Positions 1 to 64,000 of a stretch of 64,000 bases of DNA are shown piece after piece. The notes beneath the pieces are model-generated. The model was not told where the DNA came from. It worked only from the letters and a program-made list of their open reading frames with translations, and did no database searches. This stretch comes from an uncultured Bacteroidales bacterium (GTDB lineage Bacteria; Bacteroidota; Bacteroidia; Bacteroidales; Bacteroidaceae): positions 1 through 64,000 of the forward strand of contig CADAGX010000022.1 in NCBI GenBank assembly GCA_902787575.1, written 5' to 3'. The number at the start of each line of letters is the position of its first letter. Position 1 is the first letter of the stretch. The position numbers and the translations under genes are program-made.

Positions 1-99
1 GATACGCTAAAATTCGAAAACCGCATACTCAATGTCGTAACTTTGCCACGTGTCGCAGAGATGAATGCGACGCGTCGCGTGGGCGCCTGCGACGTGTGG
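1..99 (+). repeat. 99-base inverted repeat, left copy
   Basis: This block is identical, as the reverse complement, to 54808-54906. It begins at the first base of the window, so its true left edge may lie outside. It contains a three-unit 22-base phased array (ACG cores at 48, 70 and 92) and a TAACTTTG box at 38-45 facing panB. The identity ends abruptly after base 99. Confidence 0.95.
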
Positions 100-100
100 C
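44..100 (+). repeat. 22-base phased array A (three units)
   Basis: Three copies of a TGCGACGTGT-like core start their ACG at 48, 70 and 92, exactly 22 bases apart, with unrelated spacers of about ten bases. It belongs to the dispersed family also seen near 8.6, 12.2, 24.9, 31.8, 54.8 and 60.6 kb. Confidence 0.85.
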
Positions 101-203
101 AGAAGCATCCTTTCAGCGGTTCGTTGGGTTAGCAATTCTCATCGATGATTCCTCCTTTGCAGAGTCAAAGACAACATGTCGGCTGAAATTTCAGCCCACA
201 TAC

Positions 204-237
204 TTGTTGTGAATTGCCTGCAAAATTCGTACCTTTG
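204..237 (+). promoter_or_regulatory. panB promoter
   Basis: TTGTTG at 204-209 and TACCTTTG at 230-237 are separated by 20 bases, matching the Bacteroidetes -33/-7 promoter pattern. The segment 213-240 matches the promoter region of the DMP19 gene (54649-54676, minus strand) at 27 of 28 bases. Confidence 0.8.
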
Positions 238-276
238 CAGTCGAAAAGTGAAAACAGAGAAAACAAATTATCGGAA

Positions 277-1095
277 ATGAGTGCGTATATTGTTGAGGAT
301 GAGCGTAAAGTCACTACTTTGCGACTCCGTGAAATGAAGGAACAGGGCCGGCAGGTGGCCATGCTGACGTCTTACGACTTCACGATGGCTGGTATCGTGG
401 ATAAGGCTGGCGTGGATATCATTCTGGTGGGCGACAGCGCCAGCAATGTGATGCAGGGCAATCTGACAACGGTGCCCATCACGCTGGACGAGATGATAGT
501 CTATGCTCGCGGTGTGGCTCGAGCTGCTCAGCGTGCAATGGTCGTCTCGGACATGCCTTTCGGCACGTATCATGCATCGCGCGAGGACGGTGTGAAGAAT
601 GCTGTCAGACTGATGCAGAAGGCTGGCGTGGACGGACTGAAGCTGGAGGGCGGACGCGAAATCATGGATACGGTGAAGGGTATCCTGGACACTGGCATAC
701 CGGTGATGGGGCACTTGGGTCTGACACCGCAGAGTGTCTATAAGTTCGGCGGCTACGGACTGCGGGCTAAGGAGCAGGCAGAGGCTGACAAGCTGGTGGA
801 GGACGCAATGATGCTGGAGAAGGCGGGCTGCTTCGCACTGGTGCTGGAGAAGATTCCCTCGTGGCTGACGGCTAAGGTGTGCGACGAACTGAGCATTCCT
901 GTCATTGGCATCGGAGCCGGACCGGCTGACGGGCAGGTGCTGGTGCTGCAGGACATGCTGGGGATGAACAAGGGTTTCAAACCGAAGTTCCTCCGACACT
1001 ATGCCGACCTCTATACGCAGATAACCGACGCTGTGGGTCAGTATGTCACAGACGTGAAGTCGGGCAGCTATCCGAACGAAAACGAATGGTACTAA
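277..1095 (+). CDS. panB: 3-methyl-2-oxobutanoate hydroxymethyltransferase
   Basis: PanB transfers a hydroxymethyl group from 5,10-methylene-THF to 2-oxoisovalerate, giving ketopantoate, the first committed step of pantothenate and CoA synthesis in the cytoplasm. The 272-residue protein has the normal family length. It shows the N-terminal TSYDFTMAGIVDKAG and GDSASNVMQG segments (metal and substrate binding), the LEGG segment, the VLEKIPS segment carrying the catalytic glutamate, and IGIGAG near the C-terminus. I chose the ATG at 277 because it lies about 40 bases downstream of a good promoter and gives the usual N-terminus; the ATG at 214 lies within the promoter region. The gene is monocistronic, followed by a hairpin terminator. 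Identification is secure. Confidence 0.95.
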   Translation: MSAYIVEDERKVTTLRLREMKEQGRQVAMLTSYDFTMAGIVDKAGVDIILVGDSASNVMQGNLTTVPITLDEMIVYARGVARAAQRAMVVSDMPFGTYHASREDGVKNAVRLMQKAGVDGLKLEGGREIMDTVKGILDTGIPVMGHLGLTPQSVYKFGGYGLRAKEQAEADKLVEDAMMLEKAGCFALVLEKIPSWLTAKVCDELSIPVIGIGAGPADGQVLVLQDMLGMNKGFKPKFLRHYADLYTQITDAVGQYVTDVKSGSYPNENEWY

Positions 1096-1110
1096 GACAC
1101 AGAAATGAAT

Positions 1111-1145
1111 GAATCCCGCTCCGGAAGGAACGGGATTCTTTCTTT
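1111..1145 (+). terminator. Rho-independent terminator after panB
   Basis: GAATCCCG (1111-1118) pairs with CGGGATTC (1131-1138), with a 12-base loop and a following T-rich run. It sits between the convergent panB and DUF3332 genes. Confidence 0.8.
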
Positions 1146-1170
1146 CTGCTTTTCTGGTCACATCGTGGTG

Positions 1171-1716
1171 TCAGTTCAGGGCAAAGCAGTTGTCGTAGGC
1201 CACTGCAGTCTGCACCTGCTGCATGCCTTCCTGGCTGGCGTTGACGGTCATGGTCTGTCCGCTCTGGAGTGTTACCTGCAGGGTGCCGTCCTCGTTGAAG
1301 CGAACGAGTTCCTGACGTTTGCCTGCCTGCTCCACAAACCATGCGTCGGTCTCTGAGTCGTGAATGAAGTTGGCCACTACGCCTTCGGAGTTCGTCACTT
1401 CGTAGCCCTTCTGACTGCTGTTTATGGTGTAGAGGCGGCCATCCGTTCCCATTACGGTCTGTGTGCTGGCGGTCACAGGATTGTTGCCGCTCCAGAACTC
1501 GATGGTGTTGAGTATGATGGCATCGACAAACAGGGTGATGCTGCCACAGATGGGCTGCAGGATGAAGCCTACGATGGCATTGACGAACTTATTCTTCGTC
1601 ATGTTGCACTGCCACTTCTCGTACTTGTTGAACAACGCGAACGAACCGATGCACGAACTGGTGAGGAAGGAGCCGGCCAGCAGAAAAGCGATGACCTTGA
1701 GATTGATTTTTTTCAT
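1171..1716 (-). CDS. DUF3332 family lipoprotein
   Basis: The 181-residue product starts MKKINLKVIAFLLAGSFL and has a lipobox ending at Cys22 (TSSC), so it should be a lipid-anchored envelope protein. The segment after the cysteine (IGSFALFNKYEKWQ) is the hallmark of DUF3332. A hydrophobic region at about 44-75 (VNAIVGFILQPICGSITLFVDA) follows, then a hydrophilic C-terminal half. The family has no established function. The gene stands alone, divergent from ileS and convergent with panB, with its own promoter and a start at 1716. Confidence 0.8.
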   Translation of the reverse strand: MKKINLKVIAFLLAGSFLTSSCIGSFALFNKYEKWQCNMTKNKFVNAIVGFILQPICGSITLFVDAIILNTIEFWSGNNPVTASTQTVMGTDGRLYTINSSQKGYEVTNSEGVVANFIHDSETDAWFVEQAGKRQELVRFNEDGTLQVTLQSGQTMTVNASQEGMQQVQTAVAYDNCFALN

Positions 1717-1798
1717 AGCTGTAGTTTTTTAATTGGGTTAATACTGTATTTGTTTTTGGTTTCTTACTAAACAACGTCCGATGTCTGTTTTCTTGCTA

Positions 1799-1830
1799 CA
1801 AAATTACTTCATTTTGTGCTATCTGCAAAG
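1799..1830 (-). promoter_or_regulatory. Promoter of the DUF3332 gene
   Basis: On the minus strand TAATTTTG (1799-1806) follows a TTG-containing box (complement of CAA at 1826-1828) with a spacer of about 19 bases, fitting the Bacteroidetes pattern. Confidence 0.6.
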
Positions 1831-1925
1831 TGATGGACAGAAAAAGACGCTCGAGAGGTTGCATTTTCACACTCGGGTGGGAATTACTGAAAATTATATA
1901 ATATTGTAGAATTACGCGCGCGAGA

Positions 1926-1959
1926 TTTTTGGGCATATCAACTTATTTTTGTACCTTTG
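1926..1959 (+). promoter_or_regulatory. ileS operon promoter
   Basis: TTTTTG at 1926-1931 and TACCTTTG at 1952-1959 are 20 bases apart. They lie about 60 bases upstream of the chosen ileS start. The rest of the 304-base divergent gap 1717-2020 is AT-rich with nothing else recognised; no T-box-like structure was seen. Confidence 0.8.
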
Positions 1960-2020
1960 CAACCCGAATATAGTGGACAAGAAAAAGAGTAATAAAGTAA
2001 ACAATAGAACAAACCTGAAT

Positions 2021-5000
2021 ATGAGCAATAAATTTGCAGAAAGAAGCAAGCTGAATCTCAGCGATGTGAACAAGGAGGTGCTGAAGCTTTGGGACGAAGA
2101 GGACGTATTCCACCGCAGTATGACGGAGCGCGAAGGCTGTCCGTCGTTCATTTTCTTCGAGGGGCCTCCATCGGCAAACGGACATCCGGGCATCCATCAT
2201 GTGCTGGCTCGTAGCCTGAAGGACACCTTCTGCCGCTTCAAGACGATGAAGGGCTACCAGGTGAAGCGCAAGGCTGGCTGGGACACCCACGGACTGCCCG
2301 TGGAGCTGGGTGTAGAGAAGGAACTCGGCATTACGAAAGAAGACATTGGAAAGACCATTTCCATCGAGGCATACAACAAGAAGTGTCGCGAGAACGTGAT
2401 GATGTACACCAACGAGTGGGAAGACTTGAGCCGCCGCATGGGATACTGGGTGGACATGAAGCATCCTTACATCACGTACGACAACAAGTACATCGAGACG
2501 CTCTGGTGGCTGCTGAAGCAGCTCTACGGCAAGAACTTGCTCTATAAGGGCTACACCATACAGCCCTACAGCCCGGCGGCCGGAACTGGCCTGTCGAGCC
2601 ACGAGCTGAATCAGCCCGGATGCTATCGCGACGTGAAGGATACCACCGTAACGGCGCAGTTCAAGGTTAAGAATTCGAAGCTGAACCTTCAGAGCAACGG
2701 CTTGCCCGTCTATATACTGGCTTGGACCACCACTCCTTGGACGCTGCCATCGAACACGGCCCTGTGTGTGGGCCCGAAAATCGATTATGTGGCACTGAAA
2801 GGTCAGAACCCCTATTCGAAGGAAGAGGCGCTCTACATTCTGGCCGACGCCCGCCGTGGTGTGTATTTCCCTGAGGCAAAGGACGAGGACATCGTGTGGC
2901 GCGGCACGGGCGAGGAGCTCGTGGGCGAAAGATACGAGCAGCTCTTCCCGTGGATAGCACCCACAGACATCGCAAACGGCAAGTTCGAGAAACGAGAAGC
3001 AGATGCCTTCCGTGTCATCCCCGGCGACTATGTAACGACGGAAGACGGTACTGGCATAGTACACATTGCTCCCACCTTCGGAGCCGACGACGCCAAGGTG
3101 GCCAAAGATGCTGGCGTGCCTGCACTTTACGTGATGGACAAGGCTGGCGACCCACGCCCGATGGTGGACTTCACGGGCAAGTATTTCCTGCCGGCAGACA
3201 TGGACGCAGCGTTCTACGAGGCCTGCGTAGATAAAACGGCCTACGGCAAGCACGAAGGCGCCTACGTGAAGAACGCATACGACCCGCAGTATGCAGCTCT
3301 CGACGAGAAAGAACTAGCTAAGACCGAAGACCTGAACATTGTGCTTTGCATGGAAATGAAGCAGGCCGGGCAGGCATTCAAGATAGAGAAGCATGTGCAC
3401 AACTATCCGCACTGCTGGCGCACCGACAAGCCTGTGCTGTACTATCCGCTCGACAGTTGGTTCATTCGTGCCAGTGCAGTGAAGGAGCAGATGATGGAGC
3501 TGAACAGAACCATTCTGTGGAAGCCCGAGTCCACCGGCACGGGACGCTTTGGCAAGTGGCTCGAAAATCTGAACGACTGGAATCTGAGCCGTAGCCGTTA
3601 TTGGGGCACTCCGTTGCCAATTTGGCGCAACAAGGATACACGCGAAGAGAAGTGCATCGGCTCGGTGGCCGAACTCTACGACGAAATAGAGAAGGCTGTG
3701 GCTGCCGGTGTGATGAAGCAGAATCCGCTGGCAGAACGTGGATTTGTGCCCGGCGACATGTCGCAGGAGAACTACGACCGCATAGACTTGCACCGCCCAT
3801 TCGTGGATGATATAGTGCTGGTGGGCGAGAGCGGACAGGCGCTGCGTCGCGAGCTGGATCTGATAGACGTTTGGTTCGACTCGGGCGCCATGCCTTACGC
3901 ACAGCTGCACTATCCGTTCGAGAACCGCGAGCTGTTGGACACGCATGCTGCCTTCCCAGCCGACTTCATCGCCGAGGGAGTGGACCAGACACGAGGCTGG
4001 TTCTACACGCTGCATGCCATCGCCACGATGGTTTCTGGCTCCGTGGCCTACAAGGCTGTCATCAGCAACGGACTGGTACTCGACAAGAACGGAATGAAGA
4101 TGAGCAAGCGTCTGGGCAACGCTGTAGATCCCTTTGGCGCAATCGAACACTACGGTTCAGATGCCCTGCGCTGGTACATGATAACGAACAGCGCACCGTG
4201 GGACAACCTGAAGTTCGACGAGGAGGGTGTGATAGAAGTCAGCCGCACTTTCTTTGGCAAACTTTTCCAGACATACAGCTTCCTGACGATGTATGCCAAC
4301 GTGGACGGTTGGAAGTACGAGGAGGCAGACGTGCCTATGAGCGAACGGCCTGAGATGGACCGCTGGATTATATCCGAACTGAACACACTTATCCGCGAGG
4401 TAACAGAGTGCTACGAGACGTATGAACCCACGCGCGCAGGCCGACTGATACAGGCTTTCGTGGTGGACAACGTGAGCAACTGGTTTGTTCGCCTCAGCAA
4501 GAAACGCTTCTGGGGTTCGGCCATGTCGATAGATAAGCTGAGCGCTTACCAGACACTCTACACTTGCCTCGAGACGGTGGCACGCCTGATGGCTCCGATA
4601 GCACCCTTCTATGCCGACCGCCTCTATCGCGATCTGAACGAGGCCACGGGCCGTGCAGCTGAGAAGAGCGTCCATCTGGCCAAGTTCCCAACGGCCGACG
4701 ACAGCAAGATAGACCGCGAGCAGGAAATACGTATGAGCCTGGCACAGCAAATCACTTCGATGATTCTGTCGCTGCGCAAGAAAGAACAAATTGTGGTGAA
4801 GCAGCCGCTGCGCAGAATTGCCATTCCCGCCATCGACAACGAGCAGCAGTTGCGCATTTCTGCAATGCGCCAGTTGATTCTCGACGAGGTGAACGTGAAA
4901 GAACTGGAGTTCGTGGACGCCAAAGGTATGCTGGTGAAGAAAGTGAAGTGCAACTTCAGGACGATGGGCAAGAAGTTCGGCAAACTGATGAAGGACGTCA

Positions 5001-5413
5001 ATACTGTCGTGTCGGCACTCAGCCAGGAGCAAATCAGCGAACTGGAGTCGCAGCAGCACCTCAACGTGACACTGTCGCAAGGCGAGACGGTGACGGTGGA
5101 TGCAGAGGACGTGGAAATCTACAGCGAGGACATCCCGGGCTGGAGCGTGGCAAACGAAGGTACGCTCACCGTGGCACTCGACCTAACGATTACCGAAGAT
5201 CTGCGTCTCGAAGGTGTGGCGCGCGAATTGATTCGCAGCATTCAGACGATGCGCAAGGAAAGCGGTTTCGAAATCACAGACCGCATCTGTGTAACCATAC
5301 CCGAGAGCGACGACAACAGTGCCTGCCTAAGAACATTCGGCGAGTACATCGCATCGCAAGTGCTGGCCGACAAGATAGAAGTGGGCAGCACGCTCGCTGT
5401 GAAGAAAGTATAA
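2021..5413 (+). CDS. ileS: Isoleucyl-tRNA synthetase
   Basis: This enzyme charges tRNA-Ile. The 1,130-residue protein shows the HIGH-type motif in PPSANGHPGIHH, a large editing domain, the WDTHGLPVE region and the KMSKR motif (GMKMSKRLGN). At 1,130 residues it is clearly longer than the roughly 940-residue type 1 bacterial enzyme, and it lacks the type 1 C-terminal zinc finger, so it resembles the eukaryote-like (type 2) clade. I chose the ATG at 2021 because the longer reading frame from 1949 starts inside the promoter. It leads an operon with the DksA-like gene, lspA and a DUF4296 lipoprotein. The ileS-lspA linkage is common in bacteria. Confidence 0.95.
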   Translation: MSNKFAERSKLNLSDVNKEVLKLWDEEDVFHRSMTEREGCPSFIFFEGPPSANGHPGIHHVLARSLKDTFCRFKTMKGYQVKRKAGWDTHGLPVELGVEKELGITKEDIGKTISIEAYNKKCRENVMMYTNEWEDLSRRMGYWVDMKHPYITYDNKYIETLWWLLKQLYGKNLLYKGYTIQPYSPAAGTGLSSHELNQPGCYRDVKDTTVTAQFKVKNSKLNLQSNGLPVYILAWTTTPWTLPSNTALCVGPKIDYVALKGQNPYSKEEALYILADARRGVYFPEAKDEDIVWRGTGEELVGERYEQLFPWIAPTDIANGKFEKREADAFRVIPGDYVTTEDGTGIVHIAPTFGADDAKVAKDAGVPALYVMDKAGDPRPMVDFTGKYFLPADMDAAFYEACVDKTAYGKHEGAYVKNAYDPQYAALDEKELAKTEDLNIVLCMEMKQAGQAFKIEKHVHNYPHCWRTDKPVLYYPLDSWFIRASAVKEQMMELNRTILWKPESTGTGRFGKWLENLNDWNLSRSRYWGTPLPIWRNKDTREEKCIGSVAELYDEIEKAVAAGVMKQNPLAERGFVPGDMSQENYDRIDLHRPFVDDIVLVGESGQALRRELDLIDVWFDSGAMPYAQLHYPFENRELLDTHAAFPADFIAEGVDQTRGWFYTLHAIATMVSGSVAYKAVISNGLVLDKNGMKMSKRLGNAVDPFGAIEHYGSDALRWYMITNSAPWDNLKFDEEGVIEVSRTFFGKLFQTYSFLTMYANVDGWKYEEADVPMSERPEMDRWIISELNTLIREVTECYETYEPTRAGRLIQAFVVDNVSNWFVRLSKKRFWGSAMSIDKLSAYQTLYTCLETVARLMAPIAPFYADRLYRDLNEATGRAAEKSVHLAKFPTADDSKIDREQEIRMSLAQQITSMILSLRKKEQIVVKQPLRRIAIPAIDNEQQLRISAMRQLILDEVNVKELEFVDAKGMLVKKVKCNFRTMGKKFGKLMKDVNTVVSALSQEQISELESQQHLNVTLSQGETVTVDAEDVEIYSEDIPGWSVANEGTLTVALDLTITEDLRLEGVARELIRSIQTMRKESGFEITDRICVTIPESDDNSACLRTFGEYIASQVLADKIEVGSTLAVKKV

Positions 5414-5446
5414 AATGAATAATTACAAATAAAAGTTTTTAGAATT

Positions 5447-5836
5447 ATGGAAGTCAAAGTCCGTTATTCCGACGAGGAACTGGAGGAATTCCGCCAGTTG
5501 ATACTCGAAAAACTCGAAGTAGCAAAGCGCGATTACGAGACCCTTATGGATCAGCTTGCCGACCGAAAAGGAAATGGGGTAGATGACACGTCGCCCACAT
5601 TCCATGCGCTGGAGGAAGGCGCTGCCACACAATTCAAGGAGGCCACGATGAATATGGCTGCCCGTACGCAGAAGTTTATTCAGGGACTGCAGGCTGCACT
5701 GGTGAGAATCGAAAACAAAACTTACGGTGTCTGCCGCGAGACTGGAAAGCTGATACCCAAGGAGCGCCTGCGCGCAGTGCCGCACGCCACACTCAGCATT
5801 GAGGCTAAGAACCAACGCGACGGCCGCAAGAAATGA
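5447..5836 (+). CDS. TraR/DksA-type regulator
   Basis: The 129-residue protein has an N-terminal coiled coil (about residues 8-45), a second helical region, and a C-terminal DksA/TraR finger (YGVCRETGKLIPKERLRA). Family members bind the RNA polymerase secondary channel and modulate transcription initiation. Only one cysteine remains in the finger, so the four-cysteine zinc site of E. coli DksA is absent; I recall this form from other Bacteroidetes. It lies 33 bases after ileS and overlaps lspA by four bases (ATGA). Confidence 0.8.
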   Translation: MEVKVRYSDEELEEFRQLILEKLEVAKRDYETLMDQLADRKGNGVDDTSPTFHALEEGAATQFKEATMNMAARTQKFIQGLQAALVRIENKTYGVCRETGKLIPKERLRAVPHATLSIEAKNQRDGRKK

Positions 5837-6438
5837 CACGAAAGGCACTTCAAGCATGGACCGCTGTCTGTGCCACGACTCTCATCTTGGCCATCGACCA
5901 GACCACGAAAGTGCTGGTCAAGACTCACATGTACCTCCATGAGAGCCGACGTGTGACGGATTGGTTCTATCTGGTCTTCACCGAGAACGACGGTATGGCC
6001 TTTGGCATCGAATGGTTCAGCAAGATTTTTCTTACGTCCTTTCGCATCGTGGCAGTCGGCCTGTTGGCTTGGTACGTGACACGGCAAATAAAGAAAGGTG
6101 TTAGCTGGGGTTTCCTCATTTGTCTCGTCTCCATCTTGGCCGGGGCAGCTGGCAATATCTTCGATTGCGTGTTCTATGGAATGATTTTCAACGAGCCGAT
6201 GCCGCCGGCGGTGGCTTCGTTTGTCCCGTGGGGCACAGGCTACGGTCAGATTATGCGCGGTTTTGTGGTGGATATGTTCTACTTCCCGCTGGTGGAATGG
6301 GACTGGCCATCGTGGCTGCCGGCTCTGGGCGGGAGACATTTCATCTTTTTCAGCCCGATCTTCAATGTGGCAGATGCCTTCATATCGTGCGGTGTCATAG
6401 CTTTAGTGCTCTTCTATAACAAACGCTTTCGCGAATGA
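5833..6438 (+). CDS. lspA: Lipoprotein signal peptidase (signal peptidase II)
   Basis: LspA cleaves the signal peptide of diacylglyceryl-modified prolipoproteins in the inner membrane. The 201-residue protein has four hydrophobic segments and both catalytic aspartates: Asp111 in GNIFDCVFYG and Asp181 in NVADAFIS, plus the conserved ENDGMAFG stretch near residue 51. A loop of about 50 residues between the third and fourth membrane segments is longer than in E. coli LspA, which I recall as a feature of Bacteroidetes homologues. It overlaps both neighbours by four bases, so translation is probably coupled. Confidence 0.95.
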   Translation: MTRKALQAWTAVCATTLILAIDQTTKVLVKTHMYLHESRRVTDWFYLVFTENDGMAFGIEWFSKIFLTSFRIVAVGLLAWYVTRQIKKGVSWGFLICLVSILAGAAGNIFDCVFYGMIFNEPMPPAVASFVPWGTGYGQIMRGFVVDMFYFPLVEWDWPSWLPALGGRHFIFFSPIFNVADAFISCGVIALVLFYNKRFRE

Positions 6439-7412
6439 AAAATCTCGTGTGGCTGCTTGCCATCCTGGCTGTCTCGGCCTGCAAACCGAGCCGTCCGCAT
6501 GGAGTTCTGTCGGAACGTAAGATGGAAAAAGTGCTGGTGGACTATCATTTGGCGCAGGGAATGGCCGACGTGCAAGATGGCCGCACAGAGATTGAGCGAT
6601 ATCGCAATGTGCAATCTGTCTTTCGTAAGCACCACATTACGGAAGCGCAGTTCGACAGTTCGCTCGTCTACTATAGTGTGAATGCCGAGAAGATGCGCGA
6701 GATCTACGAACACGTGGTGCTGAAGATGGAGACGCGTGCCACGCTGGTTGGTGTGGACGCTCAGGCATCTGACAAGTACGCCAACCTGACAGCAAACGGC
6801 GACACCGCAAACATTTGGGTTGAGCGTAAGTTCCTTACAATGAAGCCAAACCGGCTCGACAACATGTTCCGTTTCGGCATTACGGCAGACAGCACCTTCC
6901 GTGTGGGCGACAGCTTTCTGTGGCGCTTCAGGCAGGTGTTCCGCGGACAAGGTTCCTCGCTCGAGGCGCGAGTTATGCTTTTTGTCACGTATGCCGACAC
7001 GTCAGCCGTTGTCTCGCAATATGTTTCGGGCACCGGCCTGACGGAACTTCATTACGAGCCCGAGGCACCGCTCGACTCGCAGGCCATCCGCAGTCTTGCA
7101 GGCTTCATCTACATTCCCTTGCTCGATAAGAACGAGTCGAAAGCATTCCATCTTATGCTCATCAACGACATGAGTCTGATTCGTTTCCACAAGCCGCAAG
7201 TAGGGGAGGAGAGCGATGTAGTCGAAGCCGACACGCTCGAGGCCGACACCTCTGTCGTGTCGCAACCACATGCTTCGAGCGTCAGACTCTCGCCTTCGGA
7301 ACTTCGCGATGCACAGCCGCGCGAGCATAAAGTCAACATCCGCAAGGAGCAACCCTTCGTGCCACAACGCCGACGTGCTCCCAACACACAGCGCAGCAAC
7401 AGACGCAGATGA
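6435..7412 (+). CDS. DUF4296 domain lipoprotein
   Basis: The 325-residue product has a short signal peptide with a lipobox ending at Cys16 (AVSAC), so it should be lipidated. DUF4296 spans roughly residues 25-110 and includes KVLVDYHLAQGMAD and the FRKHHITEAQFDSSLVYY segment. The middle region is predicted to be beta-rich. The last 60 residues are low-complexity, rich in Arg, Gln and Pro (PQRRRAPNTQRSNRRR). The family function is unknown; its position directly behind lspA is typical of Bacteroidales. It overlaps lspA by four bases. Confidence 0.8.
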   Translation: MKNLVWLLAILAVSACKPSRPHGVLSERKMEKVLVDYHLAQGMADVQDGRTEIERYRNVQSVFRKHHITEAQFDSSLVYYSVNAEKMREIYEHVVLKMETRATLVGVDAQASDKYANLTANGDTANIWVERKFLTMKPNRLDNMFRFGITADSTFRVGDSFLWRFRQVFRGQGSSLEARVMLFVTYADTSAVVSQYVSGTGLTELHYEPEAPLDSQAIRSLAGFIYIPLLDKNESKAFHLMLINDMSLIRFHKPQVGEESDVVEADTLEADTSVVSQPHASSVRLSPSELRDAQPREHKVNIRKEQPFVPQRRRAPNTQRSNRRR

Positions 7413-7600
7413 AGCAGCAAGCATTCCATCGTTTGGTCTTGCCAGACGGCTCACGTGTAGGCGGTCCGTTGGCAGTTCGTTTCGACGAAGACGGACGTGC
7501 CACATCGTGGCATCGGCTTGAAGGTGAAGAAGAAAAGACCGAATGGGTGGGTGGCACCTGTACGCTCGACGAAAAATATCACATAGCAAAAACTGAATAA
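7409..7600 (+). CDS. Small conserved protein after the DUF4296 gene
   Basis: This 63-residue reading frame starts four bases before the end of the DUF4296 gene (ATGA overlap) and ends two bases before the GH43 start. Such coupling supports it being real. The sequence begins MKQQAFHRLVLPDGSRV and ends in a polar beta-like segment (VGGTCTLDEKYHIAKTE). It has no signal peptide or membrane segment. I do not recognise a named family. Confidence 0.65.
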   Translation: MKQQAFHRLVLPDGSRVGGPLAVRFDEDGRATSWHRLEGEEEKTEWVGGTCTLDEKYHIAKTE

Positions 7601-7602
7601 CT

Positions 7603-8580
7603 ATGAAACGTATTCTCATTCTCTCCGTTATCCTTTGTCTCGCTGCTGCAGGCGAAGCGAAAAAGAAGACCAGTGGCAATCCCATCTTCAGCGGTTGGTA
7701 TGCCGACCCCGAGGGCGCAGTGCTGGACGGCCAGTACTGGGTTTTCCCAACCTTCAGCGCACCGTACGACCAGCAGCTGCACTTCGATGCATTTTCCTCG
7801 CGCGACCTTGTCCACTGGACGAAGCATGAGCGGGTTCTCGAGCAGAAAAACATTTCGTGGCTGAGGCGTGCACTCTGGGCACCCGCCATACTGTCGGCGC
7901 ACGGCAAGTATTATCTGTTTTTCGGTGCAAACGACGTGCATCAGGGTGAGGTTGGCGGCATAGGTGTCGCTGTGGCCGACCGTCCCGAAGGTCCATATGT
8001 CGATGCGCTCGGCCATCCGCTGATTGGTGACATTGTGAACGGCGCTCAGCCCATCGACCAATTTGTTTTCTATGACGAGGATAAGAAAGAATATTACATG
8101 TACTACGGCGGCTGGCGGCACTGCAACGTCTGCAAGCTGTCAGACGACCTGCTTTCTGTCGTTCCTTGGGAAGACGGCACGCTCTATCGCGAAATTACAC
8201 CGGCTCGCTACGTGGAAGGCCCCTTTATGATGAAGAGAAACGGCAAGTATTACTTCATGTGGAGCGAGGGCGGATGGACCGGTCCGAACTATTGTGTAGC
8301 ATACGCCATAAGCGACAATCCATTTGGTCCGTTCGAACGCATCGGAAAGATACTTGAGCAGGACGAGACCGTAGCCCGTGGCGCTGGTCATCACTCCGTG
8401 ATAAAAGTTCCCGGCCGCGACGAGTATTACATCGTCTATCATCGCAGGCCACTCAGCGAGACGGATGGCAACAGCCGCGTCACCTGCATAGACCGTTTGG
8501 AGTTCAACGAGGACGGAACAATCAAGCCTGTGAAAATGACTTTCGAAGGCGTTAAGGCTCGGAAAATCAAACAAAAATAG
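7603..8580 (+). CDS. Glycoside hydrolase family 43-type enzyme
   Basis: The 325-residue protein has a signal peptide (about residues 1-19) and a five-bladed beta-propeller typical of GH43. Candidate catalytic residues are the aspartate in GWYADPEGAVLDG (general base), the aspartate in QPIDQFVFYDED (pKa modulator) and the glutamate in RYVEGPFMMKRNGKYY (general acid). GH43 members usually release arabinose or xylose from plant polysaccharides; the exact substrate cannot be read from sequence. It is the last gene of the ileS operon, two bases behind the small protein gene. Its placement behind housekeeping genes is unusual for a carbohydrate enzyme. Confidence 0.85.
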   Translation: MKRILILSVILCLAAAGEAKKKTSGNPIFSGWYADPEGAVLDGQYWVFPTFSAPYDQQLHFDAFSSRDLVHWTKHERVLEQKNISWLRRALWAPAILSAHGKYYLFFGANDVHQGEVGGIGVAVADRPEGPYVDALGHPLIGDIVNGAQPIDQFVFYDEDKKEYYMYYGGWRHCNVCKLSDDLLSVVPWEDGTLYREITPARYVEGPFMMKRNGKYYFMWSEGGWTGPNYCVAYAISDNPFGPFERIGKILEQDETVARGAGHHSVIKVPGRDEYYIVYHRRPLSETDGNSRVTCIDRLEFNEDGTIKPVKMTFEGVKARKIKQK

Positions 8581-8610
8581 GGTAGTGCTTCAATCTTTGA
8601 TTCACGTCTT

Positions 8611-8710
8611 TACGTGCCATGTTTACGCATGCGACGTGTGTCTGTAGAAATATCACGTGTGGCGTGAGCGAATGCGACGTGTAGTAATAACGAAAACTAC
8701 ACGTCGCATT
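8611..8710 (+). repeat. 22-base phased array B, intergenic
   Basis: ACG cores of TGCGACGTGT-like units start at 8612, 8634, 8655 and 8677 (spacings 22, 21, 22). The last unit is followed by an inverted copy that forms a hairpin. The array fills much of the 148-base gap between the convergent GH43 and rluA-like genes. Confidence 0.8.
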
Positions 8711-8716
8711 TTTATT
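8671..8716 (+). terminator. Terminator built from an array unit
   Basis: Bases 8671-8685 pair perfectly with 8696-8710 (15 base pairs, ten-base loop), followed by TTTTATTTC. The stem is the array unit ATGCGACGTGTAGT and its reverse complement. It can serve both convergent genes. Confidence 0.8.
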
Positions 8717-8728
8717 TCTTCACGCAGT

Positions 8729-9661
8729 TCATTCAGCCTCTTCTTCAGGCTTCGTTGGCTTTCGGCTTTTGAAAATTCGCAGAAAAGCCTGTGGAATAGG
8801 GGTCTCGAACTCCATCCGTACACCTGTCACGGGGTGGTAAAAAAAGAGCCGGTAGGCATGCAGGCAAAGGCGACCTATGGGATCGTGTCCATCGCCATAT
8901 TTCTCGTCGCCGGCCACAGGGTGTCCGATGTCCTTCATATGCACGCGAATCTGATTCTTGCGGCCAGTCTCGAGCCGTAGCTCCAGCAGCGAATAATTGT
9001 CCGACGTGTCGATTCGGCGGAAATAAGTCGTGGCTTCCTTTCCGCCATTGTCTGTTGGCGAACTGTATGTCACGTAAGATTTACTTTCCTTAAGCCACGA
9101 ATGCACGGTGCCACCTTCGCGTTCCATCTTTCCCGACACTACGGCCACGTATCGGCGGTCAAAGACAATTTCGTGCCATGCTTGCTCCAGCGTGTCTTTC
9201 ACCTCCAGATTTTTGGCGTACAACATAAGGCCGCTCGTGTCTCTGTCGAGGCGATGCACCACATGAGCCGTACATTTGAAATGGCGACGGCGGAAATACT
9301 CATCCAGCACGTCCTTCACACAGTATTGTCCGGGCACGCCCATGCTGAGAATGCCTGCAGATTTCTCGATTACGACGAGCGATTTGTCCTCATACACAAT
9401 CTTAACGTACTTATTTACGAGTTCCGTGCTGCGTTTATGACGGCTAACACGCACAGTTTGTCCGGCATGTAACTCGGCATCGTACTGCGTCGTAAGTTTT
9501 TTGTCAACGCTCACAGCATGGCCGTGTAGCAGATCTTTCACACGATTGCGGCTGACGCCGTGCATTTCCTTCAGCAGGAAATCCATCAGGGTGCAGTCCT
9601 CATGCACTGTGAGCTCAAAATATTTTTTCGCCGCGTACTCGGCATTTGAGAGAATGCTCAT
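8729..9661 (-). CDS. RluA-family pseudouridine synthase
   Basis: The protein (310 residues from the ATG at 9661) has an N-terminal S4 RNA-binding domain (about residues 17-70, with MDFLLKEMHGVSRNRVKDLL) and the RluA catalytic domain with HRLDRDTSG, whose aspartate is the nucleophile. Later motifs are LELRLETGRKNQIRVHM and GHPVAGDEKYG. It isomerises uridine to pseudouridine in rRNA or tRNA; the target among RluA/C/D cannot be assigned. The ATG at 9661 gives the usual N-terminus (MSILSNAEYAAKKYFE); an upstream ATG at 9694 is possible. Confidence 0.88.
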   Translation of the reverse strand: MSILSNAEYAAKKYFELTVHEDCTLMDFLLKEMHGVSRNRVKDLLHGHAVSVDKKLTTQYDAELHAGQTVRVSRHKRSTELVNKYVKIVYEDKSLVVIEKSAGILSMGVPGQYCVKDVLDEYFRRRHFKCTAHVVHRLDRDTSGLMLYAKNLEVKDTLEQAWHEIVFDRRYVAVVSGKMEREGGTVHSWLKESKSYVTYSSPTDNGGKEATTYFRRIDTSDNYSLLELRLETGRKNQIRVHMKDIGHPVAGDEKYGDGHDPIGRLCLHAYRLFFYHPVTGVRMEFETPIPQAFLRIFKSRKPTKPEEEAE

Positions 9662-9749
9662 GTTGTTCTTCGTAAAATGACACGTGAAAAACAATTTCTC
9701 ACGCTTTTGTATCTAATCACTATTATGTTTAATAACTTCTTTTCACCTG

Positions 9750-11351
9750 TCAGAACCCACTCCAGTGAGCATCCCAAAACTTTCTGTACAGTTCGTCCCA
9801 CTTCAGGATGGCGGCTCCCAGAAAATCTGACGTGTAGTTGTTCAGAAATTCTTCTGCCGAAGCTTTATCCTCGCTGTTTAGTTTTGCAAATGTATTCTCG
9901 ACAAGCTTCTGCTCGCGCAATGCTTTTTCCAAAAAGTAATCACGCGCTGGTTCCAGCGAGCTACGGCTGTTCCCCCAGCGAACCGTGGCAAGTTTGTTCG
10001 TGCGGCGGAATCGCCACAATGCACAGTCGTCGCGATAGCTGTGATTGCCACAAATCTCGCAAATCTTAGGTAATCGCGTACTTCCGCAATAGACCGGGAA
10101 ACGCGGGCTCTCGCCAGGATTGTCGTAGCTGACCCATGCAATTCCGCCAACGCCTTCACTGACATTTCCTTTTAGCTGAATAACTGTGCTGTATGCACAG
10201 TATGAAACTGCCACAGGCCGAATCCATTTCGAAAACGTCGTGTCGCCAGCTGCAGCGTACACAGCAGTTTCGTCCGACCGCATCCATGGGTTGGCTCGCG
10301 GCGAGATGATCTTCTCGGGAATCGAATCGCCAACTTTCTTTTTCGACTTGTTAGGCACGTATAGTCGCTGTGTATAATCGAGTTCTGTGCCTTCGTAATA
10401 AGTGCCGAGAAGTTTGAAAACGTCTGAAAGTGAGACCTGTTTGTCGGGTTTAACGCTCACGGGCAGTTCTTCCAACGCGTCGCTAAAGCCCTTCGACGGT
10501 GCCAAAGTGCTGAGTATGAACAGCTCGCGTGTGCTGTAGTTCTTGACTTCGTCGTTGTAATTACAGCCGGCATAAGCCTTCCAAAAGCTGAATTCCGACT
10601 TTCCGTCCCACAATTTCAATTTCCGTGCCACGTCGAAAACATTCTCCGACGCCATGAAATCGTCGCTTCCGAGGTCGATTCGACCGATGCGGCAGTTGTT
10701 TGCGCTGACGCTTACTTCGTCGTCGGGGATGCGTTGTGCAGCCCATACGCCACCCACGTGTTTCGGACCTTCGCCAAAGACTTCGAAAATCCATACTTCG
10801 GCTGTATCGGCTATCGTCAGGCACTCGCCCGAATCGCCATAGCCGTATGTTTTTATCAGGTCGCCCATCAGACGGATAGCCTCGCGTGCGCTGGTGCAGC
10901 GCTGTAGTGCCACACGTTGCAACTCCTCTATCATAAACATGCCCTTACGGTTGCGAAGTGTATCGCGACCGCCAATCGTGGTCTCCCCTATCCCGAGCCG
11001 CCGCTCGTTGAGGCAAGGATAGCAGCTGTCGAGGAATCGGAATGTGTGTGCCACCTGCGGTATCTCTCCTTTCACCGTCACGCCTTCCATGCCTTGCGGC
11101 GTCTCGGTGTGCATCCGGCCTTGATAAATCTTTAGCTTTGCGTCGTCTTTATAGTCTGCTGCCTCGACCCACTGCATCCAAGTGCGGTAGCGTCCGTCGC
11201 ACGTGTGACTGGTCATCACCGAGCCGTCGGTACTGGCATTCCGCCCCACCATAATGCTCGTGCAGGACATGCGTTCGCTGATTTCTGCGTCCTCCTGCGC
11301 CGCTGCGACAGTAAAGACGAGAAGCGCGAGCGGTGTCAAAACTTTTTTCAT
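9750..11351 (-). CDS. Peptidase C69 family dipeptidase, secreted
   Basis: The 533-residue protein carries a signal peptide (about residues 1-18) and a short propeptide ending at MSCTSIMVG, where the cysteine is the N-terminal nucleophile exposed by autoprocessing in family C69 (Ntn hydrolases such as PepD). GRNASTDGSVMTSHTCDG, the RNRKGMFMIEELQRVALQR segment, and the GYGDSGECLTIAD motif support the assignment. Family members cleave dipeptides with broad specificity. The start at 11351 is chosen because it directly opens the signal peptide. It lies 56 bases downstream of the GH25 gene on the same strand and may be cotranscribed. Confidence 0.88.
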   Translation of the reverse strand: MKKVLTPLALLVFTVAAAQEDAEISERMSCTSIMVGRNASTDGSVMTSHTCDGRYRTWMQWVEAADYKDDAKLKIYQGRMHTETPQGMEGVTVKGEIPQVAHTFRFLDSCYPCLNERRLGIGETTIGGRDTLRNRKGMFMIEELQRVALQRCTSAREAIRLMGDLIKTYGYGDSGECLTIADTAEVWIFEVFGEGPKHVGGVWAAQRIPDDEVSVSANNCRIGRIDLGSDDFMASENVFDVARKLKLWDGKSEFSFWKAYAGCNYNDEVKNYSTRELFILSTLAPSKGFSDALEELPVSVKPDKQVSLSDVFKLLGTYYEGTELDYTQRLYVPNKSKKKVGDSIPEKIISPRANPWMRSDETAVYAAAGDTTFSKWIRPVAVSYCAYSTVIQLKGNVSEGVGGIAWVSYDNPGESPRFPVYCGSTRLPKICEICGNHSYRDDCALWRFRRTNKLATVRWGNSRSSLEPARDYFLEKALREQKLVENTFAKLNSEDKASAEEFLNNYTSDFLGAAILKWDELYRKFWDAHWSGF

Positions 11352-11407
11352 GTGCTGTAATATCATACTATATAATAATGTTTGCGCGCGTACGCGCACG
11401 AGAAACC

Positions 11408-12331
11408 TCAGGGCACAGGTTGTTCCTTTAGTGTCAGCTCCATGAGTTCCTCGCGCGAGCCGTTGAAAATGTTGCAGTCCACGTGTCCCTTTATTCCCTG
11501 CAGCTGTCCGCGGTCGGTATGCTGCCAGAAAGCCCACTTGCCGCGATACTGCAATTTATCTACGTAGTAATGCGCAATCCAATACGGATAGTCGTCGAAA
11601 ATCGGGCTGCTGAGGTACGATAATTTGAACTTGTAACCGGTGTAGATAATGGGCTTCACACCGTATGCCTCGCCCACAATATCGAGCCATTTCTTCACTC
11701 GCTGCTGCAGTTCCTGCTTCGAGAGTTTTCCCTTGTCCTCCACATCAAGTACGGGTGGCAGGTCGCCGGGTTCGAGATGCACTTGATGCAGGAAATGTTT
11801 GGCCTGTCGTTCGGCAGAAACGTCGGTAGAGAAGAAATGATAAGCGCCTCTAACAAAATCATTTTGACGTGCGCGGTAGAAGTTTTCGTTGAAGTTGTTA
11901 TCTATCACCGACACGCCCTCTGTGGCTTTGATAAACACGAAAGTGACCGGATCTGCGTTCATGCTGGCATTCCTCAACTCTTCCCAACAAATATTCCCTT
12001 GGTAGTGACTGATGTCGATACCTCTAATTTTGTATCCTTCGGGGTAATGCGGTTCGCCCATTATGCTGCGCCAGCGAAAACTCTGTGGGCCGATGAAGAA
12101 CCAGACAAAGCCAACAAGTGCTGCTACGAAGAGCAGCGCGCCCAGCAGTACACCCCACATGGGGAAACCTAAAACCGAGCTTCCGAGAATACCATGTGTG
12201 CCGGCGGATTTGCGACGTGCAGTTTTCTTTCTTGCGACGTGTCGCGTTGGCGATTGCGACGTGTCGCGTTGACGATTGCGACGCGTCACATTTTTGCCCG
12301 TGACGGCATATGGCTTTTTCTTCTCGCTCAC
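11408..12331 (-). CDS. Membrane-anchored GH25 lysozyme-like muramidase
   Basis: The 307-residue protein has a very basic cytoplasmic tail (residues 1-56), one membrane helix (about 58-81) and a periplasmic GH25 domain with RGIDISHYQG, FIKATEG and PPVLDVED, which carry the usual catalytic Asp/Glu residues. It should cut the N-acetylmuramic acid-N-acetylglucosamine bond in peptidoglycan. Residues of about 9-40 (TRRNRQRDTSQSPTRHV region) are encoded by a 22-base phased array, so the tail appears to be repeat-derived. It lies 70 bases downstream of pfp, beyond a terminator. Confidence 0.88.
   Translation of the reverse strand: MSEKKKPYAVTGKNVTRRNRQRDTSQSPTRHVARKKTARRKSAGTHGILGSSVLGFPMWGVLLGALLFVAALVGFVWFFIGPQSFRWRSIMGEPHYPEGYKIRGIDISHYQGNICWEELRNASMNADPVTFVFIKATEGVSVIDNNFNENFYRARQNDFVRGAYHFFSTDVSAERQAKHFLHQVHLEPGDLPPVLDVEDKGKLSKQELQQRVKKWLDIVGEAYGVKPIIYTGYKFKLSYLSSPIFDDYPYWIAHYYVDKLQYRGKWAFWQHTDRGQLQGIKGHVDCNIFNGSREELMELTLKEQPVP
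12211..12305 (+). repeat. 22-base phased array C, inside the GH25 gene
   Basis: ACG cores start at 12215, 12237, 12259, 12281 and, less certainly, 12303, each exactly 22 bases apart. Core variants include TGCGACGTGTCGCG and TGCGACGCGTCACA. The array lies in the coding sequence for the basic cytoplasmic tail of the GH25 protein. Because 22 is not a multiple of three, all frames are used. Confidence 0.9.
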
Positions 12332-12335
12332 CTAT

Positions 12336-12384
12336 GTAGAAAAGAAAATGATGTGAGGAGCGACACGACGGCCGTCCTCACATC
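12336..12384 (-). terminator. Terminator after pfp
   Basis: On the minus strand the complement of 12375-12384 pairs with that of 12350-12359 (ten perfect pairs, GATGTGAGGA type), followed by a T-rich stretch. It lies just downstream of the pfp stop. Confidence 0.7.
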
Positions 12385-12401
12385 TGTGTGCTTTTCGGAA
12401 T

Positions 12402-14039
12402 TTATTTTTTCTCCAATGCCAGCGTCTTTGTGCACTGGTCGCAAACCTCGCTCGGGCCCCAGTACTGAATCGGGCCTGGGTAAACGTAGCAAGTCTTCTG
12501 TGCCCATTCCTCGCGGTGTGCAGCAAAGAACTTGAATGGTGCACCATCCAGTTCCACCAGCGCCTTGCGAATAACAGGTTTCATGCGGCCGTTACGACGC
12601 TCCATATTCATCATCATGGTGATGGGTACGCCACCTGCCACCCATTCTGCAGCCGGTGCCGTCGTGTTCTGAATGACGGACATGTAGCCGGTGCGGCCGG
12701 CAGCTATCAGACGGCTTGCGTTGAAGCCCAGACTGTAGCAGTAATCGGCGTCGTAATTCGAGGGAGCGGCACAGCGACCTTCGTAACCGAAGAAATGATG
12801 CTGAGCAGAGAACTTGCCGCTGTAGCTGCCTTCCTTCTTCCACGTCTGCAACTTCTTTGCCACCATGCGGCTGAGCAGTTTCTCCGTCTCGATGAGCGAA
12901 ACCTGCACGTTGCCGTGAGGATCGCGGTCGAGGGCCAACTGCGATGCCACGTCGGAGGGAAGGCTCTCGAACACGGCCAAATTGTCGGCGCTGATGTGGC
13001 TGCGTACAAACGCAAGTTGTTCCTCGGCGCTGGCCAGCGACTTAGCTTCCGGCAATGCGAGAACATCGTTCAGTTCGGCAATCAGTTTCTTGATGGCGGG
13101 AATGAATTCAATCAGTCCCTCGGGTATCAGCACGGTTCCGAAGTTGTTACCCTCGGCGGCGCGACTGGCCACAATCTTGGCAATGTACGTCACAACGCCG
13201 TCGAGCGACATCTCTTTCTGCTCCACCTCCTCAGAGATGAGACAAACGTTGGGCTGCGTCTGCAGTGCGCACTCCAGTGCGATGTGCGACGCACTACGTC
13301 CCATCAGTTTGATGAAGTGCCAATATTTGCGCGCGCTGTTGCAGTCGCGCTGTATATTGCCGATTAATTCAGAGTACGTCTTGCAGGCCGTGTCGAAGCC
13401 GAAGGAAGTTTCAATCTGCTCGTTCTTCAGGTCGCCGTCAATCGTCTTCGGACAGCCGATGACTTGCACACCGTAATTCTTGGCTGCATAATATTCGGCG
13501 AGAACGCACGCATTCGTATTGGAATCGTCGCCACCGATAATGACAAGCGCCTTAATTCCCAATTCGCGCAGTATCTGAATGCCGCTCTCGAATTGATTTT
13601 CTTCTTCCAGCTTTGTGCGGCCAGAACCTATAATGTCGAATCCGCCCGTGTTGCGGTATTCATTGATGAAAGCATCTGTAAATTCCACGTATTTGTGGTC
13701 CACCAATCCGCCGGGGCCCATGAGGAAACCGTAAAGTTTCGACTTGGGATTCAGGGATTTCACGCCGTCGTAGAGTCCGCTGATGACGTTATGTCCACCG
13801 GGAGCCTGTCCGCCGGAAAGTATAATGCCCACATTGAATGGTTCGCACACCGTAGCATTTCCAGCCTCGAAGCGAATAACTGGCATACCATACGTGTTGG
13901 GGAACATACGTTGGATTTCGTCCTGGTTGTCTACACTTTGCGTCGGCGCGCCCTCGACTGCCTTCACCGGTCCCTGCAGAGCCTTGGGAAGTTTGGGCTG
14001 ATAGGAAGCGCGAGCAATCTGCAATGCACTTTTTTCCAT
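12402..14039 (-). CDS. pfp: Diphosphate-fructose-6-phosphate 1-phosphotransferase
   Basis: This enzyme reversibly phosphorylates fructose 6-phosphate with pyrophosphate instead of ATP in glycolysis. The 545-residue protein matches the long (clade II) PPi-PFK type. It shows SGGQAPGGHNVISG near the N-terminus, GGDDSNTNA (the GGDD motif replaces the GGDG of ATP enzymes), KTIDGDLKN with the catalytic aspartate, and MGRSASHIALECALQT. A TATCTTTG -7 box lies 51 bases upstream of the start and a terminator follows the gene, so it is probably transcribed alone. Confidence 0.95.
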   Translation of the reverse strand: MEKSALQIARASYQPKLPKALQGPVKAVEGAPTQSVDNQDEIQRMFPNTYGMPVIRFEAGNATVCEPFNVGIILSGGQAPGGHNVISGLYDGVKSLNPKSKLYGFLMGPGGLVDHKYVEFTDAFINEYRNTGGFDIIGSGRTKLEEENQFESGIQILRELGIKALVIIGGDDSNTNACVLAEYYAAKNYGVQVIGCPKTIDGDLKNEQIETSFGFDTACKTYSELIGNIQRDCNSARKYWHFIKLMGRSASHIALECALQTQPNVCLISEEVEQKEMSLDGVVTYIAKIVASRAAEGNNFGTVLIPEGLIEFIPAIKKLIAELNDVLALPEAKSLASAEEQLAFVRSHISADNLAVFESLPSDVASQLALDRDPHGNVQVSLIETEKLLSRMVAKKLQTWKKEGSYSGKFSAQHHFFGYEGRCAAPSNYDADYCYSLGFNASRLIAAGRTGYMSVIQNTTAPAAEWVAGGVPITMMMNMERRNGRMKPVIRKALVELDGAPFKFFAAHREEWAQKTCYVYPGPIQYWGPSEVCDQCTKTLALEKK

Positions 14040-14089
14040 AGCTTAAATATTGATTTGTTAAACGTTGATTTGCCTGAAACTTTTCTGTG

Positions 14090-14097
14090 CAAAGATA
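14090..14097 (-). promoter_or_regulatory. -7 box of pfp
   Basis: The minus strand reads TATCTTTG here, 51 bases before the pfp start. No clear TTG box is seen 20 bases upstream, so only the -7 element is supported. Confidence 0.55.
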
Positions 14098-14164
14098 CGA
14101 AATAAAGGCGACACGCGAAAAGAAAAGCGTAAAAAACGGAGTTTCTGCGTAAAATATCCTGCAA

Positions 14165-14198
14165 AACTTGCGCCACCGGAAATTTTCTCTTATCTTTG
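14165..14198 (+). promoter_or_regulatory. Promoter of the 14.2-21.3 kb cluster
   Basis: AACTTG at 14165-14170 and TATCTTTG at 14191-14198 are separated by 20 bases, 33 bases upstream of the first gene of the plus-strand cluster. Confidence 0.75.
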
Positions 14199-14231
14199 TA
14201 AGAGGAAAACCGACCTTTAATTTTTGTCCCA

Positions 14232-14498
14232 ATGAAACGTAGAGAATTTAAAAAGACTATCAACTTTTTGTGTGGTGAACTTTTTGCCGAGTGCGTTGCG
14301 GTGTTGCATTATCAGAAACCTGCACCAAAAGAGGACGTAGAGAACGTGATGAAGAACATTCTGATGCTGCAGAACGACATGATTTGCCGTCTTTCGCATG
14401 TGGAGCCCGGCAGCCAGAAACTTTTCTTCAGCAAGATGAAGGAGGAACTTATCACGAGAACGGACGAAATCGTGGAGCAAATAAAATCTCTGGCATGA
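14232..14498 (+). CDS. Small conserved Bacteroidales protein
   Basis: The 88-residue product is largely helical and charged (MKRREFKKTINFLCGELFAE, then EDVENVMKNILMLQNDMICR). It has no signal peptide or membrane segment. A strong promoter lies upstream, and its stop overlaps the acyltransferase start by four bases (ATGA), which supports the gene. I do not recognise a named family; a small cytoplasmic helical protein is all that can be said. Confidence 0.75.
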   Translation: MKRREFKKTINFLCGELFAECVAVLHYQKPAPKEDVENVMKNILMLQNDMICRLSHVEPGSQKLFFSKMKEELITRTDEIVEQIKSLA

Positions 14499-15040
14499 TG
14501 CAGTCCTTCTGGCGTAGAGTGCTTTGCAAGTGGATGGGGTTCACTATCGACGTTACTGAACCTCTGCCCGACAAATACATCATTGCGCTGGCGCCGCACA
14601 CCAGCAACTGGGATTTTTTTATCGGGCAGGTATATAGTCTTGCCACAGGTCGCCGCTGCAATTTTATGATGAAGAAGCAGTGGTTCTTCTGGCCTTTGGG
14701 CATCATTATGCGACGGCTTGGTGGAATTCCTATCGACAGAACGCGTCGCTCGGGCATCACAGACCAGCTGGCACAGCAGGCAATAGAGCGTAGCGAGTTT
14801 CGCTTGTGCATTACGCCGGAAGGGACGCGCAAAGCCAACAGCGATTGGAAAAAAGGCTTCTACTTCATAGCGCTGAAGGCAAACTTGCCAATCCTTCTGT
14901 TCGGCTTAGATTACGCCGAGCGGCGCATCGTGTGCCACAAGACGCTTCGTCCCACGGGCGACGTGGAGGCCGACATGAAAGAAATTAAGGCTTATTTCCT
15001 ACCGTTTAAAGGGAAACATCCCGAGCTATTTGCTGTCTGA
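14495..15040 (+). CDS. PlsC-like lysophospholipid acyltransferase
   Basis: The 181-residue protein carries the acyltransferase motifs of the PlsC/LPLAT superfamily: HTSNWDF (HX4D-type catalytic motif, residues about 32-38) and the substrate-binding TPEGTRK near residue 110. It probably acylates a lysophospholipid or related membrane lipid on the cytoplasmic membrane face. It is shorter than E. coli PlsC (about 245 residues). The ATG at 14495 overlaps the preceding stop; an alternative ATG is at 14498. It ends six bases before the amidase-like gene. Confidence 0.82.
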   Translation: MMQSFWRRVLCKWMGFTIDVTEPLPDKYIIALAPHTSNWDFFIGQVYSLATGRRCNFMMKKQWFFWPLGIIMRRLGGIPIDRTRRSGITDQLAQQAIERSEFRLCITPEGTRKANSDWKKGFYFIALKANLPILLFGLDYAERRIVCHKTLRPTGDVEADMKEIKAYFLPFKGKHPELFAV

Positions 15041-15046
15041 AGAAAG

Positions 15047-17919
15047 ATGATGAAGCGAGGAATATATTTTCTCTGGCTGGCGTTTCTGTTTTGCCTTCTA
15101 CCTTTATCTATTAGTGCGCAACGTCCGGCAAATGTGAAACGCAGTTTGTCGGCCTACTTCGAGAACTATAAGTCGGATGCATACAGTTCGCTCGAAAAAA
15201 CGAAGGTGGAAAACGTCACAATCGACGCCGCCACACGTTCGCTCTGCATTTATCTGAACGAAGTCTTCGTGGGGCAACCATTCACGCCGCAGTCGGTAGA
15301 GAGAATTTATAAGGAGGTCCCTGCTTTCCTGCCAGCACCTTACAACACTTACCGCCTGACGATTCTTGCCAAAGGCACGCCCATTCGGTTCCAGAGGTTA
15401 TGCCGTGGGTCACGCCGAAAAGCAACCCCTACTCCATCCCACACGGCCTTACGGGCCGTCATCTCTGCCTGTGGGCGAGCCACGGCATCTACTTCAATCA
15501 GAAAAAGCTCGAGTGGTTGTGGCAGCGCCCGCGGCTATATTGCACCAGCGAAGACCTCTTTACGCAAAGCATCGTGTTGCCCTATCTGATTCCCATGCTG
15601 GAGCAGGCCGGCGCCGTTGTGTATTCGCCGCGCGACCGCGACTGGCAGCGTAACGAAGTGATAGTGGACAACGATATGCCGCCCACAACCGGCGTCTATA
15701 GCGAGGCGAACGGCCATCATCATTGGGAATCGGCCGATACGGGCTTCGCCGCCCGCCGTCGTATATATCACGAGAAGGAAAATCCGTTCAAGGACGGGAC
15801 GGCTCGCTTGGTGAAAACCACAGACGACCCAGAGAAAGTGAGTCGGGCCGTGTGGACGCCCAACATTCCAAAGGCCGGAAACTACGCCGTGTACGTCTCA
15901 TACAAAACCCTCGAGAACAGCGTCGATGATGCAACGTTCTGTGTGCGACATTGTGGCGTTGATACTTACTACGCCGTGAATCAGCAGATGGGCGGCAGCA
16001 CTTGGGTTTATCTTGGCACGTTCTATTTCAATGCTGCTGACGGCGAGAATAATTTTGTCTCTTTGTCAAATCTCAGCCACAGCAAAGGCGTGGTGACAGC
16101 CGACGCCGTGCGCTTTGGCAGCGGCATGGGAAATGTGGAGCGCTACGAGCTCACAACCGCACAACCACAGGTGATGCGATGCAGCGGCATGCCTCGTTTC
16201 TTGGAGTGCGCCCGCTACTATACGCAATGGGCAGGCTTGCCTTATCAAGTTTATTCGGCCAAAGAAAGCGCTGACGACTATGGCGACGACATAAACGCAA
16301 GGCCGAAAGCTGCAAACTACCTGTCGCGTGGCTCGTTCTTCAATCCGGGAGACAGCGGTCTGTGCGTGCCAATCGAACTTTCCATGGGTGTGCACAGCGA
16401 TGCCGGCTGCCGGCGCGACTGCACACTTATCGGCACACTCGGCATTTACACGAGTGATTTCAACGATGGTGTCACGTCGGCGGGATTAAGCCGCCTGACG
16501 AGTCGAGACTTGGTGGATATCGTAATGACGAATGTGACACGCGAAATGACACAGCACCTGGGCCACTGGAACCGGCGCGCCATGTACGACCGCAACTACG
16601 GCGAGAGCCGCGAACCGATGGTGCCCAGCATGATTCTCGAAACGTTGAGCCACCAGAATTGGTCCGACCTGAAGTTGGGACACGATCCGTACTTCAAATT
16701 TTTGCTCGCGCGCTCTGTTTACAAGGGCATTGCACAATATCTGTCCGAAGTTCACGGCCGCCAGAAGACCGTCATTCAGCCGTTGCCGGTGAAGGATATG
16801 GCCGCCAGCCTGACAGCCGACGGCCAGTGCGAACTCAGTTGGACGCCGCAGAGAGACTTGGCCGACGCTGCTGCCGATGCCACACATTATATTATTTATA
16901 CGCGCGCGGGTAAGAATGGATACGACAACGGCACGCTGACAGAAAGCACGCAGTGCCGAATCCCGTTGGAGGCCGGCAAACTTTATCGTTTCCGTGTGGC
17001 TGCACTAAACGACGGAGGTCGTAGTATGCTGAGCGACGAGGTGTGTGCTTACTACGCAGGCCCGGAAATGCCAAACCTGCTGCTGGTGGACGGTTTCCAG
17101 CGCGTTGCTGGTCCGCTGCCTTTTGACACAGATTCGACGGGCGGCTTTGACATGAGCAGCGACCCGGGTGTCATCGACAATCGGATGCCTTGCTATTGCG
17201 GCTACCAGCTGAACTTTTGCAAGGAAGGATTTGGCAAAGAGGGGCCCGACGGCCTCGGATACAGCGGTAGCGAACTGGAGGGTAAAGTTTTGGCTGGCAA
17301 CACGCACGACTACTGCAGCCGGCATGCCGAAGACATACTGGCAGGCGGTACGTACAACATCAGCAGTTGCACATCCTCGGCCGTCGGACAACTGAATCTG
17401 AACGCCTACGCGGCAATGGACCTCATCATGGGAGCGCAGAAGGCCGACGGATACAGCCTGCGGCGTTACAAAACCTTCACGCCCGAGCTCCGGAGTGTAG
17501 TGGCTGACTTTACACAGCGCGGTGGCAGCGTGCTGACGAGCGGCGCCTTCATTGGATGTGATATGGTTTCGGACGACGCAGAGTGTGCCTTTACTGCCAA
17601 CGTGCTGAAATATCAGTACGTGGGTTCGCTGCCACTCGACAGTCTGAACGTCATACAGGGCATGAACACGGCTGGCACACTTTACAACGAACCAAACGAG
17701 GATAATTATTGGATTCGCAGAGCCGACATACTTCAGGGCACAGGCGGCGCCTTCAGTACCATGCTTTATGGCGGCGTAAACCATTCGGCAGCCGTTGCAT
17801 ACAGCGGCGAGGACTATCGTGCGCTGTCCTTTGGATTTCCGCTGGAATGCATTCGCGAGACGGAAACGCGACGCGGTGTGCTCTCTGCTGCCATTCGTTT
17901 TATTCTGAACAGACCATAA
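15047..17919 (+). pseudogene. Frameshifted secreted amidase/golvesin-domain protein
   Basis: Two reading frames make one protein of about 957 residues. Frame one starts at 15047 with a signal peptide and continues to about 15385 (YNTYRLTILAKGTP). The next frame picks up at about 15385-15400 (SVPEVMPWVTPKSNPYS) and runs to 17919. The second part contains GRHLCLWASHG, a golvesin/xly-like domain (NYAVYVSYKTLENSVDDATF region), an N-acetylmuramoyl-alanine amidase-like domain (PIELSMGVHSDAG, later GHWNRRAMYDRNYGESREP) and a fibronectin III-like segment (YRFRVAALNDGG). One missing base in 15378-15392 would explain the break. No slippery heptamer was found, so this is a real inactivating mutation or a sequencing error. 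Such proteins are often annotated xanthan lyase in Bacteroidales. Confidence 0.85.
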
Positions 17920-17929
17920 AAACAAAAAT

Positions 17930-18265
17930 ATGTACCAAATAATCTGCAATATGAAAGGCTCGCGTAGCCTCGACATAGATGAAAAGCATCTCTCCACCAT
18001 CGAGGAATTCTCACTCTTCAGCGACTTGCTCGACAGCAACGGGCTGGTGGACGAGAATGTGCTCGAGAAATTGCGGCTCAACGTGCGCGCCCTACTCGAC
18101 GGCACAGGCGGCAACGCAGCTCTGATACGTCTCTGCCAGGATGTATTGTTCCATCCGAACATGAAGGCGTTTGGCCTGCACCAACTCATCCTGCTCTATA
18201 TCGATTGGGAGAAGAAGAAACTCGACGATCTGAAGGACGAAATCGAAACGGAAGCTGAAGTTTGA
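17930..18265 (+). CDS. Conserved Bacteroidales protein before YgiQ
   Basis: The 111-residue protein is hydrophilic and predicted to be mostly helical (SLDIDEKHLSTIEEFSLFSD, then LIRLCQDVLFHPNMKAFGLH). The C-terminus is strongly charged (DWEKKKLDDLKDEIETEAEV). No signal peptide or membrane segment is visible. It lies ten bases after the amidase-like gene and its stop overlaps the YgiQ start by one base (TGATG), so it is part of the same operon. I do not recognise its function; a second possible start is the ATG at 17951. Confidence 0.72.
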   Translation: MYQIICNMKGSRSLDIDEKHLSTIEEFSLFSDLLDSNGLVDENVLEKLRLNVRALLDGTGGNAALIRLCQDVLFHPNMKAFGLHQLILLYIDWEKKKLDDLKDEIETEAEV

Positions 18266-20160
18266 TGTCTGAGCTCAAGCAATCGGATTGGCTCCCTACG
18301 ACGCGTCGCGAAATGGACCTGCGCGGTTGGGACTGCGCCGACGTGATTATTTTCAGCGGCGATGCATATGTCGACCATCCCAGCTTTGGCGCCGCAGTAA
18401 TCGGCCGCCTGTTGGAGAGCGAGGGATACCGCGTATGCATCGTGCCGCAGCCCGATTGGCACGGCGACTACCGCGACTTTCGCAAGTTGGGCCGCCCGCG
18501 TCTGTTTTTCGGTGTGTCGCCCGGTTGCATGGATTCAATGGTCAATAAATACACTGCGGCCCGCAGGCTCAGAAGCGAGGATGCTTATAGTCCCAACGGC
18601 CGCCACGACCTGCGTCCAGAATACCCCACAATCGTATATACACGCATCATAAAGGAATTGTTTCCCGACGCTCCGGTCATTTTGGGCGGCATCGAAGCCA
18701 GCCTCCGCCGTCTGATGCATTACGATTACTGGCAAGACCGCTTCCGACCAAGCGTGCTGGTGGAGAGCGGAGCCGACATGATTACCTATGGCATGGGCGA
18801 GCAGCCTACACTCGAAGTGGCGCGACGACTGCTGGAAGCCGTGGAATCGTCGGACGCCACACTTGGTTACGACGAAAACGGCACGTCGTTTTGCACGTGC
18901 GACACGTTGCATCAGTCGATACGACACGTGGAAATTCCACAAACTGTGTGTGCCTACCCGAAGAACGACATTCCGCACGGCATACGCGAAGACGACATCG
19001 TACTACATTCCTACGCCGAAAGCCTCGCAAACCCGCGGTTGCACGCCGAGAATTTCCGGCACATAGAAGAGGAAAGCAACCGCATTCATGCGCAACGCCT
19101 GCTGCAGGAGACAGATGGACAATGGGTGGTGGTGACGCCGCCATACGAGCCACCCACACAAACCGAACTCGACAGGAGCTACGACCTACCCTACACCCGC
19201 ATGCCTCACCCGAAGTATCGCGGCAAACGCATTCCGGCCTACGAGATGATACGTCACAGCCTGTGCCTGCATCGTGGCTGTTTTGGCGGTTGCGCCTTTT
19301 GCACCATCAGTGCGCATCAGGGGAAATTTATTGTCAGCCGCAGTAAGGAGAGCATTCTGCGTGAGGCAGAGAAAATCACACAGATGCCCGACTTCAAGGG
19401 ATACATCAGCGACCTCGGCGGTCCCAGTGCCAATATGTATATGATGGGCGGCAAGAATCGTAAGGCGTGCGAGGCGTGCCGGCGTCCTTCGTGCATTCAT
19501 CCAAACGTCTGCCCGAATCTGAACGTAGACCACCGCCCGCTACTCGAAATCTACCGTGCTGTGGACGCTCTGCCAGCCGTTAAGCGTAGTTTCATAGGCA
19601 GCGGCGTCCGGTACGACCTGCTGTTGCACGACACGGGCAATGCTGTGCTGAACGAATCGTCGCGTCAATACACCGAAGAACTCATTACGCGACACGTCAG
19701 CGGCCGTCTGAAAGTGGCGCCCGAACACACCAGCGACCACGTGCTAAACGTCATGCGAAAGCCGAGCTTCGCACTTTTCCACCGCTTCAAGTCCATCTTC
19801 GACGACATTTGCCGCCGGCACCGACTGCGTCAACAGATTATACCTTATTTTATAAGCAGTCATCCTGGCTGTACCGAAGCCGATATGGCAGAACTTGCGT
19901 GCGAGACCAAACGACTCGACTTCCACTTGGAACAGGTGCAGGACTTCACACCCACTCCGATGACGCTGGCCACCACCTGCTGGGCCACCGGCTATCATCC
20001 TTACACGGGCGAAAAGATATTTAGCGCCCGCACGCCACAGGAAAAGCAGGCGCAGCGAATGTATTTCTTCTGGTACAAACCCGAAGAACGACGCAAGATA
20101 CTCCAGCGGCTAAAGCAACTGGGCCGCCACGACCTCATTAAAATACTTTTCAATCAATAA
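18265..20160 (+). CDS. YgiQ family radical SAM protein
   Basis: The 631-residue protein has an N-terminal B12-binding-like region (LPTTRREMDLRGWDCADV, GDAYVDHPSFGAAVIGR) and a radical SAM core with the CxxxCxxC cluster in RGCFGGCAFCTISAHQG near residue 340. An extra cysteine set (CEACRRPSCIHPNVC) follows at about residues 402-416. The family is conserved but its reaction is unestablished. The ATG at 18265 overlaps the preceding stop; a TTG three bases upstream is less likely. Twelve bases separate it from the DUF4494 gene. Confidence 0.9.
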   Translation: MSELKQSDWLPTTRREMDLRGWDCADVIIFSGDAYVDHPSFGAAVIGRLLESEGYRVCIVPQPDWHGDYRDFRKLGRPRLFFGVSPGCMDSMVNKYTAARRLRSEDAYSPNGRHDLRPEYPTIVYTRIIKELFPDAPVILGGIEASLRRLMHYDYWQDRFRPSVLVESGADMITYGMGEQPTLEVARRLLEAVESSDATLGYDENGTSFCTCDTLHQSIRHVEIPQTVCAYPKNDIPHGIREDDIVLHSYAESLANPRLHAENFRHIEEESNRIHAQRLLQETDGQWVVVTPPYEPPTQTELDRSYDLPYTRMPHPKYRGKRIPAYEMIRHSLCLHRGCFGGCAFCTISAHQGKFIVSRSKESILREAEKITQMPDFKGYISDLGGPSANMYMMGGKNRKACEACRRPSCIHPNVCPNLNVDHRPLLEIYRAVDALPAVKRSFIGSGVRYDLLLHDTGNAVLNESSRQYTEELITRHVSGRLKVAPEHTSDHVLNVMRKPSFALFHRFKSIFDDICRRHRLRQQIIPYFISSHPGCTEADMAELACETKRLDFHLEQVQDFTPTPMTLATTCWATGYHPYTGEKIFSARTPQEKQAQRMYFFWYKPEERRKILQRLKQLGRHDLIKILFNQ

Positions 20161-20172
20161 AAAATCAGAATT

Positions 20173-20640
20173 ATGACCGAATGGTTTCAATGCAAAGTCC
20201 GCTACGATAAAACGGTAGAAGACGGACAAATCAAAAGCACAAACGAGGTTTACCTCGTTGACGCACTCAGTTTCACTGAAGCCGAGAAGCGATTTATCGA
20301 AGAGATTAGGCCGCAAGTGAGTGGCGACTTCGTGGTAACCGACATAAAGCGTGCCAAAATCGCAGAACTCTATGAGAGCAACGACTCCCTAGCCGACCGC
20401 TGGTTCAAGGCGCGCGTGGCATTTCTCTCGATAGACGATAAAACCGAAACAGAGAAGCGCAGCCGCCAGACTATGATGGTTCAGGCCATCGATTTGCGCG
20501 ATGCCGTGAAGAATCTCGACGCGCACATGAAGGGAACGCTGGACGACTATCTGATAGAATCCATTGCAGAAACCAAGATTATGGACGTCTACCGCTACGT
20601 TGTGAAAGACGAAAATCCGAAGGCTAACGCGGAAGAATAA
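20173..20640 (+). CDS. DUF4494 domain protein
   Basis: The 155-residue cytoplasmic protein begins MTEWFQCKVRYDKTVEDG and contains TNEVYLVDALSFTEAEKRF, the characteristic start of DUF4494, a Bacteroidetes family without known function. The C-terminal half is helical. It is preceded by a purine-rich ribosome site (AAAATCAGAATT) and lies between the YgiQ and YggS-type genes in an apparent operon. Confidence 0.82.
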   Translation: MTEWFQCKVRYDKTVEDGQIKSTNEVYLVDALSFTEAEKRFIEEIRPQVSGDFVVTDIKRAKIAELYESNDSLADRWFKARVAFLSIDDKTETEKRSRQTMMVQAIDLRDAVKNLDAHMKGTLDDYLIESIAETKIMDVYRYVVKDENPKANAEE

Positions 20641-20661
20641 ATTTGCCTCGTGCACAAAGAA

Positions 20662-21330
20662 ATGGAAGTAAAGCAAGCTATAAGCGAAATCACCTCACAG
20701 CTGCCAGCCACCACACGGCTTGTGGCTGTGAGCAAGTTTCATCCAGCCGAAATGATACGTGAGGCCTACGATTGCGGGCAGCGAATCTTCGGCGAAAGTC
20801 ACGTGCAGGAATTGCAAGCCAAGCGTGCTACCCTGCCCGATGACATTCAGTGGCACTTCATCGGACACTTGCAAACAAACAAAGTGAAGTACATCGTGCC
20901 ATATATCGACCTCATTCACGCAGTTGATACGCCTCGTCTCCTGCAGGAGATAAGCCGGCAGGCTGAGCGCGTCGGCCGGCAGATTCCTTGCCTGCTGGAG
21001 ATTCATGTGGCGCAGGAGGAGACAAAATACGGTTTTACGCCACAGGAATGTCTCGCCTACCTTGCCTCTGGCGAATGGCGCGAGTTGAATGGTATTCGAC
21101 TGGCCGGACTAATGTGCATGGCAAGCTTCACAGAGGACGAACAGCAAATCGCCGCCGAATTTTCGACAGCCGAGAACTTATTTAATAAGGTAAAGAAAGA
21201 ATTTTTTGCCGCTGACCCCAATTTCTGCGAACGTTCGTGGGGAATGAGCCACGATTGGAAAATTGCTTTACAACACGGCAGCACAATGGTTCGCATCGGT
21301 AGCCAGATTTTTGGCGAACGTAATTATTAA
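20662..21330 (+). CDS. YggS/PLPBP family pyridoxal-phosphate homeostasis protein
   Basis: The 222-residue protein binds PLP through the lysine in RLVAVSKFHP (about residue 25) and has FGESHVQEL, WHFIGHLQTNK and SWGMSHDWKIALQHGSTMVRIGSQIFG, all diagnostic of the family. Members help keep intracellular PLP and amino-acid pools balanced. I chose the ATG at 20662; a GTG at 20650 would add four residues. It is the last gene of the cluster and is followed by a hairpin terminator. Confidence 0.9.
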   Translation: MEVKQAISEITSQLPATTRLVAVSKFHPAEMIREAYDCGQRIFGESHVQELQAKRATLPDDIQWHFIGHLQTNKVKYIVPYIDLIHAVDTPRLLQEISRQAERVGRQIPCLLEIHVAQEETKYGFTPQECLAYLASGEWRELNGIRLAGLMCMASFTEDEQQIAAEFSTAENLFNKVKKEFFAADPNFCERSWGMSHDWKIALQHGSTMVRIGSQIFGERNY

Positions 21331-21335
21331 ATCCT

Positions 21336-21376
21336 CCGCGTCCCGTACCAAAAAATGCGGGACGCGGCAGGCAATT
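21336..21376 (+). terminator. Terminator after the YggS-type gene
   Basis: CCGCGTCCCG (21336-21345) pairs with CGGGACGCGG (21358-21367) across a 12-base loop, followed after a few bases by a T-run. Confidence 0.75.
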
Positions 21377-21470
21377 TTTCATTTCTGCTTCTTTTTTTCT
21401 TACTTGCTGTACAAAAAGCCCCGCTTTTTGCTCATTTTTTCTTAAAATGTGCATTTTTCCGGTAAAACGC

Positions 21471-21501
21471 TTGGCGATTCGGGATAAAACACGTAACTTT
21501 G
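21471..21501 (+). promoter_or_regulatory. Promoter of the acyl-CoA synthetase-like gene
   Basis: TTG at 21471-21473 and TAACTTTG at 21494-21501 are 20 bases apart, 23 bases before the ATG at 21525. Confidence 0.78.
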
Positions 21502-21524
21502 CACAAAATTAATGAAATTGTGCA

Positions 21525-23198
21525 ATGAATCAAACGCAGTTTTCGTCTTACAACCAGATGATAGCCGACACGATTAAGGCTAATTGGAATCTCAACTCCC
21601 TGTCAGATTATGGCGTGCTCACGCTACAATACAAAGATGTGGCTCGAATCATCGAGAAAATGCACATTCTTTTCGAGGAGAGTGGTGTCGTGCCAGGCGA
21701 TAAGATAGCCATTTGCGGTAAAAATCAGTGTCGCTGGGGAGCCGCCTTCCTTAGTGTTTTGTCTTACGGCGCGGTGGCCGTACCAATTCTTCACGAGTTT
21801 CATCCCGAACAAATACATGATATCGTAAATCACAGCGATGCTAAGCTACTTTTTGTCGGCGACGCGGTGTGGAAAAATCTCGACCCGGAGAAAATGCCGG
21901 CGCTTGAAGGTGTCATTTCGCTCACCGACCATAGTCTTCACATCAGTCGCAATGAAAAATTGACACATGCGCGTGAGAACCTTAACAGGATGTTTGGTGA
22001 GAAGTATCCGCTCAATTTCCGAGCCGAACACATCAAATATTACGAGGATAAGGCAGACGAGTTGGCTATCATCAATTATACCAGCGGAACGACGAGTAAT
22101 TCCAAGGGTGTGATGATTCCTTATCGTGCTCTCTGGTCAAACGCTGATTTTGCGGAGTCCGTTTTGGGTAACGACCTGCGGCCGGGAATGAACGTTCTCT
22201 CGATGCTTCCGATGGCTCACATGTACGGCATGGCCTACGAGTTTCTGTTTGAGTTCCTCAAAGGCATGCACGTAAATTTCCTCACGAAGACTGCTTCGCC
22301 CACAATCCTCATAAAAGCGCTGGCGGACGTGAAACCTGTGCTGATAGTCGTGGTACCGCTAATAATAGAGAAGATAGTTCGCAAATCCGTGCTTCCCAAG
22401 ATTCAAGATCCCAAGATACGGATGATGATGCGCCTGCCGGTTGTTGGCCAGCGCATTAAGCAGAAAATTTGCGACGCGCTGACGAATGCGCTCGGCGGCC
22501 AGTTCTACGAAGTTATCATTGGCGGAGCTGCACTGAATCAGGAGGTGGAAGCCCTGCTTCACGAAATAGGTTTCCGCTATACCGTGGGATATGGAACAAC
22601 AGAGTGTGCGCCCATTCTTGCGTACAACGACTGGAAAGATGTGGTGCCCGGCAGCTGCGGAAAAGCAGCCAAGAATATGACGCTGAAGATTAACAGCGTA
22701 GATCCCGAGTGCATCCCTGGCGAAGTGTTGGCTCAGGGCCCCAATGTGATGCTTGGTTACTACAAAAACGAAGAAGCCACGCGCAATACGTTGGTCGACG
22801 GATGGTATCACACAGGTGACCTTGGCGTACTCGATGCGGCAGGAAATTTATTCATAAAGGGCCGCTGCAAAAACATGCTGTTGGGGGCTAACGGGCAGAA
22901 CATATATCCCGAGGAAATCGAGGACAAACTGAGCGGTATGGCGTTGGTGAGCGAATGTGTCGTAGTGCAACGGAACGAAAAGCTCTTCGCGTTGGTTTAT
23001 CCCGACCCGGAGCAAATCAAGCAACTGCGGCTGTCGCACGACGATGTGCAGGCAATTATGGAGCAGAACCGCAAGGATTTGAATCCCTCGCTCCCATCCT
23101 ACGCACAACTATGTGGCATACATATTATGCCTGAGGAGTTTGAGAAGACTCCGAAGAAGAGTATCAAGCGTTACCTCTATATGGATTACAAATTCTGA
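21525..23198 (+). CDS. AMP-binding ligase, long-chain acyl-CoA synthetase-like
   Basis: The 557-residue protein is an ANL-superfamily adenylating enzyme. It has the P-loop motif YTSGTTSNSKGVMI (about residues 185-198), the GYGTTECAP motif (A5) and the YHTGDLG motif (A7), and ends in a C-terminal lid ending KKSIKRYLY with the catalytic lysine region. It probably activates a fatty acid or other carboxylic acid with ATP and transfers it to CoA or a carrier. It has its own promoter and terminator, so it is a single-gene unit. The precise substrate is unknown. Confidence 0.87.
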   Translation: MNQTQFSSYNQMIADTIKANWNLNSLSDYGVLTLQYKDVARIIEKMHILFEESGVVPGDKIAICGKNQCRWGAAFLSVLSYGAVAVPILHEFHPEQIHDIVNHSDAKLLFVGDAVWKNLDPEKMPALEGVISLTDHSLHISRNEKLTHARENLNRMFGEKYPLNFRAEHIKYYEDKADELAIINYTSGTTSNSKGVMIPYRALWSNADFAESVLGNDLRPGMNVLSMLPMAHMYGMAYEFLFEFLKGMHVNFLTKTASPTILIKALADVKPVLIVVVPLIIEKIVRKSVLPKIQDPKIRMMMRLPVVGQRIKQKICDALTNALGGQFYEVIIGGAALNQEVEALLHEIGFRYTVGYGTTECAPILAYNDWKDVVPGSCGKAAKNMTLKINSVDPECIPGEVLAQGPNVMLGYYKNEEATRNTLVDGWYHTGDLGVLDAAGNLFIKGRCKNMLLGANGQNIYPEEIEDKLSGMALVSECVVVQRNEKLFALVYPDPEQIKQLRLSHDDVQAIMEQNRKDLNPSLPSYAQLCGIHIMPEEFEKTPKKSIKRYLYMDYKF

Positions 23199-23212
23199 GG
23201 GTCAGAAACAAA

Positions 23213-23256
23213 GAACCGCGTGTCGTAGTCAATGCTGTGACACGCGGTTTTTATTT
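23213..23256 (+). terminator. Terminator between convergent genes at 23.2 kb
   Basis: AACCGCGTGTC (23214-23224) pairs with GACACGCGGTT (23239-23249), with a 14-base loop and a T-rich tail. It follows the acyl-CoA synthetase-like gene and also lies after the convergent gene on the other strand. Confidence 0.8.
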
Positions 23257-23271
23257 TCCCACACAATGTTC

Positions 23272-23820
23272 TTATTCTGGGCTCTCGCCAAGGAATTCGC
23301 ACACAAAGTTGCGTCCCTTAATTGACGGGAACTGGCTGCGCGGGTCGATGTCGTGGCGCGAGCGCAGATGGTCGAGAATCCGGTTGTAGCAGTCCTGAAT
23401 AGATTCGGCACGTACGCGAGCACGGAAAGTGGCGTCGCGATACTGGAATTTCGAAGTCTGCGGAATGGATATAACACGTTTGAATGTGAGCGATGCGTCG
23501 TACCACCCGGGATTCACCTCGGCATAAACATCCTGCCGCTCTTTGCGTTCCTGTTGTTTCTGCAAGATCTCTTGTTTCTGCGCTCCGTGTTCCTTGAATT
23601 CTTCCAACGTATCCACGTCCGCCTTTATCACAATAAAATAAGAACGTGTTCCAACCTTGTAGCGCTTGGGATAATGTGAATCGCTGTTCACGAACTGTCG
23701 CAAATCTTGCTCCAAGAATTCGTCCACGTCAATGTCCGTAATGGAACTTAGAAAGTCAAGTGCTTCTTCTACAGAATGTACAAGTGTTTCATTCTGAAAG
23801 TAACGAATGTATAAATTCAT
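23272..23820 (-). CDS. Conserved hypothetical protein
   Basis: From the ATG at 23820 the protein has 182 residues (MNLYIRYFQNETLVHSVEEA). It is soluble with no signal peptide, and includes a charged helical stretch rich in Gln, Glu and Lys (KQEILQKQQERKERQDVYAE) and a C-terminal region with many arginines. The longer reading frame up to 23982 crosses the promoters of both divergent genes and is rejected. A TACTTTTG -7 box lies about 23 bases upstream of the start. I do not recognise the family. Confidence 0.72.
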   Translation of the reverse strand: MNLYIRYFQNETLVHSVEEALDFLSSITDIDVDEFLEQDLRQFVNSDSHYPKRYKVGTRSYFIVIKADVDTLEEFKEHGAQKQEILQKQQERKERQDVYAEVNPGWYDASLTFKRVISIPQTSKFQYRDATFRARVRAESIQDCYNRILDHLRSRHDIDPRSQFPSIKGRNFVCEFLGESPE

Positions 23821-23842
23821 ATAAAATGCGGTAAATGACGCG

Positions 23843-23850
23843 CAAAAGTA
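23843..23850 (-). promoter_or_regulatory. -7 box of the hypothetical gene at 23.3-23.8 kb
   Basis: The minus strand reads TACTTTTG, a match to TAnnTTTG. No clear -33 TTG is visible. Confidence 0.5.
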
Positions 23851-23912
23851 CATATTTCTTTTTACATAGCGAAATTTCGACGCATAAAAACGCCGTTCTC
23901 GGCGGAAATGTG

Positions 23913-23920
23913 TACATTTG
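23913..23920 (+). promoter_or_regulatory. -7 box of the BASS transporter gene
   Basis: TACATTTG lies 19 bases before the ATG at 23940. The -33 element is not clear. Confidence 0.5.
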
Positions 23921-23939
23921 TACGTCGAAAAAGAGCTAA

Positions 23940-24893
23940 ATGAAACTGCTGCGTTTCCTAAAAGACTGGACACTTCCCACAAGCATGACTTGCGGCGTGC
24001 TGCTTTATCTTGTGCTGGCTAACTTCCAGCCCGTGGCGCCCTACAAACCTCTTTTGGAACGTGGCCTCGCTGTGGTGCAGCCTACGCTGTTGTTCATGAT
24101 GCTGATGCTTACGTTCTGTCGCGTCAAACCCTCTGACATGCAGTTCCGCGTGTGGCACTTATGGCTTTTAGGATTTCAAATGCTGTTCTTCGCTGCCCTG
24201 ATTGGAGTTATTTTCATGCTACACGGAAGCATGCTGTTAGAGGGTGCCGCACTATGCATGATATGCCCTACAGCCACCGCGGCAGCCGTGATAACGAGAC
24301 GTCTGGGCGGAAACGCCGGAACGCTCACAGCCTACACCGTGCTAATTAACTTTTGCGCCTCGCTGGCCATACCTGCCGTCATACCTCTCATTCATCCGAA
24401 CGCTTCGTTGTCGTTTGTCGAGAACTGCTTGCGCATATCATACAAAGTATTCCCCGTTCTGATTTTACCTTTGCTGGTGTCAGTCGTTCTCCGCCGCCTG
24501 TCTCCGAAACTCACTGAGGCGTTGGCCTCGATGCGCGACGTCCCGTTCTACCTCTGGGCTGTGTCGCTGATGTTGGCAATCAGTGTCACGACCAAGAGCA
24601 TCGCCCATGCCAGTTGTTCTAACGGCACGTTGCTTGGCTTCGCCGGCGTGTCGCTGCTTGCCTGCGTGCTGCAGTTTGCCTTCGGTCGACGTGTGGGAAC
24701 GCACTATTCCGAGCCCGTCAGTGCAGCGCAGGCCTGCGGTCAGAAGAATACTGTGCTTATCATGTGGATAGCCTACACCTTCATGTCGCCCGAAACCACA
24801 CTTGCCGGTGGCTTCTACAGCATTTGGCACAATGTCTGGAACAGCATACAACTCTATCGGCAAAGCCGGCTTCAAAAATGCAACGCGTCGTAA
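23940..24893 (+). CDS. Bile acid:sodium symporter (BASS) family transporter
   Basis: The 317-residue protein has about nine or ten membrane helices and BASS-like features: the TFCRVKPSDMQF segment after the second helix, CMICPTATAAAVITRRLGGN (a repeat-core motif) and a second core region near residues 250-290. It should move an organic anion, perhaps coupled to sodium; the substrate is unknown. The last codons (K C N A S stop) fall in the first unit of a 22-base phased array, so the C-terminus seems to have been set by the repeat. It is convergent with the tRNA methyltransferase gene. Confidence 0.8.
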   Translation: MKLLRFLKDWTLPTSMTCGVLLYLVLANFQPVAPYKPLLERGLAVVQPTLLFMMLMLTFCRVKPSDMQFRVWHLWLLGFQMLFFAALIGVIFMLHGSMLLEGAALCMICPTATAAAVITRRLGGNAGTLTAYTVLINFCASLAIPAVIPLIHPNASLSFVENCLRISYKVFPVLILPLLVSVVLRRLSPKLTEALASMRDVPFYLWAVSLMLAISVTTKSIAHASCSNGTLLGFAGVSLLACVLQFAFGRRVGTHYSEPVSAAQACGQKNTVLIMWIAYTFMSPETTLAGGFYSIWHNVWNSIQLYRQSRLQKCNAS

Positions 24894-24956
24894 TCCGAAA
24901 TGCGACGTGTAGTTTTCTCATTTGCGACGTGTGGCAAAATAAAAACCACGTGTAGT
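24879..24956 (+). repeat. 22-base phased array D, over a stop codon
   Basis: ACG cores start at 24883, 24905, 24927 and 24948 (spacings 22, 22, 21). The first unit, TGCAACGCGTCGTA, supplies the last codons of the BASS gene with its TAA stop, and the last unit ends at the stop of the convergent methyltransferase gene. Confidence 0.85.
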
Positions 24957-25658
24957 TTAGAGATAAAAGTCCGCCGTCAGATTCTTATATTGCTGGCTTC
25001 TCTCGCCGTCTGCGCCTTGTAGAACTAATACTTCAGGCATCACGCAGCAATTCTCTGTGCGAGAAAAAGTTAAGAGTGCGCGTTTTGGCGGTTTGTGCTC
25101 GACGGTTTTTACATCGCAACGCGCCGCAAGAAATAGATTCTGCGTGAGGCAGAGGGCCGCAAAGTTTGAGGCCGAACGTGCTGGCAGAATCACCGAGAAA
25201 TTCCCACTCTCCGAGAGCAGTCGCACGGCACATCTGGTCAGCGCTTCGAAGCTCAGGGCGGCTGCGTTGCGCGCCTTCATGCGATTCTCGTCTGGCGGCA
25301 GGATATCCTCGGTGTAGAATGGCGGGTTGCAGAGTATGGAATCGAACTTCTCGGCCGTCTGAAAAGTGCGTACATCCTGCTCCAGAATGCGGATGCGACT
25401 GGAGAATTCGGAGGCCGACACGTTCTCCTGCGCCTGCAGCACAGAGTCCCTGTCCACATCAAGTCCTACAATCTCGGCCCGTGGGTTGCGTTGCGCAGTC
25501 ATAAGCGCGATGAGGCCGCTGCCGCAGCCAATATCCAGGATGCGAGAGCCGTCAACCGGAGCCCATGCGCCCAGCAGCACGCCGTCTGTCCCGACGCGTA
25601 TGGCGCAGCGGTCGTGCCAGACGGTAAAACGCTTGAATCTGAAGGATGGCGAACTCAT
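24957..25658 (-). CDS. trmN6: tRNA1(Val) (adenine(37)-N6)-methyltransferase-like
   Basis: The 233-residue protein is a class I SAM-dependent methyltransferase with LDIGCGSGLIALM (motif I) and the catalytic NPPFY motif (residues 111-115) typical of adenine-N6 methylation. The N-terminal FRFKRFTVWHDRCAIRVGTD segment is characteristic of the TrmN6/YfiC family, which modifies A37 of tRNA1-Val. The start at 25658 is preceded by a TATATTTG box; the much longer antisense-extending frame up to 26615 overlaps lon and is rejected. Its stop lies at the edge of array D. Confidence 0.88.
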   Translation of the reverse strand: MSSPSFRFKRFTVWHDRCAIRVGTDGVLLGAWAPVDGSRILDIGCGSGLIALMTAQRNPRAEIVGLDVDRDSVLQAQENVSASEFSSRIRILEQDVRTFQTAEKFDSILCNPPFYTEDILPPDENRMKARNAAALSFEALTRCAVRLLSESGNFSVILPARSASNFAALCLTQNLFLAARCDVKTVEHKPPKRALLTFSRTENCCVMPEVLVLQGADGERSQQYKNLTADFYL

Positions 25659-25667
25659 AATTTTCTG

Positions 25668-25675
25668 CAAATATA
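25668..25675 (-). promoter_or_regulatory. -7 box of trmN6
   Basis: The minus strand reads TATATTTG nine bases before the trmN6 start, implying a very short leader. Confidence 0.5.
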
Positions 25676-25718
25676 CATATTTTAAGTATTCTCGCGCGCG
25701 ATTCTGCCCATTTTTTCG

Positions 25719-25726
25719 TATCTTTG
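25719..25726 (+). promoter_or_regulatory. -7 box of lon
   Basis: TATCTTTG lies 34 bases before the lon ATG. No good TTG is found 20 bases upstream. No heat-shock inverted repeat was recognised. Confidence 0.6.
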
Positions 25727-25760
25727 CACCCGTTTTCAAGTGTAATAAACAAAATACCAT

Positions 25761-28229
25761 ATGACAAAACAGAAACCCTCCTTCTCCTTTGTGGCAGAAG
25801 TGGCTGGCGACGTCACGAAATTGATTCATGCTTCCGAAGAGGGACACGTGAACATTCTGGCGATTCGCGACAACATACTTTTCCCGGGAACCATCAATCC
25901 CATCATTATCGGCCGTCCCGTCTCGATGAAAGCGGTCCAATTCGCCGAAAAGACGAATGGACTGCTCGGAATCTTCTGCCAGAAAGATGCAGAAGTGGAC
26001 GACCCGACGTTCGAAGATCTCATGCATGTGGGAGTCGTGGCGAAAGTCGTCCACACAATGCAGACGCCGGACGGAAATAACAACGTGCTGCTGCAGACTT
26101 TCAATACGGTGACGCTGAAAAACCTCACCAAGGGCCGCCACGGCTACGAGGGAGACGTGGAAGCCGTCACCGACATTCCCCCACTCGACAGCGAGCGCAC
26201 TGAATACGAAACGATGCTTGCCCTCATCAAGGAGCGCGTAATAGAATTCGGACGCATCGCAAACAATTTCCCAGAGGAGATGGTTCACTTTGTGGAGGGT
26301 ATGCCACCATCGACCTTCATGGTAAATCTCATCTGCGGCAACCTGCCCGTGGACGTCGAAGCCAAGGAATCTCTGCTTTTGTGCCGTCTCGAGCTGCAGC
26401 GCGCACAACGTTTGCTCGTTCTCATCAATAATATTATTCAACTGGCGCGTCTCAAGCTGAATGTCGAACGTAAGACCCAGAGCGACCTCGACCGACAGCA
26501 GCGCGAATACTTCATAAATCAGGAAATTCACAACCTGCAGGCCGAACTTGGCAATAAGGACGAGAGCACCGTCAAGTCGGAAGATATCGAGCAGCTGAAG
26601 AAAACTGCGGAGCAAAAGCAGTGGAACGACAAAGCACGCGAGACATTCGAGAAAGAGCTAAGCAAATTGTCGCGGACAAACACACAAAGTCCGGATTATA
26701 ACGTACAACTCAATTATCTGCAGACGCTGGTCGATTTGCCATGGGACTATTGCACAGAATCGGACATCAAAATTCCGGCGGCTGAGCGAATACTGAATCA
26801 TGATCACTACGGAATGGAGCGCGTGAAGGAGAGAATTCTGGAACATCTCGCCGTACTGAAGTTGCGAAGCGACCATAAGAGCCCTATTATCTGTCTCTAC
26901 GGACCTCCGGGCGTCGGCAAGACGAGTCTTGGCCGTAGCATTGCCAAAGCCCTCAAGCGGAAATATGTCCGCATCTCGCTGGGCGGCGTACACGACGAGA
27001 GCGAGATTCGCGGCCACCGGCGCACATACGTGGGTGCGATGCCCGGCAGAATAATTAAGGGCCTTCTCAAAGCCGGTAGCAGCAATCCCGTCTACATTCT
27101 CGACGAGATAGATAAAATTTCGCAGAACAACATAAACGGAGATCCATCTTCGGCAATGCTGGAAGTGCTCGACCCGGAGCAGAACAATGCGTTCCACGAT
27201 AATTATCTCGACCTCGACTACGACCTCAGCCGCGTGATGTTTATCGCCACGGCCAACGACATAAATTCCATACCTCGGCCACTGCTCGACAGAATGGAAC
27301 TCATCGAGGTGAGCGGCTACATAACGGAAGAGAAAATCGAGATAGCGCGCCGCCACCTGATACCTAAGAAGATAGAGGAAAACGGACTTGGCGAATGTGG
27401 TAAGAACATTAAGTTTTCCAAGCCTGCCATCGAGTTTATCATAGAACGTTACACTCGCGAGAGCGGTGTCCGCAGCCTGGAAAAACAAATCGACAAGCTG
27501 TTCCGCAAGATTGCCCTGCGTTTTGCTCGCGAAGATGTGAAGGAAAACTTCAACATCACGCCTCGCGAGGTGGAAGAGATGCTTGGCAAACCCACTTTCA
27601 GCCGCGACAAATATCAGGGCAACGAATATGCTGGCGTGGTTACGGGTTTGGCATGGACCAGTGTGGGCGGCGAGATTCTCTTTATTGAGACCAGTTTGAG
27701 TCGTGGCAAAGGCGGCAAGCTGACGTTGACGGGCAATCTCGGTGATGTGATGAAAGAGAGTGCCATGCTTGCACTTGAATACATCAAGTCGCACGCCGAC
27801 CGTCTCGGACTCGACATGCGGATTTTCGAAAACTACAACATACACATCCACGTGCCCGAGGGCGCAGTGCCAAAGGACGGCCCAAGTGCCGGAATTACGA
27901 TGGCCACCAGCATTGCCAGCGCGCTGACACAACGCAAGGTGCGGGCCGGAGTTGCCATGACGGGAGAGATAACACTGCGTGGAAAGGTGCTTCCCGTGGG
28001 CGGCATCAAAGAGAAGATTCTGGCGGCCAAGCGTGCCGGCATCACAGACTTGATGCTGTGCGAGGAGAATCGCAAGGACATAGACGAAATACCGGCTACG
28101 TATCTGAAGGGACTGCACTTCCACTATGTGGAAACCATACTCGACGTCTGGGACTTCGCACTAACGGACGAGAAAGTCAAGAATCCGATGCAATTCGTCT
28201 TCGACGAGAAAAAAGAATCCGACGCATGA
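25761..28229 (+). CDS. lon: ATP-dependent endopeptidase La
   Basis: Lon degrades damaged and regulatory proteins in the cytoplasm. The 822-residue protein has the N-terminal substrate domain ([18 protein letters not shown]), the AAA module with Walker [10 protein letters not shown] (about residue 383) and ILDEIDK Walker B, and a C-terminal S16 protease domain with [13 protein letters not shown] (catalytic serine near 708) and the catalytic lysine in GGIKEK. It overlaps tgt by four bases and leads an operon with tgt, an LptF/G-type permease and possibly the DEAD-box helicase. Confidence 0.96.
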
Positions 28230-29356
28230 CCTTCGAACTGCAACATACCGATTCGCAAACCTCTGCTCGCGCCGGCAAGATTACCACGGCTCACGGTGAA
28301 ATCCTGACGCCAATCTTCATGCCCGTCGGCACGGTGGGTAGCGTAAAGGGCGTGAGCGTTCGCGACCTGAAGGAGGAGGTTCGCGCACAAATCATACTTG
28401 GCAACACGTATCACCTCTACTTGCGTCCCGGCACCGACGTGTTGCAACAGGCTGGCGGGCTGCACCGCTTCAACTCGTGGGACGGCCCAATTCTGACGGA
28501 CAGCGGCGGCTTCCAAGTTTTCTCGCTTACCGGCATTCGAAAGCTCACGGAGGAAGGATGCACCTTCCGCAGCCATATCGACGGCAGCAAGCACACTTTC
28601 ACGCCCGAACGTGTGATGGACATAGAACGAAGCATCGGAGCCGATATTATGATGGCCCTCGACGAATGCCCGCCCGGCACGAGCGACTATGCCTACGCGA
28701 AGAAAAGCCTGGGCCTCACACACCGCTGGCTCGACCGCTGCATAGCGCGCTTCCGCCAAACGCAACCGCTCTACGGCTACGAGCAGAGTCTCTTCCCCAT
28801 CGTGCAGGGCTGCACCTACCGCGACCTGCGTAGCGAAAGTGCCGAGTTCGTGGCCGAGAAACAAGCCGACGGAAATGCAATAGGTGGCTTGGCTGTGGGC
28901 GAGCCGGCTGAGGTTATGTACGAAATGATTGAACTCGTCAATGGCATTCTCCCTACAGATCGCCCGCGCTACCTTATGGGAGTCGGCACACCGGCCAACA
29001 TACTCGAAGCCATCAGCCTCGGCGTGGATATGTTCGACTGCGTCATGCCAACGCGCAACGGTCGCAATGCGATGCTCTTCACGCGGCAGGGAATAATGAA
29101 CATGCGGAACAAGAAATGGGAAACCGACTTCTCTCCCATCGATCCGCTCGGCACTGCCACGGTGGACACACAGTATTCGCGCGCCTACCTGCATCACCTC
29201 TTCAAGTCGCAGGAACTTCTGGCGCTCGAGATAGCCAGCATTCACAATCTGTCCTTCTACCTCTGGCTCGTCGGCGAGGCACGCGCACACATACTGAACG
29301 GCGATTTCCGCGTGTGGAAGGAAGAAACTCTGAAAGCCGTGAACGAACGACTATAA
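28226..29356 (+). CDS. tgt: Queuine tRNA-ribosyltransferase
   Basis: Tgt exchanges guanine-34 of GUN-anticodon tRNAs for a queuine precursor. The 376-residue protein shows LTDSGGFQVFSLTG (catalytic aspartate), GGLAVGEP, GVDMFDCVMPTRNGRNAML (nucleophile) and the C-terminal YSRAYLHHLF segment. The zinc-binding CxCxxC motif normally before that segment is replaced by ATVDTQYSRAYLHH, so no classical zinc site is present; I recall the same in other Bacteroidetes. The ATG at 28226 overlaps the lon stop (ATGA), which decides the start. Confidence 0.94.
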   Translation: MTFELQHTDSQTSARAGKITTAHGEILTPIFMPVGTVGSVKGVSVRDLKEEVRAQIILGNTYHLYLRPGTDVLQQAGGLHRFNSWDGPILTDSGGFQVFSLTGIRKLTEEGCTFRSHIDGSKHTFTPERVMDIERSIGADIMMALDECPPGTSDYAYAKKSLGLTHRWLDRCIARFRQTQPLYGYEQSLFPIVQGCTYRDLRSESAEFVAEKQADGNAIGGLAVGEPAEVMYEMIELVNGILPTDRPRYLMGVGTPANILEAISLGVDMFDCVMPTRNGRNAMLFTRQGIMNMRNKKWETDFSPIDPLGTATVDTQYSRAYLHHLFKSQELLALEIASIHNLSFYLWLVGEARAHILNGDFRVWKEETLKAVNERL

Positions 29357-29366
29357 TCCGAAGCGT

Positions 29367-30467
29367 ATGATTCCATTTCTGAAGCGCATAGACCGATATT
29401 TGATAGCGAAGTTTTTGGGAACTTACTTCTTCTCAATTATTCTTATCATCAGCATTGCTGTGGTTTTTGACTTCAACGAAAATGTTGACCGCTTCACCAC
29501 GCACCATGCCACGTGGCACGCGATAATTTTTAACTACTACCTAAATTTCATACCATACTTCACAAATCTATTTAGCGCGCTTTTCGTCTTCTTGAGTGTC
29601 ATCTTCTTTACGAGCAAACTGGCCGACAATAGCGAGATAATAGCTATGATAAGTACCGGCCTGAGCTTTCGTAGGCTCATGCGCCCCTACATGATTTCGT
29701 CGGCTATCATTGCGTGTATGTCTTTCTACCTCGGCTCGGAAGTCATCCCGCGTGGCAGCGTGAAGCGATTGGCTTTCGAAAATCAATATAAGCGCGCCAA
29801 GAAGAATCCCACGTACGCCGACAACGTGCAGCTGCAAGTCGATACCGGCGTCATCGCCTTCATGGAGCACTTCAACGGCCTGTCGCGCTCGGGTTCCCAC
29901 TTTTCGCTCGACAAGTTTGAGAGTAAGAAATTGGTTTCCCACCTGACGGCCCGCACGGTGGTTTACGACACGCTGAGCGATGTGCGTTACAAATGGCAGT
30001 TGCACGACGTCACCATACGCGAATTGCGCGGCATGAGAGAGAAAATCACACATCACGACCGTTTGGACTCGGTGATAACGATGGAGCCACAAGACTTTCT
30101 TTTCATTCGCGATCAGCAAGAAACGATGACCACACGCGAGCTACGCGAATACATCGAGAAACAGAGAATTCGCGGCAGCGGCAACTTGAAGGCATTCCAA
30201 GTGGAGTATTACAAACGTTATGCGTCGCCCTTTGCCGCCTTCATTCTTTCTACCATCGGGCTCTCGCTCTCTTCGCGCAAACGTAAGGGCGGAATGGGAT
30301 TGTCGCTTGGCATCGGCATAGCACTGAGTGCGGCATACATTTTCCTGCAAGGTGTGTCAGCCACATTCAGCATTCAGGCTGGGTTACATCCGGCTTTGGC
30401 AGCCTGGCTGCCCAACATACTTTTCTTCTTCATTGCATGGTATCTCTACCGGCGTGCGCCGCGGTGA
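29367..30467 (+). CDS. LptF/LptG family permease
   Basis: The 366-residue protein has six predicted membrane helices, three before (about 15-120) and three after (about 285-360) a large periplasmic region of about 150 residues with the beta-jellyroll character of LptF/G (YjgP/YjgQ). The N-terminus (IDRYLIAKFLGTYFFSII) is typical. It should form part of the LptB2FG complex that moves lipopolysaccharide from the inner membrane to the Lpt bridge. F and G cannot be distinguished from this sequence. It lies ten bases after tgt. Confidence 0.88.
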   Translation: MIPFLKRIDRYLIAKFLGTYFFSIILIISIAVVFDFNENVDRFTTHHATWHAIIFNYYLNFIPYFTNLFSALFVFLSVIFFTSKLADNSEIIAMISTGLSFRRLMRPYMISSAIIACMSFYLGSEVIPRGSVKRLAFENQYKRAKKNPTYADNVQLQVDTGVIAFMEHFNGLSRSGSHFSLDKFESKKLVSHLTARTVVYDTLSDVRYKWQLHDVTIRELRGMREKITHHDRLDSVITMEPQDFLFIRDQQETMTTRELREYIEKQRIRGSGNLKAFQVEYYKRYASPFAAFILSTIGLSLSSRKRKGGMGLSLGIGIALSAAYIFLQGVSATFSIQAGLHPALAAWLPNILFFFIAWYLYRRAPR

Positions 30468-30522
30468 CGAAGATTTCTTAAGACAGATTACATAAAGAGA
30501 AGAATCAACGAAGAAACACAGC

Positions 30523-31950
30523 ATGGATTTTTACGATTTAGACCTGAACGACCTGGTGCTCGACGCACTCGACGATATGAACTTCAGCGAGACAACTCCC
30601 ATACAGGAGCACGCAATCCCTCCCATACTCGAGGGACGCGACGTACTTGGCATCGCACAGACAGGAACAGGCAAGACAGCTGCCTATCTGCTGCCAGTTC
30701 TGAGCAAACTGCAGGACGGCGGTTTCCCTTCGGAAGCAGTGAACTGCATCGTCATGTCGCCCACCCGAGAATTGGCGCAGCAGATAGACCAAGCGATGCA
30801 AGGTTTTGCATATTATCTGAATGTCAGCAGCGTTGCCGTGTATGGTGGCAACGACGGTGTACGCTACGAGCAGGAAAAGCGCGGCATGCAAAAAGGCGCT
30901 GACATTCTAATTGCCACGCCCGGCCGCTTGATTAGCCACCTCAGCCTCGGCAATGTGGACCTCAGTCGTGTCTCGTTTTTCATATTGGACGAGGCAGACA
31001 GAATGCTCGACATGGGATTCAGCGATGACATACTTCAAATAGAGAAATATCTGCCGCGCGAGCACCAAACCATCATGTTCAGTGCCACGATGCCGGACAA
31101 GATACTCGACCTCGCGCGCACCATTCTGCGAAATCCTGTGGAAGTAAAACTGGCCGTAAGCAAGCCTGCCGACAATATCACACAAGGCGCCTACATCTGC
31201 TACGAGGCGCAGAAACTCAAGCTCGTGCAATATCTCTTCGCGCAGCAGAAGCCTGAGCGCGTTATCATCTTCACCGGCTCGAAAATAAAGACCAAGGATG
31301 TGGCTATGTCACTCATCCGTGCGGGTTTCAACACGCGCGCCATGCACAGCGACCTGTCGCAGACCGAGCGCGACGAGGTGATGTTTCAGTTCCGAAGCAA
31401 TGCCATAGATATTCTCGTGGCCACCGATATCGTGGCACGCGGCATTGACATTGACGACATTCAGTTGGTAATTAATTTCGATGTGCCACGCGACGAGGAA
31501 GACTACGTCCATCGTATAGGTCGCACGGCACGCGCTGGCAAGGGCGGACGTGCCATTACGCTTGTGAGCGAGAAAGACCAGTTTTACTTCCGCCAGATTG
31601 AACGTTTCCTCGAGCACGAAGTGGAGAAACTCGAGGTGCCGGCCGAGTTGGGCGACGCACCCGAGTACACCGGACGCAATGGTGGCAGCAAGGACAAGCA
31701 ACGTGGCCGAGGCGGCAAAGGTCGCGGTCGTGGTGGCGACAGCCATCGTCGTCGGGACCGAAAGCCGAAGGGTGAAAATGCGACGCGTCGCGTGGAAAAA
31801 TCTACACGTGGCTCCGACTCAAGCCAAGCGTCGCAACAGCCACAGCTACACGTCGAAAATCAGCCGGCTGCGGAAGGCGAAAAAAAGAGGAAGAAACGCC
31901 ATCGTCACCACCGCCCAAAGCAGAATCCCTCCAACGAGTCGCAGGCATAA
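30523..31950 (+). CDS. DEAD-box RNA helicase, RhlE-like
   Basis: The 475-residue protein has the Q motif (TTPIQEHAIPPIL), AQTGTGKT (motif I), PTRELA, the DEAD motif (LDEADRMLDMGF), FSATMP (motif III) and HRIGRTARAGKGG (motif VI). It is an ATP-dependent RNA-remodelling enzyme acting in ribosome assembly or RNA decay. The basic, Gly/Arg/Lys-rich tail from about residue 385 probably binds RNA nonspecifically. Codons of about 418-446 of the tail lie in a 22-base phased array (ENATRRVEK segment). It lies 55 bases after the LptF/G gene and is followed by a strong terminator. Confidence 0.92.
   Translation: MDFYDLDLNDLVLDALDDMNFSETTPIQEHAIPPILEGRDVLGIAQTGTGKTAAYLLPVLSKLQDGGFPSEAVNCIVMSPTRELAQQIDQAMQGFAYYLNVSSVAVYGGNDGVRYEQEKRGMQKGADILIATPGRLISHLSLGNVDLSRVSFFILDEADRMLDMGFSDDILQIEKYLPREHQTIMFSATMPDKILDLARTILRNPVEVKLAVSKPADNITQGAYICYEAQKLKLVQYLFAQQKPERVIIFTGSKIKTKDVAMSLIRAGFNTRAMHSDLSQTERDEVMFQFRSNAIDILVATDIVARGIDIDDIQLVINFDVPRDEEDYVHRIGRTARAGKGGRAITLVSEKDQFYFRQIERFLEHEVEKLEVPAELGDAPEYTGRNGGSKDKQRGRGGKGRGRGGDSHRRRDRKPKGENATRRVEKSTRGSDSSQASQQPQLHVENQPAAEGEKKRKKRHRHHRPKQNPSNESQA
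31777..31860 (+). repeat. 22-base phased array E, inside the helicase tail
   Basis: ACG cores start at 31783 (TGCGACGCGTCGCG), 31806 and 31850, with a weak unit near 31827, giving spacings close to 22 (23, about 21, about 23). The array encodes part of the basic C-terminal tail of the DEAD-box helicase. The irregular spacing makes it weaker than arrays A, C and F. Confidence 0.65.
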
Positions 31951-31953
31951 GAA

Positions 31954-31989
31954 AAGCGCCACGAAACAAAATCGTGGCGCTTACTTTTT
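31954..31989 (+). terminator. Bidirectional terminator between helicase and ribH
   Basis: AAGCGCCACGA (31954-31964) pairs with TCGTGGCGCTT (31972-31982) across a seven-base loop, followed by ACTTTTTTT. It lies between the convergent helicase and ribH genes. Confidence 0.88.
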
Positions 31990-32002
31990 TTGATATCGAA
32001 GT

Positions 32003-32497
32003 TTATCGTCCCACCTGTCGGCGGTAGTCCACCATGCGGATAGCTGTCACGGCTGCCTCGTCGCCCTTATTGCCAAGCGAGCCGCCGCATCGTTGCAGCG
32101 CCTGCTCCATGTTGTTGCATGTCAGCAGCCCGTAGATTACTGGCACTTCGCCGTGAAGATTCAATTCTGCCAGCCCCTGCGTGGCACCCATGCAGATGTA
32201 GTCGAAATGCGGCGTGTCGCCACGTATCACGCAACCAATGGCAATGACGGCATCCACAAGTCCGCTTTTCACCATCTGCGATGCGCCGAACACCAGCTCG
32301 AAGCTGCCTGGCACGGACTTCACCAAGATTTTATCCTCTCCCACTCCGTTTTTCATCAGCGTGCTGACAGCTCCGTCCAGCAGAGCGCCGGTGACATTGC
32401 TGTTCCACTCGCTAACGACTATGCCAAAGCGCATTCCCTCGGTAGAAGGCAATGTATTTGCATCGTAGTCCGAAAGATTATGTAAACTAGAGGCCAT
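32003..32497 (-). CDS. ribH: 6,7-dimethyl-8-ribityllumazine synthase
   Basis: RibH condenses 5-amino-6-ribitylaminouracil with 3,4-dihydroxybutanone 4-phosphate in riboflavin synthesis. The 164-residue protein has the [13 protein letters not shown] start, [27 protein letters not shown] with the catalytic histidine, and the [15 protein letters not shown] segment. Length and motifs are normal for the family. It lies on the minus strand 94 bases behind the TPR gene. A hairpin between the two suggests partial or separate transcription. Confidence 0.95.
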
Positions 32498-32521
32498 AAT
32501 ATTCTTTTCTTATAATATAAA

Positions 32522-32580
32522 AAAGAAGAGGCGGGTAAACGCCGGTACGCTAAGCGTCAACACGACATTTTCCCGCCTCG
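32522..32580 (-). terminator. Hairpin between the TPR gene and ribH
   Basis: GAGGCGGG (32528-32535) pairs with CCCGCCTC (32572-32579), enclosing 36 bases that can form an inner stem (ACGC/GCGT). On the minus strand it is followed by TTCTTTTTT, as expected for a terminator or attenuator of the TPR gene upstream of ribH. Confidence 0.6.
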
Positions 32581-32591
32581 TGTGTTTATTC

Positions 32592-33266
32592 TTACTTGCT
32601 AAGACGCTCGATGTACTTGTCGATTTCGTTAAACTGCAGGCTCTGCTGATATTTCTCCTTTACCTGCTTGTAGCACTCAAGGGCTTTTTCGGGTTTTTCC
32701 ATTGCCTCATAGAGCTGGCCGGCCTCGATAAGATAGGTGGGACTCAACACATCGTTGTCGGCTTGCTTGGCAGCTTTCAGGAGATACTCCACAGCTTTCT
32801 CGTTTTGGCCGAGCTGAGCATAACAATTGCCCAGAGCTGCAGTAGCAGCCGGAGAAATCAGCGCGTCACCTTTGCCATCGTAGCTATTCAACATCTTAAC
32901 GGCCTCCTCATACTTGCCAGTCTCGGCGTAACAGATGCCAGAATAAAGTTTAGCCACGTTAGCTGTCTTGGTGCACTTGAATTTGTCGGCAATAGCCAGA
33001 AAACCCATTGTCGTCTCGTCTCCATTCAGCGCTTTCTCGTAGTCGCCGGTCTGGAACAGCGTTTGAGCTGCAAAAATTGATTCTTCAGCCTTCTGGTTGC
33101 GAGGTGTGATAATAAACTGGTGAACCAGCAGCGCACAGATGATAACTGCCACAACAACACCACAGCAGGTGAGGATTTTCGTCTTGTTCTTCTCGAAGAA
33201 CGATACGGAAGCGGCAATGCTCTCGTCGAACTCGTTCTTTTCTACTTTTTTCGTGTTCTTTGCCAT
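32592..33266 (-). CDS. Membrane-anchored tetratricopeptide repeat protein
   Basis: The 224-residue protein has a charged cytoplasmic start (MAKNTKKVEKNEFDESIAAS), one membrane helix at about 32-52 (CCGVVVAVIICALLVHQFII) and three or four TPR units (for example YSGICYAETGKYEEAVKMLN and ALGNCYAQLGQNEKAVEYLL). It resembles the YfgM-type single-pass TPR proteins that act in envelope protein folding, but that is an inference from architecture. It is divergent from recF and lies upstream of ribH. Confidence 0.83.
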   Translation of the reverse strand: MAKNTKKVEKNEFDESIAASVSFFEKNKTKILTCCGVVVAVIICALLVHQFIITPRNQKAEESIFAAQTLFQTGDYEKALNGDETTMGFLAIADKFKCTKTANVAKLYSGICYAETGKYEEAVKMLNSYDGKGDALISPAATAALGNCYAQLGQNEKAVEYLLKAAKQADNDVLSPTYLIEAGQLYEAMEKPEKALECYKQVKEKYQQSLQFNEIDKYIERLSK

Positions 33267-33333
33267 TGTTTTATGTTTCTTTTTTTATTTGTTTAGTCCA
33301 TCACGAAAATGGGCACACTGCCCAAATGCAGCG

Positions 33334-33341
33334 CAAAATTA
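33334..33341 (-). promoter_or_regulatory. -7 box of the TPR gene
   Basis: The minus strand reads TAATTTTG, 67 bases upstream of the TPR start. No -33 box at the usual spacing is clear. Confidence 0.4.
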
Positions 33342-33414
33342 CAGAAATATTTGCACAACGTGAAATTTTGGAGCATTATTTTGAGGCGAACTTCCTTTTT
33401 TCGTCGAAAAAATG

Positions 33415-33422
33415 TAAATTTG
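33415..33422 (+). promoter_or_regulatory. -7 box of recF
   Basis: TAAATTTG lies nine bases before the recF ATG at 33432, so the leader would be very short or absent. Confidence 0.45.
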
Positions 33423-33431
33423 CAAGTGAAA

Positions 33432-34526
33432 ATGATACTGCGACGTCTGTCCATACTCAATTACAAGAACATTGCGGAGACGGCCCTCGAGCTTTCGCCC
33501 AATATTAACTGCTTCATCGGAGCCAACGGCGAAGGAAAGACAAATCTGTTGGATGCCATCTACTTTCTGAGCCTCTGTAAGAGCGCCAGCACAAGCATGG
33601 ATTCGCTTACCATTCGTCACGACGAGGAAATGATGGCCCTGCGCGGAGAATATACGAAAGAGGACGGAAGCGAGGAAGTTATTCACGTCGGTCTGAAGCG
33701 CGGGCAGAAAAAAATAGTGCGTCGCAACTCAAAGCCTTACAAGCGGCTGGCCGAGCACATCGGGCTCATTCCGCTGATTATGGTGTCGCCGTCAGACCAA
33801 ATGCTCATAGCAGGCGGCAGTGAGGAGCGTCGCAGATTTATGGACGTGGTCATTTCGCAGTACGATGCGCTTTATTTGGAGAGTCTGATGCGCTACAACC
33901 GTGCTCTGCAACAACGCAATGCGCTGCTGAAACAAGAGACGGAGCCAGACGCGTCGCTGATGAGTCTTCTCGAAGAGCAAATGGCCGCAGAGGGCGAGCG
34001 GATTTTTGCCGCTCGCGACGAGTATGTGCGCCACCTCACACCAGTTTTTCAGCAGTACTACGAACATATTTCGATGCAGCGCGAGAGCGTCTCGCTCTCG
34101 TACGTCTCGCACTGCCAGCGAGGGCCGCTGCTCGATGTTATCCGCCGCGACCGTGCGAAGGACCGCGTGGTGGGCTATTCGCTTCACGGCGTACACAAGG
34201 ACGATCTCGAGATGCGACTTGGCGGCTACCCCATCAAACGCGAAGGCTCACAGGGACAAAACAAATCGTTCCTCGTGGCACTGAAATTGGCACAGTTCGA
34301 ATTTCTCAAGCAGACGGGCAGCGCCACCACTCCCCTGCTGTTGCTCGACGATATCTTCGACAAGCTCGATGCGCACCGCGTGGAGCAAATCGTAAAGTTG
34401 GTGGGCGGAAACCGGTTCGGACAGATATTCATCACGGATACCAACCGCGACCATCTGGATAAGATACTTAGCGCCGCAGAACTGGACTACAAATTGTTTC
34501 ACGTCGAAAAGGGAGAAATCAGATGA
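33432..34526 (+). CDS. recF: DNA replication and repair protein RecF
   Basis: RecF is an SMC-like ATPase that loads RecA at gaps with RecO and RecR. The 364-residue protein has the Walker A motif GANGEGKTN (about residues 30-38), the signature REGSQGQNKSFLVALKLAQ near residue 275, and Walker B LLLLDDIFDKLD. I chose the ATG at 33432 because it gives the usual N-terminus (MILRRLSILNYKNI); the frame open from 33309 runs through the promoter. It overlaps the DUF721 gene by four bases. Confidence 0.95.
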   Translation: MILRRLSILNYKNIAETALELSPNINCFIGANGEGKTNLLDAIYFLSLCKSASTSMDSLTIRHDEEMMALRGEYTKEDGSEEVIHVGLKRGQKKIVRRNSKPYKRLAEHIGLIPLIMVSPSDQMLIAGGSEERRRFMDVVISQYDALYLESLMRYNRALQQRNALLKQETEPDASLMSLLEEQMAAEGERIFAARDEYVRHLTPVFQQYYEHISMQRESVSLSYVSHCQRGPLLDVIRRDRAKDRVVGYSLHGVHKDDLEMRLGGYPIKREGSQGQNKSFLVALKLAQFEFLKQTGSATTPLLLLDDIFDKLDAHRVEQIVKLVGGNRFGQIFITDTNRDHLDKILSAAELDYKLFHVEKGEIR

Positions 34527-34813
34527 GGCGCCACAGACCCGAACCATTCTCGTCTCTCTTGCAGCAATACTTGCGGTTGGAAGGCTTGGAGACGCCGCTG
34601 CAGGAATATCGCGTAGTGCAAGCGTGGCCGCAAGTGGCTGGCGAAGCAATCTCGCGATACACGGGACAGGTGTTTGTGCGCGACGGACAGTTGTATGTAC
34701 AGATTAAAAGTGCGCCGCTACGTCAAAATCTTTCCATGCAGCAAACCATCCTCACACGCCGACTCAACGAATACGTAGGCGGCACGGTCATCAGCGCCAT
34801 TCGCTTCTTCTGA
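34523..34813 (+). CDS. DUF721 (DciA-like) protein
   Basis: The 96-residue protein belongs to DUF721, whose better-known members (DciA) help load the replicative helicase in bacteria lacking DnaC. The sequence contains VVQAWPQVAGEAISRYTGQVF and LYVQIKSAPLRQNL, matching the family. Coupling to recF through a four-base overlap (ATGA) is common and fits a role in DNA replication. The replication role is inferred from homologues. Confidence 0.83.
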   Translation: MRRHRPEPFSSLLQQYLRLEGLETPLQEYRVVQAWPQVAGEAISRYTGQVFVRDGQLYVQIKSAPLRQNLSMQQTILTRRLNEYVGGTVISAIRFF

Positions 34814-34998
34814 TTCCTTTTTCCACCCCTGCCGAAATAACTTTTCCACGGGTCGCTCTGCACATATAATGTGTAAAGCGCTTGTTTGCATGCGTTTAAT
34901 CCATATTTCCCAACTCAAATTTTTCCATAACACAACGTAGGCCGGAAAACGAAAACGTCGGAACTTTGCACTGACTGACGATAAAGTCGATAAGTGTT
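34814..34998. other. Intergenic region before the polyprenyl-sugar cluster
   Basis: The 185-base gap contains a weak -7-like GAACTTTG at 34961-34968, about 30 bases before the next ATG. No terminator or repeat was recognised. Confidence 0.4.
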
Positions 34999-36573
34999 AT
35001 GCAAGAATTTATAAGAAATGTGAAGAATAATGAACTCGGACGCATGTCAGCTACGTGGACATACATGCTGCTGTCGGTGGCGTTCGTGGCGTTGAACTTC
35101 TGTACGCTGAAAAATCTGCTGCCATGGATAGACGAGGTGATGCTGCTCGACACAGCTTACAATGCAGCGTTCCGTGGCATGTGGGAGACGACAGCTTGGT
35201 ACAGAGTGGCAGGTCAGACTCCGTTTTCCACCTACCCGCCGCTCTATCAGTGGCTCATCGCCGTCTGGATGCGACTCTTCGGTGGCAGTCTGGTGGCTGC
35301 GAGGAGTCTAAATCTGATCTTTACTTTTGCATTGGGCGCAGCCAGTCTGAGACTGCTGAAGCGTCGCGGGATGAGGCTTACGCACGGCAGCGTGGCTGTC
35401 TTCTCGCTGCTGCTTTGGGGCACGTGCGAGATGGCGTGGATGTACCGCAACGGGCGGCCAGACGTGCTGTGCGCGTTGCTGACTGTCCTTACGTTTTTGG
35501 CTCTCGACAGTTGTCTATTCGATTGCGGGCAGCAGGAAGTCAAGCGCATGGCTGTCGTTGTCTGCTCGGCAGCACTTGTTTGTGCCGGGCTGCAGGCAGG
35601 CGTTTACCTGCTGACGTGCTGGACGTATATATTTATAGTATGGAAGGAGCGGAGACGGGATGTTGCACGCCTGCTCTGCCATGTGTTGACTGGTTTTCTG
35701 CTGGGTGGAATCATAGTTTCGCTCTTCATGTTTGCGCATGGCCGCCTGATGGTTTTTGTGTGCAGCGTCGTGCCATATTCCTCTACGCTGTCACGAGCTG
35801 CCCTGCATGTGTTGCCGTGGATGGGCAAAGTGTTGGGGTTCTCTGTCGCACGTTACACAACGAAATTGCTGGAGTTGCAGACAGACGCAGGCATCTGTGA
35901 AAGCCTCGCATCTGCCACCGAATATCGTAGTTTCTACGTGCTGGCTTCAATAGCGCTTGCTGCATTGCTCTGTCGATACAAACGTCATATTAGAAAATTG
36001 ATACGTGACACAGGATTTCTGACGCTTCTTTTTGCCGCTTTCGTACCAGTGGCAATGAATCTGGCTGGGCGATTTACGGAATATTATCGTTGGATGATGT
36101 TCCTGCCATTGCTTGGTGTCGTTGTTTCCATCTCGTGCAAAAGTAGTGTTTGGCGCGTGGTGTTCGTTGTGGCGGCTGTGGTGCTTTCGTTCTCGGGCGT
36201 CAGGTCGATGCTTCCAAGCAGTGACAGGAACTACAGTCGGATGTGTGAGTTTGTGAGGCGACAGTCCATAAAACAGACGGATGCTGTGGTATGCCCGTTT
36301 GCGCTATTCTATGAGATGAAACCCATGTGCGAGACATGCTATTTCGTGGGCATCTACCCTACTGAGTACGTGCAGCGGGTGGATTACATCATCGAAGCGA
36401 CGGACGGCAACAGGACAGACCAACCGATTGTGGCCTACAGAAGGCAGCTAATGGCTGACACCACGATGGTGTTAACGGCCATAGACAGCCTGGAACAGCC
36501 GCCACTGAAAATCTATCGGGTGAAAAAGAAATTGTCGCGTGCAGAAAATAAATTGCTACAGGTGGGAATATAA
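34999..36573 (+). CDS. Polytopic GT39-like glycosyltransferase
   Basis: The 524-residue protein has about eleven membrane helices. Its first extracytoplasmic loop contains LPWIDEVMLLD (residues 41-51), an Asp-Glu pair like the catalytic DE of GT-C (ArnT/PMT, GT39 and GT83) enzymes that use polyprenyl-phosphate sugars. YPPLYQWLIAVWMRLFG, the segment after the loop, also fits that fold. The last 100 residues are a soluble periplasmic domain. It probably transfers a sugar from a lipid carrier outside the inner membrane. The neighbouring UbiA-type and HAD genes could supply that carrier-linked sugar. Confidence 0.72.
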   Translation: MQEFIRNVKNNELGRMSATWTYMLLSVAFVALNFCTLKNLLPWIDEVMLLDTAYNAAFRGMWETTAWYRVAGQTPFSTYPPLYQWLIAVWMRLFGGSLVAARSLNLIFTFALGAASLRLLKRRGMRLTHGSVAVFSLLLWGTCEMAWMYRNGRPDVLCALLTVLTFLALDSCLFDCGQQEVKRMAVVVCSAALVCAGLQAGVYLLTCWTYIFIVWKERRRDVARLLCHVLTGFLLGGIIVSLFMFAHGRLMVFVCSVVPYSSTLSRAALHVLPWMGKVLGFSVARYTTKLLELQTDAGICESLASATEYRSFYVLASIALAALLCRYKRHIRKLIRDTGFLTLLFAAFVPVAMNLAGRFTEYYRWMMFLPLLGVVVSISCKSSVWRVVFVVAAVVLSFSGVRSMLPSSDRNYSRMCEFVRRQSIKQTDAVVCPFALFYEMKPMCETCYFVGIYPTEYVQRVDYIIEATDGNRTDQPIVAYRRQLMADTTMVLTAIDSLEQPPLKIYRVKKKLSRAENKLLQVGI

Positions 36574-36619
36574 TTTCCACACGCAGAAAATCAGATACTA
36601 CAACACAACATTCAAAAAC

Positions 36620-37510
36620 ATGATAAGAGAAATCATTCGTCTGCTGCGCCCGCACCAATGGATGAAGAACGCCTTCGTCTTCATGCCGCTTTTCTTCGAC
36701 CGTCACGCCACGGAATGGAATTACGTGTGGCCCTGCATCGTGGCTTTTGCCGCATTTTGTCTGACAGCCAGCGGTGTTTATTGTCTGAACGACGTGTGCG
36801 ATGCCGAGGCCGACCGCCGACATCCGTCGAAACGAATGCGTCCTGTGGCAAGCGGAGCCGTGAGCAAACGGATGGCATACGGCGTGATGGCTGTGTTATG
36901 GGTTGCAGCATTTGCGCTGACGGGTCTGAGTTTTTGCGGCAGCAGTGTCGCTTTGGAGGTGTCGTCCACCTTACTGCTCTACCTGCTGATGAATGTGGCC
37001 TATTGCCTGAGACTTAAACGAGTTGCCATATTGGACGTCTTTGTTATTGCTGTGGGATTTGTACTTCGCATCGCAGTGGGTGGAATAGCCACAGGCATCT
37101 GGCTGTCGCACTGGATTGTAATTACCACTTTCCTGCTGGCGCTTTTTCTGGCGCTGGCTAAGCGACGCGACGATATGACGCTCTACGAGGACTCTGGCAT
37201 CAGAGCGCGACAGAATATTGAGCGTTACAACAGGGATTTCCTAGCTTCGGCCATTGCCATACTAGGCAGCGTAACTATCATGTGCTACATACTTTACACC
37301 CTGTCGAACGAGGTCTTGGAGCGAACTGGCAGCAAAAGTCTGTACGCCACGTCTGCCTTCGTGCTGGCCGGCATTCTGCGGTACTTGCAGCTCATCTTCG
37401 TAGATGGGAAAAGCGGCAGTCCCACCAAAATTCTGTTGCACGACAATTTTATTCAGACGTGCATTGCCGGCTGGATTGCCATGTTCGTGATTATCCTCTA
37501 TATATTATAA
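36620..37510 (+). CDS. UbiA-family prenyltransferase, DPPR synthase-like
   Basis: The 296-residue protein has about nine membrane helices and the UbiA motifs NDVCDAEADRRHPSKRMRP (residues 57-75, metal/diphosphate binding) and YEDSGIRARQNIERYN in the second half. The start LLRPHQWMKNAFVFMPLFF resembles decaprenyl-phosphate phosphoribosyltransferase (the Rv3806c family) rather than quinone-forming UbiA. It may make a polyprenyl-phosphate phospho-pentose. The ATG at 36620 follows a purine-rich site; a longer frame from 36539 would overlap the preceding gene. Specificity is inferred. Confidence 0.78.
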   Translation: MIREIIRLLRPHQWMKNAFVFMPLFFDRHATEWNYVWPCIVAFAAFCLTASGVYCLNDVCDAEADRRHPSKRMRPVASGAVSKRMAYGVMAVLWVAAFALTGLSFCGSSVALEVSSTLLLYLLMNVAYCLRLKRVAILDVFVIAVGFVLRIAVGGIATGIWLSHWIVITTFLLALFLALAKRRDDMTLYEDSGIRARQNIERYNRDFLASAIAILGSVTIMCYILYTLSNEVLERTGSKSLYATSAFVLAGILRYLQLIFVDGKSGSPTKILLHDNFIQTCIAGWIAMFVIILYIL

Positions 37511-37524
37511 ATAAGGTATAGGCT

Positions 37525-38154
37525 GTGGAAGAAAAGAAAACAGTGGTTGCTTTCGACTTCGACGGCACGCTGACCCGAGGCGACACGCTGACAGCTTTCA
37601 TTCGCTTCACGCACGGGTGGCGAAGAATGCTGTGGGGATTTCTGCGGCATGCGAACTGGCTGCTGATGATGAGGCTCGGGCTCTACCCTTCTGCAAAAGT
37701 GAAGGAGAAAATCATCTGCCACTTTTACAAAGGGACGGCTTACAGCCAATTTGTGACGTGGGGAAGAGAATTTGCCGACGTGGCAGAATCGATGCTGAAT
37801 TGCGAGGTGCTGGAGAAACTGCGAGAGCATCAGGCAGCAGGACACACGGTCTGTGTGGTGACTGCGAGCATCGATGAATGGGTACGCCCAGTCTGTGAAA
37901 AACTGGGCGTAGTAACAGTGATTGCCACACGTGTCGAAGTCTCGAGCGACGGCAGACTATCCGGCCGCCTGCTGACGCCCAACTGCAACGGCGTGGAGAA
38001 AGTAAGACGCCTGCTGGAGGTGTTTCCGCAGCGGCAAGCATACACTCTCTATGCCTACGGAAACAGCCACGGAGACGACGAGTTGTTGGCGCTGGCCGAC
38101 GTATCACAACGCGTTTATCTCTTGTGGAAAAACTCCTGCGGGCCGGTGATGTAA
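37525..38154 (+). CDS. HAD-IB family phosphatase
   Basis: The 209-residue protein begins at a GTG and contains the HAD motif FDFDGTLT (nucleophile Asp11, acid/base Asp13), the motif II region VCVVTASIDEWV and the C-terminal YGNSHGDDELLALAD (motif IV). This is the phosphoserine-phosphatase-like (IB) subfamily. Beside a UbiA/DPPR synthase-like enzyme it could remove the 5-phosphate from a polyprenyl-phospho-pentose phosphate; in mycobacteria a non-HAD enzyme is proposed for this step. No in-frame ATG is available near the N-terminus. Its 3' end overlaps the convergent C13 gene by 40 bases. Confidence 0.8.
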   Translation: MEEKKTVVAFDFDGTLTRGDTLTAFIRFTHGWRRMLWGFLRHANWLLMMRLGLYPSAKVKEKIICHFYKGTAYSQFVTWGREFADVAESMLNCEVLEKLREHQAAGHTVCVVTASIDEWVRPVCEKLGVVTVIATRVEVSSDGRLSGRLLTPNCNGVEKVRRLLEVFPQRQAYTLYAYGNSHGDDELLALADVSQRVYLLWKNSCGPVM

Positions 38155-40472
38155 AGGTTGCCAAAGTTGGCAGAGTTCACAACGTGAACATGCGAGCCCA
38201 GTGTGCGCTGTGCGCAATAGAGATAGAGGTCGCGGTAAGTGGTCGTGGGAGACGCTGTAAGATGAGCCACAAGGTTGTGGCTGAACCGGTCGCAGCGCCA
38301 CACACCGAGTTCCGAGCTCCAGTTGTCAGCAAACGACTGCTCGTAGCGGCCGGCGCTCGACATGGCAAGTACACCACGTATGCCCACCAACGGCGTAATA
38401 ACAGTCTCCGAGTAGCACGGCTCGGTTAGTACGAGCATCTTGCGGAAGTGGCCTTCGGTCTGCATCGTGCTGATGGTCTGGCGCAGCAGTTCGGCCGTCA
38501 TGCCCTGACCTGCGGCAGCACTGCGCCAAACCAACTCGTCTGCGCCACCACTTGAACGATTCTTGCCATGCCCGCTCCAGAAGAACAGCACGTTCTGTTC
38601 CGCATCCTTCGGCAGCACAACGGAAGTCTTTTCCGATGCGTTACCAAGCATGATATTGCAGATGTCGGCAGGTGCAACGTCGGCATTGTCGTAGTCTACG
38701 ACACATCCTTCCAGTAAATCCGCGCCGTCATCTTCGGCGCGTATGACGCCGCGCTCGGGATTCCTCGAGTCGGAGGCAAGCGCTTTATCAATGACAAGAA
38801 TGATATGGTCGTCGTCAAATCCATTTTTCTTGAGCATCTGGTAAACGTTCAGCACATCGGCCTGATGGCGGTAGTTGTTCCATCCGTTGCTGCCTTGCAC
38901 CAAAACAGCATACTGTGCTGTGAGAGCGGGATAAGTGAAGGTCACATCCTTGTTATCGGCTTCGCTGGCGAAGTCCTCCTCGGGATTCTGCACGAGCCAG
39001 TTCCATGCGGCCAGAGCTGGAGCTATGCGTCGGCTACCGTCGCTGCTGAGATAATTCTGGTGCGTCAGGCGTCCGTTCTTAATCTGCCAGTGGACGTAAG
39101 TGGTATGAATCGACGAAGTGAAAGTCTCGCTGTCGAAACGAATGTCGCCCGACGCTCCCTTGAAGTCCATCAGCTTTCCGCGTTCCATAGCGTTGAGATA
39201 GAGTTCCATGGATGTCGTGTTCCAGGCTGCACCGCTCAGCTGACGTTCCTGTGGCGTCGTTATCTTTATGATGGCATCATTGAAGCGAGTATTAAGTTCG
39301 GCAGCCGATGGATTGTGTTCCACATATGAGGCTGCAAATGCAGCGAGCATCAGTGCATCGTACAACTTGCATTCGGCAAAGGTGGGCTTGTCACCAAACT
39401 TCACCTCGTAGCTCAATTCGAAACCAGTGGTGGGGTCGGCGTAGGGCGAGAACCCCTGATAATAATACAGCACATCCACTTTCTCTGGTCCGAGTGCATC
39501 GAGGTCCTCCTGCCTAAGGTTGCTGAAAGCAAAGTATGTGCGGCCCCAGAATTCCAACATCTGTCTATCCAACTCCCTACTGCTCTCATCCAGCGGTTCG
39601 TCGGGATCCATATCCCACCACTCCATACGTAGCCGAGCTATGTCGAGCAGCTGTTGCAAGGACTCGATGATGCAGAAAGTGCCGATGGAGAAGCTGCCGA
39701 AAACCGGCAGTTGGTTCAGTTCGTCGTAATACGCCTTCAGACGGCTGTGAAGGTCGGCGTCGTCTGTATAAAGTTCGTTGTGAGAGAAAGGTATGCCCAT
39801 CTCTTCGGCTTGGTATGGTCCCCAGTCGTAGAACGTACGGCCGTAGCTGTCGTTGGGCGAGAACATGGCCGCAGGAGTGCTGTTGCGGGGATCTTCTCCT
39901 ATGCTTCGTATATATGCGGCATACATGCTCATCAGCACTTCGCAGAAGGTGATATCGGTCTCGGTGAGTGTCCAAAGGAAGGGTTCCTTGTTGGCCACGC
40001 CAGCAGTACCGACTGCGAAGCGACGAATCACATCTTCGCTGGTGGCCGTCGGTGCGATGACGGGCTTGTGTGTCTTCTGACATGCGGGAGCAAGCTTGGC
40101 CACAGCGTTGTTGCCAAAGGGACCGACTACGGCCAACACGTCCTCGCGAGAGGCCAGCTCCTCGCCCAGCTGCGCAAGGTCCTCAGTCAGCTCGTCGTGC
40201 CACTCCAGTTTCAGGTCGATGCAAAGCGTGTCGTGAAGCTGTGACTGGTGCAGATTGTCGAGAAACCATGCTGCAGTCCGCTCGAAACGTGCCTTTGTAG
40301 CAGCGTCGGCACTCGTAGGTGCCACCAGGGCAATCGTCTTTTCTACCCAACGGCGCGACTGCCGAAATTCGATGGTGTCATTCTCCTCCCCTTTGCAGCC
40401 CGAGAGCAGCAAAAGCGGAAGCATGACAAAGACAGTCAAACGCACTTTTACGAATCGAGAATCAATGTTCAT
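38115..40472 (-). CDS. Lipoprotein: type-1 binding domain fused to C13 protease
   Basis: The 785-residue protein starts with a signal peptide and lipobox ending LLLLSGC followed by acidic residues. Residues of about 40-480 form a type-1 periplasmic-binding (Leu/Ile/Val-receptor-like) domain with DVLAVVGPFGNNAVAKLAP and KPVIAPTATSEDVIRRF. Residues of about 505-780 form a C13 (legumain/GPI8-type) caspase-fold domain: AVLVQGSNGWNNYRHQADV, FFWSGHGK with catalytic His635 and TEPCYSET with Cys686, then LAMSSAGRYEQSF. The family includes asparaginyl endopeptidases and the GPI transamidase. The legumain Glu-Ala-Cys here is Glu-Pro-Cys. It is the last gene of the nine-gene operon and overlaps the BMP gene by 11 bases. 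What it binds or cuts is unknown. Confidence 0.85.
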   Translation of the reverse strand: MNIDSRFVKVRLTVFVMLPLLLLSGCKGEENDTIEFRQSRRWVEKTIALVAPTSADAATKARFERTAAWFLDNLHQSQLHDTLCIDLKLEWHDELTEDLAQLGEELASREDVLAVVGPFGNNAVAKLAPACQKTHKPVIAPTATSEDVIRRFAVGTAGVANKEPFLWTLTETDITFCEVLMSMYAAYIRSIGEDPRNSTPAAMFSPNDSYGRTFYDWGPYQAEEMGIPFSHNELYTDDADLHSRLKAYYDELNQLPVFGSFSIGTFCIIESLQQLLDIARLRMEWWDMDPDEPLDESSRELDRQMLEFWGRTYFAFSNLRQEDLDALGPEKVDVLYYYQGFSPYADPTTGFELSYEVKFGDKPTFAECKLYDALMLAAFAASYVEHNPSAAELNTRFNDAIIKITTPQERQLSGAAWNTTSMELYLNAMERGKLMDFKGASGDIRFDSETFTSSIHTTYVHWQIKNGRLTHQNYLSSDGSRRIAPALAAWNWLVQNPEEDFASEADNKDVTFTYPALTAQYAVLVQGSNGWNNYRHQADVLNVYQMLKKNGFDDDHIILVIDKALASDSRNPERGVIRAEDDGADLLEGCVVDYDNADVAPADICNIMLGNASEKTSVVLPKDAEQNVLFFWSGHGKNRSSGGADELVWRSAAAGQGMTAELLRQTISTMQTEGHFRKMLVLTEPCYSETVITPLVGIRGVLAMSSAGRYEQSFADNWSSELGVWRCDRFSHNLVAHLTASPTTTYRDLYLYCAQRTLGSHVHVVNSANFGNLYITGPQEFFHKR

Positions 40473-41562
40473 ACTCTTCCTCCTTTCGCACAGCTTCTTC
40501 GTGCATTTCCTGTTTCATTTCCAGCGTCAGACGAGGTGCAGTAGTGCCCGTGTAGCCCTCTGGTACCCAAATATAAAGATCGCGAATGGAATTCAGAATT
40601 ACTTCTGTGTATCCTTCTTTAATTCCGAGCAGCTGGTGCTTTGGCATCGCTCCATCGTTAATCCACTGGCGGATGCTCTGAGCCACAGCGCGGTCTATAT
40701 GCTTCACGATGGAATACGGAGAGTAGTAGCTGTCGTGAAAGACGTCAATGCCAATGATATTGCCACCCCAAAACGAAGAACCGATCAATCGCAAGAATGT
40801 TTTCGACGCTCCACCACAAACGGGGATCAGCAAATCAGTGTCTTTCAACCACTGTCGCAGCAGCCGCATGGCAACTGTGTCGGAGACACTGAAGCCTTCG
40901 GCACCAGTCTCGTCGAGATAGGTTGATGACAGGTGACATAGGCTAATCTGATGTTCGGTCAAAAGTTTAAGACCGGCCTCGTAGCCGTCTGTGAAACCCT
41001 GCATCGCATCTGTGACAGCCGGTGTCTGATGGTTAGCACCAATCAGCAAGCCGTGTGCCTCCTCTAATGCAGATAAAATGCGGCCACCTTCGTACATCGC
41101 GCCATAATAAGACAGAAATAGCGTTGAACCCTTCCCCTCAAGCGGCGTTCGAGTCTCGAGGTACAAGAGGTCGGCATTCGGATTTGATTCCAGGCGGTGG
41201 TTGTTCTTGCGGATGAATTCGTCATAGCCGGGCGATGTAACGACAAAAAGTCTGCGCACGGAGTCCTGCGCAGCCTCCATCTGACTGAACATCAGTTCCA
41301 GATACTGCAAGACCTCCTCTGTCGATTGTGGCGACAATTGCATGGTGCGCAATCCCAACTCCTGAGCCACACGTTCCACGCCTTCATAAATGAGGTCGTT
41401 GTACGAGTGGTCGCCCAGTGCGTTGGCGTCGTAAACAACAGTTACCAGCGGTGCTGTGCTCGCCTTCTCCTCGTTGGGGTCGGGTACGAAAATGGTGTTA
41501 CCATCCTTCGTACAGGCCGCTGCCAGCAATGCTGCCGCCAGCCATACGAAATACTTCTGCAT
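40462..41562 (-). CDS. BMP-family (PnrA-like) binding lipoprotein
   Basis: The 366-residue protein has a signal peptide and lipobox (LLAAAC, Cys17) and a type-1 periplasmic-binding fold of the basic membrane protein (BMP) family: VTVVYDANALGDHSYNDLIY, GLLIGANHQTPAVTDAMQGF and GGASKTFLRLIG. BMP proteins bind nucleosides, but also other ligands; the ligand here is not determined. No ABC permease or ATPase lies nearby, unlike standard BMP transporters. It precedes the C13-fusion gene with an 11-base overlap. The polar C-terminal tail is rich in Glu and Lys (MKQEMHEEAVRKEEEYEH). Confidence 0.82.
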   Translation of the reverse strand: MQKYFVWLAAALLAAACTKDGNTIFVPDPNEEKASTAPLVTVVYDANALGDHSYNDLIYEGVERVAQELGLRTMQLSPQSTEEVLQYLELMFSQMEAAQDSVRRLFVVTSPGYDEFIRKNNHRLESNPNADLLYLETRTPLEGKGSTLFLSYYGAMYEGGRILSALEEAHGLLIGANHQTPAVTDAMQGFTDGYEAGLKLLTEHQISLCHLSSTYLDETGAEGFSVSDTVAMRLLRQWLKDTDLLIPVCGGASKTFLRLIGSSFWGGNIIGIDVFHDSYYSPYSIVKHIDRAVAQSIRQWINDGAMPKHQLLGIKEGYTEVILNSIRDLYIWVPEGYTGTTAPRLTLEMKQEMHEEAVRKEEEYEH

Positions 41563-41644
41563 TATAGTACTTATCCCTTAATACCTTCCAAGATGTCCTT
41601 CAAGAATCCACCTCAATGGCCGCTATCAACAATACATCTCCTTC

Positions 41645-42274
41645 TTAATCGCAATAATCATGATACCCAAATAGTTCCATTATCCATTCGCAAAAAGCAG
41701 AGCCAAAAAAGGGAACATTTCCTCCGAAGGTCACTTCGGCTAACTTTCCCTTTCCTTTGGCATCGACTTCGCATCCCACTGCAGTGTTTTTGCTGCACCA
41801 GCCTGGGACATCGGCAGCAGCCACATTTTCAGCCTCGGCATACGGGTCTTCTACATTTATCCAGCCATCGCTCCAAACTCCCACTCCATCTGCGCTGCGG
41901 AACAAATAGCCTGTGGTAGCAATAGCCTTCAACTTATAAGAATCTTTCGTGGTTTTGGGTGAAGCCTTAGGCGTCAGATGAGCCCACACACCGAGGCGAG
42001 CAGGCAGTGTGGTGGTGACCCATTGTTTTCTCCACTCTGTTTTGGTCATGGGCTCCGTGGTTTCCTCGCCTTTCTCGTTGAGGTAGTGGACAGTGACGTC
42101 TGCCACGTTGAGCACGTCCTCCGACACCATCACATGGCACAGCGTCTCTATGGAGTTTTGCGGCTTGTTTTCGTCCTCGTCCTTGTCGTCGCTGCAGGCC
42201 AACAGCAGAGCGGCAGACATGCAATACAAGAAAATGGCGGGCAGAAGGCCCAGGAAGAATTTCTTGCTTTTCAT
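41645..42274 (-). CDS. Lipoprotein, paralogue of the upstream lipoprotein
   Basis: The 209-residue protein has a signal peptide and a lipobox ending LLLAC, followed by a strongly acidic segment (SDDKDEDENK), which in Bacteroidetes is associated with surface export of lipoproteins. The mature part resembles the protein encoded at 42306-42893: VMVSEDVLNVADVTVHYLNE against VKVSKDVLETATVEAHYIDA, WRKQW against WKKQL, WSDGW against WSDAW, and a shared cysteine-containing end. I chose the ATG at 42274 rather than the frame open from 42316. The function is not recognised. Confidence 0.76.
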   Translation of the reverse strand: MKSKKFFLGLLPAIFLYCMSAALLLACSDDKDEDENKPQNSIETLCHVMVSEDVLNVADVTVHYLNEKGEETTEPMTKTEWRKQWVTTTLPARLGVWAHLTPKASPKTTKDSYKLKAIATTGYLFRSADGVGVWSDGWINVEDPYAEAENVAAADVPGWCSKNTAVGCEVDAKGKGKLAEVTFGGNVPFFGSAFCEWIMELFGYHDYCD

Positions 42275-42305
42275 TCTATTTCTTTTGAAGATTAATACTA
42301 AGGAA

Positions 42306-42893
42306 TTACCAGCCAAAAAGTTTCGTCATATCTGTGGCTTTCTTCATCGCATTCTTGTCCAGCTCAGCATTGCCACCGAAATCGCAGGTGGTGGGTTCCG
42401 AAATTCCATCGGTCTGAATCTCGATGGCCGTTGCGAGGGAATACTGGTTGCACCACTCAGCTACATTCTCGCCTTCCACGAGTGAAGTCAGATTTTCTGC
42501 CGTGGTCCATGCATCGGACCACTGCTTGCCGGTGCCATTCTCCACACGATAGGCTACGCACGATGTCAGTTCCATGTTGTACTTAGTACCAGTCTCGGGA
42601 TTCTTGGGAGTAAACTTTATGTAGAGTGCAGCGAGCGAAGGCAAACTGCCCTTGGGCAACTGTTTCTTCCATTCGGGAGAGATGATAAACTCGCTGCAAA
42701 TCTTGCCCGTGGCGTCGATGTAATGAGCTTCCACGGTGGCGGTCTCGAGCACATCTTTGCTCACTTTTACGTAATAGCCTGTCTCGACCGTAGTGGCAGG
42801 CACAATCTTCTCGTCTTCCTTGCAGGATGTCATCATTGTCACAGCTAGGCTGCAAACAACAAGCGCTGCCTGGAAAAAATAGTTCTTTTTCAT
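42306..42893 (-). CDS. Lipoprotein, paralogue of the downstream lipoprotein
   Basis: The 195-residue protein has a signal peptide and lipobox (MMTSC) followed by KEDEK, an acidic stretch like a surface-export signal. The mature domain has repeated WxxxxW-type positions and a conserved pair of cysteines (LTSCVAYRV and AEWCNQYS), shared in part with the next gene. No named domain is recognised. It lies 46 bases after the DUF4421 gene and 31 bases before its paralogue. It is probably an outer-membrane-anchored partner of the receptor complex, which is inference from context. Confidence 0.76.
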   Translation of the reverse strand: MKKNYFFQAALVVCSLAVTMMTSCKEDEKIVPATTVETGYYVKVSKDVLETATVEAHYIDATGKICSEFIISPEWKKQLPKGSLPSLAALYIKFTPKNPETGTKYNMELTSCVAYRVENGTGKQWSDAWTTAENLTSLVEGENVAEWCNQYSLATAIEIQTDGISEPTTCDFGGNAELDKNAMKKATDMTKLFGW

Positions 42894-42939
42894 TTCTTTA
42901 TAGTTACATTTAAAAATTATTCAATTTACGTTTCTTTGC

Positions 42940-44082
42940 TCAGAATCTCACGTTCAGCATCACGCTCACCATCCAGTCGTAGAAGCGGCAGTTGCTCTTG
43001 AACGAACTGATTTCTTCTGTGGAAGCCGTAACACCCTCGTTGTGAATGGTGAAGCGGTTGAAGTCGAACATAGCATTTATCGAGTAGCGACCAACGGTAT
43101 AATTGGCAGCTGCACGTGCAAAGACGTTGAAGTGCATCTTCTGTGCGGTGCTGAACTTGTCTGTTTCGTGGAAAACCGTGCCCGTGACGTCGTACTCGCC
43201 GCTGTAGGAGTTCAGTCGGTTTATCAGCGTCAGCATGGGAGCCACAGTGGCATTGAAGGTAAGGTTGCGCAGTCCCTTGGTTTTGCTATTGACTGGGTCG
43301 CGATGGAAGAGCACCCAGTTGTAGCCGTAACCCGGACCGACGGAGAGTTGGTGGGTGGAATAGCGATAGTCTCCATCGCAGAACGTGATAAACTCTGTAT
43401 CATTCTTCGGCAGCTTCAAATCGCCGTAGGCATACTTGGCCATCAGGAGCACTGAGCCACAGGAGCGCCGCTGCAGATAACTTCCGTCGTATGCTGCGTT
43501 GTAGGCATAGCGATTCTGGTTGAGCGCATAGTATGCATTGATGATTATCGACTTGAAGTGGCTCAACTCACGCGAACCAATCTGACGCTGGAAGCCTGTG
43601 GTATAGTTGTAAAGTGTGGATTGCAGCGGATTGTAGATTGAGTTGTAGCGGAAACTCAGACCATAGCCAGCATCGAGGAAGCTGAAGTACTGATTGTTGT
43701 TAGACTCGGCAGATTTTGTGCCGACTTCGGTTCCCCAGCCAAGACTGATGTCGCCCAGCGAGACATAGGCGCCAAGCACATTGCTGTACTCCGATTGCAT
43801 CTTTACGTCCCACAGATAGTCGTAGCTGCCCGAGGGATGAGCAAGATTCTCGAGGTGTCCATGTGTCTTGTAGAGTGCACCGGTGCGCGAAAGGTCGTCT
43901 TCGAGCGAGACTGTCCACAACGTGGTGGGCTGAAAGATGTATGCGGAGTCGAGGTCTTCGTTGGGACTGGTAAACCATTCCCACAAAGAACGGAAGAATT
44001 TGTTAGGCTTCGCTGCTGCCGGCTCGGTAGTGCTCGAGAAAGCCAGCAGGCCAATAAGTAGATATTTAGAATACGATTGCAT
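42940..44082 (-). CDS. DUF4421 family outer-membrane protein
   Basis: The 380-residue protein has a signal peptide (about residues 1-24) and then a region of alternating polar and aromatic residues expected of a beta-barrel, ending in a final strand VSVMLNVRF with a C-terminal phenylalanine, as in outer-membrane barrels. It fits DUF4421 (GDISLGWGTEVGTKSAES and NYTTGFQRQIGSRELSHFKS regions). No function is known for the family. It overlaps the TonB-dependent receptor gene by 17 bases, so its synthesis is coupled to the receptor. Confidence 0.78.
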   Translation of the reverse strand: MQSYSKYLLIGLLAFSSTTEPAAAKPNKFFRSLWEWFTSPNEDLDSAYIFQPTTLWTVSLEDDLSRTGALYKTHGHLENLAHPSGSYDYLWDVKMQSEYSNVLGAYVSLGDISLGWGTEVGTKSAESNNNQYFSFLDAGYGLSFRYNSIYNPLQSTLYNYTTGFQRQIGSRELSHFKSIIINAYYALNQNRYAYNAAYDGSYLQRRSCGSVLLMAKYAYGDLKLPKNDTEFITFCDGDYRYSTHQLSVGPGYGYNWVLFHRDPVNSKTKGLRNLTFNATVAPMLTLINRLNSYSGEYDVTGTVFHETDKFSTAQKMHFNVFARAAANYTVGRYSINAMFDFNRFTIHNEGVTASTEEISSFKSNCRFYDWMVSVMLNVRF

Positions 44083-46468
44083 AGCTGATGTTCGGAATAG
44101 AATAACAAGATGTGATGGTATTTACGCGGAACGTATGATAGTTATAATAGTCCTGCAGCGGCTCTTCGTAGCCAATGATGTTCATGAAGTCGAGGCCAAG
44201 GATGTGGTCGATGCGCTTGCCATGTAGGCGATATGAGATGTTGAGCGAGAGGTCGTGCACAGCATCCGTACGCTCGGACATGGCGTGGAAATCGTCGTAT
44301 GCCACGTAGGGAGAGCCTGCGGCATACATGGCAGCAGAGCCGGCCTCGTCGAATGGCGACTGGCGCATGCCGCCCATGATGCTGGCAGCCAGGTTGACAC
44401 TGAGGATGCTACGCTTCCAGCTCCACTCCTTACCGCAAGCCACATTGACAGCCCAGCCACGATCGAAGAGTGTGGGACGCCAGATGCCATCGACGGCGCG
44501 ATACTCGTTCTTAAACACAGAAGCATTGAGCAGCCAGTAGAGTCCATCTCGCATGTGCTGTTCTACACCGGCCGATATGCCATAGCCGCGACCTTCTCCT
44601 TCGTTCACCAGACGATCGGTGAGGAAGTAAAGCCGGCGGTTGATGCTCGTGAATGTGCCGGTAGGACTCACGGGCAACGAGGTCTGGTATTCGCCCCAAG
44701 CCTCGGCGCTGAAGTGGAGGTTGTCTTTTATCTGCCACTTATAATTGAGCACCAGCTGATGGCTGCGCATCGGGTCGAGGTCTTGGTTGCCAGGCACAGA
44801 GAAGTAAGTGTCGAGTGTCTCGGTGCGAGTGGTCATGCCATATCCGGCAGACAGCGTGTGGGCCTCGGCCGGCTTCCATTCGGCCGAGAGGCGAGGTTGC
44901 AATGTCCAGTCGTTAGAGAGCGACCATCCGCTCAAGTGCAAGCCAGCGTTTATCGTCCAGCGTCCCAGACGCAGGAAGTTGGAGGCATAGGCATCCACCT
45001 GTTCCAACGAACGATCTGCTTCGGCTACGGGCACCATCGTGCCAGTAAACAAGCTGGGCGATATGCAGAGCGTCTGGTCGTAGATGATATGTCGCTCCGA
45101 CGCTCCGAATTTTAGCAAGTAAACAGGTGAGAAGCGTTTCTGAGCGGCCATCGAAGCCGTGAGCCAAGTGGTATTGAATCGCAGGTTGGTAAAGGGAGTG
45201 GGCTCAGCCCATGTCTTTTCGTGGCGATTCTCGTTGGTGAGAAGTGTGCCGTCGTCGGCAAAGATAACATAGCGGTCCTCGGCACGGAAGTTGCGGAGAG
45301 AGGCCGTCAGATTGGCTTTCAGTCGCCAGCCGTTACCCGGACTGGCATCGATTGTGGCACCTCCGGTCGTTGTATTCAGTCGGCTGTTGAAGTCGTTCTG
45401 GTCGTAGAGCGTGTGCCACTGGTTTTCGTAGCCCGACCATTCCATATATCCGTGGTCCCACGCGCCTAAGCCCCACACAGAAATCGTGGCACGACGCAAG
45501 GGGAAGTTCAGCTTGAAGGCCAAGTCTTGATAGTCGCCTTGGTCGCCATCGAGGATGCCCAATCCGATATCGTTGGCCAGTTTGGTAAGGCCATAACGAT
45601 AGGCAATGAGATACGAGAATCCTTTCTCCTTCGAGATCGGTCCCTCGCTGTTGAGGTCGAGGCCCATGGTGGAGAGTTTGACGCTGTGTTCGTACTTCGA
45701 GAGATTACCATTGCGCAGTTGCAAGTCCATCACACCGCCCAACGTATTGCCAAACTCGGCGGGCGCTGCTGCTGTGTAATAGTCGCTGTTGGCTATCAGG
45801 TTAGTATGGAGAGATGAGATGTCTCCCACTCCATGAGCCATGTTGTCGAAGTGAGCAGGCGCCGGCACCTCTACGCCCTCCAGACGATACATGGTCATCG
45901 AGGGAGCGTTGCCGTGGGTGGAAATGCCCGAATTGCTTTCGGAACCGGTGGTACCCACATATCGACGCACCACGCGACCTATGTCGTCCATCGTGCCACC
46001 GAAACGCTGGGCCTCTTCCACACTAATCATCTGTGCACCGGCCAAAGCGGTGGGGTTCAGCGGACGCGACTTATTCACCACTGGCTTAACGGTGACTTCG
46101 GTCATCTGCGATGTCTTTTCTCGCAGGTTGAAGGAGAGCACTATCTCGTGGCGACCAGCCACAAGCACCTCGACTTGTTGCTCCGTTTCGAAGCCCATGC
46201 AACGAGCCTCTACAGTGTATCGTCCTGTGGGAATGTTTTGCAAAAGAAAACGGCCGTCAATATCGGCAACAGCTGCGGCAGGCGTAGCGGTTCCTCCTTC
46301 GTTGACGATCGAAAGAACAGTTAGGTCGGAACCAAGCACTGCGACTGTGGCTCCTGTTAGGGGCTCGCCAGTCAGAGCATCCTTCACTTCGCCGCGAATC
46401 GATTCGGCATGTAAAGGCATCGCTGCCATCAGAAGCCACAGCAGGGACAAAATAGATAATCTTTTCAT
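44066..46468 (-). CDS. TonB-dependent outer-membrane receptor
   Basis: The 800-residue protein has a signal peptide, an N-terminal carboxypeptidase regulatory-like domain (about residues 22-105, RGEVKDALTGEPLTGATVAV), a plug domain (about 130-250, GTMDDIGRVVRRYVGTTGSE and EFGNTLGGVMDLQLRNG), and a 22-strand-type barrel with an aromatic C-terminus (YAIVF). It takes up a ligand using TonB energy. No SusD partner lies beside it; lipoproteins of other families follow instead. The start at 46468 overlaps the MATE stop by four bases; a longer frame from 46642 overlaps MATE and is rejected. Confidence 0.9.
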   Translation of the reverse strand: MKRLSILSLLWLLMAAMPLHAESIRGEVKDALTGEPLTGATVAVLGSDLTVLSIVNEGGTATPAAAVADIDGRFLLQNIPTGRYTVEARCMGFETEQQVEVLVAGRHEIVLSFNLREKTSQMTEVTVKPVVNKSRPLNPTALAGAQMISVEEAQRFGGTMDDIGRVVRRYVGTTGSESNSGISTHGNAPSMTMYRLEGVEVPAPAHFDNMAHGVGDISSLHTNLIANSDYYTAAAPAEFGNTLGGVMDLQLRNGNLSKYEHSVKLSTMGLDLNSEGPISKEKGFSYLIAYRYGLTKLANDIGLGILDGDQGDYQDLAFKLNFPLRRATISVWGLGAWDHGYMEWSGYENQWHTLYDQNDFNSRLNTTTGGATIDASPGNGWRLKANLTASLRNFRAEDRYVIFADDGTLLTNENRHEKTWAEPTPFTNLRFNTTWLTASMAAQKRFSPVYLLKFGASERHIIYDQTLCISPSLFTGTMVPVAEADRSLEQVDAYASNFLRLGRWTINAGLHLSGWSLSNDWTLQPRLSAEWKPAEAHTLSAGYGMTTRTETLDTYFSVPGNQDLDPMRSHQLVLNYKWQIKDNLHFSAEAWGEYQTSLPVSPTGTFTSINRRLYFLTDRLVNEGEGRGYGISAGVEQHMRDGLYWLLNASVFKNEYRAVDGIWRPTLFDRGWAVNVACGKEWSWKRSILSVNLAASIMGGMRQSPFDEAGSAAMYAAGSPYVAYDDFHAMSERTDAVHDLSLNISYRLHGKRIDHILGLDFMNIIGYEEPLQDYYNYHTFRVNTITSCYSIPNISYAIVF

Positions 46469-47805
46469 ATTTTTAATTTGTGTAAAGTGTGATACATAAA
46501 TAAGAATGTGGTTGCAAATAATACCAAGTCGGTAAGCGGCTGTGCCATAAAGACACCGCGGGCCTGATTGTCGGGCAGCAAAGATGGCAACAGCCATACG
46601 AGCGGCACAAGCAGGAGCAACGTGCGAGACAACTCGAGCCAAAAGGTGACAGCCGGCTTTCCCAGCGCCTGAAGGGTACTCTGGCAGGCGAACTGCAAAG
46701 TGGCGACAAAGAAGAAGGCAAATGAAATTCTCACCATTGGCACAGCCCAGGCTGCCATGTCACCGTTGCCCACCACCAGACGCACCACAGGACCAGTGAC
46801 AAGTTCCATAACTGCCCAAACGGCCAACGACCAAACAAGCGTGGCTCGGAGGAGCAAACGAACGTTCTCTCGCACTCGCTCAGCCTGTCCGGCTCCCAGA
46901 TTATAACTGGTAATGGACTGCGCACCGAATGCCATTCCATAGACCGGAAAATACAGAAAGTCGTGCAGCATGATGACGAGTGCCATTGTACCAATAGCTA
47001 TCTCGCCTCCCAATTGGGCAAGCCTTGCATTGTAGATGCCGATTTGTGCTGTCTCGGACAGCATCATTGCCATGGGTGTAACACCCAGTGCCAAGCAAGG
47101 CAGCAGTAGTTCGGGCGTCAGTCGCAGATTTGCCTTGCGCAGTTTAAGATCGCTTTGTGATATGATGAAGTAAAGTGCCACTATGGTAGCTGCCAACTCA
47201 GCAATGGTGGTGGCCCAAGCAGCACCTGCAATGCCCCATCCGAAGGCGAAAATAAACACTGGGTCGAGCAGCATGTTCAGTCCGATGCCTATGCCCAGTA
47301 TCGAGGCGGCCTGTCGCGAACGTCCCTGTGCCAGCAGGAAAGGAGCCAACCCAGATGCAACAATGCTCAGCGCATAGCCGGGTGTGGAGATGCGCAGATA
47401 GGTGACAGCCAGGGGCGATGTCAGTTCGTCGCCACCGAAGAGGCTTACCAGTTCGTAAGAGAATGATTCGAGGACGAGGCAAACCAAGAGTGCCAAAACG
47501 ATGTCCAAGAGAATGAAATTGCCCAGTGTTCTCTCTGCCTTGTCTCGGTTGCCAGCTCCCAGTAGCCATCCTACTCGCGGCACGATGCCAGTGCTCACCA
47601 GTTCGGAGATAGCAAAGACGATGTATATAATAGGCACACAGATGCCCGAGGCTGTGAATGCCAATTCGCCCAAATCTGGGATATGAGCAATCCAGATACG
47701 GTCTACAAGGCTATTCAGCAGCAGAACGAACTGTTGCAGCACCACCGGCAAAGTCATTGAGACGAACAGCCGCGGTATCCTTTCTGTGCCTAAGGCGTTA
47801 CTCAA
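46465..47805 (-). CDS. MATE family efflux transporter
   Basis: The 446-residue protein has twelve membrane helices in two homologous halves, with MATE signatures such as PVVLQQFVLLLNSLVDRIWI at the first helix and LGVTPMAMMLSETAQIGIYN in the second half. It should export a small molecule by sodium- or proton-coupled antiport. The four-base overlap with the receptor gene and eight-base overlap with the oxidoreductase gene tie it to the operon; I infer that it exports the product of the upstream enzymes. Confidence 0.9.
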   Translation of the reverse strand: MSNALGTERIPRLFVSMTLPVVLQQFVLLLNSLVDRIWIAHIPDLGELAFTASGICVPIIYIVFAISELVSTGIVPRVGWLLGAGNRDKAERTLGNFILLDIVLALLVCLVLESFSYELVSLFGGDELTSPLAVTYLRISTPGYALSIVASGLAPFLLAQGRSRQAASILGIGIGLNMLLDPVFIFAFGWGIAGAAWATTIAELAATIVALYFIISQSDLKLRKANLRLTPELLLPCLALGVTPMAMMLSETAQIGIYNARLAQLGGEIAIGTMALVIMLHDFLYFPVYGMAFGAQSITSYNLGAGQAERVRENVRLLLRATLVWSLAVWAVMELVTGPVVRLVVGNGDMAAWAVPMVRISFAFFFVATLQFACQSTLQALGKPAVTFWLELSRTLLLLVPLVWLLPSLLPDNQARGVFMAQPLTDLVLFATTFLFMYHTLHKLKI

Positions 47806-48904
47806 AGTAGCTAATTACGTTTCTTTTAAATTCTTCGATGTCGAACGGGTGCTCCTCGCGGTGGAAGCTCAGACCTATCTGCTGCAACAGGGCATCAATC
47901 TGAGTAGGCATGATTTGCGAGAGCTCTGTCATGGTGTGCGGATGGTCGGGCCGTACGGACGAGAGCAGCCGGTAAGCAATCCACGCTCCTGTGGCCGTTT
48001 GCCAGCATACTGCATTCACTCCGTATCGAAGCCATGTCGCCTGATTCTGCGTGGTATTCTTAACCCAGTAGAGCTGGTCGGCCGTGTCCCAGAAGAGCAT
48101 TCCCACGTGGTCCTCTCCCTGCAGGTTCTGCGGCACGGGAATGGCAAATATCTGATAGGTGGTCAGCGCCTTACCCTTTCGCAGACAATACTTCTGCAAG
48201 GCTGTGGGAGCCTGGAACAGGTAGGCAGTGCCCAGCAAATCGGGATTCGACATTATCATCGAGCCCAGTTCTTCGTGGTGGATGGGCAAGTAGTGGCGTG
48301 TGAAGCCATGATAGGTCAGTTTTATCGTGTCGCCATTGGCTGCCAGTTGCTTGTCCACTACGCGTGTACCCTGTGGTGTCACCACCACCTTCTCGGCGAA
48401 GACAGCTTCCTCGGCATACATGTAGGGCGACCACGTGCCGAACACCTGATGCTCGCGGCTGCGGGCATTGTCGTGCTCGAGTTCGAAGGCGTAGTGCGGT
48501 CCCTGTGGTTTATATTTCTGATATACGTGTTCGAGTATGCCGGGGTTAATGCCAAAGCCAAACATCACTCTGGAGCGGGTCTTCCAGCCGCACATCTCGC
48601 GCATCAGCTCCGTATAGTTGCTTGGTGTGGAGTCTATGTTTCCGATGCCGTCTTCGATGCCAACGTCTATGTAATCCAGTCCAAACCGGATGCAAAGTTT
48701 CGACAGCTCGATGCTATTGGCCAGGCTTGTGTTCACCACTACATCGAACTCGTCGGCATGCATGGGTAAATATTCCATCACGTCATTGCCGTCGGCTAAG
48801 TCGCAGGGTGTCAGCGTGTAGCTACCCTGCGGATCCTGCTCCAGAAGAATCTTCTCGAAGGCATGTGCAATGTTACCGTAACCGGCCAATAGTATTCGTT
48901 TCAT
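47798..48904 (-). CDS. Homospermidine synthase/saccharopine dehydrogenase-like oxidoreductase
   Basis: The 368-residue protein has an N-terminal Rossmann motif (ILLAGYGNIAHAFEKIL). VVVNTSLANSIELSKLCIR, GLDYIDVGIED and GINPGILEHVYQKY match the homospermidine synthase and saccharopine dehydrogenase superfamily in order and spacing. Members join or rearrange amino groups through NAD(P)-linked imine chemistry, making polyamines or opine-like compounds. The substrate is unknown. It overlaps the condensation-domain gene by 32 bases and the MATE gene by eight. Confidence 0.75.
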   Translation of the reverse strand: MKRILLAGYGNIAHAFEKILLEQDPQGSYTLTPCDLADGNDVMEYLPMHADEFDVVVNTSLANSIELSKLCIRFGLDYIDVGIEDGIGNIDSTPSNYTELMREMCGWKTRSRVMFGFGINPGILEHVYQKYKPQGPHYAFELEHDNARSREHQVFGTWSPYMYAEEAVFAEKVVVTPQGTRVVDKQLAANGDTIKLTYHGFTRHYLPIHHEELGSMIMSNPDLLGTAYLFQAPTALQKYCLRKGKALTTYQIFAIPVPQNLQGEDHVGMLFWDTADQLYWVKNTTQNQATWLRYGVNAVCWQTATGAWIAYRLLSSVRPDHPHTMTELSQIMPTQIDALLQQIGLSFHREEHPFDIEEFKRNVISYFE

Positions 48905-50147
48905 TCTCAGTTTTTGCTATTTTCTGTGCATACTCACCCGTCAGTCGAGCCAACTCGGTCAACTGCTGCTCCGTATAGAGAGCGCTGCTGCCATCCACAG
49001 CTATTTCGTATCCGTCCTCACGCAGGATGATGATGGTCATAGCGTGCTCCAACGTCTTGTCGGGCTCTATGTGATAGCTCTCAAAGGACGTGCCATCCAC
49101 CAAGAGGTATTCGTAGATGAAGGGGCCCTGCACGCTCAGCTCTGTGCCATTGTCGTCCAGACTGACGTCGAGGTCGCGCAGCAGATGCCGCACCGGATAG
49201 ATGCGGTGGCGCATCGAACAGAAGAGGGCCGATTTGGTCTGTTGTATCAGTTGTGCAACACTCTGCTCGGGACTGACATCTATCGCCACGGGCAAACTTG
49301 TCAGGAAGTTGCCATACACGCGGTCAGTGAGCCGTCGGTCTGTGCGTCCGTGATGCGTGGTAAAGAACACCACATTCTGCTGCCCGCTCATACGTCCAAG
49401 TGCCAGCGCATAGGCTGCATTGAAGATGATGGAGAAGTTGACGCCCAACCGCTTGCATCCTTCGTCTATTGGGCCGCAGTCGATATGTGGCCGCACACAG
49501 ATGCAGTGACCGAAGGGATCGTCCGTCTGGTGGCAGAAGTCGGCAAACACCAAATCGTCTCCACCGAACTTCTGCATGTACACTTCCTTCGAATGCTGGT
49601 AGGCTTCGCTTGAGTAGGAGGCCACTTCGGCTTCGTTGAACTCGGCTGCAAGGTCACCCTGGTCGAACACGGGACGGCCGTGTAATGCATCCTCTATGTT
49701 GTTGAAAGCAGCCTTCACCGACAGGCCGTCGAAGAACATATGATGGAGCTGTACGCCCACAATCGTCTTGGTGGGAGTCGCCACCACATGCAGGCGTCCA
49801 CAGGGCTCGTTGAAGAGGTCGAGGGGACGTATAAGTGCGTCTTTGCCACGCTCCCACTCCTCGTCGCTCATCTCTTGGCAGTGCACTGTGGCCGGCATTG
49901 CTGCGTCTTCGCAGACCTGCGGCACACCCTCGGCGTCGAGAATAAGGTGGATGTGAAAGTAGCGCTGAGCATCGAGCACTGCCTGGCATGCACTGAGCAT
50001 TCTGTCGCTACTGCACTTGCTGCGAGGTACGTCCACACATACAGTCAGGTTGTACTGAGTCATCGTCGGGTCTTCGCTCCACTCCTCGTACATTTCCCAC
50101 TGCATCGCATTCATCGGGTAAATGCGGCTGCGCAAATTATTCGTCAT
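48873..50147 (-). CDS. Stand-alone NRPS condensation-type domain protein
   Basis: The 424-residue protein (from the ATG at 50147) matches NRPS condensation domains: SRIYPMNAMQWEMYEEW (C1-like), VQLHHMFFDGLSVK with the catalytic HHxxxDG (His136), NFLTSLPVAIDVSPEQS (C5-like) and RHRIYPVRHLLRDL (C6-like). It should form an amide or ester bond between a carrier- or CoA-bound acyl group and an amine or alcohol. No adenylation or carrier protein is fused or adjacent. The start at 50147 or 50165 fits a promoter at 50177-50184; the longer frame to 50189 begins upstream of it. Confidence 0.82.
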   Translation of the reverse strand: MTNNLRSRIYPMNAMQWEMYEEWSEDPTMTQYNLTVCVDVPRSKCSSDRMLSACQAVLDAQRYFHIHLILDAEGVPQVCEDAAMPATVHCQEMSDEEWERGKDALIRPLDLFNEPCGRLHVVATPTKTIVGVQLHHMFFDGLSVKAAFNNIEDALHGRPVFDQGDLAAEFNEAEVASYSSEAYQHSKEVYMQKFGGDDLVFADFCHQTDDPFGHCICVRPHIDCGPIDEGCKRLGVNFSIIFNAAYALALGRMSGQQNVVFFTTHHGRTDRRLTDRVYGNFLTSLPVAIDVSPEQSVAQLIQQTKSALFCSMRHRIYPVRHLLRDLDVSLDDNGTELSVQGPFIYEYLLVDGTSFESYHIEPDKTLEHAMTIIILREDGYEIAVDGSSALYTEQQLTELARLTGEYAQKIAKTENETNTIGRLR

Positions 50148-50176
50148 TAAATCTTCGCTCTGCATGTTTTCACGTG

Positions 50177-50184
50177 CAAAGATA
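50177..50184 (-). promoter_or_regulatory. -7 box of the condensation-to-C13 operon
   Basis: The minus strand reads TATCTTTG, 30 bases before the ATG at 50147. No clear -33 TTG at 20-base spacing is seen. This separates the operon from fthC upstream. Confidence 0.6.
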
Positions 50185-50288
50185 CGCATTATTTTTCAAA
50201 TAATGTGTTAATCCGACAAATTTATAGCGCTGTCGGAGTTATTAGTTTGAAAAAGAGCGAAAAAAGTGAGGGCTGGACAGAACATGAA

Positions 50289-50810
50289 TCAATACACCAC
50301 TTCGTCCATCTGTGCGTCGTGTGGTTCGTAGGGTAAGTTGTCCACTATCTGACAGGGGAAGCAGACGGCCAGTCGGTGGGCCGACAATTGTGGAAGCAGG
50401 CGGTCGTAATATCCTCTTCCGCGGCCCAAGCGATGCCCCTGATGGTCGAAAGCACGGCCCGGCACCACCACGAGGTCCACTTCACGAAGGGTTGTAAAAG
50501 GCTGGCCAATGGGTTCTTCTATCCCGAAGGCTCCTCGTCGTGTCTCGTCTGAATAAGCTACCAATTGCAAGTCGTCACCGCACACCACAGGAAAGAGCAC
50601 TCGCTTGCCATCTTGCAGGGCTGCAGTAAGTAGCGGGCGCACATCCACTTCGTCCGCCATCGGATAATAAAGCAGCACACAGGAGGCCTCGCACCAGCCT
50701 GACGAGTCGAGCACACGACGGCATATTTGTGCCGACTCCGATGCCCGTTCTGCATCAGTCAGCTGCATGATGCGCAGGCGGATTTCGCGTCGCAGTGCTG
50801 TCTTATTCAT
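50289..50810 (-). CDS. 5-formyltetrahydrofolate cyclo-ligase
   Basis: This enzyme converts 5-formyl-THF to 5,10-methenyl-THF with ATP, recycling a folate that inhibits other folate enzymes. The 173-residue protein has the family motifs RREIRLRIMQLT at the start, VLLYYPMADEVDVRPLL in the middle, and the ATP-binding loop RLGRGRGYYDRLLPQL near residue 128. It overlaps metH by four bases, so folate recycling and methionine synthesis are coupled. Confidence 0.93.
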   Translation of the reverse strand: MNKTALRREIRLRIMQLTDAERASESAQICRRVLDSSGWCEASCVLLYYPMADEVDVRPLLTAALQDGKRVLFPVVCGDDLQLVAYSDETRRGAFGIEEPIGQPFTTLREVDLVVVPGRAFDHQGHRLGRGRGYYDRLLPQLSAHRLAVCFPCQIVDNLPYEPHDAQMDEVVY

Positions 50811-53539
50811 TTGTCAAAGAAATTTGGTTTGCGGCAGCGGGCTTCGGAGAGCGAGATGGTGGGTACGGCTGTATCCTCTTGCTGCAGCAACGCCTGACGC
50901 AGAGAAAGGTTGCGACGGGCATCGGCCTGTGTGTCGGGATTCAGGAACTGTGAAGCGAGCGGTGCGTTGGCGCTGGCATCCTTGACCCAGATAACCGGCC
51001 CGCCATAAACGGGTGCGATGCGCAGTGCTGTATGTCGTTCGCTGGTGGTGGCTCCACCTATCATTACTGGCACCTCTACCCCATTCTGCCGCAGCAATCG
51101 GACGGTGCGCACCATCTCCTCCAAACTGGGTGTGATGAGTCCGCTCAGGCCTATGACGTCGGGTTTCATCTCGAGTGCTTTCTCCACGATGGTCTCGGCC
51201 GGAACCATCACACCGAGGTCGATGATGTGGTAACCGTTGCAGGCCATCACCATCCCGACGATGTTCTTGCCGATGTCGTGTACGTCGCCCTTCACGGTGG
51301 CCAGCATCACTGTGCCTGCCGACTTGCCACTTGTCTGTTGTTGCTGCAGTGCGGGAGTGAGCAGGCTGACGGCTTGCTTCATCGTGCGGGCGGCCTTCAC
51401 CACCTGAGGCAGGAACATTTTGCCCTCGCCGAAGAGTTGTCCCACGCGGCTCATGCCTTGCATCAGCGGCCCTTCTATCACGTCCACTGCACGTAGGCCC
51501 TCCTCGAGTGCCTCATTCAGGTCGTCGGCCAGCGTGTCGGAGCGGCCCGTCTCCAGCGCTCGTATGATGCGTTCAGAGGCCGAGAGCGCCTCGTGCTGCT
51601 GTGTGGGCTGAGCGGTGTCGGAGGCGGGTGCGGCGGCTGCTACCATCAGTTCTGAGGCCAGTGCAGTGAGCCGCTCGGTGTGCTGGGCTGAGGGTCGAAG
51701 CATGGCATCCTCTATGATGGACAGCTGGCGGTCTGGTATGTCGGCATACGAAACCTTCGAGGCGGGGTTTAGGATGGCAAAGTCGAGCCCTCGCTGCCTG
51801 GCATGATAGAGGAAGACGGCATGCATCGACTCGCGCAGATAGTTGTTGCCTCGGAAAGCGAAGCTGAGGTTGCTTACACCGCCGCTGATGTGCGAGTCTG
51901 GCATATGCTGGCGTATCCATTCGGTGGCTCGCAGGAAGTCGAGGGCATAGGCATCGTGCTCTGGCATTCCAGTGGCAATGGCCAGCACGTTCGGGTCGAA
52001 GATGATGTCGCTCGGTGGGAAGTCGGCTCGCGTGGTCAGCAGTTCGAAGGAGCGTCGGCAGATGTCGATGCGTCGCTCGAGGGTGTCGGCCTGTCCCTGT
52101 TCGTCGAAGGCCATCACCACCACGGCAGCACCGAAGCGGCGAATCATGCGGGCTCGCTCTATGAAGACCTCCTCGCCCTCCTTCAGGCTGATGCTGTTGA
52201 CGATGCACTTGCCTTGCACACACTTCAGCGCCTCGAGCAGCACGTCCCATTTGCTGCTGTCCAGCATCACAGGCACGCGGCAGATGTCGGGTTCGGCTGC
52301 CATGAGCCGAAGGAAGTGAGGTAACTCTGTGGCTGCGTCGAGCAGGCCGTCGTCCATATTGATGTCCAGCACCATGGCTCCGTCTTCCACTTGCCGTCGC
52401 GCCACGTCCAACGCCTCGTCGTAAGCCTTCTCGCGGATGAGTCGCAGGAACTTGCGGCTGCCGGCCACATTGCATCGCTCGCCCACGTTCACAAACCCCA
52501 CTTCGGGTGTCAGCCGCAGAACCTCGAGTCCACTCACGGTCAGTATGGGCTTCGGCTCGGTCAGTTGTCGCGGCTTGCGGTGTGTCAGCGGTTCCAGGGC
52601 GGCGATGTGCTGGGGTGTCGTACCGCAGCAGCCGCCTATGATGTTCACCAGCTGCTCGTCCACGAAGCGAGCCACTTCGGCAGCCATCTCGCTGGGCGAC
52701 TGGTCGTACCCTCCCATCACGTTGGGCAGTCCGGCATTCGGATGAGCACTCACCCTCAGATGTGGCACCTCGGAGGCCAGTACACGCAGGCTGGGCAGCA
52801 TCTCGGCTGCTCCGAACGAGCAGTTCAGGCCCACGCTGAAGAGCGGTGCATGCTCTATGCTGGCCACGAAGGCTTCTATGGTCTGTCCGCTCAGCGTGCG
52901 GCCCTGTCGGTCCACCGTAAGGCTCAGCATCAGAGGCACTCTTCGGCCTGTCAGCCTCATAGCTTCCTCGAAGGCGAAGATGCCCGCCTTGGCATTCAGT
53001 GTGTCGAAGATGGTCTCCAGCATCACGATGTCCGTGCCTGCCTCCAGCAGCGCCACCATCTGTTCGGTGTACGCCTCGCTGAGCTGGTCGAAGGTGATGG
53101 AACGGGCGGCCGGGTCGTCGGCATCGGGCGAGATGGAGAGCGTCTTGTTGGTCGGACCGACGCTGGCCACCACGTAGCGCGGTTTCTCGGGCGTGCTGAA
53201 CTCCTGTGCCGCCTCTCGCGCCAAACGTACTGCAGCCGTGTTTATCTCCTTTATGAAGGCTTCGCAGCCGTAGTCGGCCTGCGAGATGCGCTGTGCATTA
53301 AACGTATTGGTGGAGATCAGGTCGGCTCCGGCCTGCAAGTAGCGACGATGTATGTCGGTTACCACGTCTGGACGTGTCAGGCACAGCAGGTCGTTGTTGC
53401 CGAGCAACTGCCCGGGGAGGTTGCCGAGTGCTTCGTTTCTGAAGTCCTCTTCGCGCAGCCCATACGTCTGAATCATCGTGCCCATGGCACCGTCCAGAAG
53501 AAGGAGACGGTCATTTATAGTCCATAGTCCATAGTTCAT
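50807..53539 (-). CDS. metH: Cobalamin-dependent methionine synthase
   Basis: MetH methylates homocysteine from 5-methyl-THF through methylcobalamin. The 910-residue protein has the homocysteine domain (DGAMGTMIQ, zinc ligands in GGCCGTTPQHI), the pterin-binding domain (GFVNVGERCNVAGSRKF), the cap helices and the B12 domain with VKGDVHDIGKNIVG, where the histidine is the cobalt ligand. The C-terminal reactivation (AdoMet) domain of the roughly 1,230-residue E. coli enzyme is absent; in Bacteroidales it is often a separate gene. The start codon lies in a heptamer repeat, where five ATGs occur every seven bases and only the one at 53539 is in frame. Confidence 0.95.
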   Translation of the reverse strand: MNYGLWTINDRLLLLDGAMGTMIQTYGLREEDFRNEALGNLPGQLLGNNDLLCLTRPDVVTDIHRRYLQAGADLISTNTFNAQRISQADYGCEAFIKEINTAAVRLAREAAQEFSTPEKPRYVVASVGPTNKTLSISPDADDPAARSITFDQLSEAYTEQMVALLEAGTDIVMLETIFDTLNAKAGIFAFEEAMRLTGRRVPLMLSLTVDRQGRTLSGQTIEAFVASIEHAPLFSVGLNCSFGAAEMLPSLRVLASEVPHLRVSAHPNAGLPNVMGGYDQSPSEMAAEVARFVDEQLVNIIGGCCGTTPQHIAALEPLTHRKPRQLTEPKPILTVSGLEVLRLTPEVGFVNVGERCNVAGSRKFLRLIREKAYDEALDVARRQVEDGAMVLDINMDDGLLDAATELPHFLRLMAAEPDICRVPVMLDSSKWDVLLEALKCVQGKCIVNSISLKEGEEVFIERARMIRRFGAAVVVMAFDEQGQADTLERRIDICRRSFELLTTRADFPPSDIIFDPNVLAIATGMPEHDAYALDFLRATEWIRQHMPDSHISGGVSNLSFAFRGNNYLRESMHAVFLYHARQRGLDFAILNPASKVSYADIPDRQLSIIEDAMLRPSAQHTERLTALASELMVAAAAPASDTAQPTQQHEALSASERIIRALETGRSDTLADDLNEALEEGLRAVDVIEGPLMQGMSRVGQLFGEGKMFLPQVVKAARTMKQAVSLLTPALQQQQTSGKSAGTVMLATVKGDVHDIGKNIVGMVMACNGYHIIDLGVMVPAETIVEKALEMKPDVIGLSGLITPSLEEMVRTVRLLRQNGVEVPVMIGGATTSERHTALRIAPVYGGPVIWVKDASANAPLASQFLNPDTQADARRNLSLRQALLQQEDTAVPTISLSEARCRKPNFFDK

Positions 53540-53555
53540 AGTTCATAGTCCATAG
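53514..53555 (+). repeat. Heptanucleotide tandem repeat over the metH start
   Basis: Units TCCATAG or TTCATAG occupy 53521-53555 in five clean copies, with a degenerate sixth (TTTATAG) at 53514-53520. On the minus strand each unit carries an ATG; only the one at 53539 is in frame with metH. Loss or gain of a unit would move the frame of the start. Confidence 0.9.
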
Positions 53556-53624
53556 TTATTCCCCTTTAGGGGTTAGGGACTGTCCATAGTCCATAGTTAT
53601 TCCCCTTTGGGAGTGAGCGCTGTC
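53544..53624 (+). repeat. 41-base imperfect direct duplication upstream of metH
   Basis: CATAGTCCATAGTTATTCCC at 53544 recurs at 53585, 41 bases later, followed in both by CTTT and a related G-rich segment ending CTGTC. The first copy includes the palindrome CCCCTTTAGGGG. It fills the gap between smpB and metH. Confidence 0.8.
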
Positions 53625-54101
53625 CTACTTTTTAAACTGTCTTTCCATCTCGCGGCGATCGTCCTTTGCCTTCAGGGTCTCGCGCTTGTCGTACTCCTTC
53701 TTGCCTCGAGCCACGTGCAGGTTCAGCTTGGCCAGTCCGTTCTCGTCGATGAAGAGCAGCACAGGCACCAGCGTGAAGCCCGGATTCTTCACGGCCGAGA
53801 CGATTTTCCGTATCTCCTTGCGGTTGAGCAGCAACTTGCGTTCGCGCCGCTCCATGTGGTTGTTATACGAGCCCTGTTCGTAGTGCGCCACATACATATT
53901 CTTCACCCACACCTCGCCGTTCTGCACGTAGCAGTACGTATCCACCAGACTCGCCTTGCCGGCCCGGATACTCTTTATCTCCGTACCCGTCAGCACGATG
54001 CCAGCCGTGTATTTATCGAAGAGCAGGTAGTCGAACTCCGCCCGCTTGTTCTTAATCTGTACGCCCCTTTTCTGTGGCTCCGGTTGTGTCTTGCGGCCCA
54101 T
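53625..54101 (-). CDS. smpB: SsrA-binding protein
   Basis: SmpB binds tmRNA and brings it to stalled ribosomes. The 158-residue protein has the family segments [39 protein letters not shown], the [19 protein letters not shown] segment and the basic C-terminal tail ([20 protein letters not shown]) that enters the mRNA channel. The ATG at 54101 is chosen; a GTG at 54104 is also possible. It lies between the DMP19 gene and metH on the minus strand. The tmRNA gene is not in this window. Confidence 0.94.
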
Positions 54102-54121
54102 CACTCAGTCAGTTTTTCCGT

Positions 54122-54628
54122 TCAGGAGGCAGCGACAACGACGAAGTTCTCCAAGTGCTCGTCCACGTATCGGGCCACCAGTTCCGTCACCTCCTCCTCC
54201 ATCTCCACGAAGCGGTCGTCCAAGTCGTCAAACTCGGGATACTGCTCAAAGAGCGCCATAAATTCCTCGTCAGTGCAATCGCGTTCCAACTCCTTGGCGT
54301 ACTTCTCGTAGAGCCGCCGCCCGTCGTACACAAGGTTACGAAACTCGCGAGCGCCCCACTGGTTCATGGCCTTAGCGAAGGGGTTGAGGAAGATGAACGG
54401 TCCGTAGCCGTTGTGTATCAGTTGCACGAAGCCTCCGTCCATCACCTCCGAGCGGAACGTCTCGTATGCCAGCAGTGTTATCTGGTCGGCCGTCAGTTGC
54501 CCCATGTTCTCGGCCGTCAGTTGTCCACCCACAGCCTCCAGTATGCGTCCGCTCACCAGCCGTACGAATGCGTCCATTCCGCCGGCCGCCGCTGCTTTCA
54601 GGTCGCTGTCTTTGATAAGTACATCCAT
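54122..54628 (-). CDS. DMP19 family protein
   Basis: The 168-residue acidic protein matches the DMP19 (DUF4375) family, with VMDGGFVQLIHNGYGPFI and an acidic C-terminal region (EFDDLDDRFVEMEEEVTE). Some described DMP19 proteins mimic DNA charge and bind nucleoid proteins, while many homologues are of unknown role. The start at 54628 follows a promoter at 54652-54682. It is the first gene of a minus-strand operon with smpB, metH and fthC; 20 bases separate it from smpB. Confidence 0.8.
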   Translation of the reverse strand: MDVLIKDSDLKAAAAGGMDAFVRLVSGRILEAVGGQLTAENMGQLTADQITLLAYETFRSEVMDGGFVQLIHNGYGPFIFLNPFAKAMNQWGAREFRNLVYDGRRLYEKYAKELERDCTDEEFMALFEQYPEFDDLDDRFVEMEEEVTELVARYVDEHLENFVVVAAS

Positions 54629-54651
54629 CGTCTTACGTCTGAAATTTTCTG

Positions 54652-54682
54652 CAAAGGTACGAATTCTGCAGGCAATACGCAA
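54652..54682 (-). promoter_or_regulatory. Promoter of the DMP19-smpB-metH-fthC operon
   Basis: On the minus strand TACCTTTG (54652-54659) is preceded by TTG (complement of 54680-54682) with a 20-base spacer. The segment 54649-54676 matches the panB promoter at 27 of 28 bases. Confidence 0.8.
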
Positions 54683-54807
54683 CACTCAGCTCAAATTTAA
54701 TTCACACGATCGACCCAGCGGCTGCGGACTCATCGCCGTGAATCGTTGCCCCACGCTCACCCTCTCGCCGATTTGTCCACGCGCGAACCGCTTTTAGGAC
54801 CGAATTT
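54683..54807. other. Intergenic DNA between promoter and inverted repeat
   Basis: The stretch between the DMP19 promoter and the right inverted-repeat copy shows no gene, hairpin or repeat that I recognise, and is not similar to the corresponding bases 100-212. Confidence 0.5.
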
Positions 54808-54863
54808 CCACACGTCGCAGGCGCCCACGCGACGCGTCGCATTCATCTCTGCGACACGTGGCA
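54807..54863 (-). repeat. 22-base phased array A', copy in the inverted repeat
   Basis: This is the reverse complement of array A, with the same three cores 22 bases apart (matching bases 48, 70 and 92). It lies upstream of the DMP19 gene. Confidence 0.85.
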
Positions 54864-54906
54864 AAGTTACGACATTGAGTATGCGGTTTTCGAATTTTAG
54901 CGTATC
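54808..54906 (-). repeat. 99-base inverted repeat, right copy
   Basis: It is identical to the reverse complement of 1-99, with no mismatch over 99 bases. Beyond 54906 the comparison cannot be continued because the left copy meets the window edge. Confidence 0.95.
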
Positions 54907-54928
54907 ACTTTTGGTTCGCTATTATGAA

Positions 54929-54952
54929 CTGTAACACTGTAACACTGTAACA
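54929..54952 (+). repeat. Octamer tandem repeat CTGTAACA x3
   Basis: Three perfect head-to-tail copies of CTGTAACA, followed by a degenerate copy ending at 54960, lie in the intergenic region next to the inverted repeat. Confidence 0.8.
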
Positions 54953-54960
54953 ATCGTAAC

Positions 54961-55180
54961 GTTTGTGTCTGTATTTGTCGCGGGAAAGACGCAGGAAGGA
55001 AAGTATAGGAAAAGTGCATAAAACCCCCAACCCTTGCCACCTTCGGGCTACGCCCTCACCAATCGCTTGAACGCATAGCGCGCGATTGCCCTACCCGTGA
55101 TGTCTACTATTCGCGAAGCACCTGGCTCGCTGTAGGGTCTTTGCTTGTCAAAGACCGCATGGCACGGGACACATCACCAG
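54961..55180. other. Gene-free region between repeats
   Basis: No credible gene was found. The region has C-rich and short inverted segments (for example CTTTG/CAAAG around 55139-55153), and nothing that I can name. Confidence 0.4.
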
Positions 55181-55268
55181 TGTCATGCTGACGAAGGAAG
55201 CATCTCACTCGCGATATGCTGTGTCGGACTTTGAGATTCTTCCTCCGCTTCGCTCCTTCAGAATGACA
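55181..55268. repeat. Dispersed palindromic intergenic repeat, imperfect
   Basis: TGTCATGCTGACGAAGG...GCATCTC (55181-55206) is partly complementary to GAGATTCTTC...TTCAGAATGACA (55233-55268). This matches the widespread bacterial intergenic repeat of the type GTCATTCTGAGC...GAAGAATCT. Its minus strand translates to the usual spurious repeat peptide (CHSEGAKRRKNL). Confidence 0.75.
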
Positions 55269-55312
55269 CGAGAGACGAGCGACATGCCAAGGACTGAATG
55301 ACACGAGGGACG
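55261..55312 (+). repeat. Short direct repeat GAATGACACGAGRGACG
   Basis: The 17-base segment at 55261-55277 recurs at 55296-55312 with one difference, at a spacing of 35 bases. It overlaps the right arm of the palindromic repeat. Confidence 0.75.
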
Positions 55313-55400
55313 TGCAGCCGGGCCAGCCAGAACAGCCTGGGACGGGCGATTTTTTTGAAAAATTCTTGCGCGAAAATTAGTAAAAGTGAGGAAAAAGTTG

Positions 55401-55408
55401 TATCTTTG
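55401..55408 (+). promoter_or_regulatory. -7 box of the AddA-like gene
   Basis: TATCTTTG lies 51 bases before the ATG at 55460. No clear -33 TTG at standard spacing is seen. Confidence 0.55.
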
Positions 55409-55459
55409 TAGAGTGAAATAGAGTTGCCCCACAACCTATTTAAAAGGCTCTAAAAGACG

Positions 55460-58400
55460 ATGACGAACACGGAGTGCTTCACGGAGTGCTTTACGGTTTA
55501 CAAGGCTTCGGCCGGCAGCGGGAAGACGTTTACGCTGGCGGTGGAGTACATAGCCATGATGCTCTCGCAGCCGGGAGACACGGAGTATCAGCGGATTCTG
55601 GCCGTGACGTTCACCAACCTGGCTACGGCCGAGATGAAGTCGCGCATCGTGGAATATCTCTACGGGCTGGCACACTACGAGGCGGAATCGGTGCACAACG
55701 CTCACCTGCGCTCGGTGATGGTGCGCGTGGGCCGGAAGCTGACTTCGCTCGGACTGGAGTACGCCGAGAAGGACGTGGAGGAGCGAGCACGACGCTGCAT
55801 GACGGCCCTGCTGCACGATTACGACCGCTTCCGCGTGGAGACCATCGACTCGTTCTTCCAGAGCGTGGTGCGCTCGCTGGCTCACGAACTGGGACTGAAC
55901 GCACGGCTGCAGGTGGAGCTGAACGACAAACAGCTGGTGGCGAAGGCTGTGGACCGCGTGGTGGAGAACTTGCGCGACACGTCCGACGACCGTGTGCGAC
56001 GCTGGGTGGACGAATTGGTGACGACAAGCATCGGAGAAGGGCGCTCGTGGGACGTGATAAAGACGGTGAAGACGTTCTCGGAGTGCATCTACGAGGAGAG
56101 CTCGAAGCGGATGCATGCGATTGTCGAATCGTCTAAGAAGGAAATGCAGGAGGCTGCTGAGCGGCTCGTGAAAGCAGTGGAACAGCAGACGCTCAACTTC
56201 GAGCGCATCAGTCGTGGCAGTACGTTCAGGGCGTTCCTCGAGAAAGTGAAATGTCTCGAGCAGGCTCGGGTATCAGACACCATGCAGCGCGTATCTGAGG
56301 GCGAATGGGACTTGCTCTTGCGCGCTGCTGACAAGAAAGGTGCGGAGGCCGACCTTCTGACTGCGGAGGCTCAGGTCACGTCCGAGGCTTTGGCACAGCT
56401 GCTGGAGACGTACCGCACGCTATATGCCGATGCTGAGACGGCTCGACTGACACTGCGACACATCAACGAGTTGCTGCTGCTGGGCACGGTGGAGGACACG
56501 GCCAGCGAGATAGCCGAGGAGAACAGCCAGTTTCCTCTGAGCCGCACGCCCGCCCTGCTGAGCCAACTGGTGGGCAGCGAGGATTCGCCCTTCGTCTTCG
56601 AGAAGGCCGGCACACAGTTCCGACATGTGATGATAGACGAGTTTCAGGACACAAGCCGGCTGCAGTGGAACAACTTCCGCGTGCTGCTGCTCGAATATCT
56701 GGCATCCGGCGGCTCTAACCTGGTGGTGGGCGACGTGAAGCAGAGCATCTACCGCTGGCGCAATGGCGACTGGAAGATACTGCAGGGTATCGACTCGGAC
56801 ACCTCGCTCCCCGTAAGGCCCAGAAGCGTCCAGCTGGACACCAACTTCCGCAGCCTGCCCAAGGTGGTGGACTTCAACGGCCAGTTCTTCCACGAGGCTG
56901 CACAGCTGCTCGACAATCTGACACCGCCCTCGCACACCATCGCAGACATCTATGCCGACGTGATGCAGAAGACACATCGGAGCGACGGCGAAGGATACGT
57001 GCGCGTGCAGATTTTTAGCGAAGAGAGAGCCAGCGACGAGGCTTACATCCGCCACACGGTGGAGGCCATGATAGAACAGACGGAGCGACTCTTCCAGCTG
57101 GGCATCAGGCCCGAAGACATAGCCATACTGGTGCGATTCAACAAGACGGGAGCCATGCTCATCGACTACTTCCGCCAGATGGCACCGCACCTGACGCTGG
57201 TGAGCAACGAGGCATACCTGCTGGAGGCCAGTTCGTCGGTGCAGACCATCGTGGCAGCCCTGCGGTTGCTCTCGAAGCAAAACGAAGACGACCGCCTCAC
57301 CGAGCGGCAACTCTGCAAATACTGGCTCTCGAGCGGCGGGAACCTCAAAGTGGAGCCCGAGCAGTGGGCTCTCTCCGACCCGCAGACACTGCTTCCCGCC
57401 GAATTTACTGAGCGACGTAGCGAACTGGCCCGACTGCCGCTCTACATGCTCTGCGAGGAGCTGTATCGCATCTTCCGGCCCGCAGAGGCAGAGGGACAGG
57501 ACGCCTACATGATGACCTTCTTCGATGAGCTGCAGAACCACCTGCGCAACGCACAGCCCGATATCGCATCGTTCCTGCAGGCGTGGGACGAAGTCATCCA
57601 TACACGTTCCATACCGAGCGGCAACATACGCGGCATACGCATTTTCACCATCCACAAGTCGAAGGGCCTGCAATTCCCGGTGGTATTCGCACCCTTCATG
57701 GATTTCGAAATCGAGGGCGACCGACGTGGCAGCCAGTTGTGGTGCAGAGCCAGCGACAGCCGTTTCAACACACTGGGCCCGCTGCCTGTGAGCATGTCCT
57801 CCTCGCTGGAGCGGACATACTACGGCGAGGCCTATGCCGATGAGCACTTCCAGCGGCGCGTGGATGCGCTGAATACGCTCTATGTGGCTTTCACACGCGC
57901 AGAAGATAACCTCTTCGTGTGGGGCATGACACCTCGCAAACGCAAGGACGACGCAACGATAGAACGAGACTCCACGGTGGGCGACCTGATACGCACCTGC
58001 ATTAAGCAGATGGGCCATAGCACGCGGCTCGAGAACGAAAGCCTGCTCATGGAGTGCGGCACACCTACCCTATCCGCTCGTCAGACCAGCGAGGAAGGAC
58101 GCATGAGCACACGAGGCAGCAACCTAACGATGCGTGTGGAGACATTTGCTCCGCGACTGAATTTCCTACAGAGCAACGAGAGTCAGCGATTCGTGGCATC
58201 TTTGGGCGACGAAACGGCCGACAGCCAGACATACACCGACATTGGCAAAATCATGCATTTCGTGCTCAGTCAGGTACGCACCCTCGACGATGTGCCACGC
58301 GTGCTGGAGGCCTGCCGAAAGGATGGTATCATCGAGGATGAACGAATGAGCAAGAGGGTCTTCGAGAGGTTGAACAAAGGCTTCAGCAACCCGAAAGTAA

Positions 58401-58687
58401 GGCATTGGTTCACAGACGGAGATGCAATCAATGAAAATAACATCATCGGCTGCAGTCGTCACCGTCCCGAACAGAAGGTTCACCGCCCCGACCGTGTGGT
58501 GCTGACAGACACAGATGTCACAGTCATCGACTATAAGTTCGGCCGCAAGAATACTGACTACCACAATCAGGTTCGCGCCTACATGGATCTGCTCCACCAG
58601 ATGTATCCGACCCGCCATGTGGAGGGCTATCTCTGGTACGTCTATAGCGGCGAAGTGGTGTCCGTGCCCGAGACGGATAATATATAA
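55460..58687 (+). CDS. AddA-like UvrD-family helicase-nuclease
   Basis: The 1,075-residue protein is the AddA-type subunit of a RecBCD/AddAB-like complex for double-strand break repair. It has Walker A KASAGSGKTF (residues about 15-24), LAVTFTNLATAEMKSR (motif Ia), MIDEFQDTS (motif II), GDVKQSIYRWRNGD (motif III), HKSKGLQFPVV (motif V) and NTLYVAFTRAE (motif VI). A C-terminal PD-(D/E)xK nuclease domain includes HRPDRVV and VIDYKFG. It lies 18 bases upstream of the AddB-like gene. The start repeats ECFTECFT, an internal duplication near the N-terminus. Confidence 0.92.
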   Translation: MTNTECFTECFTVYKASAGSGKTFTLAVEYIAMMLSQPGDTEYQRILAVTFTNLATAEMKSRIVEYLYGLAHYEAESVHNAHLRSVMVRVGRKLTSLGLEYAEKDVEERARRCMTALLHDYDRFRVETIDSFFQSVVRSLAHELGLNARLQVELNDKQLVAKAVDRVVENLRDTSDDRVRRWVDELVTTSIGEGRSWDVIKTVKTFSECIYEESSKRMHAIVESSKKEMQEAAERLVKAVEQQTLNFERISRGSTFRAFLEKVKCLEQARVSDTMQRVSEGEWDLLLRAADKKGAEADLLTAEAQVTSEALAQLLETYRTLYADAETARLTLRHINELLLLGTVEDTASEIAEENSQFPLSRTPALLSQLVGSEDSPFVFEKAGTQFRHVMIDEFQDTSRLQWNNFRVLLLEYLASGGSNLVVGDVKQSIYRWRNGDWKILQGIDSDTSLPVRPRSVQLDTNFRSLPKVVDFNGQFFHEAAQLLDNLTPPSHTIADIYADVMQKTHRSDGEGYVRVQIFSEERASDEAYIRHTVEAMIEQTERLFQLGIRPEDIAILVRFNKTGAMLIDYFRQMAPHLTLVSNEAYLLEASSSVQTIVAALRLLSKQNEDDRLTERQLCKYWLSSGGNLKVEPEQWALSDPQTLLPAEFTERRSELARLPLYMLCEELYRIFRPAEAEGQDAYMMTFFDELQNHLRNAQPDIASFLQAWDEVIHTRSIPSGNIRGIRIFTIHKSKGLQFPVVFAPFMDFEIEGDRRGSQLWCRASDSRFNTLGPLPVSMSSSLERTYYGEAYADEHFQRRVDALNTLYVAFTRAEDNLFVWGMTPRKRKDDATIERDSTVGDLIRTCIKQMGHSTRLENESLLMECGTPTLSARQTSEEGRMSTRGSNLTMRVETFAPRLNFLQSNESQRFVASLGDETADSQTYTDIGKIMHFVLSQVRTLDDVPRVLEACRKDGIIEDERMSKRVFERLNKGFSNPKVRHWFTDGDAINENNIIGCSRHRPEQKVHRPDRVVLTDTDVTVIDYKFGRKNTDYHNQVRAYMDLLHQMYPTRHVEGYLWYVYSGEVVSVPETDNI

Positions 58688-58705
58688 TGTAACGCAAACG
58701 ATTTC

Positions 58706-61651
58706 TTGGACGTGGAAACAACGCATAATACCTTCCTCTCTCTGGTTGCCAAAGACCTGCTCGAGCGCTTCGGTTCCGACATGCACAGCGTCACCGTGGT
58801 GTTTCCGAGCAAGCGTGCGGGACTCTTCCTGACACAGGAACTCGAACGACTGAGCGACACTCCCGTCTGGGCACCTACGTACACCACCATGGGCGACCTC
58901 TTCCAGTCGCTCTCCACGCGTCTGACAGCCGACCCGATTGATGCCATCTGCACGCTCTACGACATCTACCTGCAGCACGTGGGCCCCGACATTGCAGCAC
59001 AGGAAGGAACGGAGGCGCTGGCTCGTGAGACGTTAGACCGCTTCTGGGGCTGGGGCGAGGTGATTCTGTCGGACTTTGACGACATAGACAAGCATCTGGC
59101 CGACGCCGACCGCATCTTCAAGCATGTGCGCGAACTGGCCGAGCTGGACGGAATAGATTTTCTGGACGACGAACAGAAGCAGGCGCTGGTGCGATTCTTC
59201 AGTTTCTTCTACACGGCCGATGACAGCTTGCTGCGGCGTCGTTTCCTCCGACTCTGGGATAAGATGCCTGCCATATACAACGAGCTACGTCGCCGCCTGA
59301 CGGAGGAAAATTACCTCTGGGAGGGAGCTCTCTATCGCGAAGCTATCGACAACATCCATCGCCGCCCGGAGCTACTGGAACAATGGCAGACGGTCTGCTT
59401 CGTGGGCTTCAACGTGCTGAACAACGTAGAGGAGAAACTGATGCAAGCACTGGCCCCGCGCTCGCTCTTCTACTGGGATTACGACCGCTACTACACCGAC
59501 AATCCGCAGCAGGAGGCCGGCGAATTTATGCGGCGCAACCTCCGCCTCTTCCCTTCGGCACTTCCTGCCCATCATTTCGACAACCTGCGCCACCTGAGCG
59601 ATGTGAAGTTCGTCTCTACGATGACCGACAATGCTACCGCGCGATACGCCACGAGTTGGTTGAGACAGCCGCTCGACAAGGCACTTCCACGCAATGCCAT
59701 CGTGCTCTGCAACGAGCATCTGCTGCAGCCGCTTTTGCACTCCATCCCATCGGACGGCACACCCGGCTCACCAAGCGAGATAAACATCACCATGGGCTTC
59801 CCGCTCTCTGAAACTCCCGTCTACGGACTGGTGACAGCGCTCTATGCGCTGCAGACGGAGGGCTGGGACGAGAGGCGCAAGCGCTTCCGCCTGTCGTATC
59901 TGCAGGCGTTGCGCAATCATCCCTACTACGACATTCTTGGCCCCGAACGTGTGGAAAGCCGCTGCGGCGAAGGTCAGGTCGCACTCTTCGCCTACCTCAT
60001 TGAGTGCGTCGAGCAGGTGGGAATGGAGCTGGCAAAGGAGCAGACCAACGATGTGTACGCCCAACTTTATGCCGAGAGCGTGTTCCAGACACATCGTGTG
60101 CTGCAGAAATTCCAACAGCGACTCTTTCGCTCCGCCTCGCCACTCTCTGTCAGCGACATTACGATGCGTCGCCTGCTGCGGAGTGTGCTCGCGGCTGTGA
60201 ACATCCCATTCCACGGCGAACCGGCCAGCGGCCTTCAGATAATGGGAGTGCTCGAGACGCGCTGTCTCGACTTCAGCCACTTGCTGATGCTCTCGGTCGA
60301 GGAGGATGCGCTGCCACGCCCAACAGTGCAGAATACGATGCTTCCGCCTTTGGTGCGCGAAGTGTACGGACTCACAACGCTGCGCCACAAAATCTGCATT
60401 TACGCCTATTATTTCTATCGACTCGTGCAGCGAGCCGAACACCTCACATGCGTCTATAACTCCAATTGCACGGGCGTTAGCCGCCACGAGCCCTCTCGCT
60501 TCCTGCTCCAACTGCTGGCCGAAAATACAGCCTCCGAACTGCCCATCCAGAAGTTCCAGCTGCAGAGCCTGCCGTCGGTACAAGCCGCAAGTGCGATTAC
60601 TGCACGTGCCAGCGAAAATGCGACACGTCGCCTGAAAGAAAAGTACACGCAGTTTTCATCAGCGCCACACGTGCTAAGTCCGACGGCCATAAATACCTTC
60701 ATGCGCTGTCGTCTGCAGTTCTATCTGAAGTACGTGGCCGAAATCCGAAAACAGGACGAAGAAACCGACGAGGTGGACGCCAGTGTACTGGGTAACATCT
60801 TCCACGACGCAGCTCAGATACTATACGAAGATATTACTACACGCAACGGCAGCCGAACGGTGGAGGCCGCCACCCTATCCATGCTTCGGGAGAAAGGAAG
60901 CAAGGCACTGCGTCGTTACGTTGACATCGCTTTTGACATCAACGTCTTTCACCCGCTGCGGCTCGAAAGCGAAAAACGACAGCGCATCCGTCAGCTGCTC
61001 TCGGCTGGCTCGCTGGACGTAGTATACGAAGGTCAGGCCATCATCGTCCGCGACGTGGTGCTCCGCTATCTGCGAAGCCTTTTGTACCACGACAGAGTCA
61101 AAGCGCCCTTTGCGATGCTCGGCATGGAGCTGGACTGCAGTCACGATTTCACCGTCACGACCGACGAAGGCAATTTCACGGTTCGCATCGGAGGCCGCAT
61201 AGACCGTCTCGACCGTCTCGCAGATGGGACAACGCGTATCGTGGATTATAAGACCGGCCGCTCGAGCAACACCGACACAACGCTGGATGCTGTGTTTGCT
61301 CGCGGGAAGTCGCACCCCGACTACATCTTCCAGACTTTCCTCTACGCACTGACACTGCTGCGCTCTGGCGTTTGCGATGGTAAGGGGCCAGTGGAGAATG
61401 TGCTTTTCTATGTGCGCGATGCCTACCGCGACGACTACAAGCCGCATATCATCGTGAAGGACGATGCCGACGGCCGTGAACCGACAGCCGACTTCCGCCA
61501 AATTGCAGACAGATTCGAGCAGGAACTGCAGAACGTGCTCGCCGAAATCTTCAGTCCGCACACCACTTTCTGCCAGACAGACGAAGCGGAAGTCTGCCAG
61601 AAGTGCGACTTCTGCCTGCTATGCGGCCGCAAATCCAGAGAGCAGGCGTGA
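58706..61651 (+). CDS. AddB-like PD-(D/E)xK family nuclease
   Basis: The 981-residue partner of the AddA-like protein has an N-terminal degenerate helicase region (VVFPSKRAGLFLTQELERL) and a C-terminal nuclease domain with CRLQFYLKYVAEIRKQDEE and RIVDYKTGR (catalytic lysine). Cysteines in CRLQFYL and the terminal QTDEAEVCQKCDFCLLCGRK region resemble the iron-sulphur cluster ligands of AddB. No in-frame ATG is available: starts are TTG at 58706 or GTG at 58712. Part of the coding sequence (about 60619-60673) is a 22-base phased array encoding ENATRRLKEKYT and following residues. Confidence 0.88.
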   Translation: MDVETTHNTFLSLVAKDLLERFGSDMHSVTVVFPSKRAGLFLTQELERLSDTPVWAPTYTTMGDLFQSLSTRLTADPIDAICTLYDIYLQHVGPDIAAQEGTEALARETLDRFWGWGEVILSDFDDIDKHLADADRIFKHVRELAELDGIDFLDDEQKQALVRFFSFFYTADDSLLRRRFLRLWDKMPAIYNELRRRLTEENYLWEGALYREAIDNIHRRPELLEQWQTVCFVGFNVLNNVEEKLMQALAPRSLFYWDYDRYYTDNPQQEAGEFMRRNLRLFPSALPAHHFDNLRHLSDVKFVSTMTDNATARYATSWLRQPLDKALPRNAIVLCNEHLLQPLLHSIPSDGTPGSPSEINITMGFPLSETPVYGLVTALYALQTEGWDERRKRFRLSYLQALRNHPYYDILGPERVESRCGEGQVALFAYLIECVEQVGMELAKEQTNDVYAQLYAESVFQTHRVLQKFQQRLFRSASPLSVSDITMRRLLRSVLAAVNIPFHGEPASGLQIMGVLETRCLDFSHLLMLSVEEDALPRPTVQNTMLPPLVREVYGLTTLRHKICIYAYYFYRLVQRAEHLTCVYNSNCTGVSRHEPSRFLLQLLAENTASELPIQKFQLQSLPSVQAASAITARASENATRRLKEKYTQFSSAPHVLSPTAINTFMRCRLQFYLKYVAEIRKQDEETDEVDASVLGNIFHDAAQILYEDITTRNGSRTVEAATLSMLREKGSKALRRYVDIAFDINVFHPLRLESEKRQRIRQLLSAGSLDVVYEGQAIIVRDVVLRYLRSLLYHDRVKAPFAMLGMELDCSHDFTVTTDEGNFTVRIGGRIDRLDRLADGTTRIVDYKTGRSSNTDTTLDAVFARGKSHPDYIFQTFLYALTLLRSGVCDGKGPVENVLFYVRDAYRDDYKPHIIVKDDADGREPTADFRQIADRFEQELQNVLAEIFSPHTTFCQTDEAEVCQKCDFCLLCGRKSREQA
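60619..60673 (+). repeat. 22-base phased array F, inside the AddB-like gene
   Basis: Cores start at 60623 (TGCGACACGTCGCC), 60645 and 60667, exactly 22 bases apart though the second and third cores are degenerate. The segment encodes ENATRRLKEKYTQFSSAPHV in a likely linker before the nuclease domain. Confidence 0.7.
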
Positions 61652-61700
61652 TGCATTCCGCCCGAAGCGACAGAAAAATTACAAATTCTGGTCCGAAGAT

Positions 61701-61731
61701 TTGGCGGTTCCCCATTAAAATCGTAATTTTG
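61701..61731 (+). promoter_or_regulatory. Promoter of tRNA-Arg
   Basis: TTG at 61701-61703 and TAATTTTG at 61724-61731 are 20 bases apart, 35 bases before the tRNA. Confidence 0.75.
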
Positions 61732-61766
61732 CACAAAGTTTTGCACGTGCGATGCAAAGCAATGAT

Positions 61767-61841
61767 GGTTCGGTAGCTCAGTTGGATTAGAGCAGCAGCC
61801 TTCTAAGCTGCGGGTCAAGGGTTCGAGCCCCTTCCGAATCA
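61767..61841 (+). tRNA. tRNA-Arg (anticodon TCT)
   Basis: The 75-base gene folds as a cloverleaf: acceptor GGTTCGG pairs with CCGAATC (one G-U pair), the D-arm has GCTC/GAGC, the anticodon stem GCAGC/GCTGC holds the loop CTTCTAA with anticodon TCT (reads AGA), and the T-arm has GGGTTCGAGCCCC. CCA is not encoded. A T-run follows. Confidence 0.94.
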
Positions 61842-61892
61842 CACTTTTTTTCTTAATACTAACGAAAACGACTTTATTCTACACTCATCATC

Positions 61893-63359
61893 ATGAATTC
61901 TGAGAAAGGAAACAGAGGCTATCTGGCTGCGATTGTGCTTGTGGCTACGCTCGGCGGACTGCTTTTCGGCTATGATACGGCCGTCATCTCTGGGGCGGAA
62001 AAAGGTTTGCAGGCTTTCTTTATGGGAGCGGAAGACTTCACGTACACCAACGCGATGCATGGTTTCACGTCGGCCTCGGCCCTCATCGGATGCATCATTG
62101 GTTCGGCGCTGAGCGGACTGCTGGCCACAAGGCTGGGACGTAAGCGAGCACTGCTGGTGGCTGGCTTGCTGTTCTTTGTTTCTGCGCTCGGCAGCATGAA
62201 TCCCGAGTTCCTGTTCTTCGAGAAAGGCAAGCCCACGCTGGCATTGCTCTGCGCATTCAATATCTATCGCATAGTCGGCGGCATCGGTGTGGGCCTCGCT
62301 TCAGCCATCTGCCCCATGTATATCGGTGAGATTTCGCCTTTCAATATCCGCGGAATGCTGGTCAGCTGGAACCAGTTTGCCATCATTTTCGGGCAGCTTG
62401 TCGTGTACTTTGTCAATTTCCTCATTCTGGGCGAACACACCAATCCTGTCATTGAATCGGTGGGACGAGGTGTCAATCAGATTGTGGCAGGCAGCGACCC
62501 TTGGACCATCAGCACAGGATGGCGCTATATGTTCGGCAGCGAGGCAGTTCCCGCAGGCATTTTTGCCATTCTCATCTGCTTCGTGCCTGAGACGCCGCGT
62601 TACTTGGTGATGATACGACAGGAGGGACGCGCACTGGCCATACTCGAGAAAATAAACGGCACCAGCCGCTCACAGCAAATTCTCAGCGAGATACGCGAGA
62701 CCATAAGCGAGCGTCGCGAGAAACTCTTCGCCTTTGGTTGGCTTTGCATCTTCATCGGCATTATGCTCAGCGTCTTCCAGCAGATTTGTGGCATCAACGC
62801 CGTTCTCTATTACGCACCGCGTATCTTCGGCGACATGGGAATGACGAACCCGATGGTAAACACAGTAGTGATGGGAGTCGTGAATATTATCTTCACACTC
62901 GTAGCAGTCTTTACGGTGGAGCGACTTGGTCGCAAACCGCTGTTGATAAGCGGCTCGCTGGGCATGGCACTTGGGGCCTTTGGCGTAGCGCTCACGTTCG
63001 GACACGCAGGAATGGAGTTGCTGACCATGCTTTCCATAATGTTATACTCGGCATCGTTTATGTTCTCTTGGGGACCGATTTGCTGGGTGCTGATAGCTGA
63101 GATATTCCCTAACACAATTCGCGGCGCAGCCGTGGCAATTGCGGTAGCATTCCAGTGGATTTTCAATTTCATCGTCTCCTCCACATTCGTGCCCATGTTC
63201 AATATGCATCTGACGGCCGGCGACCATTTTGGCCACTGGTTCACCTACGCTCTCTACGGCACCATCTGCGTTGTGGCAGCCATCTTCGTATGGCGCCTCG
63301 TGCCGGAAACGAAAGGCAAGACGCTCGAGGAGATGTCTCGCATGTGGAAAAAAGCATAA
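61893..63359 (+). CDS. xylE: D-xylose:proton symporter, sugar porter family
   Basis: The 488-residue protein has twelve membrane helices and the sugar-porter motifs: LFGYDTAVISGAEKGL after helix 1, RLGRKRALL between helices 2 and 3, GVGLASAICPMYIGEISP, the PETPRYLV motif after helix 6, QQICGINAVLYYAPRI in helix 7, and PETKGKTLEEM at the end. It closely resembles E. coli XylE. A xylulokinase gene begins three bases after the stop, which supports xylose as substrate; no xylose isomerase gene is in the window. Substrate by homology and context. Confidence 0.9.
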   Translation: MNSEKGNRGYLAAIVLVATLGGLLFGYDTAVISGAEKGLQAFFMGAEDFTYTNAMHGFTSASALIGCIIGSALSGLLATRLGRKRALLVAGLLFFVSALGSMNPEFLFFEKGKPTLALLCAFNIYRIVGGIGVGLASAICPMYIGEISPFNIRGMLVSWNQFAIIFGQLVVYFVNFLILGEHTNPVIESVGRGVNQIVAGSDPWTISTGWRYMFGSEAVPAGIFAILICFVPETPRYLVMIRQEGRALAILEKINGTSRSQQILSEIRETISERREKLFAFGWLCIFIGIMLSVFQQICGINAVLYYAPRIFGDMGMTNPMVNTVVMGVVNIIFTLVAVFTVERLGRKPLLISGSLGMALGAFGVALTFGHAGMELLTMLSIMLYSASFMFSWGPICWVLIAEIFPNTIRGAAVAIAVAFQWIFNFIVSSTFVPMFNMHLTAGDHFGHWFTYALYGTICVVAAIFVWRLVPETKGKTLEEMSRMWKKA

Positions 63360-63362
63360 CGT

Positions 63363-64000
63363 ATGAAGAAGAGTAAATACCTGCTGGGCTTTGACGTCGG
63401 CAGTTCGTCGGTAAAAGCTGCGCTCGTGGACGCAGATGAAGGTACGTGCGTGGCCTCTGCATTTTATCCCGAGAGCGAGGCACCGATAAAGGCTGTTCGT
63501 GCCGGTTGGGCCGAGCAGTCGCCCGACGACTGGTGGACATATCTGAAAAATGCCCTGATGCGAGTTATGCACGACGCACAAGCTACGGGCGACGACGTGC
63601 TGGCAATCGGCATTTCATACCAGATGCACGGACTTGTATGCGTAGGTAGCGACATGAAGCCGCTGCGAGATGCCATCATCTGGTGCGACTCGCGAGCTGT
63701 GCCATACGGCGAGCGTGCATTTGCCGAACTTGGCAGCGAGAAGTGTCTCAGCCACTTGCTCAATTCTCCGGGCAACTTCACTGCAGCCAAGCTGGCTTGG
63801 GTGAAGGAAAACGAGCCGCAGATCTTCGAGAAGATACATAAGATAATGCTGCCGGGCGACTACATCGCTCTGCGTCTGACGGGCACTTGCAACACCACTG
63901 CCAGCGGCCTCTCGGAGGGTATGCTGTGGGACTTCAAGATGCAGCAGCCCGCATCGTTCCTGATGGACTATTATGGTTTCCCTAACTGCCTGTTGCCCGA
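63363..64000 (+). CDS. xylB: Xylulokinase, partial (runs off the window)
   Basis: Xylulokinase phosphorylates D-xylulose for the pentose phosphate pathway. The visible 212 residues are the N-terminal half of a FGGY carbohydrate kinase: the phosphate-binding GFDVGSSSVKAALVD, GWAEQSPDDWW, ISYQMHGLVCV, IIWCDSRAV and PGDYIALRLTG segments. The gene continues past base 64000 without a stop. It begins three bases after xylE, so the two form an operon. The isomerase xylA may lie downstream. Confidence 0.92.
   Translation, partial: MKKSKYLLGFDVGSSSVKAALVDADEGTCVASAFYPESEAPIKAVRAGWAEQSPDDWWTYLKNALMRVMHDAQATGDDVLAIGISYQMHGLVCVGSDMKPLRDAIIWCDSRAVPYGERAFAELGSEKCLSHLLNSPGNFTAAKLAWVKENEPQIFEKIHKIMLPGDYIALRLTGTCNTTASGLSEGMLWDFKMQQPASFLMDYYGFPNCLLP

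Follow-up and report, generated by a model that had tools for sequence, protein, structure and literature searches.

A horizontally transferred nine-gene block pairing a stand-alone condensation protein and a reductase with an exporter, a receptor and lipoproteins in Bacteroidales

Organization and gene content of the block

We analyzed a 64,000-nucleotide stretch of DNA (the window), positions 1 to 64,000 of contig CADAGX010000022.1 from an uncultured Bacteroidales bacterium (GCA_902787575.1; genome G000 in our set). Nine genes occupy positions 38115-50147, all on the minus strand. From the head of the block, they run condensation, reductase, MATE, receptor, DUF4421, LP1, LP2, BMP-like, and C13 fusion. 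The features are as follows.

38122..50204, minus strand: horizontally transferred block of ∼12.1 kb, 94.6% identical in DNA to a second species
50188..50204, minus strand: inverted repeat ATTATTTGAAAAATAAT, a 17-base dyad at the head (5′ end) of the shared block, directly before the promoter box
50177..50184, minus strand: promoter box TATCTTTG, a putative Bacteroidales-type −7 box with the pattern TAnnTTTG
48873..50147, minus strand: condensation protein, stand-alone NRPS-type (putative amide synthase), 424 aa, motif HHMFFDG
47798..48904, minus strand: reductase, putative distant relative of carboxyspermidine dehydrogenase, 368 aa
46465..47805, minus strand: MATE family exporter, 446 aa
44066..46468, minus strand: TonB-dependent receptor with a carboxypeptidase-regulatory-like N-terminal domain, 800 aa (Pfam)
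42940..44082, minus strand: DUF4421 protein, 380 aa (Pfam 8e-20)
42306..42893, minus strand: small lipoprotein LP1, 195 aa, Cys followed by KEDE
41645..42274, minus strand: small lipoprotein LP2, 209 aa, Cys followed by SDDKDEDE
40462..41562, minus strand: BMP-like binding lipoprotein, 366 aa, weak Pfam Bmp match
38115..40472, minus strand: lipoprotein in which a type-I periplasmic-binding-like domain is joined to a C13 protease (legumain/GPI-transamidase-like), 785 aa

The close packing reported in a preliminary description of this DNA was confirmed. The first five genes overlap by 32, 8, 4, and 17 bases, gaps of 46, 31, and 82 bases follow, and the last two genes overlap by 11 bases. These values hold for in-frame ATG starts of the condensation gene at 50147, of the receptor gene at 46468, and of the second lipoprotein gene at 42274. 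A longer reading frame from 50189 would overlap the promoter box, and the start at 50147 was therefore preferred. The TATCTTTG box begins 37 bases before this start and matches TAnnTTTG, which we take to be the Bacteroidales −7 promoter consensus. The same pattern stands upstream of six of the seven cluster heads inspected (the window and loci L041, L042, L049, L044, and L045; not L046). It is a short pattern, with 3 matches in 12,075 bases of the minus strand including the TATCTTTG box, and one more match lies 40 bases farther upstream of that box. All three internal gaps lack it, and none of the eight minus-strand terminator-like stems falls within them; on both strands, 15 such stems were found vs. 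11.3 expected. The head promoter box, the overlaps, and gaps free of promoter box and terminator suggest that the block is probably a single transcription unit. The ATTATTTGAAAAATAAT dyad, which is unique in the window at up to two mismatches (0.02 expected) and has a similar counterpart at the equivalent place in L041, is a possible operator. AraC-type helix-turn-helix genes, possible regulators, lie upstream of two other clusters (L042 572-1267 and L049 3410-4084). At the opposite end, a HAD-type hydrolase gene (37525-38154, plus strand) overlaps the C13 gene tail to tail by 40 bases; the shared block ends within this overlap, and its arrival may thus have reshaped the end of the HAD gene.

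Pfam searches upheld the family names first given to the nine proteins, with qualifications for the BMP protein, the binding domain, the reductase, and both small lipoproteins. The condensation protein matches Pfam Condensation at 7e-28 and carries the HHxxxDG motif typical of NRPS clusters. All 11 aligned rows (window included) keep the second His, which is catalytic, together with the Asp and the Gly, and the first motif position is H in six, F in four, and C in one. Its profile matched condensation (C) domains in the PDB at 4e-20. A structural model of medium quality (mean pLDDT 63), which served solely as fold confirmation, returned C domains as Foldseek matches, consistent with this assignment.

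The reductase had been labeled homospermidine-synthase-like, and we correct this label: both its profile matches in the PDB and its aligned catalytic residues point to a closer resemblance to carboxyspermidine dehydrogenase. No Pfam family scored above cut-off, with only a weak saccharopine-dehydrogenase match (0.016) below it. The best PDB matches of the reductase profile, which are not significant alone, were 4rl6 (E 0.33) and 8deb (E 0.52), followed by homoserine dehydrogenase (0.68); the five PDB matches at E≤10 include no solved homospermidine synthase. The accessible text of PMC10413350 identifies 8deb as the Bacteroides fragilis carboxyspermidine dehydrogenase, argues that 4rl6 is one too, and reports the His-Glu-Glu triad to be missing from the saccharopine dehydrogenase and lysine dehydrogenase compared there. 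In a weak alignment, with residue numbers counted by eye, Glu188, His228, Glu229, and Glu230 of 8deb align with E166, H210, E211, and E212 of the reductase, all four identical in 13 of 13 rows, and the 8deb relay residue Ser144 falls on E125, beside a gap. Since the E-values are weak and many columns of the family are invariant, the case for carboxyspermidine dehydrogenase rests on the identity and position of these residues. The protein is better read as a putative distant relative of that enzyme. A structural route was dropped, the AlphaFold model being poor (mean pLDDT 52) and its Foldseek matches meaningless.

The exporter matches Pfam MatE at 7e-41 and TIGR00797 at 1e-51, above cut-off, and the receptor matches TonB_dep_Rec_b-barrel at 5e-15, with CarbopepD_reg_2. 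LP1 and LP2 belong to one family (27% identity); LP1 has no Pfam family and LP2 has a single weak MucBP match (0.02, below cut-off). The BMP-like lipoprotein matches Pfam Bmp below cut-off (9e-4), and its profile matches the membrane lipoprotein 4pev (E 0.002 across 44 positions). The C13 fusion matches Peptidase_C13 strongly (8e-43), and the part before this domain matches Peripla_BP_6 weakly and below cut-off (1.6e-6). Its profile finds legumain at 2e-36 and the binding protein 4gnr at 0.001, and H635 and C686, the catalytic His and Cys of a legumain-type peptidase C13 domain, are present in 15 of 15 rows. The residues after the lipobox Cys of the four lipoproteins are KEDE, SDDKDEDE, TKDG, and KGEEND. 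These acidic residues resemble what we take to be the Bacteroidales surface-export signal, and the binding and protease lipoproteins would thus sit outside the cell; all four acidic-tailed lipoproteins are probably surface-exposed. Family searches found no ABC permease among the nine proteins, in keeping with the absence of ABC genes noted earlier. Pfam gave no SusD match among the nine, and no SusD-type lipoprotein thus stands beside the receptor.

Transfer of the block and its distribution

A second species carries the complete nine-gene block, at the RUG13359 locus (L041, the same contig as G010:C8). The window and RUG13359 align in one piece of 12,098 columns at 94.6% DNA identity, with all nine genes in the same order, and the alignment breaks off at both block ends (38122 and 50204). 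In RUG13359, the block sits downstream of rpoB and rpoC, and its flanks differ from the window's neighbors. Identity at fourfold-degenerate sites ranges from 70.7 to 96.8% over the nine genes, the lowest being the condensation gene (70.7%) and the next LP1 (84.5%). Outside the block, it is 34.5% for MetH and 44.8% for SmpB, the two housekeeping genes compared, and the acpP-fabF region shows 77-79% DNA identity where alignable. Fourfold-site identity in the block thus lies far above that of the two housekeeping genes, which argues for recent transfer as a unit. Horizontal transfer carried the nine genes as a single unit. The earlier view of the nine genes as a unit is therefore borne out by whole-block transfer between species whose two housekeeping genes are distant and by internal gaps free of promoter and terminator. 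Between the ∼100-base stretches at the two block ends, no direct repeats of at least 7 bases were found in the window or in L041. The reductase has neither a plasmid nor a viral match, and the three of the nine proteins that were compared with PHROGs gave no match.

A scan of genomes by contig found ten reductase loci, all in metagenome-assembled genomes (MAGs) of Bacteroidales. Their titles name Prevotella, Xylanibacter, Prevotellaceae, and Bacteroidaceae from yak rumen, goat and roe deer omasum, and red deer; the RUG genome names presumably denote rumen. The reductase is rare, occurring in 3 of 151 family genomes and 1 of 393 in the order (the window's own), and in the phylum its profile matched 2 of 395 genomes, the window's own and one with a marginal 47-residue match. 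The window and the ten loci represent 11 genomes with the reductase, with L042 and L038 assigned to a single genome, since their contig ends overlap and the NRPS and PP-binding searches returned identical matches for G675 and G604. The pairing of amide-forming and imine-reducing enzymes originally noted holds in 10 of these 11 genomes, with the condensation gene beside the reductase or, in L047, two genes away. The eleventh, a red deer MAG (L050), lacks the condensation gene, and its reductase gene (9959-11379) is shortened, adjoins a GNAT gene, and is likely a decayed remnant. The same type of MATE gene accompanies the pair in seven clusters (window, L036/L041, L038, L044, L045, L046, and L049). 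L047 has a different MATE gene, L043 is cut by the contig end, and L048 and L050 showed none. Two genomes, those of the window and RUG13359, have all nine genes in this order. G604 carries a variant with the reductase first, LP2 missing, and a GH3 gene in its place; its C13 gene is split over two frames and a GNAT domain is fused to its condensation protein. On L038, the GNAT-condensation fusion spans 16770-18611, and the GH3 lipoprotein gene (9698-10891) lies between BMP and LP1.

The midpoint-rooted reductase tree splits into two halves with full support, and these differ in architecture. All four clusters of the first half (window, L041, L042/L038, and L049) have C13 and BMP genes and a DUF4421 gene (the L049 copy at 23% identity, Pfam 1e-33), and three have the receptor. 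In the second half (L043-L048), RND genes lie upstream of the condensation gene in all six clusters, in pieces in L043, L047, and L048, and four of the six have a MATE gene. Tandem reductases occur in five of the six, three complete, one cut by the contig end, and one shortened. None of the six has the receptor set within the fetched stretch (L043 ends inside its second reductase) or a C13 gene nearby, and in the genomes concerned a C13-fusion relative was found elsewhere in four of six (one a 68-codon fragment) and not in G672 or G674. GNAT genes are present in L044, L046, L047, and L050, with a shortened one in L048; the block does not contain this gene, for which G000 has only a 29% match and G010 a 66% match outside the block. 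The expectation that the whole system would be conserved as a unit thus stood for the synthesis pair and failed for the receptor/lipoprotein half, which is unlinked in most relatives: six of the ten two-enzyme clusters have an RND pump and, in the fetched stretch, no receptor set.

The surface genes have a distribution of their own. The C13 fusion finds matches, several of them partial, in 33 of 139 genus genomes, 30 of which have no stand-alone condensation gene of the block's family; the other three (G000, G010, and G604) also have a full-length stand-alone condensation orthologue. G585 and G640 have a condensation relative, full length in G585 and truncated by the end of its contig in G640, and no C13 match. 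Of 20 C13 contexts chosen for inspection, including three second copies from G010 and G604, 16 have a BMP-like gene next to C13 and 4 have LP1/LP2-like genes (two short N-terminal matches excluded). Other neighbors were BspA-type leucine-rich-repeat proteins (two confirmed by Pfam) and further lipoproteins, and no synthesis genes were seen in any of the 20. The surface half is separable from the synthesis half, and the C13/BMP pair recurs in the genus on its own. The receptor behaves differently: close orthologues (89-99%) occur only in G010 and G604 among the 139 genus genomes, the next best match is at 36%, and no partner was recognized beside the ∼35% paralogues. As a separate observation, L121 (1-18000) and L120 hold arrays in which two or more C13-fusion genes stand with BMP-like genes and additional lipoprotein genes, a recurring surface module that in L121 includes a lipoprotein with MACPF and BACON domains.

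Proposed function and alternatives

We searched the three block genomes for an NRPS partner of the condensation protein. No NRPS adenylation domain or peptidyl carrier partner was found in G000, G010, or G604, which are 87, 100, and 83% complete, respectively, so that a missed NRPS gene is possible in G000 and G604 and less so in G010. The NRPS query gave one match per genome, in a frame of 563, 588, or 598 codons, respectively; the one in G000 is acyl-CoA-synthetase-like, with no model shown above its cut-off. There was also one PP-binding match in each, which NCBIfam names as acyl carrier protein (AcpP) in G000 and G010 and which adjoins FabF in G000. Further PP-binding matches occur in G668, G669, G670, and G673, and NRPS modules occur in G671, G672, G674, and G585. 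In L047, an adenylation-carrier-condensation protein (4143-7238) lies inside the cluster, between the condensation gene and the different MATE gene; together with the NRPS modules of the four other genomes, it indicates that carrier-dependent versions exist. Frames of ∼2,400 codons that encode NRPSs are found in many of the 139 genus genomes.

Our preferred reading, which we hold tentatively and at slightly under even chances, is that the block is an NRPS-independent make-export-capture operon. The reductase would join an aldehyde to an amine by NADPH-dependent imine reduction in the style of carboxyspermidine dehydrogenase, as its conserved catalytic residues suggest, and the stand-alone condensation protein would form an amide on the resulting amine. 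With no other carrier or NRPS adenylation domain in the three block genomes, the acyl donor would be AcpP or a CoA thioester. The MATE protein, judged by its family, would export the product, and the TonB receptor, the DUF4421 protein, and the four lipoproteins may act on the product or its complex by binding, processing, or re-importing it. In this view, the capture half has been added to a core for making and exporting the product, and in other genomes that core is accompanied by an RND pump. Retrieval of the product and a metallophore role are putative, and the lack of an inner-membrane importer within the nine-gene block counts against this reading.

If this reading is correct, ruminant-gut Bacteroidales own a compact, mobile means to make and trade a secreted small molecule, and such operons could escape cluster-finding programs that look for adenylation or carrier domains. 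A function would then also be indicated for the lipoproteins with a binding domain and a C13 protease, which are found repeatedly in the genus. The transfer unit offers a natural gene set for expression, and the two architectures (receptor set vs. RND pump) allow the question of product retrieval to be asked directly.

A more specific version, in which the product is a metallophore made without NRPS or nicotianamine synthase, we consider quite unlikely. Here, the carboxyspermidine-dehydrogenase-type enzyme would make aminobutyrate-nitrogen links from aspartate semialdehyde, the same aminobutyrate fragment that nicotianamine synthase installs from S-adenosylmethionine. The operon has no decarboxylase, so that a potentially metal-binding carboxylate would be retained. 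The condensation protein would cap the amine, the MATE protein would export the chelator, and the receptor with the surface lipoproteins would retrieve the metal complex; the tandem reductases of the sister clusters would add two links.

The separability of its halves speaks against a make-export-capture operon. Two independent modules may simply travel together, one for synthesis and export and the other for handling surface proteins or peptides unrelated to the product. The 33 genus genomes with C13-fusion matches, the 20 contexts without synthesis genes (16 with a BMP-like neighbor), and the six clusters that have the synthesis module without the surface module nearby all fit this explanation. 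Nevertheless, C13 and BMP accompany the synthesis module in four of four clusters of one reductase clade, and their position in L049 is immediately upstream of the condensation gene. The nine genes moreover moved as a unit, and no genus genome has a close orthologue of the receptor without the block or its G604 variant. We regard two independent modules as somewhat unlikely.

The product could be an acyl amide of a polyamine-like amine, a lipid signal or surfactant like the gut fatty acid amides, that is exported and not retrieved. Stand-alone condensation proteins such as OaaC are known in gut bacteria to couple acyl-ACP to free amines (PMC13142362, in its accessible part), and AcpP is the sole carrier found. 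However, the block brings neither a dedicated adenylation gene nor a dedicated ACP gene, the DG ending of its motif departs from the DS or DA commonest in the Oaa clade as far as that text describes it, and the receptor set is left unexplained. We consider an acyl amide of this kind unlikely. The product could instead be an exported antimicrobial or competition factor, with the receptor and lipoproteins conferring immunity or kin recognition. Patchy distribution, recent transfer, RND genes in all six sister clusters with MATE in four, and the MACPF-domain protein in one C13/BMP array (L121) are compatible with such a role. Yet family searches found no toxin- or immunity-like family above cut-off among the nine proteins, and the seven compared with the PADLOC defense library gave no match; we consider an antimicrobial function very unlikely.

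Comparison with known systems

A literature search with most subscription journals outside its scope found no published description of the nine-gene set. Within the same scope, no paper brought together homospermidine synthase and a condensation domain, or peptidase C13, Bacteroidetes, and lipoprotein, and likewise none was found for DUF4421. A survey of rumen biosynthetic clusters reports many NRPS clusters in Bacteroidaceae, and its accessible text has no mention of condensation or homospermidine (PMC8241843). Judged from the available portions of the sources, the published systems that come closest are the gut fatty acid amide synthases, VibH-type amide synthases, and opine zincophore loci; each of them fails at least one tested feature, and none has the gene set of the block.

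The OaaA/OaaACP/OaaC system of gut Clostridia likewise has a free-standing condensation protein, which acts on a free amine (PMC13142362, accessible part). In contrast, the block has no dedicated adenylation protein or ACP among its nine genes, with only AcpP found, and it pairs its condensation protein with a reductase, an exporter, and a receptor set. The motifs also differ, the HHMFFDG of the block ending in DG and those of the Oaa clade being mostly of the (D/H)HxxxDS type, with DS or DA; since Gly ends the motif in 17% of the set in that source, this difference is weak. VibH and SchH of catechol siderophore pathways share with the block a stand-alone condensation protein and polyamine-type chemistry (PMC7962358, accessible part), whereas the block has no dihydroxybenzoate or aryl-carrier genes among its nine. 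The VibH structure, given there as entry 1l5a, was not among the 40 PDB sequences matched by the condensation profile at E≤0.001.

Carboxyspermidine dehydrogenase (8deb), an enzyme that couples putrescine with aspartate semialdehyde, resembles the reductase in its His-Glu-Glu triad and Glu188, whose equivalents are present in 13 of 13 reductase rows. It differs in that overall similarity is not significant, no decarboxylase family occurs among the nine proteins, and a condensation gene is clustered with the reductase. Zincophore loci (cntL/cntM, pseudopaline) also combine a small synthesis set with an exporter, in some cases with a TonB-dependent receptor, according to the accessible part of PMC7438024. 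Unlike these, the block has no nicotianamine synthase or opine dehydrogenase match among its nine proteins, and its exporter is a MATE protein where zincophore loci have EamA or MFS proteins. Finally, the C13 domain shares with legumain and GPI transamidase the catalytic His and Cys (profile E 2e-36), whereas in the block it is fused to a binding-protein-like domain and, judged by its lipobox, lipid-anchored.
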